A DNA stretch of 64,000 nucleotides from Schlesneria sp. DSM 10557. GTDB lineage: Bacteria > Planctomycetota > Planctomycetia > Planctomycetales > Planctomycetaceae. The DNA lies in contig NZ_CP124747.1 of assembly GCF_041860085.1 (NCBI RefSeq), positions 3,968,001 to 4,032,000 of the forward strand. The letters run 5' to 3'. How positions within the stretch are numbered: the stretch's first letter is position 1; every line of letters starts with the position of its first letter. Both the position numbers and the translations under genes were made by a program. The notes beneath the pieces were generated by a model, which saw only the letters and a program-made list of their open reading frames with translations, made no database searches and had not been told where the DNA came from. Positions 1-64,000 of this stretch are shown here, one piece after another.

Positions 1-33
1 TCTTCGCTCGTGGTTTCTCTCAAGGAAACTCCC

Positions 34-924
34 ATGGTTCGCCAATCTGTCTGCTCGCTTGCTGCAATTCTTGTGACTGCTGCTTCACTGGGACTCATGA
101 TCGCCTCTCCGACCGAGGTCGTCGGCGCGGAGAAGAATAAAACAACGTTCCGGAAGCCGATCAAGAACCCTTCCTTCAATCCTGACGCTACGCAGGTAAA
201 CCTCTTCGAAGCGGTCGATTCCGGCAAAGTCACCGTCCGCCTGATCCCCAAGAATGCCCGGGGTGGCAAAGTGCTGATCGAGAACAAACTGGACCAGCCC
301 CTGACCGTCAAAATCCCGGAGGCGGTCGCCGCCGTATCGATTCACTCGCAATTCGCAAACGCGCAAATGGACAACAACGCACAGGGGGCTTTCGGGTTCG
401 GCAAAGCTGCCGGCGGCGATCAAGCCGGTCCGCAGAACCTCGGGGGCGGCATCATGCCGCTCCTGCAAAATAAGCAGGCTGCCGGAAATGAACCGGGGAA
501 GCCCAATGTCGACGAGCTGGGACAAGGCCTGTTCTCGATTCCTGCCGAATCCGTCATCTCGCTTCCGTTCAGCTCGGTCTGCCTGGAACATGGCAAGCCC
601 GAACCGACCACGGGCAGTAAATATACCCTCGTTCCCATCAACAGAATCAGCCGCGATCCGGTGCTGCATCAATTGATCGCCACCGTGGGTCGGGGGGGTG
701 TCGACCAGCAAGCTGCCCAGGCGGCGGCATGGCACGTCGCAAACGGAAAAAGCTTTCAGGAATTGAGCGAACTAATCACAACTCCGATCGATCTGCTCAC
801 CCAGACACCTCACTTCAGCGTGGACCAGATCATCAAAGCCGAACAACTTGTGGCGCGCGCTCGTGAACGATCGGAAGAGTTATCCGTTATCGAGGCAACT
901 GCGAAGGTGACATCCAACAAGTAG
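34..924 (+). CDS. Secreted protein of unknown function
   Basis: 296 aa. I chose the ATG at 34, which has an AAGGA ribosome binding site 7-8 bases upstream, over the in-frame GTG at 10. The N-terminus is a clear signal peptide: a short basic start, then a hydrophobic stretch of about 20 residues ending near the Ala-rich VVGA. The mature part has a beta-rich region (about residues 45-100) with a phrase on conferring 'NKLDQPLTVKIPEAV', a Gly/Ala/Gln-rich middle (about 110-165) that looks disordered, and a helical C-terminus. No catalytic motif is recognised. It is probably periplasmic or surface-located. It stands alone, 222 bases before the PSD1 gene on the same strand. The reading frame is solid; the function is unknown. 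Confidence 0.75.
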   Translation: MVRQSVCSLAAILVTAASLGLMIASPTEVVGAEKNKTTFRKPIKNPSFNPDATQVNLFEAVDSGKVTVRLIPKNARGGKVLIENKLDQPLTVKIPEAVAAVSIHSQFANAQMDNNAQGAFGFGKAAGGDQAGPQNLGGGIMPLLQNKQAAGNEPGKPNVDELGQGLFSIPAESVISLPFSSVCLEHGKPEPTTGSKYTLVPINRISRDPVLHQLIATVGRGGVDQQAAQAAAWHVANGKSFQELSELITTPIDLLTQTPHFSVDQIIKAEQLVARARERSEELSVIEATAKVTSNK

Positions 925-1146
925 TGACAGCGAGCCCGATGTGTTGATGTCGTCCCCGGCCCGTTTTCACACGACGCGTCAGTCCACTCTCTCAGTCCCG
1001 GTTTGCGGAAGTGAGCTTCTGCTGCCGTTCATCGTCTCGCTGTGCTGCAGAAGAGGGCTCGACGAATACTCGTTGCAGACTTTTCGGGGGGGATGTAGGG
1101 TATCTTTCTCCAGAGGGTAAGTCCGTAACGTCCGAGGAATGACCAG

Positions 1147-4100
1147 ATGCGAATGGCCAGGGATTGTGTGCGCTGGGTCGACAGCATTCTGGCATTCACC
1201 TGGCTATTGCTGACCTTGGGATCGAGTGTTGCTGCCGAGACGCAGCCAACCGAGTCGATTCGGTCGCTCCTCATTCAGAAATGTATCGCCTGCCATAGCG
1301 GCGACGAACCCCAGGGAGGGCTCGATCTCACCACGCGGGAACACCTGCTGATGGGTGGTGAATCCGGTTCTGCATTCGACGAATCGCAGCCACTTTCCAG
1401 CCTGATCTGGCAACGGGTCGAGCAAGGGGATATGCCCCCCAAACACCCGCTGTCAGACGAGGAAAAACAAACGGTCAGACTCTGGCTCGAAGGGGGAGCG
1501 ACGTGGTCCGGCGGGGCACTCGATCCGCTGGCAGTCACCACCCCACATCGCGCAGGCTTCGACTGGTGGTCCCTGCGCCCCCTGAGACAAGTCACGATTC
1601 CCTCAAACAGCATGACGGAAATCCGTACGCAGCCGATTGACGATTTCGTACTGGACGAATTAGCCAGGCATCAGCTTTCGATGTCCGCTGCGGCGGACGC
1701 TTCGACACTCATTCGGCGAATCTCCTATGACCTGCTCGGGTTGCCCCCTCTGCCCCAAGAGGTGGCCGAGTTCGCTGCGGACTCGCGTCCCGATGCCATC
1801 GAACGACTGATTGACCGGTTGCTCGCATCCCCCCATTACGGTGAGCGGTGGGCACGACACTGGCTGGATGTCGTCCGATTCGGCGAGAGCAATGGATTCG
1901 AGCGAGATCTGCCACGACCGAACGCCTGGCATTACCGGGACTGGGTCATCAGTGCACTCAATCGAGACCTGGCGTACGACGATTTTGTCCGCTGGCAACT
2001 CGCGGGAGACGTGCTGGGCCAAGACGACGCGGAATCAATCAAGGCGATGGGATTTCTGGTTGCCGGGGCACACAATACGGTCATTCCCGTCGTCGACACG
2101 ATGCGCGCAACCATGCGTCAGGATGAACTGGAGGATCTGGTCGGAACAGTCACTCAGACGTTCCTGGGTCTGACCGTGAACTGTGCCCGATGCCACGACC
2201 ATAAGTTCGATCCCATCACCGCGCGAGAGTACTATCAGATCGCATCATCGCTGGCCGGGATCAATCACGGCGATCGCGAGTACACCCCACCCGAAGTTGT
2301 CCGTCAGCTCGCGGCGTGGCAGACGGAAATCGAACAACTCACCCGGCAACTGAAAGAGGAAGAGACTCCCCTTCGCGAGCTCATCCTGTCGGCACGGAGT
2401 ACCCCCGAGAAGCGATCCTCAGTCACTCAACGGGAACCACAGCCACTCGCAGCCTGGGACTTTACCCAGGATCTGCGGGATCAGGCAGGCAACCTGCAAC
2501 TGACGTTAGTGGGGTCGGCAGAGCGAACTCCGAACGGTCTCGTCCTTGATGGAAAGTCGTTCGCCCGATCGTCCCCCCTGCCCATCGCCTTGGCGGAAAA
2601 GACACTGGAAGTGCGGGTGCAACTGAAAACACTGCACCAGTCAGGAGGGGGCGCGATCAGCCTCCAGACACTCGATGGCCAGGTATTTGATGCGATCGTC
2701 TACGCGGAAAACGAAGCCGCACGGTGGATGGCCGGAAGTGAAGGTTTTCAGCGCACCCTTTCTTATCAGGGGGGGGCCGAAGAACGGGCCGAGCAAGAGG
2801 CGATTGTCTTTACACAGGTTTATCACGCCGACGGAATCATTACCGGTTACCGGAACGGTCAGCCCTATGGGATCCCCATCCGAAAATCGGCCGCCATGAC
2901 ATTCGAAGCGGGACAATCCCAGATCCTGCTCGGACTACGACACGGAACCGAGGCGGGTGGTAACCGAATGCTGACGGGAACAATCCTCGCCGCCAAGCTT
3001 TTTGACAAAGCTCTCACGCCGGACGAAGTCGCCGCCTCCGCCGATGTCACCAAGACTTACGTCTCAGAAGACGAGATCCTGTCGCGACTGACTCCCGAAC
3101 GGCAGGCCTCGCGTATCGCAACAAAAGAGCGACTGAATCGCCTGAAGCAGAGCCATGCAGAACTGGCGAAGAATGGTCCGCAGATGGTTTATACAGCGAT
3201 ACTGACCCAACCCCCGGCAATGAGGGTTCACAAGCGAGGCAGTGTTGTTGCACTGGGAGAAGAGGTCGAGCCTGCGGGATTGATGGCCATCAAGGGACTG
3301 AACCCTTCCTTCGAGCTTCGGCCTGACTCCATCGAATCGCATCGGCGAAGCAAGCTCGCAGAATGGATCACCGATGCCCGCAATCCACTCTTCGCTCGGG
3401 TCATGGCAAACCGCATCTGGCATTACCACTTTGGACAGGGACTGGTGGAATCACCGAATGACTTTGGTTTTCATGCGGGGATGCCCAGCCACCCGGACTT
3501 ACTGGAATGGCTGGCCCAAGAGTTCAGGAATGGGGGTGTGCGATCAGCTGCGCCAAACGAAGCCGCCGGAGCGAAGGGGAGCTCTGCATCGCGTTTTTCT
3601 CTAAAACGACTGCACCGGCTGATGCTGAGCTCCACCACTTACCGACAATCGTCCGCCTTCAATTCCGACGCCGCTCGCCAGGATGCCAGCAACCGGTTCC
3701 TCTGGCGAATGAATCCCCGTCGATTAGAAGCAGAAGCGGTTCGGGATACGATGCTGTCCGTGTCCGGAGCATTGAATACCGAACTCGGAGGGAAAGGCTA
3801 TTCGGATGTAAACTCGTACTTTTTCAAAGGGACGCAGTTCTACGATCCGATCGACCCGGTCGGCCACTCCTCTCACCGACGCACTTTGTATCGGATGGGA
3901 GCGCGCGGCGGACGGAGTCCCTTCCTGGATAATTTTGACTGCCCGGACCCTTCGACGACGACGCCCCGCCGGTCATCGACGGTGACACCCCTCCAGGCGC
4001 TTTCACTCTTGAATCACTCATTCAGCCTGCGAATGGCTGACCAATTCGCTGAACGGCTTCGGCAGATCAGTAACCAACCGGACAGCCAGGCGAAAGCCGC

Positions 4101-4233
4101 GTTTGAGTTGCTTTACTGCCGGATCGCTGACGAACAGGAAATCGAACTCAGCAGGGCCTTCATCGCGGACCAGGGATTGTCGGAATTCTGCCGGGCGCTG
4201 TGGAATTCGTCCGAATTTCTGTTCGTTGACTGA
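1147..4233 (+). CDS. PSCyt1-DUF1549-LamG-DUF1553 (PSD1) planctomycete cytochrome-like protein
   Basis: 1028 aa, ATG with GAGGAA about 7 bases upstream. A signal peptide (about 1-30) precedes a planctomycete cytochrome c-type domain with a CIACH haem-binding motif at 46-50. DUF1549 follows, with the opening PIDDFVLDELARH and an ISYDLLGLPP segment at about 160-200, and a second CARCH motif at about 346. A LamG/concanavalin-like beta-sandwich is inserted at about 430-640. The C-terminal DUF1553 (about 740-1028) contains SKLAEWI, the typical FARVMANRIWHYHFG segment and the RRSSTVTPLQALSLLN block. The family is hugely expanded in Planctomycetes and is thought to act in secreted redox or polysaccharide metabolism, often next to DUF1501 proteins. 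No DUF1501 partner follows here, which is slightly unusual. The exact substrate is unknown. Confidence 0.93.
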   Translation: MRMARDCVRWVDSILAFTWLLLTLGSSVAAETQPTESIRSLLIQKCIACHSGDEPQGGLDLTTREHLLMGGESGSAFDESQPLSSLIWQRVEQGDMPPKHPLSDEEKQTVRLWLEGGATWSGGALDPLAVTTPHRAGFDWWSLRPLRQVTIPSNSMTEIRTQPIDDFVLDELARHQLSMSAAADASTLIRRISYDLLGLPPLPQEVAEFAADSRPDAIERLIDRLLASPHYGERWARHWLDVVRFGESNGFERDLPRPNAWHYRDWVISALNRDLAYDDFVRWQLAGDVLGQDDAESIKAMGFLVAGAHNTVIPVVDTMRATMRQDELEDLVGTVTQTFLGLTVNCARCHDHKFDPITAREYYQIASSLAGINHGDREYTPPEVVRQLAAWQTEIEQLTRQLKEEETPLRELILSARSTPEKRSSVTQREPQPLAAWDFTQDLRDQAGNLQLTLVGSAERTPNGLVLDGKSFARSSPLPIALAEKTLEVRVQLKTLHQSGGGAISLQTLDGQVFDAIVYAENEAARWMAGSEGFQRTLSYQGGAEERAEQEAIVFTQVYHADGIITGYRNGQPYGIPIRKSAAMTFEAGQSQILLGLRHGTEAGGNRMLTGTILAAKLFDKALTPDEVAASADVTKTYVSEDEILSRLTPERQASRIATKERLNRLKQSHAELAKNGPQMVYTAILTQPPAMRVHKRGSVVALGEEVEPAGLMAIKGLNPSFELRPDSIESHRRSKLAEWITDARNPLFARVMANRIWHYHFGQGLVESPNDFGFHAGMPSHPDLLEWLAQEFRNGGVRSAAPNEAAGAKGSSASRFSLKRLHRLMLSSTTYRQSSAFNSDAARQDASNRFLWRMNPRRLEAEAVRDTMLSVSGALNTELGGKGYSDVNSYFFKGTQFYDPIDPVGHSSHRRTLYRMGARGGRSPFLDNFDCPDPSTTTPRRSSTVTPLQALSLLNHSFSLRMADQFAERLRQISNQPDSQAKAAFELLYCRIADEQEIELSRAFIADQGLSEFCRALWNSSEFLFVD

Positions 4234-4261
4234 CTTCACGACTCGATCGGCCGACGCATGA

Positions 4262-4498
4262 CTAAGGGGGGTCGAATCCGCCGGGGTGAAACGGATGACA
4301 CCGGAGGATTCTCCAGATCCCTTTCCACGCCCCCACGATCGGGCCGTATTTCTCGACAGCTTCGATGAAGTAATTGCTGCACGACGGGTAGAACCGACAA
4401 TTGCTGCCCAGTAAGGGACTGATCAGCAGTTGGTAAAGACGAACGACGCGGATCAGTACGACCGCCAGAAATCCTCGCAACAAGCGAACGATAATCAT
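4262..4498 (-). CDS. yidD: YidD, membrane protein insertion efficiency factor
   Basis: 78 aa, the normal size for the family. An amphipathic N-terminal helix ([18 protein letters not shown]) precedes the signature [19 protein letters not shown] with its three cysteines, then [19 protein letters not shown]. YidD sits at the inner membrane and assists YidC/Sec-dependent insertion. The start overlaps the stop of rnpA by 4 bases (ATGA), so the two are translationally coupled. yidC, which often follows, is absent: the next gene downstream on this strand's path is the convergent PSD1 gene 28 bases away. Confidence 0.95.
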
Positions 4499-4896
4499 TG
4501 CGGCATCCGGGAAGACGGCGAATTTCGGCTCGGCTCGGCGGAATTCTGGTCCAGTCGCCGCTGCAAACGGCGGGACACATTCACCAGTGAGTGCTGATAA
4601 GCTTCGAGACTTGCCTTCTCTTTGGCCAGCGGGATGGCGATCAGGTCGACGCCTTGAGGGATCTCGAACTGTTTCAAGCGGAACGCTTCTCGAAGCAGCC
4701 GCTTCAAGCGATTCCTGACAATGGCACCACCGTGCTTGCGCGAAACACTAAGCCCGATCCGCGTGACGGGACTGGAACTTCGAGCGGCAAACAGCAGCAG
4801 CACGCCATCCGCCGCTTTGCACTTGAGCGCGTAAACGCGTTCAAAGTCTGCTTTCGCTCGAAGATGTTGGGCTTTGGTGAAGGTGAACCGAGTCAT
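4495..4896 (-). CDS. rnpA: Ribonuclease P protein component
   Basis: 133 aa. This is the protein subunit that helps RNase P RNA cleave the 5' leader of pre-tRNA. The family signature [10 protein letters not shown] is at 61-70. The basic N-terminal [21 protein letters not shown] and the [15 protein letters not shown]-type centre (here [13 protein letters not shown]) also match the family. The last 20 residues (after about 113) are a Ser/Pro/Arg-rich extension beyond the usual core. The start lies 2 bases after the stop of the upstream small membrane protein, and the end overlaps yidD by 4 bases. rpmH, the usual upstream partner, is not here. Confidence 0.95.
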
Positions 4897-4898
4897 GG

Positions 4899-5354
4899 TT
4901 AGTCATCTCTTTGATCACCTCGTCGATTACGATCCGGGTCGTCGATTGGGGATTCAGTGACAGTGGGCTTTGCGGGTTTCAGGAACCAGAAGTCATCACA
5001 GATCGTTCGTTGCGGAGGCCCCACATTCCTTGCAAGCCGCCTCAATCGTCTGGCCCAGACCATCGTCGCTGCAATGATCCCCACACCTAAGATGGCAATT
5101 CCGCCCACGGCAGCCAAGGCAATCGAGGCTTTCCGTTTCTTCTCATCCGTCGTGAGTACACCCGATTCCGGGGCATCAATCTGGTCCGTTCGTCCGACAG
5201 CATCCACAGACTGGGGCAAGTCCCCCGCCAGCGGCAGTCGCTCGTGATCCTGAGCCAGCAGGACCTGTGACACCAACACCGGCAAAACAAAGACCCAACT
5301 GCCGCAAGAGTAGCCCACCGCTGGCACGAAGTAACCAACGATTGATTTCACCAT
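4899..5354 (-). CDS. Small membrane protein of unknown function between dnaJ-like gene and rnpA
   Basis: 151 aa. The N-terminus has a hydrophobic signal-like stretch (about 5-34, VGYFVPAVGYSCGSWVFVLPVLVSQVLLA). A second, stronger transmembrane helix lies at about 77-98 (IALAAVGGIAILGVGIIAATMVWA), followed by an RRLRRLAR basic cytoplasmic anchor. The C-terminus is short, charged and rich in Asp/Arg. The topology suggests a cleaved signal or helical hairpin with a small outer loop. It overlaps the end of the dnaJ-like gene by 7 bases and ends 2 bases before rnpA, so it is in the same transcript. I do not recognise the family. Confidence 0.7.
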   Translation of the reverse strand: MVKSIVGYFVPAVGYSCGSWVFVLPVLVSQVLLAQDHERLPLAGDLPQSVDAVGRTDQIDAPESGVLTTDEKKRKASIALAAVGGIAILGVGIIAATMVWARRLRRLARNVGPPQRTICDDFWFLKPAKPTVTESPIDDPDRNRRGDQRDD

Positions 5355-6304
5355 AGCCCCTCACGAACAGACGCTTCTCCTTCGGCGATTTGCTCGTAGA
5401 GCGTTTTCTCCCGTTCAGTGATTTTCTTGGGCAGGACGATTTTCACCACGACAAACTGGTCACCCGGTTGTTTGGTGGCGGAATCGATAACTCCCTTGCC
5501 CCGAAGTCTGAGCTTCATCCCACTGGACGTTCCAGGCGGGACCTTGACCACAACAGGCCCTTCACTGAGCGTGGGAACGTCCACCTTTGTCCCCAGCACG
5601 GCTTCGCTGGGAGAGACGGGAACGTCGACCAGCAGATTAGCACCTTCCCGTCGGAAGTAGGGATGTGGCTTAACTTCAACCTTCAGCAGCAAATCGCCCG
5701 GGATACCACTGGAAGAACCTCCGCCCCCCTGACCCGCCAGTCGAATGACTTGCCCGTCGTTGACCCCCGCCGGGATCTTGACCCCCAAAGTTTCGATGGA
5801 GCCGCTTCGATCAATTCGCACATCAACCATTCCCCCCTTGACGGCTGTCTCAAAGGGAACCTGAACCGTCGCGCGGATGTCCTCACCTTTGAACGCACTC
5901 GCCCGTTTGCCTCGCGGCGAACTCGTCCGGGACGTGCCACGGTTCATGGAGCTGTTGAAAAGATCGCCCAGATCGATTCCCCCGCTACCGAAGAAATCAC
6001 CCAGATCGATCGGGCCTGTTCCGTGTGCCGTATACCCACCCGGCCCCCCCGGACCGAAGGGCGAACCACCGGCCGAAGCTCTCCGCTGAAAATCGGCGCC
6101 GAACTGATCGTACTGCTGTCGTTTTTCTGTATCGTTCAGGACGTCATAGGCTTCCTGAATCTTCTTGAACGTCTCGGCGGCCTTCGGATCGTTTGGCTTT
6201 GCATCCGGGTGATTGACCCGCGCGAGCTTGCGATAGGCTTTGCGGATCTCGTCCGCACTCGCTGTTTTCGAAACGCCCAGTGTTTTGTAGTAGTCGTCTG
6301 CCAT
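5348..6304 (-). CDS. DnaJ-class molecular chaperone without zinc finger (CbpA-like)
   Basis: 318 aa from the ATG at 6304, chosen because MADDYYKTLG is the standard J-domain opening; an upstream in-frame start at 6376 would add 24 non-conserved residues. The J domain spans 1-70 with HPD at 32-34, the loop that stimulates DnaK ATPase. A Gly/Phe-rich linker (about 75-125) follows. The two C-terminal beta-sandwich substrate-binding domains start at about 140 (EDIRATVQVPFETAVKGG) and run to about 300. The four CxxCxGxG zinc repeats of true DnaJ are absent, which places it with CbpA/DjlA-type co-chaperones. It heads the group dnaJ-like / membrane protein / rnpA / yidD and is divergent from the PQQ gene at 6495. 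Confidence 0.92.
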   Translation of the reverse strand: MADDYYKTLGVSKTASADEIRKAYRKLARVNHPDAKPNDPKAAETFKKIQEAYDVLNDTEKRQQYDQFGADFQRRASAGGSPFGPGGPGGYTAHGTGPIDLGDFFGSGGIDLGDLFNSSMNRGTSRTSSPRGKRASAFKGEDIRATVQVPFETAVKGGMVDVRIDRSGSIETLGVKIPAGVNDGQVIRLAGQGGGGSSSGIPGDLLLKVEVKPHPYFRREGANLLVDVPVSPSEAVLGTKVDVPTLSEGPVVVKVPPGTSSGMKLRLRGKGVIDSATKQPGDQFVVVKIVLPKKITEREKTLYEQIAEGEASVREGLW

Positions 6305-6494
6305 GAGTGGTTGATGTCTCACAGTGAGTTCAAGGTCCGATCGGAAAATTCTAAGATTGTGTCTGAGATCGAACAAGGAGCATCTGTTGTTTTGCGAATA
6401 ACCCCAGGCAGCCAGTTGACGATTCCACGAGTTCCACCGAAGATCGACTCAGAACGTCGTTGCGGCTTGTTTGGTTACGTTTGAGGATTATTCC

Positions 6495-8177
6495 GTGAGT
6501 TCCCCCCTTCCCCCCGACGTGCCTCACCAGACGAACCTTGCCTCAACCGGGTCCTTAAACGGCCGCTGGCGCTGGGGGGCCGCCATCCTGACTGTTGCGC
6601 TCGTCTCTCAGGCCGTACTTCTCACCTACTGGTGGGGAGACCCGACCCACTCCAAGATGTCGGTGCTGTTCGTGTGGCCCGCCGCACTCTTCGCCCTCAC
6701 CATTTGGTGGGCGTTTTTTTCGGGCTGGTCACGAGGCGTTCGCTTCGGAACTCTGACTGCCATCGCGGCGTTGACGGTCGCCTTCTTAAGCCTTTACCGA
6801 TTGGAATGGGATGGCGCGATGGTTCCGCGCCGGTTTGTGTTGCGGTCCAAACCAAGCGGAGAGGAGATCGCACGCCAATATCTGAAGGACCGACCCTCGA
6901 AAAGCGTCTCTGCACCGGATGCCGCCAATGCTCCCGAACAGGAACCGCTCCTACTCACACTTGGCGACTGGCCAGGCTACCGGGGTCCGAACCGCGACGG
7001 CGTCGTCACAGGGGGAGACCTTCGCCTTAACTGGAACGTCCAACCCCCGCGCGAAGTCTGGCGGCACCCCGTCGGCCGTGCCTGGTCCTCGTTCGCAGTG
7101 ATTGGAAACCATGCCTTTACTCAAGAACAACGGGACGACAAGGAATGCGTCGTTGCCTATCACGTCGAGACCGGCAACGAATTGTGGGTGCATGAGGACA
7201 CGACCATCCTTTCGATCGTGGACGCTAACGGCGGCCCGGGGCCCCATGCCACGCCGCAGTTCGATTCGGGATTGCTCTACTCGCTCGGCGGCACAGGAAT
7301 CCTGAACTGCCTCGACGCGGCGTCCGGCAAACGAATCTGGACCGTCAACATCCTCGCCGACGCCGGCAAAGAGAATTCCCCTGTCCCCAACATTGAGTGG
7401 GGAATGTCATGCTCTCCCTTGGTGGTGGATGACCTGGTCATTGTCATTCCGGGCGGAACGGACGAGTCCAGTGGTGTGGGATTTGACCGGGGAGTTGCTG
7501 CATATCACAAAATTTCGGGACAACTCGTCTGGTCGGCCGGAAAACATAAATCCAGTTACGGCAGCCCGCGACTCGCCGAACTGGCTGGTGTCCGACAATT
7601 AATGATCCCAAATGCGGTTGGGCTCTCGGGCCACGACAGCGATACGGGCCGTGAACTCTGGTTCTTTCCACTGGAAAACGGGTCACACGTGAATTCCACG
7701 ATGCCCTGGGTGATCGACGAACAGTCGCTGATTTTTGGAACCGGATACGGAGTTGGCTCGGTTCGCCTGCAGATTTCCCAGACCGGTGACAAATGGTCGG
7801 CGGAGCAGATGTGGAAGACAAACCGATTCCGCCCTAAGTTCAACGAATTCGTCGTCCATGAGGGACACGCCTATGGACTGGATGACGGTACCCTGGCATG
7901 CCTCGACATCGAAACTGGAAAAATCAAATGGAGACAAGGCCGGTACGGATACGGCCAACTCCTGCTTGTGGATTCAACATTGCTGATCATCACGGAGGAC
8001 GGCGAGCTACTTCTGCTCCCCGCGGAACCAGTCAAACCCGAGGTCATTGCCAGTATGAAAGTGCTCGACAGCGGTTTCTGCTGGAATCATCCCGTCCTCG
8101 TCCGGGGCAAACTTCTGTTGCGAAACGCTGTGGAGGCGGTTTGCTTCGACGTCAGCAAACCCCAGAACGATGAGTGA
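6495..8177 (+). CDS. Membrane-anchored PQQ-like beta-propeller protein
   Basis: 560 aa from the GTG at 6495, which has GAGGA 7 bases upstream; an in-frame TTG at 6471 lies ahead of that site and is less likely. Three hydrophobic helices fill the N-terminus (about 18-40, 55-75 and 80-102). The rest is a PQQ-type (BamB-like) beta-propeller opening with the planctomycete-typical WPGYRGPNRDGVV at about 158. Repeats such as 'AYHVETGNELWVHE', 'CLDAASGKRIWTV' and 'CLDIETGKIKWRQ' are blade signatures. Proteins of this type are secreted or periplasmic and may bind ligands or partners; true PQQ binding is not shown. The gene is divergent from the dnaJ-like group and convergent with the TPR gene ending at 8265. 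Confidence 0.88.
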   Translation: MSSPLPPDVPHQTNLASTGSLNGRWRWGAAILTVALVSQAVLLTYWWGDPTHSKMSVLFVWPAALFALTIWWAFFSGWSRGVRFGTLTAIAALTVAFLSLYRLEWDGAMVPRRFVLRSKPSGEEIARQYLKDRPSKSVSAPDAANAPEQEPLLLTLGDWPGYRGPNRDGVVTGGDLRLNWNVQPPREVWRHPVGRAWSSFAVIGNHAFTQEQRDDKECVVAYHVETGNELWVHEDTTILSIVDANGGPGPHATPQFDSGLLYSLGGTGILNCLDAASGKRIWTVNILADAGKENSPVPNIEWGMSCSPLVVDDLVIVIPGGTDESSGVGFDRGVAAYHKISGQLVWSAGKHKSSYGSPRLAELAGVRQLMIPNAVGLSGHDSDTGRELWFFPLENGSHVNSTMPWVIDEQSLIFGTGYGVGSVRLQISQTGDKWSAEQMWKTNRFRPKFNEFVVHEGHAYGLDDGTLACLDIETGKIKWRQGRYGYGQLLLVDSTLLIITEDGELLLLPAEPVKPEVIASMKVLDSGFCWNHPVLVRGKLLLRNAVEAVCFDVSKPQNDE

Positions 8178-8201
8178 AAAAGCGATGATGAAAGATCATC
8201 G
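8176..8201 (-). terminator. Rho-independent terminator for the minus-strand TPR gene
   Basis: A 7-bp stem, CGATGAT (8183-8189) against ATCATCG (8195-8201), with a 5-base loop. On the minus strand it is followed after one base by five T residues (8181-8177). It lies 64 bases past the stop of the minus-strand gene at 8265 and overlaps the stop codon of the plus-strand PQQ gene. Confidence 0.55.
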
Positions 8202-8264
8202 GGGTCGTCCAACATCAATCCGTCCGCGGCATACTCTCCTCGCGAACTGGTCCGCGAAGCGACT

Positions 8265-9305
8265 TTATGGAGCAGCAGATTTCTCTCCCTGCAAGGCATT
8301 CCACGCCTTCTCGGCCACCGGCCCATAAGGGGTATCACCGTATCGGAAGACGACTTCACTGTAGAGATTCGTCGCCTGAATCGGGTCGCCGGCCTTTTCC
8401 AGAGACACTGCCGCTTCATAGCAGGCTCGGCTGCTAAGCCATCGATCTGAATCGTAGACCAGGGGCAGCCAGAGGTAAGCGCGAGCAGCCCGTTCGTACT
8501 CATGACGCTTCTGCCATGCTCGACCGATCACAAAGTAGACGCCGCTTCGCAGCTCCGTGGGATAAGCTTCAACGGCCTTGTGCCACCGCAAAATTTCATC
8601 AGGGTCCACGAGAACTTCGCCTCTCAACCTGACGCGCCACAACTGCATCTGAGCCCGCCGCTGAATCGCAATATCTGCCTCACGGGCGAGCCGCTGAAGA
8701 GTCTTCTCGGCATCGGCCCCCAGCTCGGCATCGGTCAGTAACCAGCTCGCTCCGACAAGTCGGGACAACGGCGTCGACGACAGTTCCATCCAGCGAGTGG
8801 CTTCTGATCTCAGCCTCCCTGCGGGGACCTCATCCGTCCAGTTAAGAGGGACCAGACCGTAATGAAACGTCTCGGGATCGGACTGCACGATCGACGAGAA
8901 ACGGGACATCGCAGTGACATAATCGCCGCTCCACAGACTGCATCGAACCTGACCGGCCAGGATTTCCCGCCGGACCCATGGCCGATCTTCCTTCGGCAAC
9001 GCAGCCGTAAATTCGGCGTTCGCAGCATCGGCCTTGCCTGCGGCCAACAGTTTGCGAGCTTCCTCATGGCGAGGCGTGTATTCCGTCGTGACCTCCACGA
9101 TCTCGGCACGGGGAAAGTGACGGGCGCGAACGTTTGGCCTCACCTTCAAGATCAATTCCCGCCCTGTGTAGTCTTCCACGTATCCGGTGATCGTGAAGCG
9201 ACTTCCTCCCGGCTGCTGAATCACGACTCGATCCTGGGCCATGAGCGGCGCAGCAGTCATGAGAAACAGTGAGGCGATTGCACCGAAGATGAGTGGGCGA
9301 GCCAT
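8265..9305 (-). CDS. Secreted tetratricopeptide-repeat protein
   Basis: 346 aa from the ATG at 9305, which gives a textbook signal peptide (MARPLIFGAIASLFLMTAAPLMA); an upstream TTG at 9374 would put 23 unsuitable residues in front. A small beta-rich segment (about 27-70, ITGYVEDYTGRELILKVRP) precedes helical repeats (about 72-340) of TPR character, including AARKLLAAGKADAANAEF-like and YERAARAYLWLPLVY units. It probably acts as a periplasmic scaffold. It follows the PDZ gene at 9378 by 72 bases on the same strand and is likely co-transcribed with it. No enzymatic motif is seen. Confidence 0.75.
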   Translation of the reverse strand: MARPLIFGAIASLFLMTAAPLMAQDRVVIQQPGGSRFTITGYVEDYTGRELILKVRPNVRARHFPRAEIVEVTTEYTPRHEEARKLLAAGKADAANAEFTAALPKEDRPWVRREILAGQVRCSLWSGDYVTAMSRFSSIVQSDPETFHYGLVPLNWTDEVPAGRLRSEATRWMELSSTPLSRLVGASWLLTDAELGADAEKTLQRLAREADIAIQRRAQMQLWRVRLRGEVLVDPDEILRWHKAVEAYPTELRSGVYFVIGRAWQKRHEYERAARAYLWLPLVYDSDRWLSSRACYEAAVSLEKAGDPIQATNLYSEVVFRYGDTPYGPVAEKAWNALQGEKSAAP

Positions 9306-9377
9306 CCTGGTAAGCACTGTACTCAACGGGGCCCCTTCGGTTGCAACGGTATTTCGAATCTCAGCGGTTGCCAAATC

Positions 9378-10343
9378 TCAGGGTTGCTGAAGTGGGGCAT
9401 TGGGTCGTGCAGGTCGAGTCCAACCCGAAAGCTTGGCGACAACTCTGCGAGTTTCTTCGCCTCTGCGAAAAACGATCGGAACCTGCTCACCCGGCTCTTT
9501 CTCGCCGATGATGCCGATAAGATCCTCAAAAGATTCCACGGGCCGATCGTCGATTTCAATCACTTCGTCACGGATCTTCATCCCTGCCAGCTCCGCTGCG
9601 GACCCCGGATCAATACCGATGACAATACAGCCATCATTGAGGTGACTTCCGCGGATTCCCAGTCGGGCCGGCCCCCGGTGTTCAATCTTCAGAAAAGGGA
9701 GTTCCGCGAGCAGGTCGAGCTTCGTTTCTTCGGAAATGTTGATGCCGCGAATGATGTAGAGCTGGGTGATTGACGTCCGCAGGTCCTCGATCCGCCCCAG
9801 CAGCCGGAGCCCTTCTTCGCCTCCCGTCCAGTCACGACCGAGCATGACGTATTCGATCGTGGGACGCCCGAGCGCCAGTCGCTCTGAGGATGGTCGTTCC
9901 GAGAAATGAACGATTCCCCCCAACTTCTCGAACTTCGCGATAGCTCGCTTCTGACGGGTCTCAGAACCCGTGTCGAACGCCCGTTCGGCACGCGAGGCCA
10001 CGGCGAGATGCTCGTCAACTTTCAATCGCTGAAAAACCTGTTCCACCGCCTCGAAGGTCGCCTCATCCTCGCCGTTGTACAGTTTTTGTAAGACGTCGAA
10101 GGCGCGAACCGAAGCTTCCGGAGATCCTGATTCCGCCGCCCGTGCGAGCCCTGGAATTACAACAACCCCTTGTCCCGTCAGACTTTTCGCCGCCAGCTCA
10201 CGCCGCTGGAATTGCGGATGATCCAGTTCAGCAATCAGGGATTGAACGTGCTCAGGCACTGTTGCGTCAGCGACGTCTTCCTGGGCCGCTCTCACCAGTT
10301 GACACGAAAGCGTGAGAACGAGGAGAATCCGGAGGAAATGCAT
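9378..10343 (-). CDS. Secreted protein with HEAT-like N-terminus and C-terminal PDZ domain
   Basis: 321 aa from the ATG at 10343, which begins a good signal peptide (MHFLRILLVLTLSCQLVRA); an upstream in-frame ATG at 10403 would disrupt it. Residues about 35-160 are helical and HEAT-like (HPQFQRRELAAKSL...GVVVIPGLARAAESG). Residues about 220-315 form a PDZ domain with GIDPGSAAELAGMKIRDEVIEIDDRPVES-type signature spread over the usual binding strand and loop. No protease domain is attached, so it is a peptide-binding adaptor rather than a DegP-type enzyme. Likely transcribed with the TPR gene downstream. Confidence 0.82.
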   Translation of the reverse strand: MHFLRILLVLTLSCQLVRAAQEDVADATVPEHVQSLIAELDHPQFQRRELAAKSLTGQGVVVIPGLARAAESGSPEASVRAFDVLQKLYNGEDEATFEAVEQVFQRLKVDEHLAVASRAERAFDTGSETRQKRAIAKFEKLGGIVHFSERPSSERLALGRPTIEYVMLGRDWTGGEEGLRLLGRIEDLRTSITQLYIIRGINISEETKLDLLAELPFLKIEHRGPARLGIRGSHLNDGCIVIGIDPGSAAELAGMKIRDEVIEIDDRPVESFEDLIGIIGEKEPGEQVPIVFRRGEETRRVVAKLSGWTRPARPNAPLQQP

Positions 10344-10608
10344 GTGACAGAACCTCGTCAGCGAAGCGACGTTGCAGAATGGCACCTTAACGATATAATG
10401 CACGATTCGTTGTTGAGGGCAAGTTCAATCATGGGTCGCAAGCGACATTTGACCTGACTTTGACAAATGGCGACGGTGTCAAGCAGTCATCGGTCGAATA
10501 TAAAGTACCCATGATTGACACGCGATTCGTCAAACCACACCCGGATCGACGTTCCCCTCGAAAGTATTGCGGGACTGCCAGTCCCCCCCAGAAAGGGTTG
10601 AACAGACT

Positions 10609-11961
10609 GTGATCAAGACGGCTGAACCAGTTAATATTCGTGGAATTCTGCAATCCAAGGGTCATATGACGGCTGACGAGTTCAGCCAGTTGAGGCGAGC
10701 AGTCGCCTCTGACCAGGTGGCTGCAACGCGACAAGAAATCGAGGCCTTGCTGCGCGACGTTGAGAGCGGTGCGGCCTCCAGCCAGGCGGTTCGCGCGGGA
10801 ATCGGTGCTTACCTGCTCGCCCAGCATGCGATCGCCGAACGTTTGCTCTCTGGCGCCAGTAATGACGGCGTTGCTCTGTATGTTTTGGGTATGGTTTACC
10901 TGTCGCTGGAACGGTGGGACGAAGCCGACGAGAAGTTCGCCGCTGCAGCCAAAGCTGGCTACGACCCCGTTGAGTGCACAATGAAGCGGGCGGGAGCGAT
11001 CCGACTGCAAGGGCGCCTCGAGGAAGCGGAAACCACGCTGAAGCAGGCTGGGATGGAAGGCGCTCGGCGAGCCGATTACTCCTATCAGATGGGCTGTATT
11101 CTGGCTGATCGCGGCGACACCTACGGTGCGATCGAGTACTTCGAACGCGCCGTCGACATGGATCCACACCATTCCCAGGCGCTGTTCCGACTGGCCGGTG
11201 AGAATGCACTTTACGGAAATGACAACGAAGCCATCCGGCTTTACGAGCAGGGACTCAGCAAGGCACCGTTCTATCTCGGCGCTCTACTGAATCTTGGTTT
11301 GCTGTACGAAGACAAGGGGAACTACTCCGCGGCAGCTTTCTGCTTCCGCCGCGTCCTGCAGCACGACCAGAACCACCCGCGAGCTCTGATGTACATGAAG
11401 GACATCGAAGCCACGAGTGAAATGTATTACGACGATGACATGGCGAAGAACGAGGCTCGGCTCGAGCAGCTGCTCAGCCGCCCTGTCACCGACTTCGAGT
11501 TGTCGGTTCGCAGCCGCAACTGTCTGGCGAGCATGGACATCCAGACGCTGGGCGATCTCACCAAGATCACCGAACCAGAACTGCTTCAGGGCAAGAACTT
11601 CGGCGAAACGTCGCTCGTGGAAATTCGCGAGTTGATGGCAGCACACGGGTTGCGAGTCGGCCAGAACCTCGCTCCTGCAAAGCCCAAAGAGAGCGGTGCC
11701 TGGCAAGGTGCTGGAAACTACGCGATCCTGCCAACCGACCTGTCCCCACAGGAACAGGCGATGCTGGCCCGTTCTGTCTCCGACCTCAACCTTTCCGTTC
11801 GTGCCCGCAAGTGCATGGCCCGCCTGGGAATCACCAGCCTTGCTGAACTGGTACAACGAACTCCGGACGAGCTTCTGGCGACGAAGAACTTTGGGGTCAC
11901 GTCGCTGAACGAAATCCGGCAGCAATTGGGCGAGATCGGGTTGAAGCTTCGCAATGACTGA
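10609..11961 (+). CDS. TPR protein with two RNA polymerase alpha-CTD-like domains
   Basis: 450 aa from the GTG at 10609 (AAAGGG about 12 bases upstream); a TTG at 10567 is an alternative. Residues about 20-290 are tetratricopeptide repeats, e.g. YQMGCILADRGDTYGAIEYFERAVDMDP. Two modules at about 300-360 and 390-450 match the C-terminal domain of RpoA: LSVRSRNCLASM...NFGETSLVEI and LSVRARKCMARL...NFGVTSLNEI. By comparison with E. coli RpoA, the residue equivalent to R265 is kept in both copies, N268 only in the first (Lys in the second), C269, G296, S299 and E302 in both, and K298 is Thr in both. It may bind UP-element-like DNA or compete with RNA polymerase; this is inference. No signal peptide, so cytoplasmic. 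Confidence 0.9.
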   Translation: MIKTAEPVNIRGILQSKGHMTADEFSQLRRAVASDQVAATRQEIEALLRDVESGAASSQAVRAGIGAYLLAQHAIAERLLSGASNDGVALYVLGMVYLSLERWDEADEKFAAAAKAGYDPVECTMKRAGAIRLQGRLEEAETTLKQAGMEGARRADYSYQMGCILADRGDTYGAIEYFERAVDMDPHHSQALFRLAGENALYGNDNEAIRLYEQGLSKAPFYLGALLNLGLLYEDKGNYSAAAFCFRRVLQHDQNHPRALMYMKDIEATSEMYYDDDMAKNEARLEQLLSRPVTDFELSVRSRNCLASMDIQTLGDLTKITEPELLQGKNFGETSLVEIRELMAAHGLRVGQNLAPAKPKESGAWQGAGNYAILPTDLSPQEQAMLARSVSDLNLSVRARKCMARLGITSLAELVQRTPDELLATKNFGVTSLNEIRQQLGEIGLKLRND

Positions 11962-12081
11962 CCGTAGTCATTGCCCACTGTGGCGCGTGTTTTTCGAGTC
12001 GAAATCGTAACGCCGCGTCATCGCACAGCACGCTAGCAACGCTCTATTTGCAACCTTGTCGCCGTGCCCGGAAGCGCGAGA

Positions 12082-13464
12082 ATGGTGGATCAAAAGCGAC
12101 AGGCTGACAGCAAACTTGCTCGTCAGCCTGTCGCTTTTTTGCGCTCGGAGCACACCCGCAAATCCTCCTCTGCTCCGCACCCTCTCAGACTTGTTGGCCT
12201 CTCGCTGCTGGTCCTGCTGGCAGGCTTCGTCGCGATACAATTGCAGACCATCCCCCCTGCACTTCCTCCCCAGCTTCAGGTGGCCAAAAGCGCGCGTCTT
12301 CCTGCGCCCGCGAGGTTGCTGAAACAGGACGGAAAGACACCCGAAACAACAGAGCCATTAATCCGAGTCAATGTGACGCCGGGCGGGACCGATTCGTTCC
12401 GATTGGAAATTCGGGGTCAGTACAAATTGAGCGGGCTGGATACGAACCCGAATTCCGAGGTTTCCCTGAAGCTTCCCCCGGGCCCGATGACCGTCGAAGC
12501 GACGAGGACGGGGATGAAGCTGGGCACCGTAGAGACCTCCCTGACCCAGATCGAGATCGTCCCGGTGGAATCTCCTGCCATTCGGGTCGACGGCCATCTT
12601 TACCGCGGCCGCATGCGACTCTTCCGCCGCACTGATGGGAAAGTTTCTGCCGTCAACGTACTTCCCATCGAAGAATACCTTGCCAGCGTGGTCGACTCAG
12701 AGATGCCCGCGAAGTTTCCTGCAGCCGCCCGTGAGGCGCAGGCAATCGTCGCGCGCACGTACGCTCTCTATCAGGCCCAGCACGCCGATCCGAAGTCCGT
12801 GTTTGACCTCTTTTCGTCCCAGCGAAGCCAGAAGTACCTGGGGGTCGAATACGTGGATAAGAATAACCGCCGACTGGCAGGAGAAAGCCAGAGCAGCCGC
12901 CGTGCCGTCCGCGAAACTCGAGGAATCGTCTGCAAACTCGACGAGAAACTCTTCTGCACCTACTACTCGGCCGTCTGCGGGGGACAGACAATCAACGGGA
13001 AGGAAGTATTCAAAGATGCCACTGAGGCGTTGAAGTCCACTCAGTGCGAATGGTGTCGTGAGTCGCCGCATTACCGCTGGACGACCGAGTTATCACGGGA
13101 TGCATTTGAGGCCCGCGCCTTAACCCCTAAAGAGAAACCCAAGCTGCTCACCATCCACTCGATTCAGCAGTTGGTGGAACCCGGTCAGGGTTCCATCTGC
13201 CAGTTCAAGCTGAAGACTCCCGCCGACCTGCTCGCCGTCAATGGCATACAACTCCGTGATCGCATGCCGGTCGGAACACTCCCCAGCCCCCATTTTCATG
13301 TCATGCTGGAGAAGGATAAAGTTATCTTCAAAGGACGGGGTCACGGACATGGAGTCGGCTTCTGCCAATGGGGGGCGAAGGGCCAGGCGGAAGCGGGGCG
13401 ATCCTCTTCCGAGATCATCCGCCACTACTTCGCCGGTGCAAAACTGACGACTCTCAAGTACTAG
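12082..13464 (+). CDS. SpoIID/LytB-domain protein, probable peptidoglycan lytic transglycosylase
   Basis: 460 aa if started at the ATG at 12082 (GGAAG about 9 bases upstream); a GTG at 12064 and a TTG at 12139 are in frame too. An N-terminal membrane anchor (LVGLSLLVLLAGFVAIQL, about 37-54) is followed by a beta-rich SpoIID domain. The catalytic-type glutamate is in PIEEYLASVVDSEMP (about 195-209), and the closing signature GRGHGHGVGFCQWGAKGQ is near 415-432. SpoIID cleaves glycan strands stripped of stem peptides. Planctomycetes do make peptidoglycan, so a role in wall remodelling is reasonable. The start is uncertain because the hairpin at 12092-12140 covers codons 4-20; if the hairpin ends the upstream transcript, the TTG at 12139 may be the true start. 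Confidence 0.88.
   Translation: MVDQKRQADSKLARQPVAFLRSEHTRKSSSAPHPLRLVGLSLLVLLAGFVAIQLQTIPPALPPQLQVAKSARLPAPARLLKQDGKTPETTEPLIRVNVTPGGTDSFRLEIRGQYKLSGLDTNPNSEVSLKLPPGPMTVEATRTGMKLGTVETSLTQIEIVPVESPAIRVDGHLYRGRMRLFRRTDGKVSAVNVLPIEEYLASVVDSEMPAKFPAAAREAQAIVARTYALYQAQHADPKSVFDLFSSQRSQKYLGVEYVDKNNRRLAGESQSSRRAVRETRGIVCKLDEKLFCTYYSAVCGGQTINGKEVFKDATEALKSTQCEWCRESPHYRWTTELSRDAFEARALTPKEKPKLLTIHSIQQLVEPGQGSICQFKLKTPADLLAVNGIQLRDRMPVGTLPSPHFHVMLEKDKVIFKGRGHGHGVGFCQWGAKGQAEAGRSSSEIIRHYFAGAKLTTLKY
12092..12140 (+). terminator. Strong terminator-like hairpin lying inside the SpoIID reading frame
   Basis: Outer stem of 17 bp: AAAAGCGACAGGCTGAC (12092-12108) pairs perfectly with 12122-12138. The stem continues as AGCAA (12109-12113) against TTGCT (12116-12120) with a single bulged C at 12121 and a 2-base tip, giving about 22 bp. 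The 3' side ends in six T residues (12135-12140). It is 131 bases past the stop of the TPR-alphaCTD gene, the right place for that gene's terminator, but it also sits within the N-terminal codons of the SpoIID-like frame. Confidence 0.75.
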
Positions 13465-14072
13465 GCAAAGTACTGCGAATCCCCGGCAGAGGTCCCCCTC
13501 AAGCCACTTCGGCGCTGACACGAGCTGCTCCTTCAATCTTTGTCTCACGGCGGGTGGGTCAACCAAGTGACCAGCGAGACGTGTCCGAATCGCCTGATTT
13601 TTCGCTCCGGCAAATTCTGCCGATGTGCGAAGTCCTCAAGAAAATCCGGTTGCAGATTTCTTCGACAAACTGTGCGCGTCAGGCTCAGCACCATCGCGTC
13701 AGACGAAGCGGCGAATCCCAGCGAAGCCCCCAAGCCACCCACCCTCGCGAACCAACCCCCAACCTCCATCAATCTCTTCGCAGCACTCCCATTCCACCGA
13801 ACCCCTCACCATTACCTCATCAATCAGAATCGCATTTTGAGAATGACAGGTTCAGGATTTGAGTTCCCACAGCAAGACTGGTTCAGCTCCCCAGTTGACT
13901 GCGAAGTAAAATCTTCGAGGACAGCGGTGAACATCGGGTACGGATTAGTGACGACGTGCACCCCACCCTGTCACCCGTATGTCACCGGGAAAAAGGAATT
14001 TTTCCCCGTCCTGACGTGCCAGGAAGGCGCGGCCGACCGGTTTCGTAACCCAGAAATGGAGACGAGGTGGCC
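13465..14072. other. 608-base intergenic region, no gene recognised
   Basis: Open frames here (e.g. 13540-14112) are Pro/Ser/Arg-rich and look like shadows. The only structure is a hairpin at 13987-14006, GGGAAAAA against TTTTTCCC with a 4-base loop, about 65 bases before the next gene. It could be a weak terminator or a leader element. Confidence 0.4.
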
Positions 14073-15863
14073 ATGCCGACCCAGAATCACTTACTCACGA
14101 CTTCGCCTATGACTCACGACTTCGTCCAGAGCGTTTTCTCTCGCGTTACACGCAACCGGGTTGAGCAGGTTAGTTTCACGCGTATCTCAATTCACCTTGT
14201 CGCATTGCTGGGCCTGATGCTGGGGGGTATCACCTCAGCAAAAGCAGAAGAGACGATCAGCGATGCACAGCGGCGATCGACAGCCGTAGCCCTCAACTAC
14301 AGCCGCGCGTCCCTGCACCGCATTCGAAAGAATTCGTCCGTCCGCGTACTGCTTGAGGAACAGGAGAAGATCCTTAACCACCTGGATCTGAATGGCATCG
14401 CCGACGAAGAAGTGTTGAAGCTCTACTCGTCAGTTCTCGACGAGATCTCCAATATTCAACTCGCCGATCGTGAACGGATCGTGCTGCGCGAACGGTACTC
14501 GCGGGCGTTCCAGCGGGATCTGGGGATCAGCACCTTTGAAATTGCAGCCCAAGTCGCGACTGCGCAGTATGTGTCCGCCGTCCGAACGGGTGCCAACAGT
14601 TGGTGGGACCATCGCAACCAGTCCGCAAGCCACGAATTAGACATCTGGCAAGTCGATAAAAAGCAGATGAACCTCGTCGTGGATAAGTCGAGCCAGTTTC
14701 TCGATGTGTCGTGGAAAATGGCCCGTGCCAAAAAAATTCCCGACCGCTGGCTGATCCGCAGTGATGATCTGGAAAAACTTGAGCAAGCCCAGCGCGAGAC
14801 GGATCCGAGTGTGCGTCTGCGCATTCTGAAGCGGATGGAAGGCTTCATGGAATGCTATCCTCCCTACTGGTATTACGTCGCGCGAACCCAGCAGTCGATG
14901 GGACAACTTTTCGCCGCCAATGAGACCTATGAGAAGCTCGTCGCGATCGGAGACGGGCACTTCCGAAAAGATGAAATGCTCGCGGCCGGACTGGCAAACC
15001 GGTCCATCATTCAGGCCTTTCTGAGCCAGCCATCTGCAGTCGAAACCGCTCAGAAAGCCATGAGCTATTCAGCCGAAGCATGGGAAGCCAACCTGATCTG
15101 CGCCAATGTCCTGCAGCGATCGGGGCGGTTTGACGATGCGGAAGATGCCATTCTCAGGAACCTTGACGTCAACCTTGAGAAAACCCAGAGCCGTGTTGCA
15201 CTGCTGGGGTTGTACTACTCGTCTGACAACAAGGTGAAACTTGCCTCGCAGCTCCAGGACCCGGATTGGGTCAAAGACATCCCGGCACAACAATTATTGC
15301 TGTGCGCCGCGAAGCTGGGGCCGGGCAATGTTCCAGAAACCGTCATCGATCAGTTAACCACATCTCTGCAGGGGACGCCGCGACTCAACATTGGCCGGGA
15401 CGACTTCGTCGTCGCAGTCAGCCCCACCTGGCATCTCCAGAACGCCGCTGTTTCGCTGCAGTGGGGAGATAAACTCTTCGCGAATCCACGCCTGACCTCA
15501 GCGCAAGACTCACTGTTGTTAAGTTTCGATGGCATCGCCGAGATGGGGACCGTTTCAACGGCCGGTCGTGACAATCAACCCGTCGCCCTGATTGTGAAAT
15601 ATCCCGATGCCGCTCCGGTGAAGATCGTTTTAAACTCCCAGGGGGATCCCTATCGAGCCTCAGAGTCCAATATATCCCTTGTCGCACGCCGACATCCCGT
15701 CTACCGAATCACCGCTTTGGAACAGAACGACTTCCGAATGTCACTGAACTCTGTCGCATTGCTGCCAGATGTCGATGCACGACCGCTCCAGGGACAGACA
15801 CCGACCAGACCTCCCTTTAAAACAATCGAAGATCCCATCAGCGACGACACCGACGGTCGATGA
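14073..15863 (+). CDS. Secreted TPR-like protein of unknown function
   Basis: 596 aa from the ATG at 14073, with GAGG 5 bases upstream; the ATG at 14109 is an alternative and would put the signal sequence nearer the N-terminus. A hydrophobic segment at about 44-60 (IHLVALLGLMLGGITSAKA) looks like a signal peptide with a long n-region. Residues about 70-440 are helical with TPR character (GQLFAANETYEKLVAIGDG, SGRFDDAEDAILRNL). The last 150 residues are beta-rich. No catalytic motif is recognised. It stands alone and is followed by a strong hairpin 62 bases after its stop. Confidence 0.75.
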   Translation: MPTQNHLLTTSPMTHDFVQSVFSRVTRNRVEQVSFTRISIHLVALLGLMLGGITSAKAEETISDAQRRSTAVALNYSRASLHRIRKNSSVRVLLEEQEKILNHLDLNGIADEEVLKLYSSVLDEISNIQLADRERIVLRERYSRAFQRDLGISTFEIAAQVATAQYVSAVRTGANSWWDHRNQSASHELDIWQVDKKQMNLVVDKSSQFLDVSWKMARAKKIPDRWLIRSDDLEKLEQAQRETDPSVRLRILKRMEGFMECYPPYWYYVARTQQSMGQLFAANETYEKLVAIGDGHFRKDEMLAAGLANRSIIQAFLSQPSAVETAQKAMSYSAEAWEANLICANVLQRSGRFDDAEDAILRNLDVNLEKTQSRVALLGLYYSSDNKVKLASQLQDPDWVKDIPAQQLLLCAAKLGPGNVPETVIDQLTTSLQGTPRLNIGRDDFVVAVSPTWHLQNAAVSLQWGDKLFANPRLTSAQDSLLLSFDGIAEMGTVSTAGRDNQPVALIVKYPDAAPVKIVLNSQGDPYRASESNISLVARRHPVYRITALEQNDFRMSLNSVALLPDVDARPLQGQTPTRPPFKTIEDPISDDTDGR

Positions 15864-15925
15864 ACTTTCCGCCGTCGTCATCTCAAGGTGACGACCTGAG
15901 GCTCATGGGGTGGACGCTTAATTCC

Positions 15926-15971
15926 GAGCCCGGGGTGTTGAGTCGCGATCAAGACTCAACACCCCGGGCTC
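15926..15971 (+). terminator. Perfect 19-bp hairpin downstream of the secreted TPR-like gene
   Basis: GAGCCCGGGGTGTTGAGTC (15926-15944) pairs perfectly with 15953-15971 around an 8-base loop. A short TTCTC follows rather than a full T-run. It sits 62 bases after the stop at 15863 and about 200 bases before the promoter of the phage-derived block, so it would insulate the two. Confidence 0.65.
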
Positions 15972-16173
15972 TTCTCACGTCCTCAGAAGTGGCAATACTG
16001 GTTCCATGCTTGCCATCTGCGAGCGAATGTAACAACCTCGCCCCCCCTCCCTGGTTCCGGACACCCCTTAGCAAGACCGCGGGAAGTGCAGTAACAGAGG
16101 CCACGTCTAAACAACCGCCTTAGTCGCTCAGCACCTCCCAACTCGCTTGCGACAAATTTTCTTATCTTTTCTA

Positions 16174-16201
16174 TTGACATTTTTTCACGTCGCGACATAA
16201 T
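16174..16201 (+). promoter_or_regulatory. Sigma70-type promoter of the phage-derived block
   Basis: A consensus -35 TTGACA (16174-16179), a 16-base spacer, and CATAAT (16196-16201), five of six matches to the -10 consensus. The surrounding 60 bases are clearly more AT-rich than the rest of the window. Transcription would start near 16208, giving a leader of about 117 bases before the first gene at 16325. Confidence 0.75.
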
Positions 16202-16213
16202 CTCTCACGTCGC
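16185..16213 (+). promoter_or_regulatory. Direct repeat flanking the -10 box, possible operator
   Basis: TCACGTCGC occurs at 16185-16193, in the promoter spacer, and again at 16205-16213, at the expected transcription start. The copies are exactly 20 bases apart, about two helical turns, so a regulator could bind both from the same face and cover the -10 box. No repressor gene is visible in the block. Confidence 0.5.
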
Positions 16214-16236
16214 CACTCCGGTCATCAGATCGAATC

Positions 16237-16302
16237 ACCGCTGGAGGGTTAATCACGGACCACGCTGACAGAGCAGGTTCGTGGTCAATCTCAGCGGTTT
16301 TT
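16237..16302 (+). promoter_or_regulatory. Leader with competing helices and a T-run, possible attenuator
   Basis: Three helices can form. A: GACCACG (16258-16264) with 16280-16286. B: CGCTGA (16263-16268) with TCAGCG (16291-16296). C: ACCGCTG (16237-16243) with CAGCGGT (16292-16298). A and C nest together; B excludes both. The right arm of B and C runs straight into five T residues (16298-16302), as in an intrinsic terminator. It lies between the promoter and the first gene, 23 bases before the start codon. Confidence 0.45.
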
Positions 16303-16324
16303 CCGTTTTCTGGAGTGGACCATC

Positions 16325-16795
16325 ATGCATTATCGAACCGCGTCCTACCTGATTGCCGCCGCGATCGGCTGTGCAATCATTCTTGTTCTCACCTGCAATG
16401 CCACCGTTGTCCCGCTGGTGGCCAGGGGAGCGGGCCCCGACGGAGTGCAGGTAACCTCCTCGGGCTGGCTCGCACTTCTTTTCTCCGCACTCGGTACAGG
16501 TGGCTTCACACTGGCGGGAATCGTCGCCGCCATCCTTTCGGTGATCACGCGAAGCCTCGGAGGGTCTCTCAGCCAGAATCAGGCGGATGAGTTCGCGACG
16601 GAGATTGTGGAGCTGACTTCTGCTTTCGCCGCCCTAATGAAAGACAAAACCAATCGCGCCGCCCAGCGGCGGTTCTTCTTCGCGTTTGTCGACGCGACCA
16701 GCCTGATCCATGGCTGCACGGCCACATACGAGAACGGCGTCGTCATCCTGCGATACACCGGACATACGGAGTCTGTGGAAGAAGCCCAGGCGTAA
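16325..16795 (+). CDS. Small two-helix membrane protein at the head of the phage-derived block
   Basis: 156 aa, ATG with GGAG 9 bases upstream. Two transmembrane helices are seen: about 7-24 (SYLIAAAIGCAIILVLTC) and about 46-72 (SGWLALLFSALGTGGFTLAGIVAAILSVI). The C-terminal half is soluble, helical then beta (LIHGCTATYENGVVILRYTG). The two-helix form and the position ahead of a lipoprotein and a possible peptidase would suit a holin-like protein, but the soluble tail is longer than in most holins. The family is not recognised. First gene after the 16174-16201 promoter. Confidence 0.7.
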   Translation: MHYRTASYLIAAAIGCAIILVLTCNATVVPLVARGAGPDGVQVTSSGWLALLFSALGTGGFTLAGIVAAILSVITRSLGGSLSQNQADEFATEIVELTSAFAALMKDKTNRAAQRRFFFAFVDATSLIHGCTATYENGVVILRYTGHTESVEEAQA

Positions 16796-16851
16796 TCCGA
16801 CACCGATCAGCATTCTCAGTTTGCACCACGACAGTCTGAAAGGAGGACAGG

Positions 16852-17166
16852 ATGCGCACGATCGCCATATCGCTTTTACTTTCGTTGCCTGGTTGCGGCC
16901 CCTTCACGACGTATCCCCAACCACACGAGCCGGTCCCGGTCCAACCAGCCGTCGTCGAGACAATCTTCACGGTCTTGGCGGACTGCATCGACGATCCGGA
17001 CACGTACCCGCACAACACGACGCAGCTCGAACTCATGCTGCGGCATCTGCGGACGCGGCAGCAGATCACCGATGAGCAGGTTGCGGCGGTGAAAGCTGTC
17101 GTGGACTGTTCGAAGGAAGTGGAGCTGACCAAGGTCGACAGCGACAAGATTCGGGGGCTGAAATGA
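16852..17166 (+). CDS. Small lipoprotein
   Basis: 104 aa. The ribosome binding site AAAGGAGGAC is close to the full consensus. A short signal peptide ends in the lipobox LPGC (about 12-15), so the mature protein would be lipid-anchored at Cys15. The remainder is Pro-rich at first (YPQPHEPVPVQP) and then helical with two further Cys. Small size, lipid anchor and a Pro-rich segment recall outer-membrane spanin subunits of phages, but similarity is only in form. It overlaps the next gene by 4 bases. Confidence 0.7.
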   Translation: MRTIAISLLLSLPGCGPFTTYPQPHEPVPVQPAVVETIFTVLADCIDDPDTYPHNTTQLELMLRHLRTRQQITDEQVAAVKAVVDCSKEVELTKVDSDKIRGLK

Positions 17167-18113
17167 GCACCAACTTCGGCTGGGTCTACGACGAAGAGCG
17201 TATCGCAGCGGCGACGGAGCGGCTTGAGAAGGCTGGCTACTCGCTGTCGTTCGATGCGGATCGTCCTCAGATGCGAGGGTTCTGGGAGCGACAGAAGTCT
17301 CGCGGGGTGACTCGCGTGCTGGCTCAGGATGATGAGCTGAAGCTGAACGGAGTACTGCGGAAGTCGAATCACCAGCGGCGCGGCACGTGCGTTCAACAGG
17401 GGAGCGAGCGGGCCATTGAGGACGTGCATATCTCGAGACTCGCGGACAAGGCGTTCATCGGTGTCTATACGCAGATCGCCGGTGAAATCATGTACGGATG
17501 GTGCCGGAACAAGAACGGCTGGTCGAAGACTCACCCCTGGGGCTGCAAGTGCGGGAACTGTCCGGACGGCATGACAGGAGTTGAGGCGGCAGAGTTCTAC
17601 GCGACCCGTGGTGTGATTCGCCGGGCGAACTATGCGGCAGCCGGGATCGATTTGAGCCAGCCACGCGAGGACCTTGCGATTCAGTGGAACAATCTCGGCG
17701 TTCCCGAAGTGCTGATCGCGGCGGCGGCCTTCCACAAGATCGAATGCCATCGGTCGATGACGTGGACCGACTACGAAGATCCGATCGCGGCCAAGAACTG
17801 GGGTCACGTCTGTATGCCCCGTTTCTTCCAGGGGACGCGGATCGATCGGTTCGGGTGCTGTGAACCAGACGGCAGCGGAGGCCACTGCACCGAGTGCTGC
17901 GGGATCGTGGTTCTGCCCTCGGGCGAAACCGCATTCATCATGCAGCAGTCGTGGGGCGAGGCGTGCAAATACCCGGTTGCGGTGCAGACGGCCAGCGGTC
18001 CCGTGAAGCTGCGGCCGGGTTCGTACGCGGTCCGCAAGGGGGTCCTGGAAGGGATCGGGCGGCAGGTGGAGTTGATTTCGTGCGATATTCCAAGCGGGAG
18101 TAGCTTTCGATGA
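17163..18113 (+). CDS. Papain-like (C1-fold) cysteine peptidase-like protein
   Basis: 316 aa, no signal peptide. I suggest a papain-like fold from the order of motifs. RRGTCVQQGSERAIED at about 77-92 resembles the Cys-helix of papain-type enzymes. A segment on GVEAAEFYATRGVI (about 139-152) matches the usual mid-domain helix, GGHCTECCGIVVL (about 238-250) offers the catalytic His, and FIMQQSWGEA (about 258-267) stands where papains have NSWG, here with Gln in place of Asn. Many other cysteines (CKCGNC) suggest disulfides or metal. In this block it could be an endolysin or a processing peptidase. Start and stop overlap both neighbours by 4 bases, so the operon is tightly coupled. The assignment is by eye and moderate. 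Confidence 0.6.
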   Translation: MSTNFGWVYDEERIAAATERLEKAGYSLSFDADRPQMRGFWERQKSRGVTRVLAQDDELKLNGVLRKSNHQRRGTCVQQGSERAIEDVHISRLADKAFIGVYTQIAGEIMYGWCRNKNGWSKTHPWGCKCGNCPDGMTGVEAAEFYATRGVIRRANYAAAGIDLSQPREDLAIQWNNLGVPEVLIAAAAFHKIECHRSMTWTDYEDPIAAKNWGHVCMPRFFQGTRIDRFGCCEPDGSGGHCTECCGIVVLPSGETAFIMQQSWGEACKYPVAVQTASGPVKLRPGSYAVRKGVLEGIGRQVELISCDIPSGSSFR

Positions 18114-19357
18114 ACTACGACTACCAATACGGACGCGATCCTTTCGATGACGACGAGATCGAGCCGGAGAAGCACGCTGCGACGAAGCTGGTGCTGATCG
18201 TTGTGATTGTCCTGCTGTCTCTGGCCGCGTTCTGCTATGCCGGGCCGAAAGAACGAGTCGCCATCGCAGAAGCGGCTGTCTGGTGTGCTCAGAACCAGTT
18301 CCCAGCCGGCGAGAACGACTACGACGGGAATAAGGCGGGGAACATTCCGGAAACTCCGGAGAGCTCGGAGCCTCGCATCGAGTACAAGGCGGGACTCAAG
18401 CCGATCACGGCGAACGTCGAAGGACTCACCGCCACGATCTACACCGCGGAGTCTCGCAACGGGGACGGCTGGTGTGCTCGCTGTAATACGCTCAAACGAG
18501 ACTGGGGCAACGGGAACGCTCAGGTGCGGCTTTTATGGTCCCGCGATCCTGTGCCTGAACGTGGAGAAGCGATCTACCCGGCTATTCGCTTTAACGGCGT
18601 CGACGGATACTCCATGCCCACCAAGGGAGGACGATACTTCATTCCCGCCACCCTTGGCGAACTTGAAGCCATCATTGAAAAGCATTCGGGTGAGGCGACG
18701 CAAGCGTCGGCAGTGGTGAGCGGATCAGCCGGGGCGATTCACGGGAAGGATCACGTCCGGGGGATCTTCACCTGGTGGCGAGCGAATATCGGCGAGGGTG
18801 TCAAAGCCGAGATGCGTTGGGACCGTTCGGGTGCTCAGTCGTTCCCGTTGCTCGCGAAAGCGGATTGGTCCCCCGTCGCAGTGTTCGGGAAATATGGGCA
18901 CATGGACCTGTCCGCAAAGGGGGCTGTCGGCCTTCCCGTAGATGCGATCGGCTTTGGCTACCGCGTGGACGGCGACGACATCACGATCGACGTTGACCCG
19001 CTGACGCTGAAGGGACTGGGGCAGGCGTTCAATCCAACTAGTAAGCGATCCTTACAAGTTGGTCCCAGTCAGATCGGTCCGGGAACGGTGCTGACAATCG
19101 TGTCTGTGGTGCGTGGCCTGTGGAGCCTGCTCAACCCGAGTGCTGATCTGCAGCTCGGCGGTAACGTCTCGGCAACAGCGGCCCTGACCGGAGACACGCT
19201 GGCGATCGACTTCCAGCAGTGCCCCTCGGTAAAGCTGGTCGCGTTGTTCACGTTTCAGTTGCGAGTCGATCGGGTCGAGATCGTGGAAGACAAGCATGTG
19301 CGGGTCGTGTTCGGTGGCTCGCGGATTATCAAGGAACGGACGTTCAGTCTGAAGTAA
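18110..19357 (+). CDS. Membrane-anchored protein with thioredoxin-like CxxC segment
   Basis: 415 aa. A charged cytoplasmic N-terminus (1-24) precedes one transmembrane helix (about 26-45, LVLIVVIVLLSLAAFCYAG). Residues about 100-180 look thioredoxin- or glutaredoxin-like: strand LTATIYTAE, then GWCARCNTLKRDW with a C-x2-C, then IYPAIRFNGV with a possible cis-proline. Residues about 190-290 contain a possible second small domain, and a helix at about 325-342 (TVLTIVSVVRGLWSLL) precedes a beta-rich end (about 350-415) with 'LQLGGNVSATAALTGD'. It may reduce or shuffle disulfides outside the membrane, perhaps of the Cys-rich neighbour at 17163; this is inference. The last gene of the tight run starting at 16852. 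Confidence 0.6.
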   Translation: MNYDYQYGRDPFDDDEIEPEKHAATKLVLIVVIVLLSLAAFCYAGPKERVAIAEAAVWCAQNQFPAGENDYDGNKAGNIPETPESSEPRIEYKAGLKPITANVEGLTATIYTAESRNGDGWCARCNTLKRDWGNGNAQVRLLWSRDPVPERGEAIYPAIRFNGVDGYSMPTKGGRYFIPATLGELEAIIEKHSGEATQASAVVSGSAGAIHGKDHVRGIFTWWRANIGEGVKAEMRWDRSGAQSFPLLAKADWSPVAVFGKYGHMDLSAKGAVGLPVDAIGFGYRVDGDDITIDVDPLTLKGLGQAFNPTSKRSLQVGPSQIGPGTVLTIVSVVRGLWSLLNPSADLQLGGNVSATAALTGDTLAIDFQQCPSVKLVALFTFQLRVDRVEIVEDKHVRVVFGGSRIIKERTFSLK

Positions 19358-19593
19358 CAAAACAACCGGTTAAGCGGTCCCGCATGAATCATGCTCGCAT
19401 GATCAAGCATGGAATGCCCACAGGCAGGGAGGCTTATACCGAGCCGGAGATTCGTTTCCGGCTGAATTTTCGGAGTCCTTCGCTTCGGGAACTCAGTTCC
19501 AACACGGAAAGGGGGGAAGCAGTGACGAGGCTTTGGAGGTGGCTGTCGCAGTTGGCAGTCGGTCGTAGTGTGGTTTTTGAGAAAGGAGACAAG

Positions 19594-19839
19594 ATGGCGG
19601 AAGAGACGATGACACTGGAGGTCCCGGAAGAACTGGCGATTCAGTTCAAAGAAGCACAAGAGGCCCTGGCTCTGGCTGAGGCGGCAGACGTTGCCGTATC
19701 CGAGGCAGAACAGGAACTCGCCGAGGCACAATCCAATCTTGAGTTTGCCGTCAGCGAACAACTGACCGCACATCAGGAGGCGAATGCCCAAGCCCAGGAC
19801 GTTCTTGAGGTCGTCCGGACACTTCTCAAGATCGCTTGA
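19594..19839 (+). CDS. Small coiled-coil protein
   Basis: 81 aa from the ATG at 19594, chosen because GAAAGGAGAC lies 4 bases upstream; the open frame extends further up but without a comparable site. The protein is acidic and almost wholly helical, with a heptad-like stretch from about 20 to 75 rich in Ala, Glu and Gln (EAADVAVSEAEQELAEAQSN). No further function can be read. The 236 bases before it contain a 7-bp hairpin (19442-19448 with 19457-19463) and no other gene. Confidence 0.7.
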   Translation: MAEETMTLEVPEELAIQFKEAQEALALAEAADVAVSEAEQELAEAQSNLEFAVSEQLTAHQEANAQAQDVLEVVRTLLKIA

Positions 19840-19967
19840 TCCCGATCTTCGCTGAAATGGAACCGCGCCGCGACTGGGAGAGAAGATGCTCCACGGCCCA
19901 CAGTCGCGGCGCCTTTTGACTCGCTACGAAATGTTAGATCAGCCTTCGCCAAACGACAGGAAGACAG

Positions 19968-20315
19968 ATGTCAGAACCAAGCCAATCCCGTCAGCCCATC
20001 ACGGTCGATTACTTCAGTCCCTGGGAACGACGCCTGGAAAAGCACGGGTGGCCCACGCTGCTCTTGATTCTTGTCGGCCTGTTCCTCTGGCGGTTCTCGG
20101 ACTGGTTTCAGCCCAAGATCGACGAGGCGATTAATGCCCATTTCCGATTTATGGAAGCAGTAAAATCGACACAGGAACAACAGGCCATTAACGGACACGA
20201 GCTGGCCACGCAGCAGACACGAATCAGTCAAATCCTGGACCGGCAGGAGCGCCGGGACGAAGAGATGGCAGATCGAATCAAGGACGTTCACAAAGCGGTG
20301 ATGAATCCGAAGTAA
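19968..20315 (+). CDS. Small membrane protein with coiled-coil tail
   Basis: 115 aa; AGGAAGAC ribosome binding site. A single transmembrane helix at about 28-44 (WPTLLLILVGLFLWRFSDWF) is followed by a long amphipathic helix (about 50-112, EQQAINGHELATQQTRISQILDRQERRDEEM). The layout, one N-terminal anchor plus a coiled coil, is like inner-membrane spanin subunits or phage membrane accessory proteins. Not recognised by family. Confidence 0.7.
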   Translation: MSEPSQSRQPITVDYFSPWERRLEKHGWPTLLLILVGLFLWRFSDWFQPKIDEAINAHFRFMEAVKSTQEQQAINGHELATQQTRISQILDRQERRDEEMADRIKDVHKAVMNPK

Positions 20316-20797
20316 CAACGAGGTGCCGAACGCACCTTCCCTATCAAACGGGTTCAAGAATCAAGCCTGCGAGGCACCGAAACTCCCGTGGGAAATTGCG
20401 ATCAAATACAGCAGGCTGCGGAAGCCTTTTCGCCCGCTGAAGCGATCAACTTTGCTTCAGCACCTGAAGCAATTTCATCCACAACAACTGCAACGCGAGT
20501 CGACGCTCAGTTGTCCGTGCGATGCGCCGTCCGCCAGAAAAGCCCGCGGCAGCGGAGGCGACGGCAAGACGATTCCATGCGTAATCGATACAAGCCACCC
20601 TCGCCTGACAATGAATTCATCACAAATGATCGAGAAAGACTTTTCTCAATCGGAATATCGCATCATAGTGGCATTTTGCGACACAGAGGGACAATCAGCG
20701 TTCAAATCACCATCCTGCCTGGAAAACTTGAATGAGAACGCGACCACGAAGAACAGCACGACCTACTCAGCACCGATTGAGTATCGGAAGGGAAAAT
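20316..20797. other. 482-base intergenic region in the phage-derived block
   Basis: No convincing gene. Two small hairpins: AGGTGC against GCACCT at about 20321-20336, just after the stop of the preceding gene, and GCTGAAGC (20436-20443) against GCTTCAGC (20454-20461). The gap may separate the early small genes from the beta-helix genes. Confidence 0.4.
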
Positions 20798-22192
20798 ATG
20801 CAGCCAGTGGTCCTGATTTGCGGAATCCTGCTCGCTTCAACATTGGCATTTGCTGATGACGCTCCTTCAACTGCCACAGCCAAGCCATCCTCCGGCAGGG
20901 GTAAAGTCTGGTACCTGGACCCCGAAAAAGGGAGCACCCCTGTGAACGCCAGAGACCTCAAAAAAGGGGATGGCTCCAAAGAGAACCCCTGGGGCACTTG
21001 GGAAAGCGTGGTGAATGCCCGCCTGATCAACGGATCGAACCCGTCCAAAGGAAAAATCCACGCGGGTGACACCATCCGGCTGAGAACGGGAAATCATGGC
21101 CGAATCGCGATCCAGGGTGCTGACTATACGGCAACGTCGATGATCACCGTCGAAGCAGACGAAGGGCACAAGCCCGTCGTCACCCAGTTTCTGGGTGGAG
21201 CGGGTATCAAGAACTGGACTTTCCGGAACATCGCTTTCCACTGCACCGATGGGGAACTCGTCAAGTACTTCATGATCTTCCGCCTCTCCGATGCGTCGGA
21301 TGTTGTGATTGAAAAATGTTCGTTCAGAACAGCCGGAGATGCTACGAAGTGGAAGGATAAGGAGTGGGAAACGATGTGTCCCTGGTACGGCCTTTGGGTG
21401 AAAGGTCGCAATCTCAGGATCGCCGAGAATCATGTTTTTGGTGTCGAGAACTGCATCGCCGTCGACGGGGATGAAATCGAGATCGACAACAACCACCTTG
21501 AGTACTTCATCAACGATGGGATCGAGCACACCGCCAGCAATCTCAAGATCACCCGCAATCGAATCACCGATCTTTACGACCTGAAGTCCAACGAGTTCCA
21601 CCACGACGGGATGCAGGGTTGGAATTTCAAGAAAGAACCTCTGTCGAACGTCGTGATCGACAGTAACTACGTGGCCTTCTCGACCGGCAAATATGAGGCG
21701 GTCCCGCCGATCAGCGAAGCGGTCTTCCAGGGAATTGTGATCTTCGACGGTCAGTTCGAGAACGTGAAGGTTTCGAACAACTTCATCCTGGTCACCGCCT
21801 TCCACGGGGTCGGTCTCTACGGCGTGCACGACTGCGTGATTGAGAACAACACTGTCATCTACCAGGGAGACGCCTCGCGGGCTCCGTGCTGGATCGGCGT
21901 GTTCTCCCGCCGGGCCACCGAAGGCGCCTCCGAACCAAAGAACGTCCTTGTGAAGAACAATATCGCGCCGACTTACAACCTGTTCGAGCGTGGGATTGAG
22001 GTCGAGAATAATTTCTCGTTTCGAGTTCCACCCAAGCCTTGGGACAAGTCAGTCCAGGTCGTGAAACCAGAGAAGACCTTCAAAAAGTTTAATCTTGAAA
22101 AGGCGGATTTCGATCTGGATATCCGGGAAGAAAGCCCTGCTGCCGGGAAGGTGAAGACCACCCGGGTCAACCCCGCAGGGGCACGTCAATAG
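20798..22192 (+). CDS. Secreted right-handed parallel beta-helix protein
   Basis: 464 aa from the ATG at 20798, with GGAAGGG upstream and a clean signal peptide (MQPVVLICGILLASTLAFA); an upstream start at 20732 would spoil it. Residues about 35-80 resemble the N-terminal cap of chondroitinase B/pectate-lyase-like proteins (VWYLDPEKGS...GSKENPWGTWESVVNA). Repeated beta-helix rungs follow, such as VVIEKCSFR, LRIAENHVFGVENCI, LKITRNRITDL, VVIDSNYVAFS and CVIENNTVIYQG. It could bind or cleave an acidic polysaccharide. A Sec signal is unexpected for a phage tail spike, which suggests a secreted moron or a captured host gene. Confidence 0.82.
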   Translation: MQPVVLICGILLASTLAFADDAPSTATAKPSSGRGKVWYLDPEKGSTPVNARDLKKGDGSKENPWGTWESVVNARLINGSNPSKGKIHAGDTIRLRTGNHGRIAIQGADYTATSMITVEADEGHKPVVTQFLGGAGIKNWTFRNIAFHCTDGELVKYFMIFRLSDASDVVIEKCSFRTAGDATKWKDKEWETMCPWYGLWVKGRNLRIAENHVFGVENCIAVDGDEIEIDNNHLEYFINDGIEHTASNLKITRNRITDLYDLKSNEFHHDGMQGWNFKKEPLSNVVIDSNYVAFSTGKYEAVPPISEAVFQGIVIFDGQFENVKVSNNFILVTAFHGVGLYGVHDCVIENNTVIYQGDASRAPCWIGVFSRRATEGASEPKNVLVKNNIAPTYNLFERGIEVENNFSFRVPPKPWDKSVQVVKPEKTFKKFNLEKADFDLDIREESPAAGKVKTTRVNPAGARQ

Positions 22193-22464
22193 CAGTGCGA
22201 ACGGTACGGCAAGGTTGCCGGTAATCTCGCACTCCATCTGAAGCGGGCACCCCTCACGGTGCTGAGGACAGCGACGCAAGTCTCGTGAAGACTGTGTGAG
22301 GGTGGGTCCGTGCGCGCCTGGCGCACAGTGACCACGGGAACGGCACGGGCCGTGACAATCTGACGTGCGTTTAGAGACAGACATCTCTCCCGAACACTCG
22401 CGGGATCGACTCAGTTTTGAGGCAGAGATCGACAACGTTCTCGCTTTCGACAAGGGATTAATCG

Positions 22465-25026
22465 ATGGCAACGGGCAGTATTCTGGGGGTGAATATTCTG
22501 ACGAATGGAGCATTCGCCGATATCACGATTGAAGGGTTGAGTACGGGGGGGACGTACGATTTCGGTCTCGGCCCTGGCAATCATCCTGCAACGGGTTCCC
22601 CGAAGGTGGTGTTTCATGTGGTGTCTCAGGGCTTTACGAACGGCGTGCTGGGAACGCGCACGCGTACGATTTACGGGACATATTGGGTACGCAAACCTTT
22701 TTCCGTCTCTGGAAACGAATTCACTGCGCAAGAATCAATGACCGGAACGGACGTCACCGTCCGCATCGCATTGAGTGAGAGTATTTATGACTCGGACAAT
22801 AACACTGGAGGAACAGGTGGTCATTCCGGGGTGGCACCGACCGTCACCATTGCGTCGGGGTTCTACACCGCTGGCGGAACACCCAACCTTCCGACCACGT
22901 CGTTTGCTGTCACGAACAACTCGACACTCGCTTACCCACGAGTCATTGGAAACATTTCACGCCCGATCGCGTATGAAAAGGTGGGTACGACGTGGCGCGT
23001 TGCCGTCGCGGTGTTCCATGGTCATGCGATGCAAGGTCAGCAAGTCGACTGCGTCAAATTCACGGCGGCCGATGCCAGTGGACATTCCACTTCAGCCACG
23101 GTCAATGCAGCCACAATCGATTCAACATACGGTGACGCGGTTCCCGTGATCGAGCATCTTGCAGACCTGAACACCAGTGGCTTTACGCAAGGTGACATTG
23201 GCACCCTTCACTATATCGCCTATCCCTGGATCGGAAACGGCGCAAGTGTTCTGGATACTGCCGGAACGACCAGCGGCAGCATTCCCGGGACTGGCTCGGC
23301 AGCCGCGCCGTCTCCTTACTATGGTCCGATATCCTTCGTCTGTGACCCGGCAGGCACCTACTGTCGATCTTACGTCGTGGTCGATGCAGCCAACGGCAAT
23401 GACGGCACCGGCGCGGTTGGATTGGGGGTACCGGAGTCGACGGCCCCTCCCGCCCCCTACGCGACGATCTCCGGTGCCTATAACGCTCTGCGAACCTACA
23501 ACAACTCAAACTATGGCAGGAATAACTGCGGGGGCTCGACGATCTATCTGAAGGACAATGCGGGCGAAGTGAACAACTTTGCCTGGCTCGGCGGAACACC
23601 GACAATCGGCACCCGTCCCGCCTGTGTCTTGACGATCACGCGGTTCCCGGGACACAGCCGCGACAACGTCGTCGTCTCCAGTTCCAGTGGAGGAAAGAAC
23701 GCGGGAGAACTGGTGAGCCTGGTGGGAGTGAAGCTCACGGCAACGAATGCTGTCGGAGTCTTCGACCCCTCTACTGCAACGTCGTACATGCTGTTCGACC
23801 AATGCGAGTTTAATGTTTCCGTGATCCCGACGATCTATCGAATCGGGGTCTGGCACATGACTCGGTGTCGAATTCTCAATTTCACCCAGGGCTGGACGAA
23901 CTATGGAGCGGTCAATGCCTCTCCGGGACTCTGTCGCGGCAACACGATCGTCGATAGTTGCACCAGCCTGGGAGCCAACTCTGCCTATACGGTGCTGGGG
24001 AATCTGAAAACATCTCCGCTCGCCCACAGCATCGGAGCGGCTCTCACGGGGGCGGCCCCCAACTCACAGAATATTGTCGTCGCCTACAACCGCATTACCG
24101 CCGGAAACACAAACGCGGCGATCCTTCGTGGCGGTGAGAACGTCAATCCGCACGGGTCGGCGTTTGTGCAGAACGTCCTTGAAAACTGCAACAACCTGTC
24201 CCCTGCTGTTCAGATCGCGGCCGATCGCAGCAACACCCACGCAAATAACATTCTGCTCGTTCACAACGTCGTCGTCGGGCAACGATGCTCACTCGCCTAT
24301 AACGAGTACGGCGCAGCGGGCTACGACAGGTTGAACTGGTTCATCAAGAACAATGCCGCAGACGACTTCAACATTAAGTCGGACACGTTCCTGGGAGTGA
24401 ATTCCAGCGGTACACGAACATTCAATGCAGGGACAGTGACAGTCACGGTGACTCAAAGTGGTCATCAATACCTGAATGGAGACCTGCTTTACATCACCTC
24501 CGTGGTGCCGGCGGCCTATAAAACAGATGGGGCTGTGATCAGCAATGTGACCGCTAACACGTTCCAGTATTCGTTCGCCTCTGCCAGTGACCCCGGCCCC
24601 ATCACATCGATTACTGTCGCGCCGCATCCCGCGAGAATCAGGAACTGGCCCGTCGTTTACGGCGTGAACTCAACGGGAAACGTCTGGGCCGAAACGGCAG
24701 GAATCGGCGCCGCGACGGACTTCATGCCCAATTTCACTGGACTCAAATGCCAGCCGCCTACGGTCTTCAGTGAGCCCCCCAAGTCCTTACCCAACACCAT
24801 CACCTACCTCAAATTCGTCAACCGCAGAAGTTTCAACGGAACAACAACCGGCACTGGGGGGGGTGACTATCACCTTCAGCCTGACTCACCCGCAGTCGGA
24901 AACACGATCGACTGGGTCCTGCCCTACGGTCTCGACGGCAAGCCAAGAAAACCCAATGGAGCAGCTGGGGCATACGAATACTCTGACTCTGCTGGACTGA
25001 TGCTTCGTAGAAGGAGAATGAAATGA
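22465..25026 (+). CDS. Phage tail-fibre/spike-like beta-helix protein
   Basis: 853 aa without signal peptide. The N-terminus is a beta-rich region (1-120), then linkers and repeated strands rich in Thr, Ser, Asn and Gly. Residues about 310-600 look like a beta-helix (SYVVVDAANGNDGTGAVGLG, YATISGAYNALRTY, TIVDSCTSLGANS, IVVAYNRITAG, ILLVHNVVVGQ). Residues about 650-705 resemble a small repeated module found in phage structural proteins (GTVTVTVTQSGHQYLNGDLL, ITSVV, ANTFQYSF). The composition and absence of a signal fit a virion receptor-binding protein. It overlaps the next gene by 4 bases. Confidence 0.7.
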   Translation: MATGSILGVNILTNGAFADITIEGLSTGGTYDFGLGPGNHPATGSPKVVFHVVSQGFTNGVLGTRTRTIYGTYWVRKPFSVSGNEFTAQESMTGTDVTVRIALSESIYDSDNNTGGTGGHSGVAPTVTIASGFYTAGGTPNLPTTSFAVTNNSTLAYPRVIGNISRPIAYEKVGTTWRVAVAVFHGHAMQGQQVDCVKFTAADASGHSTSATVNAATIDSTYGDAVPVIEHLADLNTSGFTQGDIGTLHYIAYPWIGNGASVLDTAGTTSGSIPGTGSAAAPSPYYGPISFVCDPAGTYCRSYVVVDAANGNDGTGAVGLGVPESTAPPAPYATISGAYNALRTYNNSNYGRNNCGGSTIYLKDNAGEVNNFAWLGGTPTIGTRPACVLTITRFPGHSRDNVVVSSSSGGKNAGELVSLVGVKLTATNAVGVFDPSTATSYMLFDQCEFNVSVIPTIYRIGVWHMTRCRILNFTQGWTNYGAVNASPGLCRGNTIVDSCTSLGANSAYTVLGNLKTSPLAHSIGAALTGAAPNSQNIVVAYNRITAGNTNAAILRGGENVNPHGSAFVQNVLENCNNLSPAVQIAADRSNTHANNILLVHNVVVGQRCSLAYNEYGAAGYDRLNWFIKNNAADDFNIKSDTFLGVNSSGTRTFNAGTVTVTVTQSGHQYLNGDLLYITSVVPAAYKTDGAVISNVTANTFQYSFASASDPGPITSITVAPHPARIRNWPVVYGVNSTGNVWAETAGIGAATDFMPNFTGLKCQPPTVFSEPPKSLPNTITYLKFVNRRSFNGTTTGTGGGDYHLQPDSPAVGNTIDWVLPYGLDGKPRKPNGAAGAYEYSDSAGLMLRRRRMK

Positions 25027-25802
25027 TTTTTGATAGCGGTGCCACGAATCAGTCAATCGATGTTCAGATTGTCGACGACTCGGGCTTGCCTGTGACAGGT
25101 CTGCTGGCGGCGGGCTTCCCGACACTGAAGTACTCGACAGCCGGCGCCCATGCGGATGTGACATTTCCGGCACTGACAGACCTGGCCGCAATCACGACCG
25201 GATACACTTCCGGGGGAGTGAAGGAACGAGGCGAAGGGGTCTATCGCCTTGATTTGCCCGATGCAATCTTCGCGGCGGCCGGACAGGTCAGAATCCGGGG
25301 CGAAGCCAGTGGCAAGCATCTGATTGTCGATACGATCGAGATCGCTCCTCCGGTCAACACGGTCCGACTGAACGGGGCTTCGCAAACGGCGAGAGACATC
25401 GGCGCGAGCGTTTTGCTTTCTCCCGGCACAGGAGCAGGCCAGGTATTGCTGACGGCGGGTGCGATCGAGACGACCGATTCGGCCTCGGTCGCAGCGATCA
25501 AAGATAAGACCGACAACCTGCCTGCGAATCCTGCAGCAGCAGGTTCACAGATGGATCTCGTCGATGCCCCTAACGCAACCGCGATCGCGTCGATCGTCAC
25601 CGCCATTATGAATGGAGGATCGATCGACGGAGCCACGCTGCAGGGTGTTTTGCGACTCATCGCCGCTGCCGTGATCGGCAAGGTGGCGGGCCTGCCGGGA
25701 ACGATCGTGACCCAACGGGCCATCGACGACAGCAAAGTCCGTTTGTCGCTGACGCTCGACAGCAGCGGCAACATCACCTCGGTCATTACCGACGCAACGT
25801 GA
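25023..25802 (+). CDS. Beta-sandwich phage appendage-like protein
   Basis: 259 aa, starting inside the stop of the tail-fibre-like gene. The first 110 residues form a beta-sandwich-like segment (SIDVQIVDDSGLPVTGLLAAGFPTLKY spread over several strands, then GVYRLDLPDAIFAAAGQVRIRGEAS). This is similar in outline to N-terminal domains of phage baseplate or collar proteins. A linker (KDKTDNLPANPAA) and a helical part follow, and the C-terminus ends in a beta-hairpin (VRLSLTLDSSGNITSVIT). Family membership is not certain. Confidence 0.6.
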   Translation: MIFDSGATNQSIDVQIVDDSGLPVTGLLAAGFPTLKYSTAGAHADVTFPALTDLAAITTGYTSGGVKERGEGVYRLDLPDAIFAAAGQVRIRGEASGKHLIVDTIEIAPPVNTVRLNGASQTARDIGASVLLSPGTGAGQVLLTAGAIETTDSASVAAIKDKTDNLPANPAAAGSQMDLVDAPNATAIASIVTAIMNGGSIDGATLQGVLRLIAAAVIGKVAGLPGTIVTQRAIDDSKVRLSLTLDSSGNITSVITDAT

Positions 25803-25871
25803 TGAAACCGAACGGGGTCGAAACTCCATCCAGATCAGGCACCAACAAGGTGAAGAGAGGTAGAAGTCAAC

Positions 25872-26759
25872 GTGGTTGCTCGTTTTGCTATTCCACTGGT
25901 GTTGTCCAGGCGTCGACTCTCGATACCTAAACCGGTCATCACGCCCGGTTCAGGAATTGTTGACATCATTCGTGTGACAGGGCAGGCGCTGAAATGGTTG
26001 CGCCCGGGGGACACCTGTTACGGAGAGTTTCAGATTCGAAACCCGACGACAGGTGTGCTGACATCGCCCGACAATATCGACGAACCGGCAATCGAGGTCT
26101 TGCGGAATAACGTGGTCGATATCGGAATCGAAGTCGTCGTGTCGGCGGCGTCAACGGGGCGTTACCGCTATCACTTTACTGTCCCGGGTGACTACCTCGC
26201 AGGTGACTTTGTCGCCGGCGTCGCCTCCGCCACGGTGGACGAGCATCTGGACATCGCGACTCTCGTCGACACTCGGCTCGTGGGCGTGGATTGGACGAAC
26301 CCCGGCGGGGGAAGCGGCGGAACCATCCTGAATAACATCACGATTCCTGCTGCGGTCGCCCAGGCATCACTCGTCGCGGCTCAGATCACCATTATTCGAG
26401 GAGACACCCTTGCGGTCGTTCTTCCATTGATGGGAGATATCTCCACCCGCACCAAACTTGTCTTCACCGCAAAAGTACGGTCCTCCGATCCGGACATCAA
26501 AGCCATCATTCAAGTCTCGGAAGCAGAGGGTCTGGTGCTGCTGAACGGCAGCAGCGACGTCAACCCCGCGCACGCCAGCCTTGAGGTGACAGGTGCTTCA
26601 ACCGGGCATGTGCAACTGGTCATTGATGGAGCAGAGACAGCCGAGCTAGCCATTCGAGACCTGATCTGGGATTGCCAGTTTATTACGGCAGCACGAATTT
26701 CGACTCCCATCAGCGGTGGCATCAGCATCGTCCCTGATGTGACTCAGGCGACCGCATAG
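25872..26759 (+). CDS. Beta-sandwich phage baseplate-like protein (BppU N-terminal-like)
   Basis: 295 aa from a GTG at 25872, with a GAGAGG site somewhat far upstream. Two beta-rich halves can be seen. The first (about 45-140) has RPGDTCYGEFQIRNPTTGV and YHFTVPGDYLAGDFVAGVA; the second (about 170-275) has IIRGDTLAVVLPLMGDISTRT, LVFTAKVRSSDPD and RDLIWDCQFIT. The second half follows the 'G-D-T ... L-x-F-T-x-K ... Y/W-D-x-Q' pattern known from N-terminal domains of phage upper baseplate proteins. Cytoplasmic, no signal. A gene duplication within the protein is possible. Confidence 0.55.
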   Translation: MVARFAIPLVLSRRRLSIPKPVITPGSGIVDIIRVTGQALKWLRPGDTCYGEFQIRNPTTGVLTSPDNIDEPAIEVLRNNVVDIGIEVVVSAASTGRYRYHFTVPGDYLAGDFVAGVASATVDEHLDIATLVDTRLVGVDWTNPGGGSGGTILNNITIPAAVAQASLVAAQITIIRGDTLAVVLPLMGDISTRTKLVFTAKVRSSDPDIKAIIQVSEAEGLVLLNGSSDVNPAHASLEVTGASTGHVQLVIDGAETAELAIRDLIWDCQFITAARISTPISGGISIVPDVTQATA

Positions 26760-26799
26760 TCACGGTCCTGTCGCTTCACGGATTCTCATCCAGGATTGA

Positions 26800-28296
26800 A
26801 TGACGCAGCCCCAGGTCACGAGGCTGCCTGATCGAGACAAGGACTTGTCTGATATGACCGCATCGTCAGATACAGGACGAATGGAACTTGCTGAAGTCTT
26901 ACAACCCCATCCGGGACCACAAAAGCAGTTCATCGATTCGACAGCCCAGATCGCTGTCTATGGCGGCCAGGCAGGAGGCGGAAAAACATGGGCGTTACTG
27001 GCAGAAGCAGCGCGATACATCACCGTCCCCCGCTATGGGGCGGTAATCTTTCGAAGAACATCACCGCAGATCACGAATGAAGGAGGTCTCTGGGACGAAT
27101 CCATGCTGCTGTACCCTCAGTTGAATGGAATTCCTCGACATACACTCGACTGGCAATTCCCCACGGGTGACTGCAAATTAAAGGGAGTGAATACGAAGGA
27201 TCTGGCCAATATTGGTTTTCGACACCTGCAGTACGAGAAGGACAAACTCGCCTGGCAAGGTTCACAGATCACCATGCTGGGATTCGATGAGCTGACGCAT
27301 TTCACGGAATCGCAGTTCTTCTACATGCTTTCGCGAAATCGCTCGACGTGCGGAATCCGGTCATACGTTCGTGCAACAACGAATCCGGTTCCCGAGGATG
27401 ATCCCATCGGGGGATGGGTACACCGTCTGGTGGCCTGGTGGATCGATCCCATTTCAGGCCTGGCGATTCCCGAGCGTTCGGGGGTCGTCCGGTGGTTCAT
27501 ACGATTGCGGGGTGAGTTTCACTGGAGCGATTCGAGGCGAGACTTAATTGATCGATTCGGTCGGCCTGATCTTTCTGAAGATCATGAAGAACAGCCTGTC
27601 CAGCCAAAGTCATTTACGTTTATTCCAGCCAAGTTATCCGACAACCCGGCGCTCCTCAGTAAGGACCCGATGTACCGGGCCAACCTGCTCGCCCTGCCCG
27701 AGGTCGAGCGGCAACGCCTGGCAGAAGGAAACTGGAATGCCAAAGCCCGCGCAGGACTATTTTTCAAAGTCGGTCAGATCGAAATCATAGAGGCATTGCC
27801 CGTGGGGCTTCGCTATTGCCGGGCCTGGGACCTGGCAGCAACGGACGGATCAGGCGACTACACCGTGGGGGCCAAACTGGGCATCGACTCAACGGGAATT
27901 ATCTACATTGCCGATATTCGCCGCGGTCAGTGGGAAAGCAGTTATCGCGATCAGGTCATTCGACAGTCGTCGGCTTTAGACGGTGTGTGCCGAATCCGCA
28001 TCCCGCAGGATCCTGCGGCCGCAGGTAAAAGCGAAGCGAGAAGATTGTCGCTGATGCTCTCGGGGCTTGATGTCAAAGTGGCGGTGGTCAGCGGCGACAA
28101 GCCGACCCGCGCGATCGGCTTCGCCGCACAACTGAATGCAGGAAATGTAAAGCTACTGGCGGGGACCTGGAATCAGGGATTGCTGCAGCGACTGGATGCC
28201 TTTCCCACCAAAGGGATCCCTGACGACGAAGTCGATGCTCTGGCCGATGCGTTCAATGAACTGACGGCGATGCGGCGACTGTACGTGGGAATCTGA
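26800..28296 (+). CDS. Phage terminase large subunit
   Basis: 498 aa. This is the ATP-driven DNA packaging motor with nuclease. The Walker A motif GGQAGGGKT is at 55-63, Walker B ITMLGFDE at 157-164, and the ATTNP coupling motif at about 192-196. The RNase H-like nuclease begins at RAWDLAATD (341-349), continues with YIADIRRG (about 369-376), and ends with the typical acidic GIPDDEVDALADAF. Length and order match complete TerL proteins, and all key residues are present, so nothing suggests inactivation. No small terminase subunit is recognisable before it. The portal gene follows 89 bases later. Confidence 0.93.
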   Translation: MTQPQVTRLPDRDKDLSDMTASSDTGRMELAEVLQPHPGPQKQFIDSTAQIAVYGGQAGGGKTWALLAEAARYITVPRYGAVIFRRTSPQITNEGGLWDESMLLYPQLNGIPRHTLDWQFPTGDCKLKGVNTKDLANIGFRHLQYEKDKLAWQGSQITMLGFDELTHFTESQFFYMLSRNRSTCGIRSYVRATTNPVPEDDPIGGWVHRLVAWWIDPISGLAIPERSGVVRWFIRLRGEFHWSDSRRDLIDRFGRPDLSEDHEEQPVQPKSFTFIPAKLSDNPALLSKDPMYRANLLALPEVERQRLAEGNWNAKARAGLFFKVGQIEIIEALPVGLRYCRAWDLAATDGSGDYTVGAKLGIDSTGIIYIADIRRGQWESSYRDQVIRQSSALDGVCRIRIPQDPAAAGKSEARRLSLMLSGLDVKVAVVSGDKPTRAIGFAAQLNAGNVKLLAGTWNQGLLQRLDAFPTKGIPDDEVDALADAFNELTAMRRLYVGI

Positions 28297-28385
28297 TATC
28301 GAGACTCGGTCGATCGGAAGTAGCGACGAAGGAACGCCGTACTCGAGCATTCCTGGAATGCTGTATTGAATAAAGGTTTCGAAGC

Positions 28386-29795
28386 ATGAAGTGGATGCGT
28401 TGGATTACAGGCCTATTCGGCAGCTCATCAAAGTCCGCAACCCCGCTGGGAGTGGGACTGAGAACCCTCCTCAACGGAAGTGCCCCCGGTGGCTGGGCCT
28501 CGGACCATCGTGAAGAGACTGCTCATAACACCGGCTTTAACTACATCGCAATTCACGCGATCGCTTCCCAGGTGGCGAGCGCGACAGTGACCGTTTTTGC
28601 CGACGGTGAACAGCAGACCCAGCGAAGGTCGCAGCGAAAGTCGCTGGCTGCCAGTGCAGGATCATTTCATCGGTGGAAGTCGATTTACGGGCTGGAGGAC
28701 CGGGAAACAGACCCACTTCCTGTTTCTCACCCTCTGGTCAAGTTGATGAAACGGCCCAACCCTTATGAATGCGGTTCCAGCTTCCGCTATCGCCAGGCAC
28801 AACAGATCCGGCTTACAGGGACTTGCCTTGTCTGGAATGTCCCCAGCTTCTCAGGTCCAACGTGCGAGCGGTATGTCATACCGACGGCGATGGCGTCGGC
28901 TGTCGCACCATCGCGAGAACTACCACGAGGAGGTTGGAGAATCAGTCCTGTGGCATCGCGGTATACCACGAAGGACGATCATGGCTACTTCGATTGTCCT
29001 CACTGGTACCGGATTCTTGGTCAGATCCTCGACGCCCGGCAAGTGCAGGTCATTCGCCTGCCGCACGCCTGGTTTCTGGATGACGGACAAAGCCCGCTTT
29101 CAGCCGGCGCGAAATGGATCGATGCCGGCGAAGCCGTGGATGAAGCCCGCTATCACCAGCTACGGAACGGTGTCGATCCCTCGATCGTGTGGAGCCTGCC
29201 CCCCGACGTCATGGTCGATCAGGACGAGATTGACCGCACGCAGGCCCGCATCAGTGCCAAGTACGGGGGCGCTCAGAACGTCGGGCGAGTCATGGTCGCC
29301 CAGAGTGGAACAACCATCACGCCACTGGGAACCAGCCCGAAAGAGATGTGTTATGGCGAGGGATTTCAGGACTTCAAATCGGCCATCCTGGCACTTCATC
29401 AGACCCCTCCCGTGGCTGTGGGCTTACAGGAAGCGGGCGCCTATGCAGCCTATAACGCCAGCATGAAAGCCTGGCGTCATTCCGCGATTCAGCCACTTTG
29501 TGACTTGCTCGCCGAATCCGACACCGAAGAGCTCGCTTCTCAGTTTGGCAGCGGACTTACTGTAGAGATCGAATCCAACACCGTCGACGACACTGAACTC
29601 ATCGAACAGCAGTTAAAGACCGACCTGGCCGCCAGGACGCGCACCAAAAACGAATGGCGTGCCGTCCGGGGCATGCCCCCTCTCCCCAGTCCGTTAGGAG
29701 ATGTCCTGGTCGGGACCGACTTCGACCCGACCGACTGTGCATCGCCCCAGTCGGAACCTCAGAAAAACAGCGGGAGAAGCAGCGACGGCCCTTGA
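28386..29795 (+). CDS. Phage portal protein, HK97 family
   Basis: 469 aa. The portal forms the ring through which DNA enters the capsid and to which terminase docks. Family features are NTGFNYIAIHAIASQVASATV at about 49-69, HPLVKLMKRPNPY (about 119-131) with the RQAQQIRLTGTCLVW segment next, a stem-like HAWFLDDGQSPLSAG region, and the C-terminal YNASMKAWRHSAIQPLCDLLAE with KNEWRAVRGMPPL. The length is normal, and the frame is intact. Beyond it, where protease and capsid genes would normally stand, only a small zinc ribbon is found. Confidence 0.9.
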   Translation: MKWMRWITGLFGSSSKSATPLGVGLRTLLNGSAPGGWASDHREETAHNTGFNYIAIHAIASQVASATVTVFADGEQQTQRRSQRKSLAASAGSFHRWKSIYGLEDRETDPLPVSHPLVKLMKRPNPYECGSSFRYRQAQQIRLTGTCLVWNVPSFSGPTCERYVIPTAMASAVAPSRELPRGGWRISPVASRYTTKDDHGYFDCPHWYRILGQILDARQVQVIRLPHAWFLDDGQSPLSAGAKWIDAGEAVDEARYHQLRNGVDPSIVWSLPPDVMVDQDEIDRTQARISAKYGGAQNVGRVMVAQSGTTITPLGTSPKEMCYGEGFQDFKSAILALHQTPPVAVGLQEAGAYAAYNASMKAWRHSAIQPLCDLLAESDTEELASQFGSGLTVEIESNTVDDTELIEQQLKTDLAARTRTKNEWRAVRGMPPLPSPLGDVLVGTDFDPTDCASPQSEPQKNSGRSSDGP

Positions 29796-29935
29796 TCGTC
29801 GTCTAACCGTCTCACTGAACTTCGCCTCTGGACTGGACTCAATGAACGAGCACCCCGGCCACGAGAATACCCCCTTAGGGCCCTCAGCCCATGATCGACA
29901 CTGTCCTCCTCCCCCAAGAAAGGTAACTAAGGCTT

Positions 29936-30220
29936 ATGACTGCCACATCACGACCAAAGCGAAGCTGGCGTCCCTGGTACACGCTTCCCGAGATTCCTCT
30001 TTGCGTCGACTGCAAAGTGATCTGTATCGTGAAGCACACGCACACCACTGACGATGGGAAACGAATCCAGCACCGCTACTGCCCCAAGTGTCGCAAACCC
30101 TATAAGACCACCTATCGACCGGAACCGGCCTTATCGACCGCGACGAATGATCCAACGAGTGAACCCGCATCCTCTACGGCTGCACGTCCGAGCGACGCAG
30201 GGCTTTCCAAGTCGGTCTAA
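29936..30220 (+). CDS. Small zinc-ribbon protein
   Basis: 94 aa. Residues 22-53 form a four-cysteine ribbon: CVDC (23-26) and CPKC (50-53) with a basic, His-rich loop between. The C-terminal 35 residues are Ser/Thr/Ala/Pro-rich and probably disordered. It may bind DNA or a protein partner. It is the last gene of the phage-derived block, 140 bases after the portal gene. Confidence 0.65.
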   Translation: MTATSRPKRSWRPWYTLPEIPLCVDCKVICIVKHTHTTDDGKRIQHRYCPKCRKPYKTTYRPEPALSTATNDPTSEPASSTAARPSDAGLSKSV

Positions 30221-30547
30221 ACCTCTCTGATCAGGGAAGAAGCGCGTTCCGTAACCCCATTGCGCTCAACACTTCTCATTTCTTTCGCACTCCGCTCCGA
30301 TCACGAAATGGCGTTTGGTCTCTCAAGCGACGCCTGTTGGAGCTCTCTTTGAGTGAAATTCTCTCAAATTTCGCTACAACAGGTGATACGGGCTCGTTTT
30401 GACTGCGCAGTGAGACGCTGAGTCCTCAAGATCAGTCGGCCCCCTCTTTGAAAAACGGCCGCGATTGAAGACTTGACCAACGACGCGGAACAAGACGTCG
30501 TATACAATTCCACCATCCCGGTCAGTGACGGCTTTCATGGGCGAACC
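30221..30547. other. Structured intergenic region at the right edge of the phage-derived block
   Basis: CCTGTTG (30333-30339) can pair with CAACAGG (30377-30383), enclosing a 9-bp stem at 30352-30360/30367-30375. A different pairing, TTTGAG (30348-30353) with CTCAAA (30363-30368), competes with the inner stem. No tRNA, integrase or matching attachment repeat was seen by eye. It may be a terminator for the block or a leader for the next gene. Confidence 0.4.
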
Positions 30548-31318
30548 ATGTCTGCCGAGTCGTTCCTCGGGGTCTTTCGATCTGCAATTCGGATGAATGT
30601 GATGTCTGTGGTACGTGAAATGATGAGCGAGCCGTTGAGCCAAACTCAATTTGTCGATGACACATTCCAGTATCAACCGATGCCGCCGCTTGTGCCGATC
30701 AGCATGGCGTTTGTCTGCCTTTCGCTGCTCGCCGGACTGTCCGACCTGCTTTTAATTATTCCCATGGTCGGAATTGTCCTTTCCTTCATCGGTTACTATC
30801 AGATTTCCCGTTCAAGAGGCGAATTGAGCGGGGGAGTGCTCGCACTGTCGAGCCTGGTGTTGATGCTGCTGATCTTCATCGCATTTGCTTCGCTGCACTT
30901 GCACAGCTATGCGACGGAAGTCCCCGTCGGGTATTCCCGGGTGAATTTCAATCAGGATATCTCCCAGAAGGGTTTCCCCACGGAAAACGGCCAGCCCGGC
31001 ATCCATCCCGATGTTGCAAAACTGGCTGACCAGCCGATTTATCTCAAAGGCTACATGTTTCCCTTCCGGGAAACCAAAGGGCTGAAATCGTTTGTCCTGT
31101 GTAAGGATTCAGGAGACTGCTGCTTCGGGGGCCAGCCCAAGCCGACCGACATGATCCTGATTAACATGAAGGATGGGCAAACGGTGGATTACCACGAAAA
31201 GCAACTTGTCGGGGTAGCCGGAACACTCAAAATTGAACCGACATATGACGAAAGCGGGCTGAACCCCGTCTATCAGCTCGACTGCAAGCATTTTGCACCA
31301 GCGAAAACCTGGTATTGA
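30548..31318 (+). CDS. Membrane protein with C-terminal DUF3299-like domain
   Basis: 256 aa from the ATG at 30548; a TTG at 30473 would add 25 residues. Two or three transmembrane helices lie at about 52-95 and 107-124 (FVCLSLLAGLSDLLLIIPMVGIVL; GVLALSSLVLMLLIFIAFASL). The outer C-terminal domain carries IYLKGYMFPFRETKGLKSFVLCKDSGDCCFGG, the DUF3299 pattern with a G-x-C-C-F-G core, which is likely metal- or disulfide-related. DUF3299 proteins are found often in Planctomycetes and in proteobacterial metal-handling loci. The role is unknown. A paralogous lipoprotein follows 154 bases later. Confidence 0.78.
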   Translation: MSAESFLGVFRSAIRMNVMSVVREMMSEPLSQTQFVDDTFQYQPMPPLVPISMAFVCLSLLAGLSDLLLIIPMVGIVLSFIGYYQISRSRGELSGGVLALSSLVLMLLIFIAFASLHLHSYATEVPVGYSRVNFNQDISQKGFPTENGQPGIHPDVAKLADQPIYLKGYMFPFRETKGLKSFVLCKDSGDCCFGGQPKPTDMILINMKDGQTVDYHEKQLVGVAGTLKIEPTYDESGLNPVYQLDCKHFAPAKTWY

Positions 31319-31472
31319 TCTTTACGCCAAAAACCGGGCGCAAGAGAATTCAAGACCTGTACACCGAGAATGTATCCGTCCCTCACAATAGCGGGCGGAT
31401 GCATTCCAGTCTTTGAGCCACCGAGAGCATGGGACAGCATTCTGTGCTTCTCGCTCAATCAAGGATGAATGA

Positions 31473-32414
31473 ATGCGTATCCCGGCATTTCCACACTGGA
31501 CAGCACCACGACTCGGAATTGCGCTGGTCCTCATTTTTCTGACAGGCTGTGACAAGACTGACCTGAGCGAGTATCACCCCGCAGGACAGGAAGACAAATC
31601 CAGCGCCGGGCAGAATGTCAAAGCGGATAACGCTTCTCAAACCGAAACTGAAGCTGTGACTGCAACCCCGGTCCCCGAGACCCAGGCGCCGGCGGAATCA
31701 GAGGAGCCGAGTTCTCCTGTCGTGACCACAGTCACACCTGACGAAGCGGCGACAGAGCAGAGCGAAGATGAGGTTATGGACGCTCCTGCCGCGTCGGCCC
31801 TCGTTCCTGTCAATGTCGTGGCGAGCGTCCAACAGTTGCTGAGCATCCCGAACGCCCCCTCCTCGCCCGCCACAGCCCCAGCTGTCGCGGAGAATAGCAG
31901 CACGGAGCCGCCAACATCACAGCAGGAGGACCAGCCAGACAAAACGGAGGCGAAAACAGGCCCGGGAAACGAAATTCAGCTCCTCATCAAAGAAAAGCAG
32001 TTTCAGACGGATCCCCGCACGGGGGCTCTTCGCCTGTCATTTGATGACCTGGATCTGCTCAAAGTCCTGAACATGGAACCGGTTGTTGTCAACGCCGTGG
32101 ATCTCATGCCAGACTGGCTGAAAGGACTCGACGGCAAGCAGGTGAAAGTTCGTGGCTTCATGTATCCGACATACGAGACCGAAGGGATCGAGCGTTTCGT
32201 GCTGGCTCGTGATAATCAGATCTGCTGCTTCGGCCGTGACCCAAAGATTTATGACCTGATTCAGATCGACATGAAAGCGGGCAAAACAACTCGCTACATT
32301 CCTGCAACCCGTTCTTTCGATGTGCTGGGGACGTTGCGAATCAAGATGGTCGCACCGGATGGGACCCCTTACGGGCTCTATTTCATCGAGGACGCAACCG
32401 TCATCGATCGGTGA
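31473..32414 (+). CDS. Lipoprotein with DUF3299-like domain
   Basis: 313 aa. The signal peptide ends in the lipobox LTGC (about 23-26), followed by CDK. A long Pro/Glu/Thr/Ala-rich linker (about 30-165) looks disordered and would hold the domain away from the membrane. The C-terminal DUF3299-like domain (about 175-310) has VKVRGFMYPTYETEGIERFVLARDNQICCFGR, in parallel with the preceding gene. Its end, TPYGLYFIEDATVI, is also typical. Probably works with the membrane paralogue upstream. Confidence 0.8.
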   Translation: MRIPAFPHWTAPRLGIALVLIFLTGCDKTDLSEYHPAGQEDKSSAGQNVKADNASQTETEAVTATPVPETQAPAESEEPSSPVVTTVTPDEAATEQSEDEVMDAPAASALVPVNVVASVQQLLSIPNAPSSPATAPAVAENSSTEPPTSQQEDQPDKTEAKTGPGNEIQLLIKEKQFQTDPRTGALRLSFDDLDLLKVLNMEPVVVNAVDLMPDWLKGLDGKQVKVRGFMYPTYETEGIERFVLARDNQICCFGRDPKIYDLIQIDMKAGKTTRYIPATRSFDVLGTLRIKMVAPDGTPYGLYFIEDATVIDR

Positions 32415-32598
32415 TCATCACCTTCGCACACCTTCCACTCAGCGTCACCTCTTCGCAACCGATTTGAATGTAACTGTTTGAGGATATTCCTCTCGCGACG
32501 GCGCTCGCCCAGGTTGCGCATCTGCCCCTCGACCGGGAGCGTCCACGGTGAACCGTGCCCAGACGGGCTGCGCAGAGGACATACCGCGACGAAACCGA

Positions 32599-32637
32599 AG
32601 ATGTAACTCGCCCAGACGTAGCGGGTGAGTCACATCT
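32599..32637. terminator. Hairpin between convergent genes
   Basis: A 15-base arm at 32599-32613 pairs with 32623-32637 with two mismatches and a 9-base loop. It lies 185 bases after the DUF3299 lipoprotein and 37 bases after the convergent zinc-ribbon gene. No T-run on either side, so it is only a probable terminator. The remaining spacer 32415-32673 has no gene. Confidence 0.4.
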
Positions 32638-32673
32638 TCCCCCTGTCGATGACATCCTGCTGGCAGACCTGCA

Positions 32674-34437
32674 TCAGGCCATTTCGGGCTCTGGTTCGGT
32701 CGTTGCGGGAGCCGGAGTTTCGCTCACCACTAATCGATAAAGCGGCAGATCACCAAATTTCTGCGTGCACTTGGGACACTTCGCCTTGGCAATCCCTTTC
32801 CCGTTGGCGCCGCCCAACTTGGCTTCGGTTCTCGCCGCTTCGCTCAGTACGACACCGCATTTGGCACAGCGCCACCCGGTGACTTCAAGCTTGAATCCCG
32901 GATCCTTGATGTAGTAGTTGAGCTTGGCCAGTTCCTGCACGGGCGCGCCGCTCATGACGCACTTATGAACGAGATACTCGTCCGTCAGTGGGACTTCCGT
33001 ATTCGTCCCGAAGTCCTGAATACCGCAGACCGACTGCATTCCCTCAACAAACGCGCGATACTCGGACAGACTGAACGAGAGATACTGCGGGTTCGTCGAA
33101 TCCGGGGTCTTCGGAAGCTTAACGGCAATCCGGTTGGTCCCGAACACGGGGATATCGGCGAACAGTGACTCAACCCCAATCGCAGCCGGCTGAGCCGCCG
33201 TGATTTGAGTGAGCAACTCCTTCGTCAGAAGCTTCTTCGCAGGAATGGCGAGTTGCTCAAATGTCCCCTGCTTCGAGAAGTGCTCGATCATGGCCTGGCG
33301 AACCGGCGGGAACTTCTTCGCATTCGCTCCGAATTTGCCGACAACCAGCGTGGCAATCAGCAAATCATCGGCGGAAAAACCGATGTCTACTGCCTGGCAT
33401 TCATTCAGCAGACTGTCTGCCTTGATTCGCAGCTTAACGGGATCCACGGTGTGCAGGCGAATGTCATTCAGCCATTTCTTGTAACGGCTTGTGAGGACAG
33501 GATCCTCTCCGGTGGTGGCGGCTTCAGCTTCGACCTTCTTGGGTGCCGGCTTTCTCGGAACGACAAACTCTGACTGACAGCGGGGACATTTCCCCTTGCG
33601 CCCGCGATGGCGTTCCTTAACACGAATGCGGCATCCCTGGGGACAGAAGATTACAAACGTGTCCTTGGACCGCATCGATTTTCGGACTTGCTGAATGTCC
33701 TGCTCTTCGTCGGCTGCGATTTTTAACAGATCCTCAGCGGCCGCTGCCTCCACTTCCTGCGGGGAGGGAGGAGGTTCGTTCAAGGACTGGATCGGGGGCA
33801 GTTCCGCCTCGCTTTGAACAGGCGGTTCGTTGACGTCCATCTCGGCGGGAGAGGTGCTGGCAGCTGGCGTACCGGCGTATGTCGGAATGGAGGGAGCGGG
33901 AGTCTCTTCGAGGGGGCGCAATCGGAACGTCTCCTCATCAGAAGCGACCTCTTGTGCTTCGTCAACGACCTCTCCGAAGACGGTCCCCATGGAAAGATCG
34001 AAATCGTCCTCGTCATCCCCCCCCGTGTCGCTCGCCTGGAAATAATTTTCCGGGGCAGAATTGAAGTCTGAATCGAAGCCAGAATCGCGTCGCTGCAGAG
34101 AATCTTCTTCCGTTACGAACGAGGCCTCCAGGATCGGGAGATCGATGTGTTCGATCTCGAAGTGCGTGGAGGCCTGCTTTTTACGGTAGGATTCTTCGAT
34201 TTCGGGACGCAGAAAGGTCCCGCAGTTCCAGCAGCGGACCAGTCCTGTCCGGCAGGTTTCCCCACAACTGGGGCATGCTTCCATGTCTTCGGCGACGGCA
34301 TTGTCGGTGGGCAGAATATGCGCTTGGGGGAGCGCGGCGGCTCGTTTATCAAGAACATGACCGCAAGCGTGACATTCGCAGGTATCGTTCAGCAAGTAGG
34401 TTCCGCAATGCGGACAGGAAACAATTTGCATCTTCAT
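32674..34437 (-). CDS. Large protein with several zinc ribbons
   Basis: 587 aa from the ATG at 34437 (another ATG two codons later). Zinc-binding pairs are visible along the chain: CPHC/CECHAC at about 8-27, CPSC/CWNC at about 53-73, CPQGC/CPRC at about 265-290, and CAKC/CPKC near the C-terminus (about 535-570). Between the second and third lies an acidic, Pro-rich disordered region (about 100-240). Residues about 310-500 are helical without a known motif. No membrane helix. Such proteins could be RNA- or protein-binding regulators; I cannot name the family. Confidence 0.72.
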   Translation of the reverse strand: MKMQIVSCPHCGTYLLNDTCECHACGHVLDKRAAALPQAHILPTDNAVAEDMEACPSCGETCRTGLVRCWNCGTFLRPEIEESYRKKQASTHFEIEHIDLPILEASFVTEEDSLQRRDSGFDSDFNSAPENYFQASDTGGDDEDDFDLSMGTVFGEVVDEAQEVASDEETFRLRPLEETPAPSIPTYAGTPAASTSPAEMDVNEPPVQSEAELPPIQSLNEPPPSPQEVEAAAAEDLLKIAADEEQDIQQVRKSMRSKDTFVIFCPQGCRIRVKERHRGRKGKCPRCQSEFVVPRKPAPKKVEAEAATTGEDPVLTSRYKKWLNDIRLHTVDPVKLRIKADSLLNECQAVDIGFSADDLLIATLVVGKFGANAKKFPPVRQAMIEHFSKQGTFEQLAIPAKKLLTKELLTQITAAQPAAIGVESLFADIPVFGTNRIAVKLPKTPDSTNPQYLSFSLSEYRAFVEGMQSVCGIQDFGTNTEVPLTDEYLVHKCVMSGAPVQELAKLNYYIKDPGFKLEVTGWRCAKCGVVLSEAARTEAKLGGANGKGIAKAKCPKCTQKFGDLPLYRLVVSETPAPATTEPEPEMA

Positions 34438-34876
34438 GGCAACCAACCGACTCTTTTTATTCGGACGATTCGCCGCGACTTAAGACAATCCATCCCGCGT
34501 CGAAGTCACTCAGGAATATTTTGGTCAATAATTCACAGAAGTTTGGCAGGCGTCCCCTGCGTCAAGAAATGTCGAAGATTCTCTTCACGAATAGAATCGG
34601 GAGAATGCCAGCCGTCACGCAATCGGAAAAATGGAAAAACGCCATGCTATAGCCGCTTTACTCAAAAATGTACCGTTTTGCGGGGGTGAAATCACCCCAG
34701 AATATCAGATCACCGCAAAATTTGCGGATTACACGGATGCTCATCGAATTGATGGCGTCACCGCCGATTCATCGGTAAGATCCGTGGTGTCGCTACGTCA
34801 ATTATTCCCAGCTCGTCAAGTACTGTTCAGGCGACGAGGGTGATTGGCAGGTCAGGTTAAATCAAGGAGTGCCACT
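34438..34876. promoter_or_regulatory. Divergent intergenic region with two adjacent palindromes
   Basis: 439 bases between divergent genes. GGGGTGA (34683-34689) and TCACCCC (34692-34698) form a 7-bp inverted repeat. Fifteen bases on, CCGCAAA (34713-34719) and TTTGCGG (34721-34727) form a second around one central base. Both lie about 150-195 bases before the DUF1080 gene and could be operators. No gene is seen here. Confidence 0.4.
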
Positions 34877-36187
34877 GTGTTGCGTCGTTTGCTTTGCTTT
34901 GGATTCATCGTATCCACGTCGTTGATCACGGCGACCTTTGCCGCTGACAATGAACCGCCAGCGGGATTCAGGGCGCTCTTCAATGGCAAAGACCTCGCTG
35001 GATGGCACGGTCTGGATACCAAGGACCCCCGCGCCGTTCAGGCGTTGTCCGCCGCCGAACAGGCCGAAGCCCGCAAGGCCAGCCTGGAAGACGTCAATAA
35101 ACATTGGTCGGTTCAAAAAGGCGAACTGGTTAACGACGGTTATGGATTGTATCTGACTTCGAACGAAAACTTTGGCGATTATGAGTTATTCGTCAGTTAC
35201 AAGACGGTCCCCAAAGCCGACAGCGGCATCTACCTGAAGGGAACGCCTCAGGTTCAGATCTGGGACTATACCGAAGCCGAAAAGTTCAACATCGGTGCCG
35301 ACAAAGGTTCAGGCGGCCTCTGGAACAACAGCGCTGGACGACCCGGGAAAGATCCTCTCGTGCGGGCTGACCACCCCTTTGGCGAATGGAATACGTTCCG
35401 CATTCGTCAGGTGGGTGCTCGTACCACCGTGTTTCTCAATGGGAAGCTCGTTGTCGACAATGCCATTCTGGAGAACTTCTTCGATCGCAAGAAGCCTCTG
35501 ATCGCCAAGGGCCCGATCCAACTGCAGACCCATGGTGGCGAGATCCGCTGGAAAGACATCTTCATCCGGGAAATCCCTGCCAGCGAAGCAACCGCGCTGC
35601 TCGCGAACGATGGCTTCACTTCCCTGTTCGACGGCAAGAGCCTGAAGGGTTGGGCCGGTGCAGTGGACAACTACGAAGTGGTTGACGGTGCCATCCGCTG
35701 CAAGACGGGTAAAGGTGGAGTTCTTCACACCCCCAACGAGTACGGCGATTTCATCGTTCGACTTGAATTCAAGGTTCCTGCTGGCGGCAACAATGGTTTG
35801 GCCATCCGTTACCCCGGCCAGGGTGATGCCGCCTATACCGGCATGTGCGAACTTCAGGTCCTGGACAATGTCGCATCACAGTACGAAAAGCTGGACCCTC
35901 GCCAATACCATGGCTCGGCCTATGGAATGGTACCTGCTGCTCGAGGGTATGAGCGTCCCGCCGGAGAATGGAACTTCCAAGAAGTCACCGTCATCGGTTC
36001 CACAGTCAAAGTGGAACTGAACGGAAACGTCATTCTGGACGCCGACCTCACCGAAGTGAAGGACCTGATGGCCAACACTCCTCACCCCGGAAAAGAGCGT
36101 ACCCAGGGTTTCTTCGGGTTTGCTGGCCACAGCGATCCTGTGGAGTTCCGTAATGTGCGAATCAAAGAACTGTCGACAGTGAAGTAA
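34877..36187 (+). CDS. Secreted protein with two DUF1080 (3-keto-disaccharide hydrolase-like) domains
   Basis: 436 aa from the GTG at 34877, with AAGGAG 9 bases upstream; a TTG at 34844 would precede that site. Signal peptide 1-22 (LLCFGFIVSTSLITATFA). The first jelly-roll DUF1080 domain (about 25-230) starts GFRALFNGKDLAGWHG and includes GGLWNNSAGRPGKDPLVRAD. The second (about 240-435) starts GFTSLFDGKSLKGWAG and ends with EFRNVRIKEL. The family is very abundant in Planctomycetes; members cleave 3-keto-glycosides, others may only bind carbohydrate. It probably works outside the cytoplasm. Confidence 0.9.
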   Translation: MLRRLLCFGFIVSTSLITATFAADNEPPAGFRALFNGKDLAGWHGLDTKDPRAVQALSAAEQAEARKASLEDVNKHWSVQKGELVNDGYGLYLTSNENFGDYELFVSYKTVPKADSGIYLKGTPQVQIWDYTEAEKFNIGADKGSGGLWNNSAGRPGKDPLVRADHPFGEWNTFRIRQVGARTTVFLNGKLVVDNAILENFFDRKKPLIAKGPIQLQTHGGEIRWKDIFIREIPASEATALLANDGFTSLFDGKSLKGWAGAVDNYEVVDGAIRCKTGKGGVLHTPNEYGDFIVRLEFKVPAGGNNGLAIRYPGQGDAAYTGMCELQVLDNVASQYEKLDPRQYHGSAYGMVPAARGYERPAGEWNFQEVTVIGSTVKVELNGNVILDADLTEVKDLMANTPHPGKERTQGFFGFAGHSDPVEFRNVRIKELSTVK

Positions 36188-36218
36188 GAATCGACAAGGT
36201 TCTCTGACAAAAACCGAC

Positions 36219-36256
36219 TTCGGCGGGATGACGGATACGTTCGCCATCCCGCCGAA
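36219..36256 (+). terminator. Terminator hairpin after the DUF1080 gene
   Basis: TTCGGCGGGATG (36219-36230) pairs perfectly with CATCCCGCCGAA (36245-36256), loop of 14 bases, followed by TATTTC. It begins 32 bases after the stop at 36187. The rest of the spacer to 36470 shows nothing else. Confidence 0.7.
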
Positions 36257-36470
36257 TATTTCGTGACAGTCTCAGCTCAAGGCTGACACCGCTGCCGAAA
36301 GCAATCAGAGCCTGCTCGTCAGGATGGGATCATCCCGGCAGTGTTGCCTTGCCCTTTTCGGAACAGAACAACCTGCTCGCAGCAGGTAGACCTCCATTCA
36401 ATGCCTGGGCTAACGCGATCCGTAGTGCGGCCCGCTTGACTGGAAATGCCATTAAAGTCACAGGACGAGA

Positions 36471-36668
36471 TTAAACGGGCCGAACATTCTCAGCGCAGGG
36501 CCCCTGCCTTCCCATGGCTTCGGTATACGTCACCCTCTGGCCTTCGCGAAGTTCATTAAAGCTCACACCCTGAACGGCGGAATGATGGAAGAACAAATCC
36601 TTCGTTCCATCCGTCTTAATGAACCCGAATCCTTTTTCCATCAATTTCTTGATACTACCTTCAGCCAT
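36471..36668 (-). CDS. Cold shock domain protein
   Basis: 65 aa, the normal size of a single CspA-type OB-fold that binds single-stranded RNA and DNA. RNP1 is KGFGFIKTD (about 12-20) and RNP2 is DLFFHHSAV (about 24-32), with His-His where many have VHFS. It is a single gene, divergent from the enolase-superfamily gene, with a 345-base upstream region. Long leaders are common for csp genes. Confidence 0.95.
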   Translation of the reverse strand: MAEGSIKKLMEKGFGFIKTDGTKDLFFHHSAVQGVSFNELREGQRVTYTEAMGRQGPCAENVRPV

Positions 36669-37013
36669 TCTTTATTCCAGCCTTCCGAGATGGATGAAGA
36701 CCAATCTGCTTACGTTTCAGAAAGACATTCACCCTGACGATGACGCTCACTGTAGCACGTTTTATTCATCGCCACCGCACACCAATAAAAACTTGCTCAT
36801 AATTTTACGTAAGTTAACATTGCTGCCCCAGGATCGAAAACACCCTTTCGACGGAGTGGCGGCAACGCGATGATTCCCTCGAAGACCGAAAACCCCTGTC
36901 GAAGTCCTCTGTTTTTCCCGCTTGTGAAAGAGATTTGCCCAGACTCCAATCGCTGTTTGTACCACCTGAAGGCCCCGCAAACCGTCACTTAAAGTGACTC
37001 AGGAAGACGAAAC
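36669..37013. other. Divergent upstream region of csp and the enolase-superfamily gene
   Basis: 345 bases with a moderately AT-rich part (36770-36830). It must contain two divergent promoters, but I cannot place them with confidence. A csp leader RNA is possible. No gene is seen. Confidence 0.35.
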
Positions 37014-38132
37014 ATGAAGATTGTCCGCGTTGAATCGATCCCGGTCAGAATCCCGCTGAAGCCGGAGCGGAGGATGATTTCAGCGCTGGGGCACCATAAT
37101 GTGTCAGAGTATTCCCTCGTCAGGATCTTTACCGACGACGGTCTCGAAGGATGGGGCGAAGCGACTGCAACGCCGCGCTGGAGCGGAGAGACCTGTCGCG
37201 GCACAATGGCCATCGTACAGGAAGTTCTGGCCCCTGCGGTCATCGGCTGTCCTGTTGCAGATCTGGTGGAACTCGACAGGCGGATGGACGCCGTCGCCGT
37301 CGGTAACTGGTTTGCCAAATCGGCGATCGAAATGGCCTGCTGGGACCTCCTCGGCAAAGCAGCCAACAAGCCGATCTATGAATTACTCGGGGGAGCCTGC
37401 AGGCCCCTGACCATTCGAAGCCGCTTCTCCCTGGGGGCCTACGATCCGGAACGGGCCCGGCGACGCGCCAAAGAACTGGTGGACGCCGGATTCACCACCA
37501 TCAAAGTGAAAGTCGGTATCGATCCAGCCAGGGATGTCGAACGAGTCCGGATTGTGCGAGAGACCATCGGCCCTGACATCGATCTGACCATCGACGCAAA
37601 CGGGGGCTGGGACGTCAAAACGTCCATTCGTTGCATCCGCGAACTGGAAGACTGCAACCTGGTCCTGGTCGAACAGCCGATCCCTCCTGGTGACTACACA
37701 GGACTGGCGCACGTTCGCAATGAAACGGGAGTCAAAATCCTGGCGGACGAAAGCTGTTTTGACCTGATTCACGCTCAGGAATTGATTCAGCACCAGTGCT
37801 GCGACGCCATCAGCCTGTACCCCGGCAAGAACGGCGGCATCCGCAAGGCAAAGCAGATCGCTGACGTCGCCGAGGCACACGGGATCGCCTGTTCCATCGG
37901 ATCTAATCTCGAATGGGATCTGGCAACGGCCGCGATGGCTCACTTCGTCGTGGCCACTCCCAACATGCAAATCGAAAAGTATCCCGGCGACACACTCGGT
38001 CCCGACTACCACGAAATCTCGATTGCCCGTAACCCGATCAAGATCGACGGGCCATTTACGACACTCGGCACAGGGCCGGGACTGGGAGTCGAAATCGACA
38101 TGCACATCATCCAGCAGCACCGAATCAACTGA
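37014..38132 (+). CDS. Enolase-superfamily enzyme (mandelate racemase/muconate lactonizing group)
   Basis: 372 aa; AGGAAGA site upstream of the ATG. These enzymes remove a proton next to a carboxylate, with Mg2+ holding the enolate. The N-terminal cap (1-115) precedes the barrel. The base pair TIKVKVG (KxK) is at about 162-168, and the metal ligands are Asp in TIDANGGW (about 191-198), Glu in VEQPIP and Asp/Glu in ADESC. A Lys in the ISLYPGKNGG segment stands on the opposite face, which favours the MLE-like subgroup over mandelate racemase or glucarate dehydratase (which use His). Substrate candidates are sugar acids, dipeptides or a lactone; it is next to the catabolic operon on the other strand. 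Confidence 0.9.
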   Translation: MKIVRVESIPVRIPLKPERRMISALGHHNVSEYSLVRIFTDDGLEGWGEATATPRWSGETCRGTMAIVQEVLAPAVIGCPVADLVELDRRMDAVAVGNWFAKSAIEMACWDLLGKAANKPIYELLGGACRPLTIRSRFSLGAYDPERARRRAKELVDAGFTTIKVKVGIDPARDVERVRIVRETIGPDIDLTIDANGGWDVKTSIRCIRELEDCNLVLVEQPIPPGDYTGLAHVRNETGVKILADESCFDLIHAQELIQHQCCDAISLYPGKNGGIRKAKQIADVAEAHGIACSIGSNLEWDLATAAMAHFVVATPNMQIEKYPGDTLGPDYHEISIARNPIKIDGPFTTLGTGPGLGVEIDMHIIQQHRIN

Positions 38133-38181
38133 TCACGGTTGGCAATTCCCAACAGGCAGAACCGCTCCGCAGCATCACTCG

Positions 38182-38997
38182 TCAGCCGAGCTTGCGGAGC
38201 AACTGCCTGGCTCGGCTCTTCCATCGGCCATGCTTGCGGGCAATGCTGGTCGGGCTGCCGTTAATATCCATGATCAGACTGGAGAGAAGATTCCGAGCCT
38301 CGGAAGCTTGTCCGTTTTCGGCATACAGCTCGGCCAGCAGGTACATCGCTTCGGGGTGTCGCCAGCGGCGAATGTGCCACTCGAACTGCGTTCGAGCCTC
38401 GTCCCGCTCCCCGAGTTCCTTCAGGGCACGTCCATTTTCCAGTGAGACGTCGCCAAACTTGTATTGGGGATCCTTATCGAGGATCGCTCGCGTGAATGAC
38501 CGGACATCCTGATAGCGCTTCTGAGCCGTTGCAATCTGGGCGGATCCCCACAGCGCCTGCAGATCCTGAGGATCTTTCTTGAGTGCCTGAGCATACGCCT
38601 CGTTGGCTCGCGACAGGTTTCCGACTTCTCGAAGTGCGTTCCCCCACTGCACGTACTGATGGGAATTGCCGATCTGCCTGGCAGCCGTTTCCAGCCGTGC
38701 CAATTGTGGCCCGCGCGTCCACCGTCGCAAGAACGTCAGCTCACCATATTCCCTGGACGGGAGGTAGCGGATGACGAAATAGCCAATTGCTCCAAACGGC
38801 TGGATGATCAGCATGATCCAGATCCAGAAAAAGCGATCGGGCTCTGTCCGGTAACAGTGAATCAACATCCAGATCAGGAATACGAAGTACAAGGTCGACA
38901 TCATGGATGCGACCAGTTCGAAGAGCATCAGCGAACCCCCACCGGCAGGCTCGTCGACCACAATCTCAAACTCACCGGCAGCGAGTAGCAACCACAT
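38182..38997 (-). CDS. Membrane protein with PLDc_N-like helices and TPR tail
   Basis: 271 aa from the ATG at 38997. Two transmembrane helices (about 27-46 and 54-74) form a PLDc_N-like unit (IHCYRTEPDRFFWIWIMLII, QPFGAIGYFVIRY), as in the N-termini of cardiolipin synthases, but no phospholipase D motif follows. The remaining 190 residues are TPR repeats (QYVQWGNALREVGNLSRANE, ALKELGERDEARTQFEWH). Likely an inner-membrane scaffold. It is convergent with the enolase-superfamily gene (49 bases apart). Confidence 0.78.
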   Translation of the reverse strand: MWLLLAAGEFEIVVDEPAGGGSLMLFELVASMMSTLYFVFLIWMLIHCYRTEPDRFFWIWIMLIIQPFGAIGYFVIRYLPSREYGELTFLRRWTRGPQLARLETAARQIGNSHQYVQWGNALREVGNLSRANEAYAQALKKDPQDLQALWGSAQIATAQKRYQDVRSFTRAILDKDPQYKFGDVSLENGRALKELGERDEARTQFEWHIRRWRHPEAMYLLAELYAENGQASEARNLLSSLIMDINGSPTSIARKHGRWKSRARQLLRKLG

Positions 38998-39180
38998 GCA
39001 AGACCTTCCCACGCAAATGACCAGACAAACCCTTGTCCAGCGGGCGCACGATAGTCTTACCCGTCAGGAGCGAAGATGAGCACACGAGGCGCGTGCTCCA
39101 TGATAGTCTGCACGATCTCGAATCCGAAGCGGGGCGAGATCGTGAAACGGGACTTCGCTCTTTACGAACACCGGAAGATG

Positions 39181-41208
39181 CTACTTCGTTGGCACATCGC
39201 GGTTGGGAGATGACCAGAAAACTCTTCCCAGCCAGGTCGTCCCATCGGCTCCGCGGGGATGAGGTTTGTCACTGACCAGAAATTCCGAATCCGTAACCCA
39301 CGACTCGTTCGGGGTAATGGCGGCAGCACCAAAATTCCCCAGCATGACGCCCCGCTCGGGCAGGATCGCACGTTCGGTTGCTCGGATCACCTGAAGTGAA
39401 TCAGGGTCCACTTGAGCAACAAAGATAGGAGCCCGGTGGCGGAAAATATGATCGTTGTCAGCTCCGCGACGGGTGTACGTCAGAAACAAGCCATTGCTGT
39501 GAGTCAGCCAGTGGGCCTGTGTGTTGTAGCTACCCAGATCCTGACCGTCATCGAAGGTCCATGTCTTGACGGGATCAAAATGCAAGCCGTCCCGGCTGGC
39601 CGTCACGTAAGCATGTGTGTCGTTTCGAATCGTGAGAAACAGCCGATCCTGATATCGGGTCAGTGACGGCTCATAAAAGCCTCGTCCCTCGGAAAGGGCC
39701 AGTTCATCGCCGTGCTTGACGTAGCGCATCTCGCTTCCATCAAAGCTGCAATGCAGAACGGTGGTCGCATATTGAGTTCCCTTCGCATCACGATAGTAGA
39801 TGGGAACCAGCAGAGATCCGTCCGCCTGCTCCAGCCACTGCACGCAGCCTGGCGCAACGAGAAAAAATTTCTCCTCAGTCTGGGGCAGTGCCAGCATCTT
39901 CCAGGGGGACCAGCGATTCGTGACCGGATCGAAGACCGCGTAAGCACACTCGTGCGAGCGAGGCTTGTCGAGCAACTGATCCCCTTGCCGGCTGTAGCGC
40001 AGCTTAACGCCAATCGCCAGCACCTTCCGATGGTGTGTCAGCCAACCCGGCGTGACATCACACACGGCGATGGTTTCACCGTTATCACCCGCTTGCCAGG
40101 CCAGCTCAGGAATCTCAGTCGGTCCGGTCCAGGTATGCCCCAGATCATCCGTTCGCAGGTAGTACAATCCAGAATAGTGGTCATTCGCACTGAGATGCTT
40201 CTGGATCGTCATGACGACGGCGGGCTGTTCACCCTTTCCAAATCCTGGCATCGCGGCGACGCGCGGATGAAACCAGCAGAACTTGGAATTGAGTTCCTGA
40301 ATCACCGGCGCGGCCTGGACACGGTAGTGAAGGATCACGGGAGCGGCGAGTACCAGCAGTGATTGCGCGGCACGAATACGAACGTCAGCCACTCGATCAT
40401 CCAGCAGGTCGACCAGGCCCTGCTTCAGATTCACTAACCGGGCGTCTCCCGCGAATGTCGCCGCATAAGTTCGAACGATATCCTGATCGCTCTTGAGGTT
40501 TCGCTCGAGAGCCTTCTGACCACTTTCGTCACCCAGAATCGCGAGGGCATGCTCCAGATTGGCGCGAGGGACCGGATCCCCCACACGTTCCATCTCTTTC
40601 TTCAGTCGCGGGATATCTGTGCTGTCACCGATCTGGCCGAGAACCCACGCAGCAATCGCGTAGTACTTCGCCTCGGGATGCTGCAGCAGCTCGCGAACGG
40701 TCTGTCTGGCAGAGTCATCACCAACTCGCGTCAGGGCGGCCGCGGCCATCAGTTTCAGTATCGGATTTTCATTCTGAACGTACGCACGACGCATCGCCTG
40801 ACCGTCACCGATGTCCGCCACCTTGAAGAGACTCTCGGCGGCGTGGATATGGCCGTGAGGCTTGTCACCCGCAAGGATGCCCCACATCACTTTCAGAGCG
40901 GATCGATCTCCCGCCCGCACTAGCTCGCGGGCAATTCCACACCTTCTCTGATCGTCTGTTTCCGAATTCAGTTTCGGGGTCAGGAAAGCAATCACTTCCT
41001 GCTGATGCCCGGCAAGGGTGAGTGCTTCGGCGGCATGAATGGCGGGCCAGAACTCTTCACCCGCCATTCCCGCACGCAGCACCTTCAGGCACTTTTCACG
41101 GAGAGCGGGATCGAGGGAAATGCGATCATCCGCCCCGCTCGCGAATCCCATGGCGAAGACGTGGATCAGAATCGCCAGGACACGGCCTGCTCGCGCATAC
41201 GCTGTCAT
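39181..41208 (-). CDS. Secreted HEAT-repeat plus sialidase-fold protein
   Basis: 675 aa from the ATG at 41208, which gives a signal peptide (MTAYARAGRVLAILIHVFAMGFASG) and a GGGGG-type site upstream. HEAT repeats fill about 35-290 (LKLMAAAALTRVGDDSARQTV, YYAIAAWVLGQIGDSTDI, VADVRIRAAQSLLVLAA). A six-bladed sialidase/BNR-like propeller follows (about 300-675), with HPRVAAMPGF, TDDLGHTWTGPTEIP (an Asp-box-like turn) and RDGLHFDPVKTW. The exact glycan is unknown and the catalytic Arg triad was not verified. It is the last gene of the catabolic operon, 55 bases after the SDR gene. Confidence 0.8.
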   Translation of the reverse strand: MTAYARAGRVLAILIHVFAMGFASGADDRISLDPALREKCLKVLRAGMAGEEFWPAIHAAEALTLAGHQQEVIAFLTPKLNSETDDQRRCGIARELVRAGDRSALKVMWGILAGDKPHGHIHAAESLFKVADIGDGQAMRRAYVQNENPILKLMAAAALTRVGDDSARQTVRELLQHPEAKYYAIAAWVLGQIGDSTDIPRLKKEMERVGDPVPRANLEHALAILGDESGQKALERNLKSDQDIVRTYAATFAGDARLVNLKQGLVDLLDDRVADVRIRAAQSLLVLAAPVILHYRVQAAPVIQELNSKFCWFHPRVAAMPGFGKGEQPAVVMTIQKHLSANDHYSGLYYLRTDDLGHTWTGPTEIPELAWQAGDNGETIAVCDVTPGWLTHHRKVLAIGVKLRYSRQGDQLLDKPRSHECAYAVFDPVTNRWSPWKMLALPQTEEKFFLVAPGCVQWLEQADGSLLVPIYYRDAKGTQYATTVLHCSFDGSEMRYVKHGDELALSEGRGFYEPSLTRYQDRLFLTIRNDTHAYVTASRDGLHFDPVKTWTFDDGQDLGSYNTQAHWLTHSNGLFLTYTRRGADNDHIFRHRAPIFVAQVDPDSLQVIRATERAILPERGVMLGNFGAAAITPNESWVTDSEFLVSDKPHPRGADGTTWLGRVFWSSPNRDVPTK

Positions 41209-41263
41209 CTTGCCCCCAGTTTTAAAGGAATTGCCTGAAGTCCGTGTCAGCAGCCGCGCGGCA

Positions 41264-42058
41264 CTACCACGCGGTCCATCCCCCATCGACGAGCAGATTC
41301 TGGCCCGTGATGTAACTCCCTGCGTCGCTCACCAGCAGAAGTAAGGGTCCTTTCAGTTCGCTGGGAACGCCCATTCGCCGCATCGGATTCTTCGTCTTGA
41401 GCCGTTCCACCATGGCTTGCGGAGCCTGTTCCGAAGGGAAAGGTCCCGGGCTGAGACAGTTCACGCGCACGCCGTCCCGCGCCCAGTAGACAGCGAGATG
41501 ACGGGTCATGTGGACGATCCCCCCCTTCAATGTGTGATATTGAACGGGACTGGCCGGACAAACACCTTCGTAGGCATCCGGGTATGAGCCCACGACGCCA
41601 TACATCGACCCGATCATCACAATCGATCCCGAGGCACCGCGACTGACCAGATGATCCCGCAGACGCCTTGCCAGCAGAAAGTATCCCGTCGCGTTCTGCA
41701 GGTCTTTGTTGAAGGCTTCCGCGGTGACGTTCGTCAGGTCCAGAGCATGGCCCTGTTGCCCGTTGTTGATCAGGATGTCAACCTGCCCCGCTTTCTCGAG
41801 TGCCGTTTCAAAGCCGGCGTTCAGCGAGGTCTCGTCCATCTGATCCAGCGTCACGGCATGATGCTTTGCCCCACCCGGAGACGGCAATCCCGTAACGACT
41901 TCTTCTGCTCGTGAAAGTTCACGGCTGCCGACAACGACACTGGCGCCGGCTTCTGCCAGTGCTCGCGACATCGACTGTCCCAGAAAGCCCGATCCCCCTG
42001 TAATCAGACACACGCGTCCCGACAGGTCAAACAATTCAGAAATCGTAGGTTCGTTCAT
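41264..42058 (-). CDS. Short-chain dehydrogenase/reductase
   Basis: 264 aa. NAD(P)-dependent oxidoreductase: TGGSGFLG at about 20-27 is the cofactor loop, INNG lies at about 95-98, the catalytic Ser is in IGSMYG, and YHTLK gives the YxxxK pair. The C-terminal SYITGQNLLVDGGWTAW is the usual closing strand. The start overlaps the stop of the aminotransferase gene by 4 bases, so they are coupled. Substrate unknown. Confidence 0.92.
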   Translation of the reverse strand: MNEPTISELFDLSGRVCLITGGSGFLGQSMSRALAEAGASVVVGSRELSRAEEVVTGLPSPGGAKHHAVTLDQMDETSLNAGFETALEKAGQVDILINNGQQGHALDLTNVTAEAFNKDLQNATGYFLLARRLRDHLVSRGASGSIVMIGSMYGVVGSYPDAYEGVCPASPVQYHTLKGGIVHMTRHLAVYWARDGVRVNCLSPGPFPSEQAPQAMVERLKTKNPMRRMGVPSELKGPLLLLVSDAGSYITGQNLLVDGGWTAW

Positions 42059-42987
42059 GCTAATCCTATTTGTCGCTGTGCCTGGCCAACGATGTCGACT
42101 CCCACCTGATCACTCCACGCTTTCAGCAATCGCTTCGTGACAGGCCCCACCTTTCCGTCCGCCACCGGAAGCCCGTTGAAACGGGTGGCGGGCATCATGC
42201 AGTACGGTGTACTCGTGAAGAAAACTTCGTCTGCGGTCGACAGGTCATACATCTGCAGACGCGTTTCGCGCACACCAATCCCCAGCTCGTGCGCCAGCTC
42301 AATGACGGTTTGCCGACTGATTCCGGCCAGGCAATTCTCTGTGGAGGGTGTTCGCAGTTCTCCGTCGATCACGGCGAAAATATTCCCCCCCTTGTTTTCC
42401 GAAACGTTGCCATCGATATCGAGAATCACCACCTGAGCATCCGGATCAACCATGCGGGCTTCGGAATCGGCAAGAGTATAAAACAGCCGACTGCGATTCT
42501 TGATCCGTGCGTCCAGTGATTGAGCGGGAATGGCCCGACTGAACGAGGTAACTGCATGGCACCCTTCTGTGTAGTAGCGGGCCCAGCCGCGAAGATCCAT
42601 GGGGCTGGTGAAGATCATGACGGTCGCGGGATTCATCTGAGCCGCAGTGGGGCCCGGCTTCATGAGACCCCGCGAAATGTTATGCACGATCCAGCAGTCA
42701 TCGTCTTCGCCCATCAGTGAGCGATTCACCTCCAGTACCTGCCGAGTCACGCGTGTCATCTCGTCAGGAGTCAACCCGGGGTTCACCCGGCAGACTTTCA
42801 GTGACCGATACAGCCTTGTGATATGGTCTTCGAGGCGAAACGGCTTGTGACGAAAGGTGCGTGTGGATTCTGTCAGGCAATCTCCCAGCATGATCGCACT
42901 GTCGAAAATCGAAATTTTCGCTTCCGATTCGGGGACCATTTGTCCCGACAGATAAACCTGGCGTTCCTTCCGAACCTCGTCGTTCAT
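42055..42987 (-). CDS. Class IV (branched-chain/D-amino acid type) aminotransferase
   Basis: 310 aa from the ATG at 42987, where MNDEVRKERQVYLSG begins; an upstream start at 42999 would add four residues. PLP-dependent fold type IV: the internal aldimine Lys is probably in ARIKNRSRLFY (about 171-181) and the E-N-K-G-G-N-I-F phosphate-binding turn is at about 208-215. FDSAIMLGDCLTESTRTF and HLTRL-like segments fit the family. It could be a branched-chain, D-amino acid or 4-amino-4-deoxychorismate enzyme; in this operon a catabolic transamination is more likely. Confidence 0.9.
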   Translation of the reverse strand: MNDEVRKERQVYLSGQMVPESEAKISIFDSAIMLGDCLTESTRTFRHKPFRLEDHITRLYRSLKVCRVNPGLTPDEMTRVTRQVLEVNRSLMGEDDDCWIVHNISRGLMKPGPTAAQMNPATVMIFTSPMDLRGWARYYTEGCHAVTSFSRAIPAQSLDARIKNRSRLFYTLADSEARMVDPDAQVVILDIDGNVSENKGGNIFAVIDGELRTPSTENCLAGISRQTVIELAHELGIGVRETRLQMYDLSTADEVFFTSTPYCMMPATRFNGLPVADGKVGPVTKRLLKAWSDQVGVDIVGQAQRQIGLA

Positions 42988-43059
42988 CTTTGGCCCCAAG
43001 GAAAAAGCACTTCTCGTTCGCCGTCACATTCTCGATGACAAATGGCACGCCAGCGGTCT

Positions 43060-43986
43060 TCACGCGACAGGCAGTTCCATCACAACTCCGACAGATTCCC
43101 CCTGCTTCACTCGGGGGAACGTCCGCAAAACGATGACCTGCCCCGCCTGGGTAGACACAATTTCGCGTGGTTCGCCCCCTTCGAGGGGATACACGGTCCC
43201 CATCACGTCGCCCGCAGCGACCATGTCTCCCAGCTTCACCCGCGGATCGAAGTAACCCGTCAGAGGTGACGGATTACAGATCTGCATATGTCCCTGATCA
43301 GGTTCCGGATTCTCAACGACCCTTTCCACGCGACTGACCGGACAAGGTCGATCAAGCATTCCTAATTCGGCCATCACATTCAGACAACCTGTGAAGTAGG
43401 ACTCTATTCCGGCCCGATCGCAGGTTGCTGAACCGAGATACTCACAATAAATGGCGGGGACATTCGCATCGCGAGCGACTGACAGGGATCGACCGTTGAG
43501 ATTGGCTGCCGTCCCCCAGATCAGTGGCAGATTGAAGGCCTTTGCCATTCGTCGCTGCACACCCAGCGTGGCGGGGTCGGCATGCATGACATACCCCGCC
43601 AGGGGATATACAGACAGTTCTGTCCCTCCTGTGTGCAGATCGATGTAATAATCCACCTTCCGGATCAGCTCACTCAACGCAAAGGCTGTCTGCTCTGTGA
43701 TGCTTCCATCCGGTCGTCCGGGACAGGTACGCGCCAGATCGAGCCCATCGTCGCCGCATCGATGTCCCCGCAAGAACGCCGACTCATTGACGACGGGAAC
43801 CAGCGTCAGACGTCCCTTGAAGCCGGCGACGTCCGATGACTGGCGGGAAAACAGATCAATCAACCGGCGGATCGCCGCGATCGGTTCAAACTCGTCTCCA
43901 TGCACCCCACCCGTGATGAGCAGATGAGGCCCGCCGGAGCCCGCTTGAAAGTCGTATTGCCTTAGTGTCAATCTGGTACCGGTCAT
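43060..43986 (-). CDS. Succinylglutamate desuccinylase/aspartoacylase-family zinc hydrolase
   Basis: 308 aa. M14-type carboxypeptidase fold: zinc ligands His and Glu in GVHGDEFE (about 27-34) and a His in DLHTGGTEL (about 117-125). The residue pattern NLNGRSLSVARD follows further on. The C-terminal part (about 225-308) is a beta-barrel-like domain typical for the family. It would remove an acyl group from an N-acyl amino acid or similar compound. The start overlaps the stop of the upstream SDR by 4 bases; a 72-base gap separates it from the aminotransferase gene. Confidence 0.9.
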   Translation of the reverse strand: MTGTRLTLRQYDFQAGSGGPHLLITGGVHGDEFEPIAAIRRLIDLFSRQSSDVAGFKGRLTLVPVVNESAFLRGHRCGDDGLDLARTCPGRPDGSITEQTAFALSELIRKVDYYIDLHTGGTELSVYPLAGYVMHADPATLGVQRRMAKAFNLPLIWGTAANLNGRSLSVARDANVPAIYCEYLGSATCDRAGIESYFTGCLNVMAELGMLDRPCPVSRVERVVENPEPDQGHMQICNPSPLTGYFDPRVKLGDMVAAGDVMGTVYPLEGGEPREIVSTQAGQVIVLRTFPRVKQGESVGVVMELPVA

Positions 43987-44783
43987 GGTTTCGGTTCCGC
44001 AGGGGCGACGATGGATTCTGCCTGACAGTCTTTGAACCGGAAACCGCCATCGACAGGAAAGACGACCCCCGTGACATAGTCTGCTTGTTCAGAGACAAGA
44101 AACGCGGCCGCGTTTCCGATGTCTTCAGGCAGGCCGAGTCTTCCCCAGGGAAGCCGAGCCCCTTCTTCTTCCATCGTCTCGTCCGAGAACGTGACGTGCT
44201 CTCCAGGGGTATCGATCCAGCCCGGCTCGATACAGTTCACATTGATTCGGTGAGGGGCCAGCTCCACAGAAATCGTGCGGGTCAGATGATTCAGTCCCGC
44301 CTTCGCTGCACCGTAAGGGGCACAGAGCGCAAACGGCATCTCTGCCTGAACGCTGGAAATGAAAACCATCTTTCCGCGGATTCTCTGTGCGACCATATGG
44401 CGAGCCACGAGCTGGCTCATGTGAAAGCCACTGATCAATGTTCCGTTGATCGTCCGTTCAAACTCGTCTGGCGAATACTCCAGAAACTTGCCGCGACGGC
44501 TGTAGGCGGGGTTGCTGACGAAGATGTCGATCCGGCCTGCAGTTTTGATCGCCTTTTCGACCAGCGCCTCGCAGCCCGCGCGAGAAAAGACGTCGGCATC
44601 CATGGCATGGCAGGTTCGGCCCAGAGCCCGAATCTCTTCTGCTGTCGCAGCGAGATCCGGACTGCCGGGGCGATCGTTCAGGATGATGTCCGCACCACAG
44701 CGAGCCAGTTGCAAGGCGCAACCTTTTCCTATTCCGCGCCCCGCTCCCGTCACGAGGGCGAACTTTCCAGTCAGATTAATCAC
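43983..44783 (-). CDS. Short-chain dehydrogenase/reductase
   Basis: 266 aa from a GTG at 44783 with GAGGAA upstream. Cofactor loop TGAGRGIGKG (about 13-22), SNPAYS where many have NNAG, FISSVQ with the catalytic Ser, YGAAK for the YxxxK motif, and the closing ADYVTGVVFPVDGGFRF. It lies 12 bases after the aldolase gene and overlaps the aspartoacylase-like gene by 4 bases. Together with the second SDR at 41264 it suggests two successive oxidation or reduction steps in one pathway. Confidence 0.92.
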   Translation of the reverse strand: MINLTGKFALVTGAGRGIGKGCALQLARCGADIILNDRPGSPDLAATAEEIRALGRTCHAMDADVFSRAGCEALVEKAIKTAGRIDIFVSNPAYSRRGKFLEYSPDEFERTINGTLISGFHMSQLVARHMVAQRIRGKMVFISSVQAEMPFALCAPYGAAKAGLNHLTRTISVELAPHRINVNCIEPGWIDTPGEHVTFSDETMEEEGARLPWGRLGLPEDIGNAAAFLVSEQADYVTGVVFPVDGGFRFKDCQAESIVAPAEPKP

Positions 44784-44795
44784 GGTGATTCCTCG

Positions 44796-45554
44796 TTATT
44801 GCTCAAAGGCCGCGGCACATTCCTTCAGCATCCTGAGGATGGCGCCGAAATCACCGCCGTGATTCAACAGTTGCCCCCCCTGCTGCTGCCGGCGTTTCAG
44901 AATTTCCGGAGTCGCTGCGGGAGCCCCCCAGGCCTTGCCGTGCCGCTTGCACGCGTCGGCAACCAGTTCGTACGTCGATTCCATCGTGATTTCGCTGGGT
45001 CCCAGCTTGAGTCGCAGACTCATGTCGCCCGGACCGATGAAGAGCCCATCGACCCCCGGAACGGACGTGATCTCATCCAGATTCTTCAGCGATTGTGGAG
45101 TCTCGATCTGCACGACGAGAAACGTTTCCTGATTCGCGTGTTTCACAAACGCATCGACGTCACCGGTGAAGTAGTCAGCATCCAGACCCGCTCCGTCCAG
45201 GCCTCGATCGCCCAGAGGAGGAAACTTGACCGCGTCGACCAGCATGCGCGCCTTTTCGGCCGTGTTCACATGCGGAATCATCAGGCCCGCAGCCCCGTCT
45301 TCGAGATACCGGTAGAGAGCCGTCTTCTCGAGAGTCGTGGGGCGGACCATGATGTCGATATCGTGAAGATGCGACTGAACCAGCAGCGCCTGCACATCGC
45401 GGTCAGTGAAACCGCGGTGTTCCATATCCAGCCAGATGCAGTCAAACCCGGCGTGGGCCGCGTGCTTTACGAAGAAGGGCATGTAATGGCCGAGGCAGCA
45501 CATCCTGACGGTTTCACCCTTACGGATCCGTGCGAGCGTCTTACTCTTTCTCAT
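44796..45554 (-). CDS. HpcH/HpaI-type class II aldolase
   Basis: 252 aa. Mg2+-dependent retro-aldol cleavage of 2-keto acids to pyruvate (or a related keto acid) and an aldehyde. Signature segments: WLDMEHRGFTDRDVQALL (about 37-54), RYLEDGAAGLMIPHVNTAEKA with the usual Gly-rich turn, the metal Glu in VVQIETPQSL and the metal Asp in IGPGDMSLRL. It is the first gene of the six-gene minus-strand operon. Its presence beside an enolase-superfamily enzyme fits a 2-keto-3-deoxy sugar acid route. Confidence 0.92.
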   Translation of the reverse strand: MRKSKTLARIRKGETVRMCCLGHYMPFFVKHAAHAGFDCIWLDMEHRGFTDRDVQALLVQSHLHDIDIMVRPTTLEKTALYRYLEDGAAGLMIPHVNTAEKARMLVDAVKFPPLGDRGLDGAGLDADYFTGDVDAFVKHANQETFLVVQIETPQSLKNLDEITSVPGVDGLFIGPGDMSLRLKLGPSEITMESTYELVADACKRHGKAWGAPAATPEILKRRQQQGGQLLNHGGDFGAILRMLKECAAAFEQ

Positions 45555-45645
45555 CGTCGGAAGGTTCCTGAAATCAGGTAGCGGGGCGGAGGGACTGAGT
45601 TAAATCAGCATCAAATCGGCAGGTCGACGTATGGGGTAACCATGT

Positions 45646-47112
45646 CTACTCGATTCGCATCAGAGCCGTTCGAGAACGAACAAACAAGGCACCATCAGCA
45701 ATTGCGGGCGTTCCCAGAATTGAATCACCCATCTCATTAATCGCCAGGACATCCAGTTCCGGCGCATCTCGCAAGACGACAATCTTGCCGTTCTCTCCTG
45801 CGATGTAAATCTTGCCATCGCCATACACGGGAGAGGCAAAATATTCGCCTCCATTATTGATACGGCCCGGGCCGTAAATCCGCTTTCCTTCATTCACGTC
45901 AAAGCAGGTGGCGATTCCGCCTCCTTTGATCAGGAGCATGCGGTCCCCGACGACCAGAGGAGAAACAATGTGGTCCGTGTGTTTCGTGGGGTGCTTCCAC
46001 AGCACGTGCGTCTTAGTGACATCGCCCCGGCCACCACCTTTGACCGCGATGACAAATTCATCCTCTGGCTCTTTTGAATCAAAGGCAGCACCTGCCGCAT
46101 TGCCCGGAGGCAGAAAGGCGACATCCAGCTCACGTCCTTCGAGAACACCATCACCGTTCAGGTCGCCCCGTTCAAACGTTTTCTTGTAGAACGCTTCCGG
46201 GACAGGACGTTTACCAAAAAATCTCTGCACTTCATCACGGGAAATTTTGTCGTCGTTGTTCCCGGTCTCTGTCTTATCGATCGACGCCAGCCATTGACTG
46301 GCGATCCCCTTACTTTGAAGGGAAATGTAAATGATTCCATCTCGCGACACCGGTGTCGTCTTGATATTGCGCAGCAGCGTGCGAGCAGACCAGAGACGCT
46401 CGCCCGTCGCGGGATCGTATCCAATCAGCAGTCCCGTGCCGGCAACGACGACTTCTTCCCCATGGGGCGTCTCGCAGATCACGGGGTGCGAATAGTTCAC
46501 CGCCATATCATTGCGGTCGTCCTGCCAGCGGATCTCGCCTGTCTTCTTATCAAAGGCGTACATCGCAGGATGAAGATCATCATCCTGGCAGAAAAGTACC
46601 AGGTCTTTGGTGAGCACGGGTGACATCCCCGCTCCCCATTTGAAAATGAAATAGGGAACAGGGAGCGGCCTATGCCAGACATCCTCACCGGTTTTCGCAT
46701 CCAGCGCCACCATACCGAGGGTCGAAAAATAGAAGTAGACCCGCTCTTCATCCGCCGCGGGCGTGGTTCCCGCATGACTATTGGTGAGATGAATCTCGTC
46801 CACGTCACCAATCGGCCACGATCGCGTCCAGAGTTTTTCACCCGTCCTGGCATCGAGAGCAACCACCCCCACCGTCTGCGGATCGATCATCGCAGAGGTA
46901 TACACCCTGCCCGCAACGACAATCGGGCTACCAATTCCATCCCCCAGCTTGGTCGACCACTTCACTTTTTCGGTGTCAGAAAACTCGACAGGCAATGGCG
47001 CGCTGGTCTGAGAAACCCCTGAACAGTTGGGACCGCGAAACTGTGGCCAGTCATCGGCCACTACTGGAATCGCAAGTAGACAATACAGTCCAACGAGGCC
47101 AAACCGCGTCAT
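45646..47112 (-). CDS. Secreted PQQ-like beta-propeller with inserted EF-hands
   Basis: 488 aa from the ATG at 47112, preceded by GGAGAG and giving a signal peptide (MTRFGLVGLYCLLAIPVVA); an upstream start at 47169 is unlikely. The mature part opens with WPQFRGPNCSGV (about 22-33). Blade signatures are VVALDARTGEKLWTR, MVALDAKTGEDVWHR and YAFDKKTGEIRWQ. Two EF-hand-like calcium loops are inserted at about 279-293 and 316-330, the second with D-L-N-G-D-G-V-L-E-G-R-E. Calcium may stabilise or regulate the propeller. No PQQ-binding residues are proven. Confidence 0.9.
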   Translation of the reverse strand: MTRFGLVGLYCLLAIPVVADDWPQFRGPNCSGVSQTSAPLPVEFSDTEKVKWSTKLGDGIGSPIVVAGRVYTSAMIDPQTVGVVALDARTGEKLWTRSWPIGDVDEIHLTNSHAGTTPAADEERVYFYFSTLGMVALDAKTGEDVWHRPLPVPYFIFKWGAGMSPVLTKDLVLFCQDDDLHPAMYAFDKKTGEIRWQDDRNDMAVNYSHPVICETPHGEEVVVAGTGLLIGYDPATGERLWSARTLLRNIKTTPVSRDGIIYISLQSKGIASQWLASIDKTETGNNDDKISRDEVQRFFGKRPVPEAFYKKTFERGDLNGDGVLEGRELDVAFLPPGNAAGAAFDSKEPEDEFVIAVKGGGRGDVTKTHVLWKHPTKHTDHIVSPLVVGDRMLLIKGGGIATCFDVNEGKRIYGPGRINNGGEYFASPVYGDGKIYIAGENGKIVVLRDAPELDVLAINEMGDSILGTPAIADGALFVRSRTALMRIE

Positions 47113-47428
47113 CGTATCTCTCCAGCAAGATTGAGAGGGGACAGTGTGGTGCGCCATTGTGCCAATCATCCCTGCGTGCGCACAGTCAGCTCTGAACGAT
47201 TGGTCGGAGATCTTCGAAGTTCGAAGTTAAATTTCGTTCATCTCATTCACCTCAACGACAAAAATCGTGATTCGGAGTTTGCAGGCAACGTCCTTGGTTA
47301 TGTCACGGACTAAAAGTCAGTCGACCAAATTTTCCGCTTCTTCCGCTAATCCGTATCAAGCAATGACGGACGTCCCTGCTATCGATCTCTCTTGAGCTAC
47401 AGCACACCGAGAACGAGAGACACGTCCG
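47113..47428. promoter_or_regulatory. Upstream region of the PQQ/EF-hand gene with a 15-bp palindrome
   Basis: CTTCGAA (47212-47218) and TTCGAAG (47220-47226) form a perfect inverted repeat around one G, about 100 bases before the minus-strand start at 47112. It has the form of a dimeric repressor site. No gene is seen in the 316 bases. Confidence 0.45.
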
Positions 47429-48328
47429 TCACCTCACGAACCAGCGAACCCCTTTCCGCAAGACATGGTCGCTAAACTGAAGTGTGTAGGGATCACACCT
47501 GCGATACACCACATGTCCGTCGCTTCGCAACATCACCCATCCGAAATCCCAATTTCCGGAACGGTATTCCAAAGGAATCTGCGGAGAGACGCGCACCACG
47601 GGGTGAGTGCCGATAATCACCAGCTTCTGATCGGTGTAGTAATAGGCAGAACCGCCCTGCACGTAGACGGTATGCTCCAATACCGTTGAGGCATCGTCGT
47701 GAAGATCATCACACAGACCAACGATTCCCAGCTTGATGGAACAGCCTGTCGAGAAGGCATCCCCAAGCTCCGCCAGCGATCCCGCCAGGACTTCCCCTGT
47801 GGACGAGTGGTAGAGAACTTCTTGCCAGGAGTCATTCACGCAGTAACGAAAGTGATCGAAGTCATAAATAAAATTATGGGAAGGGGCGTTGGTCCCCGCG
47901 TCCCACTGATCGATCGCATGGTATTTAGGCATCTGTTCCGGCGGAGAAACGGGTGCACTACCCCGTACCCCGTCTCGCGATTGACCATCCAGATAGGGTC
48001 GAGCAATCCCCTGCGTGCCGTCCTGGTTGTAAACAAAGAAGGACATTGATGGCCGCGGCCCGAAACCAGCGGGAAGCTCAATGGGCTGCCGCAAATGCAT
48101 GATCCCTGCGGCCCACCGGTGATCGATTGAGTAGGTCACTCCGAATTCCGCCACCTCGCGAATCCGTTCGGAACTCACTGAATGAACATCAATATGCTCA
48201 TTATGCAGAAACTCGGTCGCGATTCGTAAATCCGCAGCACGGTCGATCGCCTCGAGTAACCCCTGGGTACTTCCGCTGATGCGCTGCCGCCGGGAATCAA
48301 GCTCAAGGACACATCGCCAGAGACTCAT
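47429..48328 (-). CDS. Conserved-looking protein of unknown function
   Basis: 299 aa from an ATG. No signal peptide or membrane helix. The N-terminus is helical (about 1-60). The remainder is beta-rich with frequent Trp, Tyr and Asp (RPSMSFFVYNQDGTQGIARPYLDGQ, YDFDHFRYCVNDSWQEVLYH, YVQGGSAYYYTDQKLVIIG). The composition and codon use are those of a real gene. I do not recognise the family; a carbohydrate-active or sialidase-like outline is possible but unproven. Confidence 0.7.
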   Translation of the reverse strand: MSLWRCVLELDSRRQRISGSTQGLLEAIDRAADLRIATEFLHNEHIDVHSVSSERIREVAEFGVTYSIDHRWAAGIMHLRQPIELPAGFGPRPSMSFFVYNQDGTQGIARPYLDGQSRDGVRGSAPVSPPEQMPKYHAIDQWDAGTNAPSHNFIYDFDHFRYCVNDSWQEVLYHSSTGEVLAGSLAELGDAFSTGCSIKLGIVGLCDDLHDDASTVLEHTVYVQGGSAYYYTDQKLVIIGTHPVVRVSPQIPLEYRSGNWDFGWVMLRSDGHVVYRRCDPYTLQFSDHVLRKGVRWFVR

Positions 48329-49066
48329 GACCGCCCTCCGATCGTGTTGACCGATCTCTAACGAACGAACCTCTGTCTGTGACTCAGGAGGCCGGCGACC
48401 CCGACTTTGAAAGCAGGAACAGGAAAGCAGAATGCCGTTCTATCACTGGAAGCGATCACAGAACCCTCACCTCTTTTCGCTCATCGCGACCGAGAAACCG
48501 GGGCAGGACACTTGATACCGACCGACGTTCAAATCATTGTGTACAAAATCCATCGTGGTCGAAACCGTCAGAGAGCACAAGTTAAGCACCCTGTTGACGA
48601 AGGAACCCATTCAGCATGGCCGTCATGATCGCATTCGATCACTGCATCATGGCCCGCCTGGGGCTGACCGCACCGCAACCCGGTCAGGTGACCCACCGCA
48701 GGCCGCCATTCCTGCCGCCGGGTCCATCGAACGAGCCCACTTTGACAACAGGCCCTGCACCAAACCGTTCTCGCAATCACAAGGCGACTTTGATTGCCCG
48801 ATGTGAGAGGCAACAAGCCACGACCTGGCGCAACCCTCACTCCATTCGCACGCCGCATCTGCCCCCACAGTCCCTCCTGCCGAGCATCTGCACCATGCGA
48901 CCTTCCAGTCATGTTGCAGACCCACTTCGTAATCGACACTGCCCACACCTGACACGAGCAAGCCAGACAAGATGAACATCGTTCCGACCGCCAATCAATT
49001 TCTCCTTCGATTCGCCCGAGGGAACTCTCAGCCCGAATTCGTCCGGTCCGTTTAAGGAACTACAAC
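48329..49066. other. 738-base intergenic region, no gene recognised
   Basis: Open frames on both strands (e.g. 48568-48948 minus) have shadow-like composition, with many Cys, Arg and Trp and no ribosome binding site. It separates the divergent genes at 48328 and 49067 and must contain their promoters. A decayed gene cannot be ruled out. Confidence 0.4.
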
Positions 49067-50128
49067 TTGCCTTCTCTTTCGATACTCGGAACCGGCCGCA
49101 TCGACGAGCGTGAGTCGGCGTTTCCTCAGGCGGTGCAGCTTCCCGACGGAGATCTCCTCTGCTCTTTCAGCGTCGGCGGTGGTCAGTATGTGCGGGGTGG
49201 AACGGATTGGGCCCGATCCCGCGATGGCGGGAAAACCTGGCAACGCGAGGGGGAACTGCTGGCCGCTTCCGATCATCCCCCGTCGGCGAATGCACTGAAG
49301 CTCAGCCTGTCCAAAGATGGCAAGACGATCTACGCCTACGGGACGCGGTACTGGGCCAATCAGGAAGACCGATTCGGTGAACGACAAGGCGAATCCGTTT
49401 TTTGTCAGTCGACGGATAACGGCCATTCCTGGTCCCCCGTCAGGGCCCTTCCGATGCCCGACTGCCCCATCGAAGTGTCCCACTCCATCAGGCCCCTCAC
49501 TTCTGGCCGGCTACTCGCTCCGGGAGCGTTGCTGGCAGATAAAGCACGCCTGGGCGAAGAAGTGTTCGTGGTCATCTCGGATGATGGTGGTCTGACATGG
49601 CCTCATCGTCGCACGGTCTTCCGCGACCCTCAGGACAAATTCGGTTTCTGGGAGCAGAAGATCAACGAAGTCTCGCCGGGGGTCGTCATGGCGACGGCAT
49701 GGACCTTAACCCTGGGTGATTACCGTGATCAATGCAACAGTTTTTGTCTTTCACACGACAACGGCTGGACATGGGGCCCGTTTGAGTCGACCGGAATCCG
49801 CGGCCAGACGATGTCATTTGTTCCGCTGGGGGACGATCGACTGCTGGTACTCTACAACCGTCGCTACGGACAGCAGGGCGTCGTGATGGCTCTGGTCCGC
49901 TTTACGGAAACGTCCTGGACCGTCGTCGAAGAAGGGTTGCTCTACGACGCGCAGGAATTCCGCGACCGGCCCGCAGCCGGGGCCACCGGCGTCGACGAAT
50001 TGGCCAGCTTCCAGTTCGGATTCCCCACGGGAATTCAGCTCAACGATGGAACGGTCCTGGTGACGCACTGGTGCGTGGAACAGGGTGTCTGTGGAATTCG
50101 CTGGACCAGGATCAAATTTTCCTGGTAA
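49067..50128 (+). CDS. Sialidase-fold (BNR/Asp-box) protein
   Basis: 353 aa from a TTG at 49067, with AAGGA 8 bases upstream. Six-bladed propeller with Asp-box repeats: SRDGGKTWQREG (about 47-58), STDNGHSWSPV (about 111-121), SDDGGLTWPHRR (about 169-180) and SHDNGWTWGPF (about 227-237). No signal peptide is visible, so it may act in the cytoplasm or be exported otherwise. Catalytic residues of true sialidases were not confirmed. It is followed 45 bases later by a symporter gene, a common pairing for uptake of a glycan product. Confidence 0.87.
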   Translation: MPSLSILGTGRIDERESAFPQAVQLPDGDLLCSFSVGGGQYVRGGTDWARSRDGGKTWQREGELLAASDHPPSANALKLSLSKDGKTIYAYGTRYWANQEDRFGERQGESVFCQSTDNGHSWSPVRALPMPDCPIEVSHSIRPLTSGRLLAPGALLADKARLGEEVFVVISDDGGLTWPHRRTVFRDPQDKFGFWEQKINEVSPGVVMATAWTLTLGDYRDQCNSFCLSHDNGWTWGPFESTGIRGQTMSFVPLGDDRLLVLYNRRYGQQGVVMALVRFTETSWTVVEEGLLYDAQEFRDRPAAGATGVDELASFQFGFPTGIQLNDGTVLVTHWCVEQGVCGIRWTRIKFSW

Positions 50129-50173
50129 CGACAGCAATGGGTGATTAAGGCAAGTCAGTCGGAGCAATCTCGC

Positions 50174-51667
50174 ATGCGGTTATTAGATTGGATCGTCCTC
50201 GCCGGGTACGCTCTCCTTATGCTCGCGGTGGGAGCCTACTACTCGCGCCAAAACAAATCGGCTGACGACTACCTGCTGGGGGGACGACGCATGTCTCCCA
50301 TTGCGCTGGGGCTGTCACTCTTCGCCACTCTGGTCAGCACGCTGTCGTATCTCGGGACGCCGGGCGAAATGGTCGCTAACGGCCCGATGATGCTCACCCA
50401 GCTTGCCAGTCATCCGCTGATCTTCGTCATTGTCGGTTTTGGCTTGATTCCGCTCCTCATGAAACAGCCTGTCACCAGCGCCTACGAACTGCTGGAGAAG
50501 CGATTAGGAACAAGTATTCGACTCGCGGGCGCCTCGGTGTTTCTCCTGCTGCGACTCGGCTGGATGGCCACGATTCTGTATGCCACAACCGAAGTCGTCA
50601 TCGTTCCGCTACTCAAGCTGGACCATAACTGGACCCCCTGGTTGTGTGTTGTGCTGGGAGTCATCACTGCGATCTACTCATCGTCGGGCGGCATCAAAGC
50701 GGTCGTCATGACGGACGCCATTCAGTCGGTCACCATGCTGGCAGGAGCCGTCCTCACAGTCGCTGTGATCACGGCCGATATGGGAGGTGTTGCAGAGTGG
50801 TGGCCGAAAGCCTGGCCAGACAACTGGCAGCCGATGAGCTGGGGATTCGACCCCAGCAAACGTGTCTCGTTTGGCATGCTCGTTCTGTCCACCACCTTGT
50901 GGTACGTCTGCACCAATGGTTCCGACCAGATGTCTATCCAGCGATTTTTGTCGACCCGTGACGCGGCCGCGGCCAGACGAACCATGGCAATCGCACAACT
51001 GACCGACATCACCGTCAGCCTGCTCCTGGGACTCACCGGCGTGGCACTACTGGGCTATTACCGGGCACATGCCTCCGACATCCCTTCCGGAATGACCATC
51101 GCCGCGAACGGCGACAAGCTGTTCCCGCATTTCATCATGACAAAAATGCCGGCGGGCCTGTCGGGTATCGTCCTCGCCGCGATTCTCTCGGCCGCTCTCT
51201 CCAGCCTGTCGTCTGGTGTCAACTCGGCCTGTGCCGTGCTCGAACGGGACTTCGTCTCGCGTGGCCGGGGAGCCGATACCTCCGGTGAGGCCGCCGTCCG
51301 CCGCCTGAAGTGGCTCACCTGGATTATCGCGACCATTGCCGTGTTATTAAGCCTGCTGAACACGCTGATTGCCGGTAATCTGGTCGAGCGCTCTTATAAA
51401 ATCGTGAACCTGCTGACCGCACCACTCTTCGTGCTGTTCTTCCTCGCACTGTTTGTGCGATGGTCCAACGCCCCCGGCGCCTGGCTCGGTCTGATCGCGA
51501 GCACCGCCACCGCAATTGTCATCGCGTTCGCTGAGGATCTGGGGATCAATTTCGGGACGAAGAGCATTGTCTGGATCGTCCCCAGTTCGCTTGTCGTGGG
51601 GATTGTCGTCGGAACGCTCGCCAGCGCCGTGTTCCACCCCTTCATGCGAAAGCCGACAGAATCCTGA
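50174..51667 (+). CDS. Sodium:solute symporter (SSS family)
   Basis: 497 aa from the ATG at 50174 (GGAG about 10 bases upstream); an upstream GTG at 50141 is possible. Thirteen or so transmembrane helices are expected. Family features are VGAYYSRQNKSADDYLLGGR (about 18-37), SLFATLVSTLSYLGTPGE (about 46-63) and SSGGIKAVVMTDAIQSV (about 172-188). It imports a small organic solute with Na+, for example sialic acid, a sugar or an amino acid derivative. The neighbours (sialidase fold upstream, aldo/keto reductase 25 bases downstream) point to a carbohydrate. Confidence 0.93.
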   Translation: MRLLDWIVLAGYALLMLAVGAYYSRQNKSADDYLLGGRRMSPIALGLSLFATLVSTLSYLGTPGEMVANGPMMLTQLASHPLIFVIVGFGLIPLLMKQPVTSAYELLEKRLGTSIRLAGASVFLLLRLGWMATILYATTEVVIVPLLKLDHNWTPWLCVVLGVITAIYSSSGGIKAVVMTDAIQSVTMLAGAVLTVAVITADMGGVAEWWPKAWPDNWQPMSWGFDPSKRVSFGMLVLSTTLWYVCTNGSDQMSIQRFLSTRDAAAARRTMAIAQLTDITVSLLLGLTGVALLGYYRAHASDIPSGMTIAANGDKLFPHFIMTKMPAGLSGIVLAAILSAALSSLSSGVNSACAVLERDFVSRGRGADTSGEAAVRRLKWLTWIIATIAVLLSLLNTLIAGNLVERSYKIVNLLTAPLFVLFFLALFVRWSNAPGAWLGLIASTATAIVIAFAEDLGINFGTKSIVWIVPSSLVVGIVVGTLASAVFHPFMRKPTES

Positions 51668-51692
51668 GCCCCTTTGCGAGAATCCTCTGCCG

Positions 51693-52622
51693 ATGATGAA
51701 TTCGACCTGGAAGAACATTTCGCTTTCGCGGCTGATGTTGGGTACGGTTCAGTTCGGGCTCCCGTACGGAGTCGCCAATCGAACCGGGCAGCCGGATTAT
51801 CGTGACGTCCTCAAGATCCTCACGGCGGCGATCGAAGGGGGTGTCAATTGCTTCGACACCGCCGCCGCGTACGGGAACAGTGAAGAGATCCTCGGTCGCG
51901 CACTCCGCGAATTAAAGGTGACTGACCGGGTGACCGTGGTGACGAAGTTTAAGCCGCTTACCCCCGAAGAGCTGGCTGACCCCGCCCTCGCCAGAGCCGC
52001 CCTGGAAGCCTCGGTCGAGAGTTCTCGCCAACGACTGCAGCTCGACTGTCTGCCAATCGTCCTGTTTCATCGCGAGACAGACGCCGTTCATCGCCCAGCT
52101 CTGGAATCACTGCAGGAATCGGGCAAACTGCGTTATGTCGGGGTCTCGTGTGCTCACTTCCCCGGTCCGCCTCACAGCTATGTCGAATCAGGCCTGATGT
52201 CAGCCCTGCAGCTTCCGGCCAATCTGCTTGACCGGCGACACGAGAGTAGCGGCATCTTCCGCGATGCCGCCGCTCGCGAAGTCGCCGTCTTCATTCGCAG
52301 CGCGTTTCTCCAGGGGCTGCTGGTCATGCCGGAACGAGATATCCCCGCAGAACTCCAGGCGGTCATCCCCGCACGACGACGACTCGAACAATTGTCGCGT
52401 GGCGCGGGAATCGATCTGGCCGAACTGGCGCTGCGATACCTCCTGAGCCAAGACGCGGTCACCAGCGTCCTGGTCGGAGTTGAGACCGTCGAGCAGGTCG
52501 AGGAGAACCTGGCTCGGTTCGAAAGAGGTCCACTGCCTCCAGACCTGTTCAATGCAATTCAATCCGAGTCCTTTGACCTGCCGGAACTGATCGTGACCCC
52601 GGGAATGTGGTCACCCCGCTAA
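51693..52622 (+). CDS. Aldo/keto reductase
   Basis: 309 aa from the ATG at 51693. NADPH-type TIM-barrel oxidoreductase. The catalytic tetrad can be read as Asp and Tyr in FDTAAAYGNSEE (about 50-61), Lys in VVTKFKPL (about 83-90) and His in IVLFHRETD (about 120-128). The cofactor-end signature is SVLVGVETVEQVEENL. Third gene of the sialidase-symporter run. The sugar or aldehyde substrate is not known. Confidence 0.92.
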   Translation: MMNSTWKNISLSRLMLGTVQFGLPYGVANRTGQPDYRDVLKILTAAIEGGVNCFDTAAAYGNSEEILGRALRELKVTDRVTVVTKFKPLTPEELADPALARAALEASVESSRQRLQLDCLPIVLFHRETDAVHRPALESLQESGKLRYVGVSCAHFPGPPHSYVESGLMSALQLPANLLDRRHESSGIFRDAAAREVAVFIRSAFLQGLLVMPERDIPAELQAVIPARRRLEQLSRGAGIDLAELALRYLLSQDAVTSVLVGVETVEQVEENLARFERGPLPPDLFNAIQSESFDLPELIVTPGMWSPR

Positions 52623-52775
52623 GGACAGGCGCAGCAATAATTGTCGGAAGCGGCCAGAGAATGAGCGAAGTTGTGACTTTGCTGATCCTAAGAGCACCAG
52701 TATTGCTCAGAAGAGCCAAGGGTGGCATCCGCGCTTGGGAAGCGGCACGACACTGAGACCAAAGAGCACAGGCAC

Positions 52776-53013
52776 GACTGAGCCGCTAAGACGCCGGTAC
52801 ACCACGACCAAATCCGCTCTCCACCGAACCTGCGTCGGTAGGGAGCAACGACTGAGCCGCTAAGACGCCGGTACACCACGAACAAACCCGCTCTCCACCG
52901 ACCCTGCGTCGGTAGGGAGCAACGATTGAGCCGCTAAGACGCCAAGTACACCACGACCAAACCCGCTCTCCACCGACCCTGCGTCGGTAGGGAGCAACGA
53001 CTGAGCCGCTAAA
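52776..53013. repeat. Tandem array of a 74-75 bp hairpin repeat
   Basis: The segment GACTGAGCCGCTAAG (or GATTGAG...) begins at 52776, 52850, 52924 and 52999, giving three full units of 74, 74 and 75 bases and a partial fourth that diverges after 53012. Each unit also carries an imperfect hairpin, CTCTCCACCGAC against GTCGGTAGGGAG, with one wobble and one mismatch. The array lies between convergent genes (aldo/keto reductase and lepA). The same repeat occurs at 63129-63253. Confidence 0.9.
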
Positions 53014-53102
53014 AAAGTCGGTATACCGTGACCGCCAGCGACCTCTCCGACGTGACCGGTCTCTCCGTCACCCCACCAGCACGTCATACACTGACGAAAC
53101 GC

Positions 53103-54908
53103 CTATTCTTCCTTGGCGACGTCGAGAACCGACAGGAAGGCCTTCTGCGGAATTTCGACCTGGCCGAACTGTTTCATCCGCTTCTTGCCCTCTTTCTGCT
53201 TCTCGAGCAGCTTCCGCTTACGGGAGATATCCCCACCGTAGCACTTACTGGTCACATCCTTACGGACAGCCGAGATCGTTTCACGAGCGATAATGCGGGC
53301 ACTCAGTGCGGCCTGAATCGGAATTTCAAACTGATGGCGTGAGATCTCTTCCTTCAGCTTTTTGCACAGAGCACGACCGCGTCGTTCCGCCTGGGTGCGG
53401 TGGACGATACAGGCCAGCGCATCGACCTTCTCGCCCTTCACGAGGATGTCCATCTTCACCAGATCGGCAGATCGGTAGCCGATGACTTCATAGTTCATCG
53501 TGCCGTAACCGGCCGTGATGCTTTTCAGCTTGTCGTACATGTCGAACACGATTTCCGCCAAAGGCAGTTCATAGATGAGCTGCGCACGCTGCGGGCCAAG
53601 GAATTCGGTCGTGATGTACACACCACGTCGATCGGCACAGAGCTGCATGATCGGGCCGATTCGATCCGACGGCAGAATGAAGACCACCTTCGCAATCGGC
53701 TCACCAAATTCTTCGATCTGCCCTGAATCGGGAACCTGCTGCGGGTTATCGACCATCACGACTTCACCCCCGCGCAGCTTCAGCTGGTAGGTCACGTTGG
53801 GAGCTGTCTGAATCAGGTCGACGTTGGCTTCTTCTTCCAGACGCTGCTGGATGATCTCCATATGCAGCATTCCGAGGAACCCGCAGCGGAAACCGAATCC
53901 CAATGCCTCGGATGTATCAGGCGCGAACGAGAAGCTGGCGTCATTCAGACTCATCTTCTGAAGTTCTTCGCGCAGACGCTCGAAGTCGGTCGCGTCGATG
54001 GGATACATCCCGCAGAACACCATCTGCTGCGGCACTTCGTAACCCGGCAGAGCGGTCGGCGTACGATGATGGAAGTCCGTAACGGTATCTCCCACATGCA
54101 CGTTGCCGAGCACCTTGATTCCGGAGACAATGTAACCGACCTGACCGGGCCCCAGATCATCGCAGGGAACCATATCAGGACGGAACTGACCCAGTTCGAG
54201 GACCTCATGAGACGTTCCCGCCTTCATGAAATAAACCTTCTGGCCTTTACGAATGGTTCCTTCTTTGACTCGGACGTACGTCACCACCCCGCGGTAATGG
54301 TCATACTTACTGTCGAAGACCAGTGCCTTAAGGGGTGCGGCCGGATCCCCCTTCGGTGCGGGCATGCGTTCGACAATCGCTTTGAAAACGCTTTCGATCC
54401 CCAGCCCGGATTTTCCACTGACGCGCAGGCACCCTTCCGTGTCCAGTCCCACCACCGTTTCAATTTCTTCCAGGACCTCGTCCACGCGGGTCACCGGCAG
54501 GTCGATCTTATTCAGGACGGGAATGATTTCGAGATCCATGTTGATCGCCGCGTAGGCGTTCGCGACGGTCTGAGCCTGTACCCCTTGAAAGGCATCAACC
54601 AGAAGTAACGCCCCTTCACAAGCGGCTAAGCTGCGTGAGACTTCATAATGGAAGTCGACGTGCCCCGGAGTATCGATCAGGTTCAGCTCGTACTCCTGAC
54701 CGTCCACCGTGTAGTTGATGGCAACGGCACGCGCTTTGACCGTGATCCCTCGTTCGCGTTCCACCTTCAGGTCGTCGAGAATCTGTTCGCGGAATTGCCG
54801 CTGCGTGATGGCTCCACTTTTCAGCAACAACTGGTCAGCCAGAGTGCTCTTGCCGTGATCGATATGAGCGACAATCGAAAAATTGCGAATAAACCGCTGG
54901 TCAAACAT
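53103..54908 (-). CDS. lepA: Elongation factor 4 (LepA), ribosomal back-translocase GTPase
   Basis: 601 aa, the usual size. The G domain starts with AHIDHGKST (about 14-22), followed by DTPGHVDF and NKIDLP. The C-terminal LepA-specific domain includes GYGTMNYEVIGY and the basic VRKDVTSKCYGGDISRKRK near the end, which contacts the tRNA region of the ribosome. It remodels stalled ribosomes. It stands alone; its start is divergent from the VOC gene and its end faces the repeat array. Confidence 0.97.
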   Translation of the reverse strand: MFDQRFIRNFSIVAHIDHGKSTLADQLLLKSGAITQRQFREQILDDLKVERERGITVKARAVAINYTVDGQEYELNLIDTPGHVDFHYEVSRSLAACEGALLLVDAFQGVQAQTVANAYAAINMDLEIIPVLNKIDLPVTRVDEVLEEIETVVGLDTEGCLRVSGKSGLGIESVFKAIVERMPAPKGDPAAPLKALVFDSKYDHYRGVVTYVRVKEGTIRKGQKVYFMKAGTSHEVLELGQFRPDMVPCDDLGPGQVGYIVSGIKVLGNVHVGDTVTDFHHRTPTALPGYEVPQQMVFCGMYPIDATDFERLREELQKMSLNDASFSFAPDTSEALGFGFRCGFLGMLHMEIIQQRLEEEANVDLIQTAPNVTYQLKLRGGEVVMVDNPQQVPDSGQIEEFGEPIAKVVFILPSDRIGPIMQLCADRRGVYITTEFLGPQRAQLIYELPLAEIVFDMYDKLKSITAGYGTMNYEVIGYRSADLVKMDILVKGEKVDALACIVHRTQAERRGRALCKKLKEEISRHQFEIPIQAALSARIIARETISAVRKDVTSKCYGGDISRKRKLLEKQKEGKKRMKQFGQVEIPQKAFLSVLDVAKEE

Positions 54909-55363
54909 GGGTTAATCAAAACAACAAGGTGTGAAGGATCCGGCAGAGCCCGCCCAACATGGCGACCCTGAGTCGTTTCGGCCACGTTGCCGAGTTCGCA
55001 ATTCTATAGGGAAACGACCTTGGCAGGAATAGAGGCCAATTCCCGCGCAAGTCGCCTCTCCGCCCCCTCCCTTCCAGCCACATCCGCACGCATAACCCAA
55101 CTCCAAAACCAGTCTCAACCCAATTATTTAAAAGAACTTACAACGATCACCACGAAAGACAGCAATTAAAACTTTCCGACGAGGACACCGGACTCACCTG
55201 CGGGACTTCACTCTCCCTGGAGGGCCAGTCCGGTGAGATCAACCCGTGGTTTGTTCTGAAATCCGAATCCTGTCGATTTCGCGATTCGGTTTTCGACTGT
55301 AGTGTGAAGACACGTTCGGGCTTTCGACCATGTCGCTCATTTCGTTACATGTTGGAGAGAAGA
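54909..55363. other. 455-base intergenic region with a hairpin
   Basis: CACCGGACT (55186-55194) pairs perfectly with AGTCCGGTG (55227-55235); the loop has a smaller stem inside. It is about 130 bases before the VOC gene and could be a leader structure or a terminator. No gene is seen in the region. Confidence 0.45.
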
Positions 55364-55789
55364 ATGCCTCAGACGATGGTGACACCTTATCTGTTTTTCG
55401 CCGGCCGCTGCGAAGAGGCTCTTGAATTCTATCGCGAAGCGGTGGGTGCCAAGGTCGGCATGGTGTTGCGGTTTAGTGATAGTCCGGAACCCCCTCCGCC
55501 GGGCGTGCTCCAACCCGGGTTTGAATCGAAGGTCATGCATTGTTCCTTCTCGATTGGCGAAACCTGTTTAATGGCTTCTGACGGATGCGATGACCAGACG
55601 AAGTTCACCGGTTTCTCCCTTTCCTTGTCCGTCCCGACCGAGGCCGAAGCCGACCGTGCCTTCGCAGCGCTCGCGGAAGGAGGAACCGTGCAGATGCCCT
55701 TGAGTCAAACATTCTGGTCCCCCCGCTACGGAATGCTGACAGACCGCTACGGCGTGAGCTGGATGGTCATGGTTCCCGGCGAATGCTGA
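55364..55789 (+). CDS. VOC/PhnB-like protein
   Basis: 141 aa from the ATG at 55364, with GGAGAGAAG just upstream. Two beta-alpha-beta-beta-beta units: TPYLFFAGRCEEALEFYREAV at the N-terminus and LTDRYGVSWMVM at the C-terminus are typical of PhnB-like proteins. The function of such proteins is usually unknown; some bind metals or small hydrophobic compounds. A related gene follows 89 bases later. Confidence 0.9.
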   Translation: MPQTMVTPYLFFAGRCEEALEFYREAVGAKVGMVLRFSDSPEPPPPGVLQPGFESKVMHCSFSIGETCLMASDGCDDQTKFTGFSLSLSVPTEAEADRAFAALAEGGTVQMPLSQTFWSPRYGMLTDRYGVSWMVMVPGEC

Positions 55790-55878
55790 AGCATTTCGGC
55801 CTGGATTACACGTCCCCTTGCTCGGAACAATTCTGATCGACAACCGCGTCTGCAAAGCAGCGACAGGAGCATTCACGC

Positions 55879-56274
55879 ATGGCGAAATCGATAGCGACGT
55901 TCCTGATGTTCGAAGGTAAAGCCGAAGAGGCGATGAACTTTTATGTCTCATTGTTCGAGGGGTCCGAAGTCCAGGCAATCGAACGCTATGGCAAAGAAGG
56001 CCCCGGAGCAGAGAGAAGTGTCAAAAAAGCAGACTTTCTGCTCGGTGGCCATCCCATGATGTGCATCGATTCCCCGATCCCGCATGCTTTCAAATTCACA
56101 CCGTCCACATCGCTGTTCGTCGAATGCGCCGATGAGGCTGAGTTCGACAACACGTTTGCGAAATTGTCAGAGGCCGGGCAGATTCTCATGCCACCGGGGA
56201 ACTACGGCTTCAGTCAGAAGTTCACCTGGCTGAACGACCGTTTTGGTGTGTCATGGCAGTTGACCCTGCAATAG
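55879..56274 (+). CDS. VOC/PhnB-like protein (3-demethylubiquinone methyltransferase-like fold)
   Basis: 131 aa. Begins SIATFLMFEGKAEEAMNFYVSLF and ends WLNDRFGVSWQLTL, the pattern of the PhnB-like subfamily often labelled 3-demethylubiquinone-9 3-methyltransferase; there is no methyltransferase activity to expect. Only moderate similarity to the preceding gene, so not a recent duplicate. Likely in the same transcript as 55364 and 56317. Confidence 0.92.
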   Translation: MAKSIATFLMFEGKAEEAMNFYVSLFEGSEVQAIERYGKEGPGAERSVKKADFLLGGHPMMCIDSPIPHAFKFTPSTSLFVECADEAEFDNTFAKLSEAGQILMPPGNYGFSQKFTWLNDRFGVSWQLTLQ

Positions 56275-56316
56275 CCAAAGGCCACTCCCCTCCCCGGCCG
56301 GCCAGGAGACAGCGCG

Positions 56317-56787
56317 ATGGCGGGATGTATCGACTTCGATGTGGCAGCAGCACACAGATATTTCGCGGCACACTGCTTCAATCAGGCGTGGGATCTGATC
56401 GAAAAGAAAGAGCGCACGCCCGCGGAAGATCAACTGATGGTAGCCTTGAATCAGGCGTCAATCTACCACTGGCAGCAACGAGCTGACTGTACGAGTCAGA
56501 ACATTTCCATCGGCTATTGGCAGGCATCGCGAATCCAGGTCGTTCTGGGGAATGCTGCGGAGGCCATTCGTCATGCCCGGATCTGCCTCTCGTACAGTTC
56601 CAGTTTAGCCCCGTTCTATCTCGGCTACGCTCACGAGGCTCTGGCAAGGAGCTATCGACTGGCCGGCGAGCTCGATAACGCTCTGCAGCACCTCGCTCTG
56701 GCGATCGCGATGGCTGAGCAGGTGACCGAACGCCACGATCGTGAGCTGCTCGTCGCCGACCTGGCAACCATTCAAACGATGGCGTAA
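56317..56787 (+). CDS. Small helical (TPR-like) protein
   Basis: 156 aa. Entirely helical, with TPR-like helices (EDQLMVALNQASIYHWQQR, AAEAIRHARICLSYSSS, GELDNALQHLALAIAMAEQ). No signal peptide. Forty-two bases after the second VOC gene, so it is probably part of the same small operon. Function unknown; it may be a binding partner. Confidence 0.75.
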   Translation: MAGCIDFDVAAAHRYFAAHCFNQAWDLIEKKERTPAEDQLMVALNQASIYHWQQRADCTSQNISIGYWQASRIQVVLGNAAEAIRHARICLSYSSSLAPFYLGYAHEALARSYRLAGELDNALQHLALAIAMAEQVTERHDRELLVADLATIQTMA

Positions 56788-56927
56788 TCCATCTACCGAA
56801 AGACGAGACCCGACCCGCACTTCACCGGATCCGTACATGAACTCAAAGTTAGAACCCAGCCTGACCACGATGGACAGACTGGGCTCTCTGAATCTCTCAT
56901 CACATGAGTCCCTGAGGACCGCTCCGC

Positions 56928-58187
56928 TTACACAATTTCCAGGCGGGCGATCTTCTTTTTTCCCGCCTTAACCAGCATTCCGGTTTTGAGTTCAATCGCC
57001 GCCTTTGCATCACTGACGATCGTCGGCTGATCGGCTTCATAAATCGTGACCCCCCCTTGGGCGATCAATCGCATCGCATCACTCGTCGAAGCCACCAGCC
57101 CAGCCGCTTTCAGCAACTGCGGAGCGACCAGTTTCCCATTCGCCAGATCGGCCTGACACTGCGGAAGCTGAGCGGCAAGAGCCGCCAGATCCAGCTTCAC
57201 GACTGGGATGTCGGTCGGCAGTTCGCCACCGCCCACTTCACGCTGCCATCGTTCGGCGGCTTCGTTGGCAAGTTCCTGCGAGTAGTAACCCGCGATCACC
57301 GTTTTAGCCAGGCGGACTTTCGCCTCCTTCGGATGCCCCGCCAGAATTGCGTTCACTTCTTCCAGCGAGATGCTAGTCAGCAGGTTGTAGTAAATCTGCA
57401 TGGTCGCATCAGGAATCTGCATGAACTTCTTCATCATGTCGAACGGCGATTCCGAGATGCCGATGTAGTTGCCGAGACTCTTCCCCATCTTCTGTTCGCC
57501 ATCGATCCCCACCAGAATGGGGGACATAATGCCGATCTGCTGAGGCATGTTCTGATCTCGCTGGAGATCTCGTGCGAGCATAAAGCTGTAAAGCTGTTCG
57601 GTGCCCCCCAGTTCCACATCCGCTCGAATCACCACCGAATCCCACGCCTGCATCATGGGGTAAAGGCATTCATGCAGATAGATCGGCGACTGATTGGCGT
57701 ATCGCTTGGCGAAGTCTTCGCGCGTCAGCAATTGAGCGACCGTGATCTTGCCACACAACTGAAGGATGTCCGCGAAGCTCATCTTCGCAAACCAGTCGCC
57801 GTTGCGATGGACTTCTGCCCTGGAAATATCGACCACCTTGCCGACCTGGGTCAGGTAGTCGCGGGCATTCGCTTCGACGTCCGCTTCGCTCAATTTCTTT
57901 GCACGGGCCTGATCACGACCACTGGGGTCCCCGACCATCGCCGTGTAGTTGCCGATGATGATGACCGCCTGATGCCCCAGTTCCTGAAACTGTCGCAGCT
58001 TGCGCAGAGGAACCGTGTGCCCCAGATGCACGTCGATCCCTGTCGGATCGATCCCGTACTTGATTCGCAGCGGTTGCCCCGTTTCGCGGCTTTTCGTCAG
58101 CTTCGCGGCGAGTTCCTCTTCGGGAACAATCTTGTCGACACCGCGGCGAAGGATGGCAAGTTGCTCTTCAACGGGAGGGAAATTCAT
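56928..58187 (-). CDS. tyrS: Tyrosyl-tRNA synthetase
   Basis: 419 aa from the ATG at 58187, which has AGGA about 9 bases upstream; frames starting at 58226 or 58241 add poorly conserved residues. Class I synthetase with HLGH at 54-57 (HIGH motif) and KMGKS at 233-237 (KMSKS motif, with Gly). YGIDPTG at about 44-50 is the tyrosine/ATP pocket. The C-terminal S4 RNA-binding domain (about 350-419) has GGVTIYEADQP. The overall pattern is that of the TyrZ-like subgroup rather than E. coli TyrS. Confidence 0.96.
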   Translation of the reverse strand: MNFPPVEEQLAILRRGVDKIVPEEELAAKLTKSRETGQPLRIKYGIDPTGIDVHLGHTVPLRKLRQFQELGHQAVIIIGNYTAMVGDPSGRDQARAKKLSEADVEANARDYLTQVGKVVDISRAEVHRNGDWFAKMSFADILQLCGKITVAQLLTREDFAKRYANQSPIYLHECLYPMMQAWDSVVIRADVELGGTEQLYSFMLARDLQRDQNMPQQIGIMSPILVGIDGEQKMGKSLGNYIGISESPFDMMKKFMQIPDATMQIYYNLLTSISLEEVNAILAGHPKEAKVRLAKTVIAGYYSQELANEAAERWQREVGGGELPTDIPVVKLDLAALAAQLPQCQADLANGKLVAPQLLKAAGLVASTSDAMRLIAQGGVTIYEADQPTIVSDAKAAIELKTGMLVKAGKKKIARLEIV

Positions 58188-58315
58188 TGTCAATTCCTGG
58201 ATAAAATCAGGACACGGATTCGCCATGTCCTTTGGATTCACAGACGGTTCCGCTCCATTTCAACCCTTCGCAACCGCGAAGCAGGCCCGGGCAGACAGCG
58301 CGTCCGTGACGGTGA

Positions 58316-59275
58316 TTATGATTGAGCGTCAGGGGACAGCAATTGCAAAGTCAGATTCGTGGCATTGAATAGCGCATGGATCACGACGACTGAAATGTAA
58401 CTGTGTCGGCGGTGAAAAACGTAACCGAGAATGAACGCCAATGGCAATAGCGCCAACCCGTCACGCCATCCATGAACCAGACAGAACACGATCGCCACGA
58501 CCGGAATTGCGATCACCGCCGGTAAAAACGACGTGAGCCACCCCTGCAGGATCACCCGGTAAAGAAGTTCTTCCAGCAGAGGTGCCGCCACAACAGCAGA
58601 AACCACAATCGCCAGAACGGTCCCCAGACCGGGAGATGTCTTGAGCAGCTTTAAGAGCGAGTGTTGATTCTCTACCCCCCGGAAAGGGAGGGTGGCCGCC
58701 ATCGACACAGCCATCGGAACCACCGCGGCGAGATACCCCTTGATCCCGACCCGTACCTGATCCGTCAGACGCTCTGTTGTCAGCCCCAGTTCCCTCCCCG
58801 ACGGACCTGACCGCACCAGCACCGACGGCAGGACGACCACAATCGCCACCGCGATCCCCGCAAAGGTCAGGATCGAATCGAGAGTCGGGGACGAGGCCTC
58901 GGTTGCCGCCCCCCCCGAAATGCGAGGAAGCAGGCTCATGCAAGTAAACAGCAAAGCGAGGTAGACAGCTCCGAGGCTGGCGGGACTGTACCAGCGGGCC
59001 CGGGAACCCGGCTCAGGCTCCAGCAGCGGCTGGTGACTCCACCAGCGCTGAAGCAGGCCGTACCAGACCATGACGCTGCCCGCGGCGAGAAGCGCAAGTA
59101 ACGCTCCCATCGCAGCGGCGCGAAACGGGACCTCGGCGATCATCGGCAGCAATGTCATCAGGCTCGCAACGGCTCGTGCGTTGTCACGAATAAAAGTTCG
59201 CAGCCACGGTTTCGATGCCACGGTTTCGATGCCACTGTATGGCCGTCCGCGGTCATGCAGTGCTCGGCCCTGCAT
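58316..59275 (-). CDS. CPBP-family intramembrane metalloprotease
   Basis: 319 aa; GGAGG lies 11 bases before the ATG. Seven or eight hydrophobic helices. The conserved motifs are EELLYR (E-E-x-x-x-R, motif 1), FCLVHGW (motif 2 His) and HALFNATN (motif 3), which together form the metal site seen in Rce1/CAAX-type proteases. Members cleave membrane proteins or protect against bacteriocins. The target here is unknown. It lies 128 bases downstream of the tyrS start, on the same strand. Confidence 0.92.
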   Translation of the reverse strand: MQGRALHDRGRPYSGIETVASKPWLRTFIRDNARAVASLMTLLPMIAEVPFRAAAMGALLALLAAGSVMVWYGLLQRWWSHQPLLEPEPGSRARWYSPASLGAVYLALLFTCMSLLPRISGGAATEASSPTLDSILTFAGIAVAIVVVLPSVLVRSGPSGRELGLTTERLTDQVRVGIKGYLAAVVPMAVSMAATLPFRGVENQHSLLKLLKTSPGLGTVLAIVVSAVVAAPLLEELLYRVILQGWLTSFLPAVIAIPVVAIVFCLVHGWRDGLALLPLAFILGYVFHRRHSYISVVVIHALFNATNLTLQLLSPDAQS

Positions 59276-59354
59276 TCAAAAGCAAGCCTCCGCAGCATCT
59301 TCCAGGAATACGACGCAGTAACATCCGACCCCAGGATCGAATCGTGGCCATCTA

Positions 59355-60215
59355 CTAGTACAGGGCGGTTGCAAGTTTGCGTCGGAATTCGCCCGTCAGC
59401 TCGGAAGCCGGCCCCAGCATGTCAAAGATCTTGACCATGGTGGTCTTGGCTTCGGCTCGTGCGTCACCGAAATCATTCTGGACGATGCCGAGACAAAGCT
59501 CCAGTGCTTTGCGATGCTGTTGCGACGCCGCATAGGCTTCTGCCAGATGAATCTGGAGCGTCAGATTCGTGGGGTCAGCCTCCGCTGCTTTCCGGGCTGC
59601 GTCGACGCCACCACTTTCCGCAGCAGTACGTCGCACGTCGAGTTCCGACTTCACCCGCTCGGCCTCGGGTTCGAGGAAGCCCCGCTTTTCCAGCTCCTCA
59701 ATGATCGTCGCACACTCATCAAGTCGCCCTTGCGACAGGACCACGCGAGCCAGCATGATCTTCAGCGAGTCTTCATCGGGTGACAACATGAGCGCTTCAC
59801 GGAATTTGCTTTCGGCCCCTTTCGGGTCGGATTCGATCAAGGCCATCGCCTCTTGCGCAAGTTGCTGCGTGGGCGAAGGAAGCAATCGGCTGACCCACTC
59901 ACGCACCTGCTCGGCCGTCAGCGCTCCGGCAAACTGATCGACGGGTTGCCCCTGAATCATCGCGAAGACGGTCGGTAACGACTCGATGCGGAATGCCTGC
60001 GCGATCTCGGGCTGTTCGTCCGTATTCACTTTGGCGAGGATGAACTTCCCCCCCATCTCGTCCGCCAGACCTTCCAGAATCGGTGCCAGTTGCTGGCAGG
60101 GATTGCACCAGGGAGCCCAGAAATCGATGACGACCGGCACTTCCATCGACTTCTGGACGATGTCCTGCTGGAACGTCTCACGGGTGACATTGACGACATA
60201 CGGCGAGGCTGGCAT
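59355..60215 (-). CDS. Thioredoxin-TPR protein (CnoX/YbbN-like chaperedoxin)
   Basis: 286 aa from the ATG at 60215. Thioredoxin domain 1-110 with WCNPC at 36-40 and the cis-Pro in SLPTVFAM. A helical TPR-like domain (about 120-286) follows, with ESDPKGAESKFREALMLSPDEDS. E. coli CnoX has SXXC in place of the CxxC; here both cysteines are kept, so redox activity is likely. It probably protects proteins under oxidative stress. Cytoplasmic. Confidence 0.92.
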   Translation of the reverse strand: MPASPYVVNVTRETFQQDIVQKSMEVPVVIDFWAPWCNPCQQLAPILEGLADEMGGKFILAKVNTDEQPEIAQAFRIESLPTVFAMIQGQPVDQFAGALTAEQVREWVSRLLPSPTQQLAQEAMALIESDPKGAESKFREALMLSPDEDSLKIMLARVVLSQGRLDECATIIEELEKRGFLEPEAERVKSELDVRRTAAESGGVDAARKAAEADPTNLTLQIHLAEAYAASQQHRKALELCLGIVQNDFGDARAEAKTTMVKIFDMLGPASELTGEFRRKLATALY

Positions 60216-60492
60216 GAGCACACTTTCTTTCGAGTTGAGGTTTCCGCCTCAAGTGTAAGTCGGTGGGAAGTGTTCAGCAAACACGCAGCCCCCCGCGAGA
60301 AGAATCCCTCTCAGTCCGACACTTCCTCCCCTTCCATGCGAAGGGATTTCCCTACTGTTCGGACGCCGCATCGGCCGAGTGCGAACCGTGCCCCCAGTTG
60401 CATTCGCTGAACGATGACTCACCCTGGACACGCAGGCAACAGCCACTCGGTCACCGGGGGGGGAGATCGAACTCATCGACCGGTTTGTATCT

Positions 60493-61446
60493 TCAAGTCA
60501 GCTTGAAGAGCTTCCTGGAGTTTTCGTACAGGATTTTTCGTTCGGCCTCTTTGTTCGGCGCCAGTTTGCGGATCGCGGCGATGGTCTGAGCCCCCTGGCA
60601 GGCAGGCCCGGAACCGACTCGGTCATCGCAGTCGCTGCCGTACAGAATCTTTTCCTGATGGCGATCGAGGAAGCCACGGGCGTGCTCTTCATCTCGCGTC
60701 AACGCGTTCAATCCCGACCCCGCCGACATGTCTGCAAACATATTCGGGTAATCCGCCAGATAACGATCCGTCAGCCCCCCGGGGGTGACTTTCCCTTTCG
60801 GGTACAGGTCCTTCTGATTGGTATGATTCTTGTCGATATTGGCCCACCACGTTTGCGCATGACCGATGAAGATCGTCTTGGGAAACTTTTCCAGCATCCT
60901 GGGAAGTTTCTCAAAGCCGAGGTTGTATGTTCCATGCTGAAGATGCATCAGGATCGGAACCTGATAGTCCGCCGCGAGAGCATACAGTTCCTGACTTGCG
61001 GGCGAGTCGAGTTCGAGCCCGAACTTCTGCTCACCGATGATGATTCCACCCAGATCCAGGTACTTGGCGATCTCGGCCCGGGCTTCCGGCAGATCGGTGA
61101 CTTCGTTCGCACCGAAAAAGAACTCCTTGGGATATTGTCGCGCCATGGTCAGGGCGGTCTCGTTCCCCCCTGCCCCGACACCCCCGAGCGTGTTGTGGAT
61201 GCCGTCCCCCGTCGAAGGCCGCTTCACCGACGAACCGGCTGGCAACAGAATCGTCTGGGTCACCCCCATGGCCCGTTGATGAGCGGCCAGTTGTGCGTTC
61301 GTTCGCTCCCGATAGTTCGTGTGCTGATGAATATCGATGATCGGTTCCACCGGTGTTTCCGCTGCAGTGGCAGCAGACGGCAGAAGAGCGACCGCTCCGG
61401 CGGCCAGAGAAGTCGACAGAAAATCTCGCCGAGACAGACACCTCAT
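60493..61446 (-). CDS. Secreted (Tat) amidohydrolase-family protein
   Basis: 317 aa from the ATG at 61446 (CTGGAG upstream). A twin-arginine signal, SRRDFLSTS, is followed by a hydrophobic stretch ending near AATAA (about 30). The TIM-barrel amidohydrolase-2 domain begins with DIHQHTNY (HxH metal pair, about 38-45), includes FIGHAQTWW, and ends with ILYGSDCDD, where the Asp is the catalytic base. The Tat signal suggests folding with metal in the cytoplasm before export. The substrate is unknown. Confidence 0.9.
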   Translation of the reverse strand: MRCLSRRDFLSTSLAAGAVALLPSAATAAETPVEPIIDIHQHTNYRERTNAQLAAHQRAMGVTQTILLPAGSSVKRPSTGDGIHNTLGGVGAGGNETALTMARQYPKEFFFGANEVTDLPEARAEIAKYLDLGGIIIGEQKFGLELDSPASQELYALAADYQVPILMHLQHGTYNLGFEKLPRMLEKFPKTIFIGHAQTWWANIDKNHTNQKDLYPKGKVTPGGLTDRYLADYPNMFADMSAGSGLNALTRDEEHARGFLDRHQEKILYGSDCDDRVGSGPACQGAQTIAAIRKLAPNKEAERKILYENSRKLFKLT

Positions 61447-61702
61447 GACAAACTCCAGTCGGGTCACTTTCAACACGGACAATCAACACGAGCCAACGTG
61501 TGCGAAGACAGCGAAGCCGACCGGGGGGAATAAGACCTCGCTTATGCATGGCTGAGCATTCTGCCACATTGATGCGAGGATGGAAATCGTGCCGCCAACT
61601 TGCGTCACCGGGAAAGACGGGACAGCGTCGGACGACCGCAGGGAGCACATCGGATGGAGTGCATCAAACTGAGTGCACGGGTGCGACCGAGTCCCCCCTC
61701 CC

Positions 61703-62107
61703 TCAACCTTCTCGATAGCGCAGTGCGACGAGGATACACGGTCCCCCGTGAATGACATTCAGCCCCGACTGTTCGGCCCGACGGACTGCCGCATCCGATT
61801 CGGCGCCGGGCTGAAACCAGACATGCTTGATTCCCAGGCGGACCACATCCTCGATGATCTGCTCGGAAACTTCGGGCGGAGTAATGATACTGACGCCAAA
61901 GACAGGCTCTGGCAGCGACGCCAGGTCCGCGTAGGCTTTCTCTCCTTCTACAACATCCGCCACCGGATTGACGGGGAACGCGGGGCGACCGGTCTGCTGG
62001 AATGCGCGCAGCACCTTGTTCCCATATTTCGCACGATTCCGCGAGGCCCCCACAATGGCGTGCGGACTGCCCGACAGGAATCGCTGTATCTGCTTGTCCG
62101 TACTCAT
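61703..62107 (-). CDS. CoA-binding-domain protein (YccU-like)
   Basis: 134 aa from the ATG at 62107; frames extending upstream to 62227 include unlikely residues. Rossmann-like CoA-binding fold: HAIVGASRNRAKYGNKVLRAF (about 16-36), PVNPVADVVEGEKAYADLASLP, and IKHVWFQPGAESDAAVRRAEQ. Such single-domain proteins bind CoA or nucleotides; the role is usually unknown. A C-terminal GGPCILVAL contains a Cys typical of the family. Confidence 0.92.
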   Translation of the reverse strand: MSTDKQIQRFLSGSPHAIVGASRNRAKYGNKVLRAFQQTGRPAFPVNPVADVVEGEKAYADLASLPEPVFGVSIITPPEVSEQIIEDVVRLGIKHVWFQPGAESDAAVRRAEQSGLNVIHGGPCILVALRYREG

Positions 62108-62413
62108 CGAATTCTCTCTGCTCATGACGCCTGATGACCGCCTGACGTGCCGGGACATCTCGCCCCAGCGAATCGCGTCGCTCCACCATACTTCGCCGGC
62201 GGGCATGCGGGAATCGAAGCGCCCCACCGCCCGACATCCTCAGCGCACCCCAATTGCCGACGGTCAGGAAATCAGCACCCAATTGACCCCTTAAAAAGGC
62301 CTGCCAGCGTGGGCGGGTGACAGGTGTCACTTGTGCTGTCGGAGGGACACGGGCAAAATCCATCCATGCGCTGAGTGTCGAGACGAGTCACAATCCTCGG
62401 ATATAGCTGAACG
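62108..62413. other. 306-base divergent intergenic region
   Basis: Separates the CoA-binding gene (minus) from the chorismate-lyase-like gene (plus). No gene, repeat or clear promoter is seen. Confidence 0.35.
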
Positions 62414-62950
62414 ATGAATCCACATGACGAACTGAACTCGCTGACGAACATTTTCCCTGGTTCGGACAAGCTCTTTCTTCGAGTTGAACACACTCCTGCG
62501 GCACTCACGCCCGAGCCCTACAAGTCCATGCTGGCGCATGACCACCACATGACGATCGCCATGGAGACCTACCATAATTGTACGGTCGACGTGCGCGTCC
62601 TCGACAGCAAACTGGATGGCGACGAATACTCACGAAAAATTCTGTTGCTGAAGCAGGGAACCGAGACCGTGGTCCAGTTCGGTGTCATCCGGTTTCACTT
62701 CGAGTACGTCACCCGGGCGGTCCGCGACCAGATCATCGAGGGCAAGATTCCCCTCGGCCGCGTCCTGATCAACCACAACGTCCTGCGGCACATCGACCTG
62801 GGCGCCATTCTGAAAATCACCGCAGGGGAGGAACTGGCCAACTACTTCAAAATGCCGGTCGGAGGGGTCACCTACGGCCGACTGGCAACAATCTTCTGCA
62901 ACCGACAACCCGCCATCGATCTGCTGGAAATCTCGTCGCCCCTCGCCTGA
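62414..62950 (+). CDS. Chorismate-lyase-like (UbiC fold) protein
   Basis: 178 aa. Outline of the UbiC/chorismate lyase family: MTIAMETYHNCTVDVRVLD, SRKILLLKQGTETVVQFGVI, IPLGRVLINHNVLRHIDL and GRLATIFCNRQPAIDLLEIS at the end. Chorismate lyase makes 4-hydroxybenzoate and pyruvate; some relatives are effector-binding domains. No ubi gene is nearby. Assignment by eye is moderate. Confidence 0.65.
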   Translation: MNPHDELNSLTNIFPGSDKLFLRVEHTPAALTPEPYKSMLAHDHHMTIAMETYHNCTVDVRVLDSKLDGDEYSRKILLLKQGTETVVQFGVIRFHFEYVTRAVRDQIIEGKIPLGRVLINHNVLRHIDLGAILKITAGEELANYFKMPVGGVTYGRLATIFCNRQPAIDLLEISSPLA

Positions 62951-63290
62951 GCCACGCCTCAAAGCCCCCAGGCCGGGTCCGCAGCAGTTCGAGCCGTTCC
63001 ACACAACTCAACATCCAGCGTGCAGGTCTCAGGATCCCGTCAGCATTCAGTCAACATCGAGCGAGAAGAGCAACTCGATCACAAACAACTGACAAGCGAA
63101 GACAACCACCCCCGACCCAAACAAAAAAGCTCTCCACCGAACCCGCTTCGGTGGAGAGCAACGACTGAGCCGCTAAGCCCCCCAACCAACCCCCGGACAA
63201 AAAGCTCTCCACCAAACCCGTTTCGCTGGAGAGCAACGACTGAGCCGCTAAGGCAGGACTGGCGAGGAGGGGCTTCGACAGGCGTTGTCT
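62951..63290. other. 340-base spacer between convergent genes
   Basis: Holds the second copy of the hairpin repeat at 63129-63253; the rest shows no gene. Short open frames that cross the repeat encode a recurring LAAQSLLSTEAGSVES peptide, an artefact of the repeat. Confidence 0.5.
63129..63253. repeat. Second locus of the 74-75 bp hairpin repeat (two units)
   Basis: GACTGAGCCGCTAAG begins at 63163 and 63238, 75 bases apart. The first unit has a perfect 13-bp hairpin, 63129-63141 (GCTCTCCACCGAA) with 63147-63159, and a 5-base loop. The second has the same hairpin with small changes. The middle of each unit differs from the copies at 52776-53013, while hairpin and tail are kept. Confidence 0.9.
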
Positions 63291-64000
63291 TTATGGATTG
63301 CACCAACCGCAGTGCAACTGCGGAGCACTCACAAGTCCATCCCGTCGCGGAATTTCTACCGTATGATTGCACAGGACGCACCCGAATTCTTCGTGCTCAA
63401 TCATGTCCGTCGGTTGGTCGCAATACTCGCATCGCAAACCTTTTTCGGCGTTTACCAACCCCCAGCCGGGGGCGCGGCAGGCGGGACAACGTGTCGCCAG
63501 TCGCTGTGCCAGTTGGCGAGCAAGCTCGGCAATTTCGGACATGCGAGTCGGATTTACATGTGCACGCATGTCGGTCTCGACCCAGACCAAACCGTCCGAC
63601 GATTGCATTCCTGAGTGAAAAAATGCACGTTCGAGTTCCTCTGGAGTATCAATACCATTGAAGATGAAGTCCCTGGATTTCATCCGGTTTGGCCGAACGA
63701 TCAGGGCGTGTGACGGGAATTGCGTTTCGGCGGCAAACGTCTGCAATGCTTCGAAAGAATCGATGGTCTTAGCCCGGTAGTTTGTCTTTTCGCACAAGCG
63801 GCTCACATGAAGGTGAAAGTTCCGCTCGCGGTCGATGAAATATAGGACCTCACGTCCGGCCGGAATGAAGGGAATGTAGGGATGCGGGCCGAAACTCCCT
63901 TCACTCGCGATTCCGAACTTGGCGTTCAGCAGGTTCAATCCCCATTCGCATTTCCGGCGGGCACAGTCGAGCGCACTTCCCCGTCTTTTAACTTCTCCCG
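63291..64000 (-). CDS. DUF6671-like zinc-ribbon protein, cut by the window edge
   Basis: At least 236 codons; the frame stays open to the right edge, so the true start lies outside. The frame upstream of the TTG at 63938 reads as conserved protein (SALDCARRKCEWGLNLLNAKFGIASEGSFGPHP), showing that 63938 is not the start. IASEGSFGPHP and RPNRMKSRDFIFNGI are typical of the DUF6671 family as I recall it. The C-terminus has three CxxC pairs (CPAC, CEYC, CVLC plus CGWC), forming zinc ribbons. Function unknown. Confidence 0.75.
   Translation of the reverse strand, partial: GEVKRRGSALDCARRKCEWGLNLLNAKFGIASEGSFGPHPYIPFIPAGREVLYFIDRERNFHLHVSRLCEKTNYRAKTIDSFEALQTFAAETQFPSHALIVRPNRMKSRDFIFNGIDTPEELERAFFHSGMQSSDGLVWVETDMRAHVNPTRMSEIAELARQLAQRLATRCPACRAPGWGLVNAEKGLRCEYCDQPTDMIEHEEFGCVLCNHTVEIPRRDGLVSAPQLHCGWCNP

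Follow-up and report, generated by a model that had tools for sequence, protein, structure and literature searches.

A terminase-portal block in Schlesneria as the likely packaging arm of a phage-derived, GTA-like element

Introduction

Why would a bacterial chromosome hold a phage terminase and portal in a gene block that has no capsid? This question is raised by a 64,000-nucleotide stretch of the genome of Schlesneria sp. DSM 10557 (strain G000; the stretch is hereafter the window), where thirteen genes end in a terminase large subunit (TerL), a portal and a zinc-ribbon protein. Taking the whole chromosome and related genomes into account, we consider the block likely to be the packaging arm of a vertically inherited element of phage origin that resembles gene transfer agents (GTAs) and whose putative particle arm lies 151 kb away. 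It is probably the lysis and appendage arm as well.

Results

Gene content of the packaging block

The block occupies positions 16325-30220 of the window, which correspond to 3,984,325-3,998,220 on chromosome G000:C1, and its 13 open genes are all on the plus strand, with TerL, portal and the zinc ribbon as the last three (Table 1). All 13 frames are uninterrupted, overlaps of 4 bases join g2/g3, g3/g4 and g8/g9, and the GC content of the block equals that of the remaining window (57.4% vs 57.1%). Scanning the block against Pfam and PHROG gave no match to capsid, protease, tail-tube, integrase, repressor or replication families, no small terminase was recognised, and the tail-type matches, of g7 to a tail spike (E=4e-4) and of g5 to a tail fibre (E=0.13), were weak. 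The initial annotation had described thirteen plus-strand genes running to a zinc ribbon, with intact frames and 4-base overlaps, no protease, capsid, integrase or repressor gene, and the packaging genes at the 3' end behind appendage-like proteins; our gene calls and family scans agree with this description.

Table 1 Features of the packaging block (positions in the window) and of the particle arm (positions on the chromosome).
Feature	Coordinates	Strand	Size	Description
g1	16325..16795	+	156 aa	Small membrane protein by eye; opens the packaging arm
g2	16852..17166	+	104 aa	Lipoprotein-like start by eye; AAAGGAGG upstream
g3	17163..18113	+	316 aa	Homologues in G404, G376 and G321 (26-28% identity)
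g4	18110..19357	+	415 aa	Membrane anchor by eye; conserved C-terminal domain; homologues in G404, G376 and G321
g5	19594..19839	+	81 aa	Coiled-coil-like by eye; AAAGGAG upstream
g6	19968..20315	+	115 aa	Single transmembrane stretch
g7	20732..22192	+	486 aa	Right-handed beta-helix protein (PF13229, E=3e-9); signal-peptide-like start by eye
g8	22465..25026	+	853 aa	Appendage-like protein; no significant family match (Pfam, PHROG)
g9	25023..25802	+	259 aa	Appendage-like protein; short match in G376
g10	25872..26759	+	295 aa	Phage family (PHROG 1084, E=5e-7); immediately before TerL
TerL	26800..28296	+	498 aa	Terminase large subunit (PHROG 979, E=2.7e-136; Pfam Terminase_6N and _6C)
Portal	28386..29795	+	469 aa	PF04860, E=2.4e-31
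Zinc-ribbon protein	29936..30220	+	94 aa	Closes the packaging arm
Particle arm	G000:C1 3,817,399-3,833,260	-		Protease-like, HK97 major capsid, connector, neck and tail-tube genes
Particle arm, assigned by position				Candidate chaperone, tape-measure, distal-tail, fibre and hub genes

TerL and the portal match their families far beyond chance and are the only proteins that PF03237 and PF04860 match genome-wide. The motif strings expected of TerL are in place. The portal of G000 lacks a C-terminal extension that is present in 7/7 same-genus relatives, where the open frames measure 754-1014 aa, the shortest being truncated where its contig stops; 'full length', as both proteins had been described, is therefore true of the portal domain only. 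A Pfam scan of one of these longer portals found nothing besides PF04860. TerL orthologues occur in 7 of the 14 other same-genus genomes, and portal orthologues in 7 of the 14 as well as in five genomes of a sister genus, one of which (G227) has an internal stop in the portal match.

Relatives share further parts of the block. Homologues of g1 head the packaging arm in G404, G376 and G321 (48-54% identity), and by eye G321 has a gene resembling g6 in make-up at the corresponding place; g6 may be holin-like judging from its position and make-up. A g10 homologue precedes TerL in 7/7 same-genus relatives, and a zinc-ribbon homologue (51-55% identity) follows the portal in six of the seven, the contig of the remaining one, G400, ending within the portal. 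No Pfam or PHROG family matched g2. The GTC, HC and SWG pattern of g3 may be papain-like; the AlphaFold models of g3 and g4 (pLDDT 37.6 and 32.8) were too poor for use. Set apart by spacers of 416 and 272 bases, g7 is possibly a later insertion into the block; nothing in the stretches compared from relatives matched it at E<=1e-5, those of G388, G396, G402 and G400 starting past its place.

A particle arm on the same chromosome

At a distance of 151 kb from the block, the 7.07 Mb chromosome of G000 carries an operon with protease, HK97-capsid, connector and tail genes. Its major capsid protein (MCP) matches PF05065 (E=1.5e-34), its tail tube PF18906 (E=2.4e-21) and its connector PHROG 442 (E=8e-23). 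PHROG 617 is matched in its N-terminal part by the gene preceding the capsid (E=4e-8, in G404) and in its C-terminal part by the capsid itself; as this preceding gene is otherwise matched weakly by head-maturation-protease profiles, we call it protease-like on these weaker matches. Comparison of 20 proteins from this locus with the 64-kb window gave no match at E<=1e-3. Two further loci of G000 each carry an orphan capsid gene, and G402 has a second copy of the MCP.

The protease-like gene of G000 contains an IS66 copy that breaks it up, so particle production in this strain is probably off and the element inactive at present. The tape-measure candidate is also short in G000, with 432 aa vs 582-754 aa in four relatives. 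PF00589, the tyrosine integrase family, had no match in G000 up to 230 kb from each arm and none on the contigs of G404, G321, G388, G396 and G402 that bear the arms, and Pfam and PHROG scans gave no integrase family among the scanned capsid-arm proteins.

Both arms in Schlesneria and a sister genus

Both arms adjoin divergently on a single 56 kb contig of G404, and the arrangement in G376 agrees with contiguous divergent arms across a contig gap. The arms are apart in G000 and in three other genomes (G321, G388 and G396), where the contig continues for 40-54 kb past the protease and TerL and portal are on different contigs. Across 15 genomes of the genus, TerL, portal and MCP are found together in eight, the MCP alone in one (G398) and none of them in six (Fisher p=0.0014, genomes treated as unrelated). 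Flanking genes of the capsid arm are common to G000, G388, G396 and G321, the tail-end flank to G000, G321 and G376, and the gene upstream of the packaging arm to G000 and G321.

A related syntenic cluster is present in the sister genus, probably Gimesia, with a TerL of another family and 2-3 host-like genes inside. TerL, portal and protease are syntenic in 5/5 of its genomes and capsid and tail are retained in 4/5; the fifth, G238, has lost capsid and tail and kept TerL, portal and protease, with TerL and portal open. Between portal and protease lie an aminotransferase-like and a cysteine-rich gene (5/5 each) and a symporter-like gene (4/5, missing in G227). Since the TerL families differ between the two genera, the clusters do not demonstrate one common domestication.

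In the viral collection, related contigs include L146 with its near copies. Contig L048 carries portal, zinc ribbon, protease and MCP in this order on one strand, and L183 TerL, portal, protease, MCP and tail, likewise on one strand. A search of the genome contig collection with the portal alone returned no relative; for the MCP, the weaker relatives include records of Oscillospiraceae and other Clostridia (30-35% identity).

Inheritance and selection

The nine carriers form one rpoB clade (SH-aLRT 97) and 5/6 non-carriers fall outside it; for the sixth, G397, which is omitted from the tree, no rpoB match was obtained. The AU test does not reject the rpoB topology for the MCP (p=0.205) or TerL (p=0.121) and rejects it for the portal (p=0.0064, 8 taxa). 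This rejection, together with a weak fit of portal distances (r=0.48, with 872 of 20,000 permutations as high), makes some exchange likely. The MCP comparisons omit G238, which is without an MCP.

TerL, portal and MCP are under purifying selection between species, with NG86 dN/dS of 0.05-0.17, 0.036-0.07 and 0.02-0.09, respectively, in ranges that exclude pairs without computable dS; YN00 gave somewhat higher TerL ratios of up to 0.24. Nearly all pairs with G000 are dS-saturated: the 12 values obtained for TerL and portal in pairs involving G000 or comparing G404 with G376 include 10 that are saturated or >4. For both TerL and portal, G000 has the longest branch among the 8 Schlesneria rows (0.295 in either case), followed by G376 with 0.24-0.25. 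No carrier exceeds G000 in rpoB branch length either, so relaxed selection is not required to explain its TerL and portal branches.

Discussion

Is the block, then, what deletion left of a prophage? The window holds just half of the module set, and the initial annotation had offered a prophage cut after the portal gene, in which capsid and tail were deleted and TerL and portal left over. The insertion sequence in the partner protease-like gene, the branch lengths of TerL and portal in G000 and the losses in G238 fit such decay. We dropped this reading once the strain's own MCP had been matched, as the other half is present on the same chromosome; eight of the 15 genus genomes retain both arms, selection between species is purifying, every frame of the block is open and the rpoB branch makes relaxed selection unnecessary, so that a truncated, decaying prophage is very unlikely. 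The capsid genes are separated in G000, not deleted, and the locus follows one host clade. In G404 the block does form half of a contiguous locus, as it would in a normal prophage, but that contig has no tyrosine integrase; and the proposed dN/dS comparison gave purifying selection between species, the G000 pairs being mostly saturated. An ordinary temperate phage that is frequent in the clade, and still excises and replicates with genes located elsewhere, would account for the phage-like modules, the conflict between portal and host trees, the related viral-collection contigs and the second MCP of G402. We nevertheless regard it as unlikely: a temperate prophage would have an integrase with its structural genes, and PF00589, the family searched genome-wide, is absent from the neighbourhood of both arms. 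Moreover, the arms are far apart in G000 and on separate contigs in three relatives, host-like genes separate portal from protease in all five sister-genus genomes, and the distribution tracks one host clade.

Phage satellites (PICI, cf-PICI and similar) combine an integrase, genes for hijacking or packaging, and a replication module of their own. Taken by itself, the block has packaging genes without capsid genes, as would a satellite that borrows a helper phage's capsid to package itself, and the orphan capsid genes at two other loci could be read in the same way. Yet neither an integrase nor a replication family was matched by Pfam or PHROG in the block, and the capsid partner that accompanies TerL and portal across the genus belongs to an operon inherited with the chromosome and not to a helper. 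We rejected this reading, which is extremely improbable, for want of a tyrosine integrase near the block; from the earlier suggestion of a stable packaging-type element using capsids from elsewhere, the GTA-like version survives, with a capsid operon on the same chromosome, and the satellite version does not. Domestication for another job, such as a killing particle, DNA export or an anti-phage decoy, with TerL and portal retained for it, gains from the open TerL and portal of G238, which has no capsid, and of G000 with its interrupted protease-like gene. Headless killing particles, however, would need no conserved TerL, portal, protease and capsid, whereas TerL, portal and capsid co-occur and are all under purifying selection, and we consider such a job quite improbable.

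In the GTA-like element that we favour, the particle arm would build capsid and tail, the portal would be the gate for DNA, TerL would drive cellular DNA into the head of this one particle, and g1-g6, with their membrane and lysis-like products, would release it for delivery. As no integration module was found, the element would move host DNA rather than itself. More tentatively, and with some doubt on our side, one Schlesneria clade and the sister genus may make working GTAs of a Planctomycetota lineage, in which packaging and particle arms are now separate chromosomal operons, the terminase differs by genus and packaging genes can persist beyond the particle arm, as in G238 and this strain. 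The relatives appear to stand at differing stages, with arms contiguous or split, with another terminase in the second genus, with the capsid gone or with an interruption in the protease-like gene, and this would make the domestication and decay of phage particles testable, and an 'orphan' terminase-portal pair becomes explicable once the whole chromosome is viewed.

Comparison with known systems

PMC9662315 defines GTAs by caudoviricete-derived proteins, full endogenisation, often at several loci, mostly vertical inheritance with co-diversification with the host, and the packaging of mostly random host DNA, with their own genome packaged incompletely, for delivery to other cells. By their Pfam and PHROG matches, TerL, portal, HK97 capsid, tail tube and connector are caudoviricete-derived; two chromosomal arms with no tyrosine integrase within 230 kb appear endogenised at several loci; and the rpoB clade, the AU results for MCP and TerL and the flank synteny point to mostly vertical inheritance, with the portal as the exception. 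To package both arms of G000 jointly, given the 151 kb between them, a particle would have to have a very large head. RcGTA has TerL, protease, HK97 capsid and tail genes. As PMC9662315 describes them, GTAs of the RcGTA type (Rhodogtaviriformidae) share phage-derived genes, more than one locus and mostly vertical inheritance with the present element, which belongs to a different phylum, has its packaging and particle genes in two divergent or distant operons and has host-DNA packaging and delivery as predicted functions.

A full-text search of open-licence literature, as far as its texts extend, found no Planctomycetota GTA locus; if our reading is true, a candidate GTA system is added for this phylum. 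The GTAs of Oscillospiraceae/Ruminococcaceae reported in PMC12946183 differ in phylum and are distant in sequence; the MCP records of Oscillospiraceae and other Clostridia among our weaker relatives (30-35% identity) may come from such loci. The top-ranking TerLs from named phages, at 45-47% identity, are those of Rhizobium phages RHph_N28_2 and RHph_TM3_3_3, both phage records, for which TerL was the sole protein compared. A parallel within the planctomycetes is the predicted prophage of Zavarzinella formosa, whose phage-derived TerL is discussed alongside GTAs in PMC7947584, where the prophage is reported as intact and near RcGTA-like TerLs.

The packaging and particle arms lie apart on one chromosome

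Thirteen plus-strand genes with open frames were confirmed in the packaging arm, as the initial annotation had described, running from g1 (a small membrane protein) to a zinc ribbon gene. Family searches of the block gave no convincing match for the genes other than those characterised in the table. The window TerL and portal were the sole PF03237 and PF04860 matches in the whole genome (G000, a single contig of 7.07 Mb with the window at C1 3,968,001-4,032,000), and the GC content of the block equals that of its surroundings (57.4% vs 57.1%). Two host genes next to each other (in the table as adjoining host genes) are of unequal size with C-terminal parts alike by eye, and a DUF3299 match was observed in the first only.

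Locations of the packaging arm, the capsid gene and further loci
Feature	Location	Strand	Characteristics
Packaging arm	window 16325-30220	plus	g1 to zinc ribbon
g7		plus	beta-helix protein
g10		plus	directly before TerL; PHROG 1084, family of unknown function
TerL		plus	PHROG 979, E=2.7e-136
Portal		plus	PF04860, E=2.4e-31
Gene upstream of packaging arm	window 14067-15863		common to G321
First adjoining host gene	window 30473-31318		DUF3299
Second adjoining host gene	window 31473-32414
Major capsid protein (MCP)	G000:C1 3,828,950-3,830,242	minus	51% identical to sister-genus capsid
Orphan HK97 capsid (L100)	G000:C1 around 2,799,970
Orphan HK97 capsid (L101)	G000:C1 around 305,430
Fused viral portal gene	L006 15999-19643		1214 aa

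Capsid genes are indeed absent from the window; as for the suggestion that the block uses capsids from elsewhere, a sister-genus capsid protein used as query identified a relative on the same chromosome. Around this MCP are protease-like, connector, neck-like and tail tube (PF18906) genes, together with chaperone, tape-measure (432 aa), distal-tail, fibre and hub genes assigned by position only. The name 'protease' was given because the gene precedes the capsid, because the N-terminal region of PHROG 617, a family that matches the capsid with its C-terminal region, hit it with E=4e-8 in the same-genus genome G404, and because of weak matches to head-maturation-protease profiles (E 0.004-0.035); a Pfam search of this gene gave no protease match. 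The protease start lies 151,065 bases from g1, and none of 20 capsid-locus proteins matched the window.

A search of relatives for the same gene order found both arms on one contig in G404 and on separate contigs in G321, G388 and G396. The arms are divergent on the 56 kb G404 contig (CAIQIR010000155.1, 56,017 bases), with tail to capsid and protease on one strand and, after ~4 kb, the packaging arm on the other (g1, g3, g4 ... g10, TerL, portal, zinc ribbon). G376 is consistent with this order across two contig ends, the join being inferred. The capsid-arm contigs of G321, G388 and G396 run 40-54 kb past the protease, with TerL and portal on other contigs; G402, G400 and G398 were too fragmented to show the arrangement. 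The upstream flank of the capsid arm (778 aa and 612 aa genes) is common to G000, G388 and G396, the 612 aa gene also being present in G321, and the tail-end flank of G000 is common to G321 and G376. Single-strand orders were found in a viral contig (L048; portal, zinc ribbon, protease, MCP) and in L183, doubtfully labelled as an Emcibacter MAG (TerL, portal, protease, MCP, tail). Taking these arrangements and shared flanks together, the best reading of the window arrangement is a normal head-tail gene order that has been rearranged and split.

Distribution in the genus and in a sister genus

Among 294 phylum genomes, G000 included, TerL relatives were found in 3 (E<=1e-20) and portal relatives in 11 (E<=1e-10). 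Five of the latter are all the listed sister-genus genomes (42-43% identity), and this genus is probably Gimesia, since three Gimesia records (L181, L185, L192) carry the same cluster with MCP and portal at 75-90% identity. Another TerL (PHROG 2, E=1e-15) precedes the portal there; searched in G000 and the five other Schlesneria genomes sampled, it gave no hit at E<=1e-4. Downstream of the portal are, as read from sequence, host-like symporter (absent in G227 only), aminotransferase and cysteine-rich protein genes, followed by protease-like, HK97 capsid (PF05065), connector, Phage_tail_S, tail tube and further tail genes. All of these genomes (5/5) keep TerL, portal and protease in synteny, the G227 portal match having one internal stop, and capsid and tail are present in 4/5, with other genes in their place in G238. 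In G238 (L064-L065) TerL, portal and the protease-like gene are still open, and searches recovered neither the capsid nor any of the tail genes sought. The very long C-terminal part of the fused L006 portal may, by eye, comprise inorganic-pyrophosphatase-like and topoisomerase-IB-like domains.

Within Schlesneria, MCP was found in 9/15 genomes and TerL plus portal in eight, all among the nine (Fisher p=0.0014, ignoring kinship of the genomes); G398 has MCP only, and neither was found in G397, G357, G399, G401, G403 and G405. In G402 (L141/L180) another capsid paralogue is present, sharing 69-71% identity and accompanied by neck genes of its own. Two weaker MCPs of G000, about 30% identical to the GTA-like (gene transfer agent-like) MCP, lie at separate loci (L100, L101), where the orphan capsid genes and their neighbours are near-identical; the window's portal (PF04860) and terminase (PF03237) are the only ones in the genome. 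Integrase matches lie 3-5 kb away at both loci, a small gene located at the end of the particle arm has a homologue next to each capsid, and L100 has a replication-helicase-like gene by eye. These loci are possible satellites. MCP relatives (30-35%) also occur in records of Oscillospiraceae and other Clostridia (L186-L191, L193-L195), a group with reported GTA activity according to passages of PMC12946183.

Inheritance and selection

In an rpoB tree of 20 of the 21 genomes (G397 had no rpoB match), the nine carriers form one clade (SH-aLRT 97) and the five non-carriers with rpoB fall outside. Distances in Schlesneria correlated with those of rpoB for MCP (nine genomes, r=0.71; this value was reached in 158 of 20,000 permutations) and TerL (eight genomes, r=0.81; 104 of 20,000); for portal the correlation was weak (eight genomes, r=0.48; 872 of 20,000). 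Sister-genus values were r=0.94 for MCP (four genomes; 2,448 of 20,000) and r=0.78 for portal (five genomes; 512 of 20,000). In AU tests neither MCP (p=0.205) nor TerL (p=0.121) rejected the rpoB topology; portal did (p=0.0064).

The proposed dN/dS check on TerL and portal returned low ratios between species. For the pairs computed, NG86 values were 0.13-0.17 (Schlesneria) and 0.05-0.11 (sister genus) for TerL, 0.036-0.07 for portal, 0.02-0.09 for MCP and 0.005-0.04 for rpoB, ranges that include several pairs with dS above 1.4; almost every pair that involves the window's species has saturated dS. Terminal branches of G000 TerL and portal (0.295 each) are the longest among eight Schlesneria rows (G376, 0.24-0.25), and its rpoB branch (0.051) is also the longest among carriers. 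Selection on the two phage genes may or may not have been relaxed over the long term in this lineage.

The protease-like gene is interrupted in this strain

In G000 a 1,549-base IS66-family element (PF03050) lies inside the protease-like frame, bounded by inverted ends of 13 bases and flanked by a target duplication of 8 bases; the genome has five identical full copies. The frame is unbroken, at 432-554 aa, in 8/8 Schlesneria-type relatives examined, which comprise five genomes of the genus plus contigs L144, L178 and L179; it is also unbroken in G048 (333 aa). The unbroken frames and identical copies suggest that the insertion is probably recent, and with this gene interrupted the element's capsids probably cannot mature in this strain now. 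The G000 portal lacks the extension of its same-genus relatives, as do sister-genus portals.

A GTA-like reading and its alternatives

We read the element from its sequence as phage-derived, two-armed, mostly vertically inherited and under selection. It could possibly be a persistent temperate phage instead. The single carrier clade speaks against this alternative, and the portal, which rejects the rpoB topology, speaks for it. No integration genes of the two-arm element were found. PF00589 integrases occur in 12/12 genomes searched, and in G000 the capsid arm is ~230 kb from the nearest one. The contigs that carry the arms in G404, G321, G388, G396, G402 and G227 gave no match; the nearest matches lie >300 kb from the arms on those of G376 and >280 kb from the cluster in complete sister-genus genomes. 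A domesticated particle with another task is likewise possible.

Searches of open-licence literature for GTA with Planctomycetes, Planctomycetota or Gimesia (the last returning nothing) yielded no description of a planctomycete GTA in the portions available, including passages of PMC12946183, PMC9662315, PMC7947584, PMC12213060 and PMC13055281. Read as a vertically inherited GTA-like element, the two arms agree with those points of the GTA definition published in PMC9662315 that sequence data can address.
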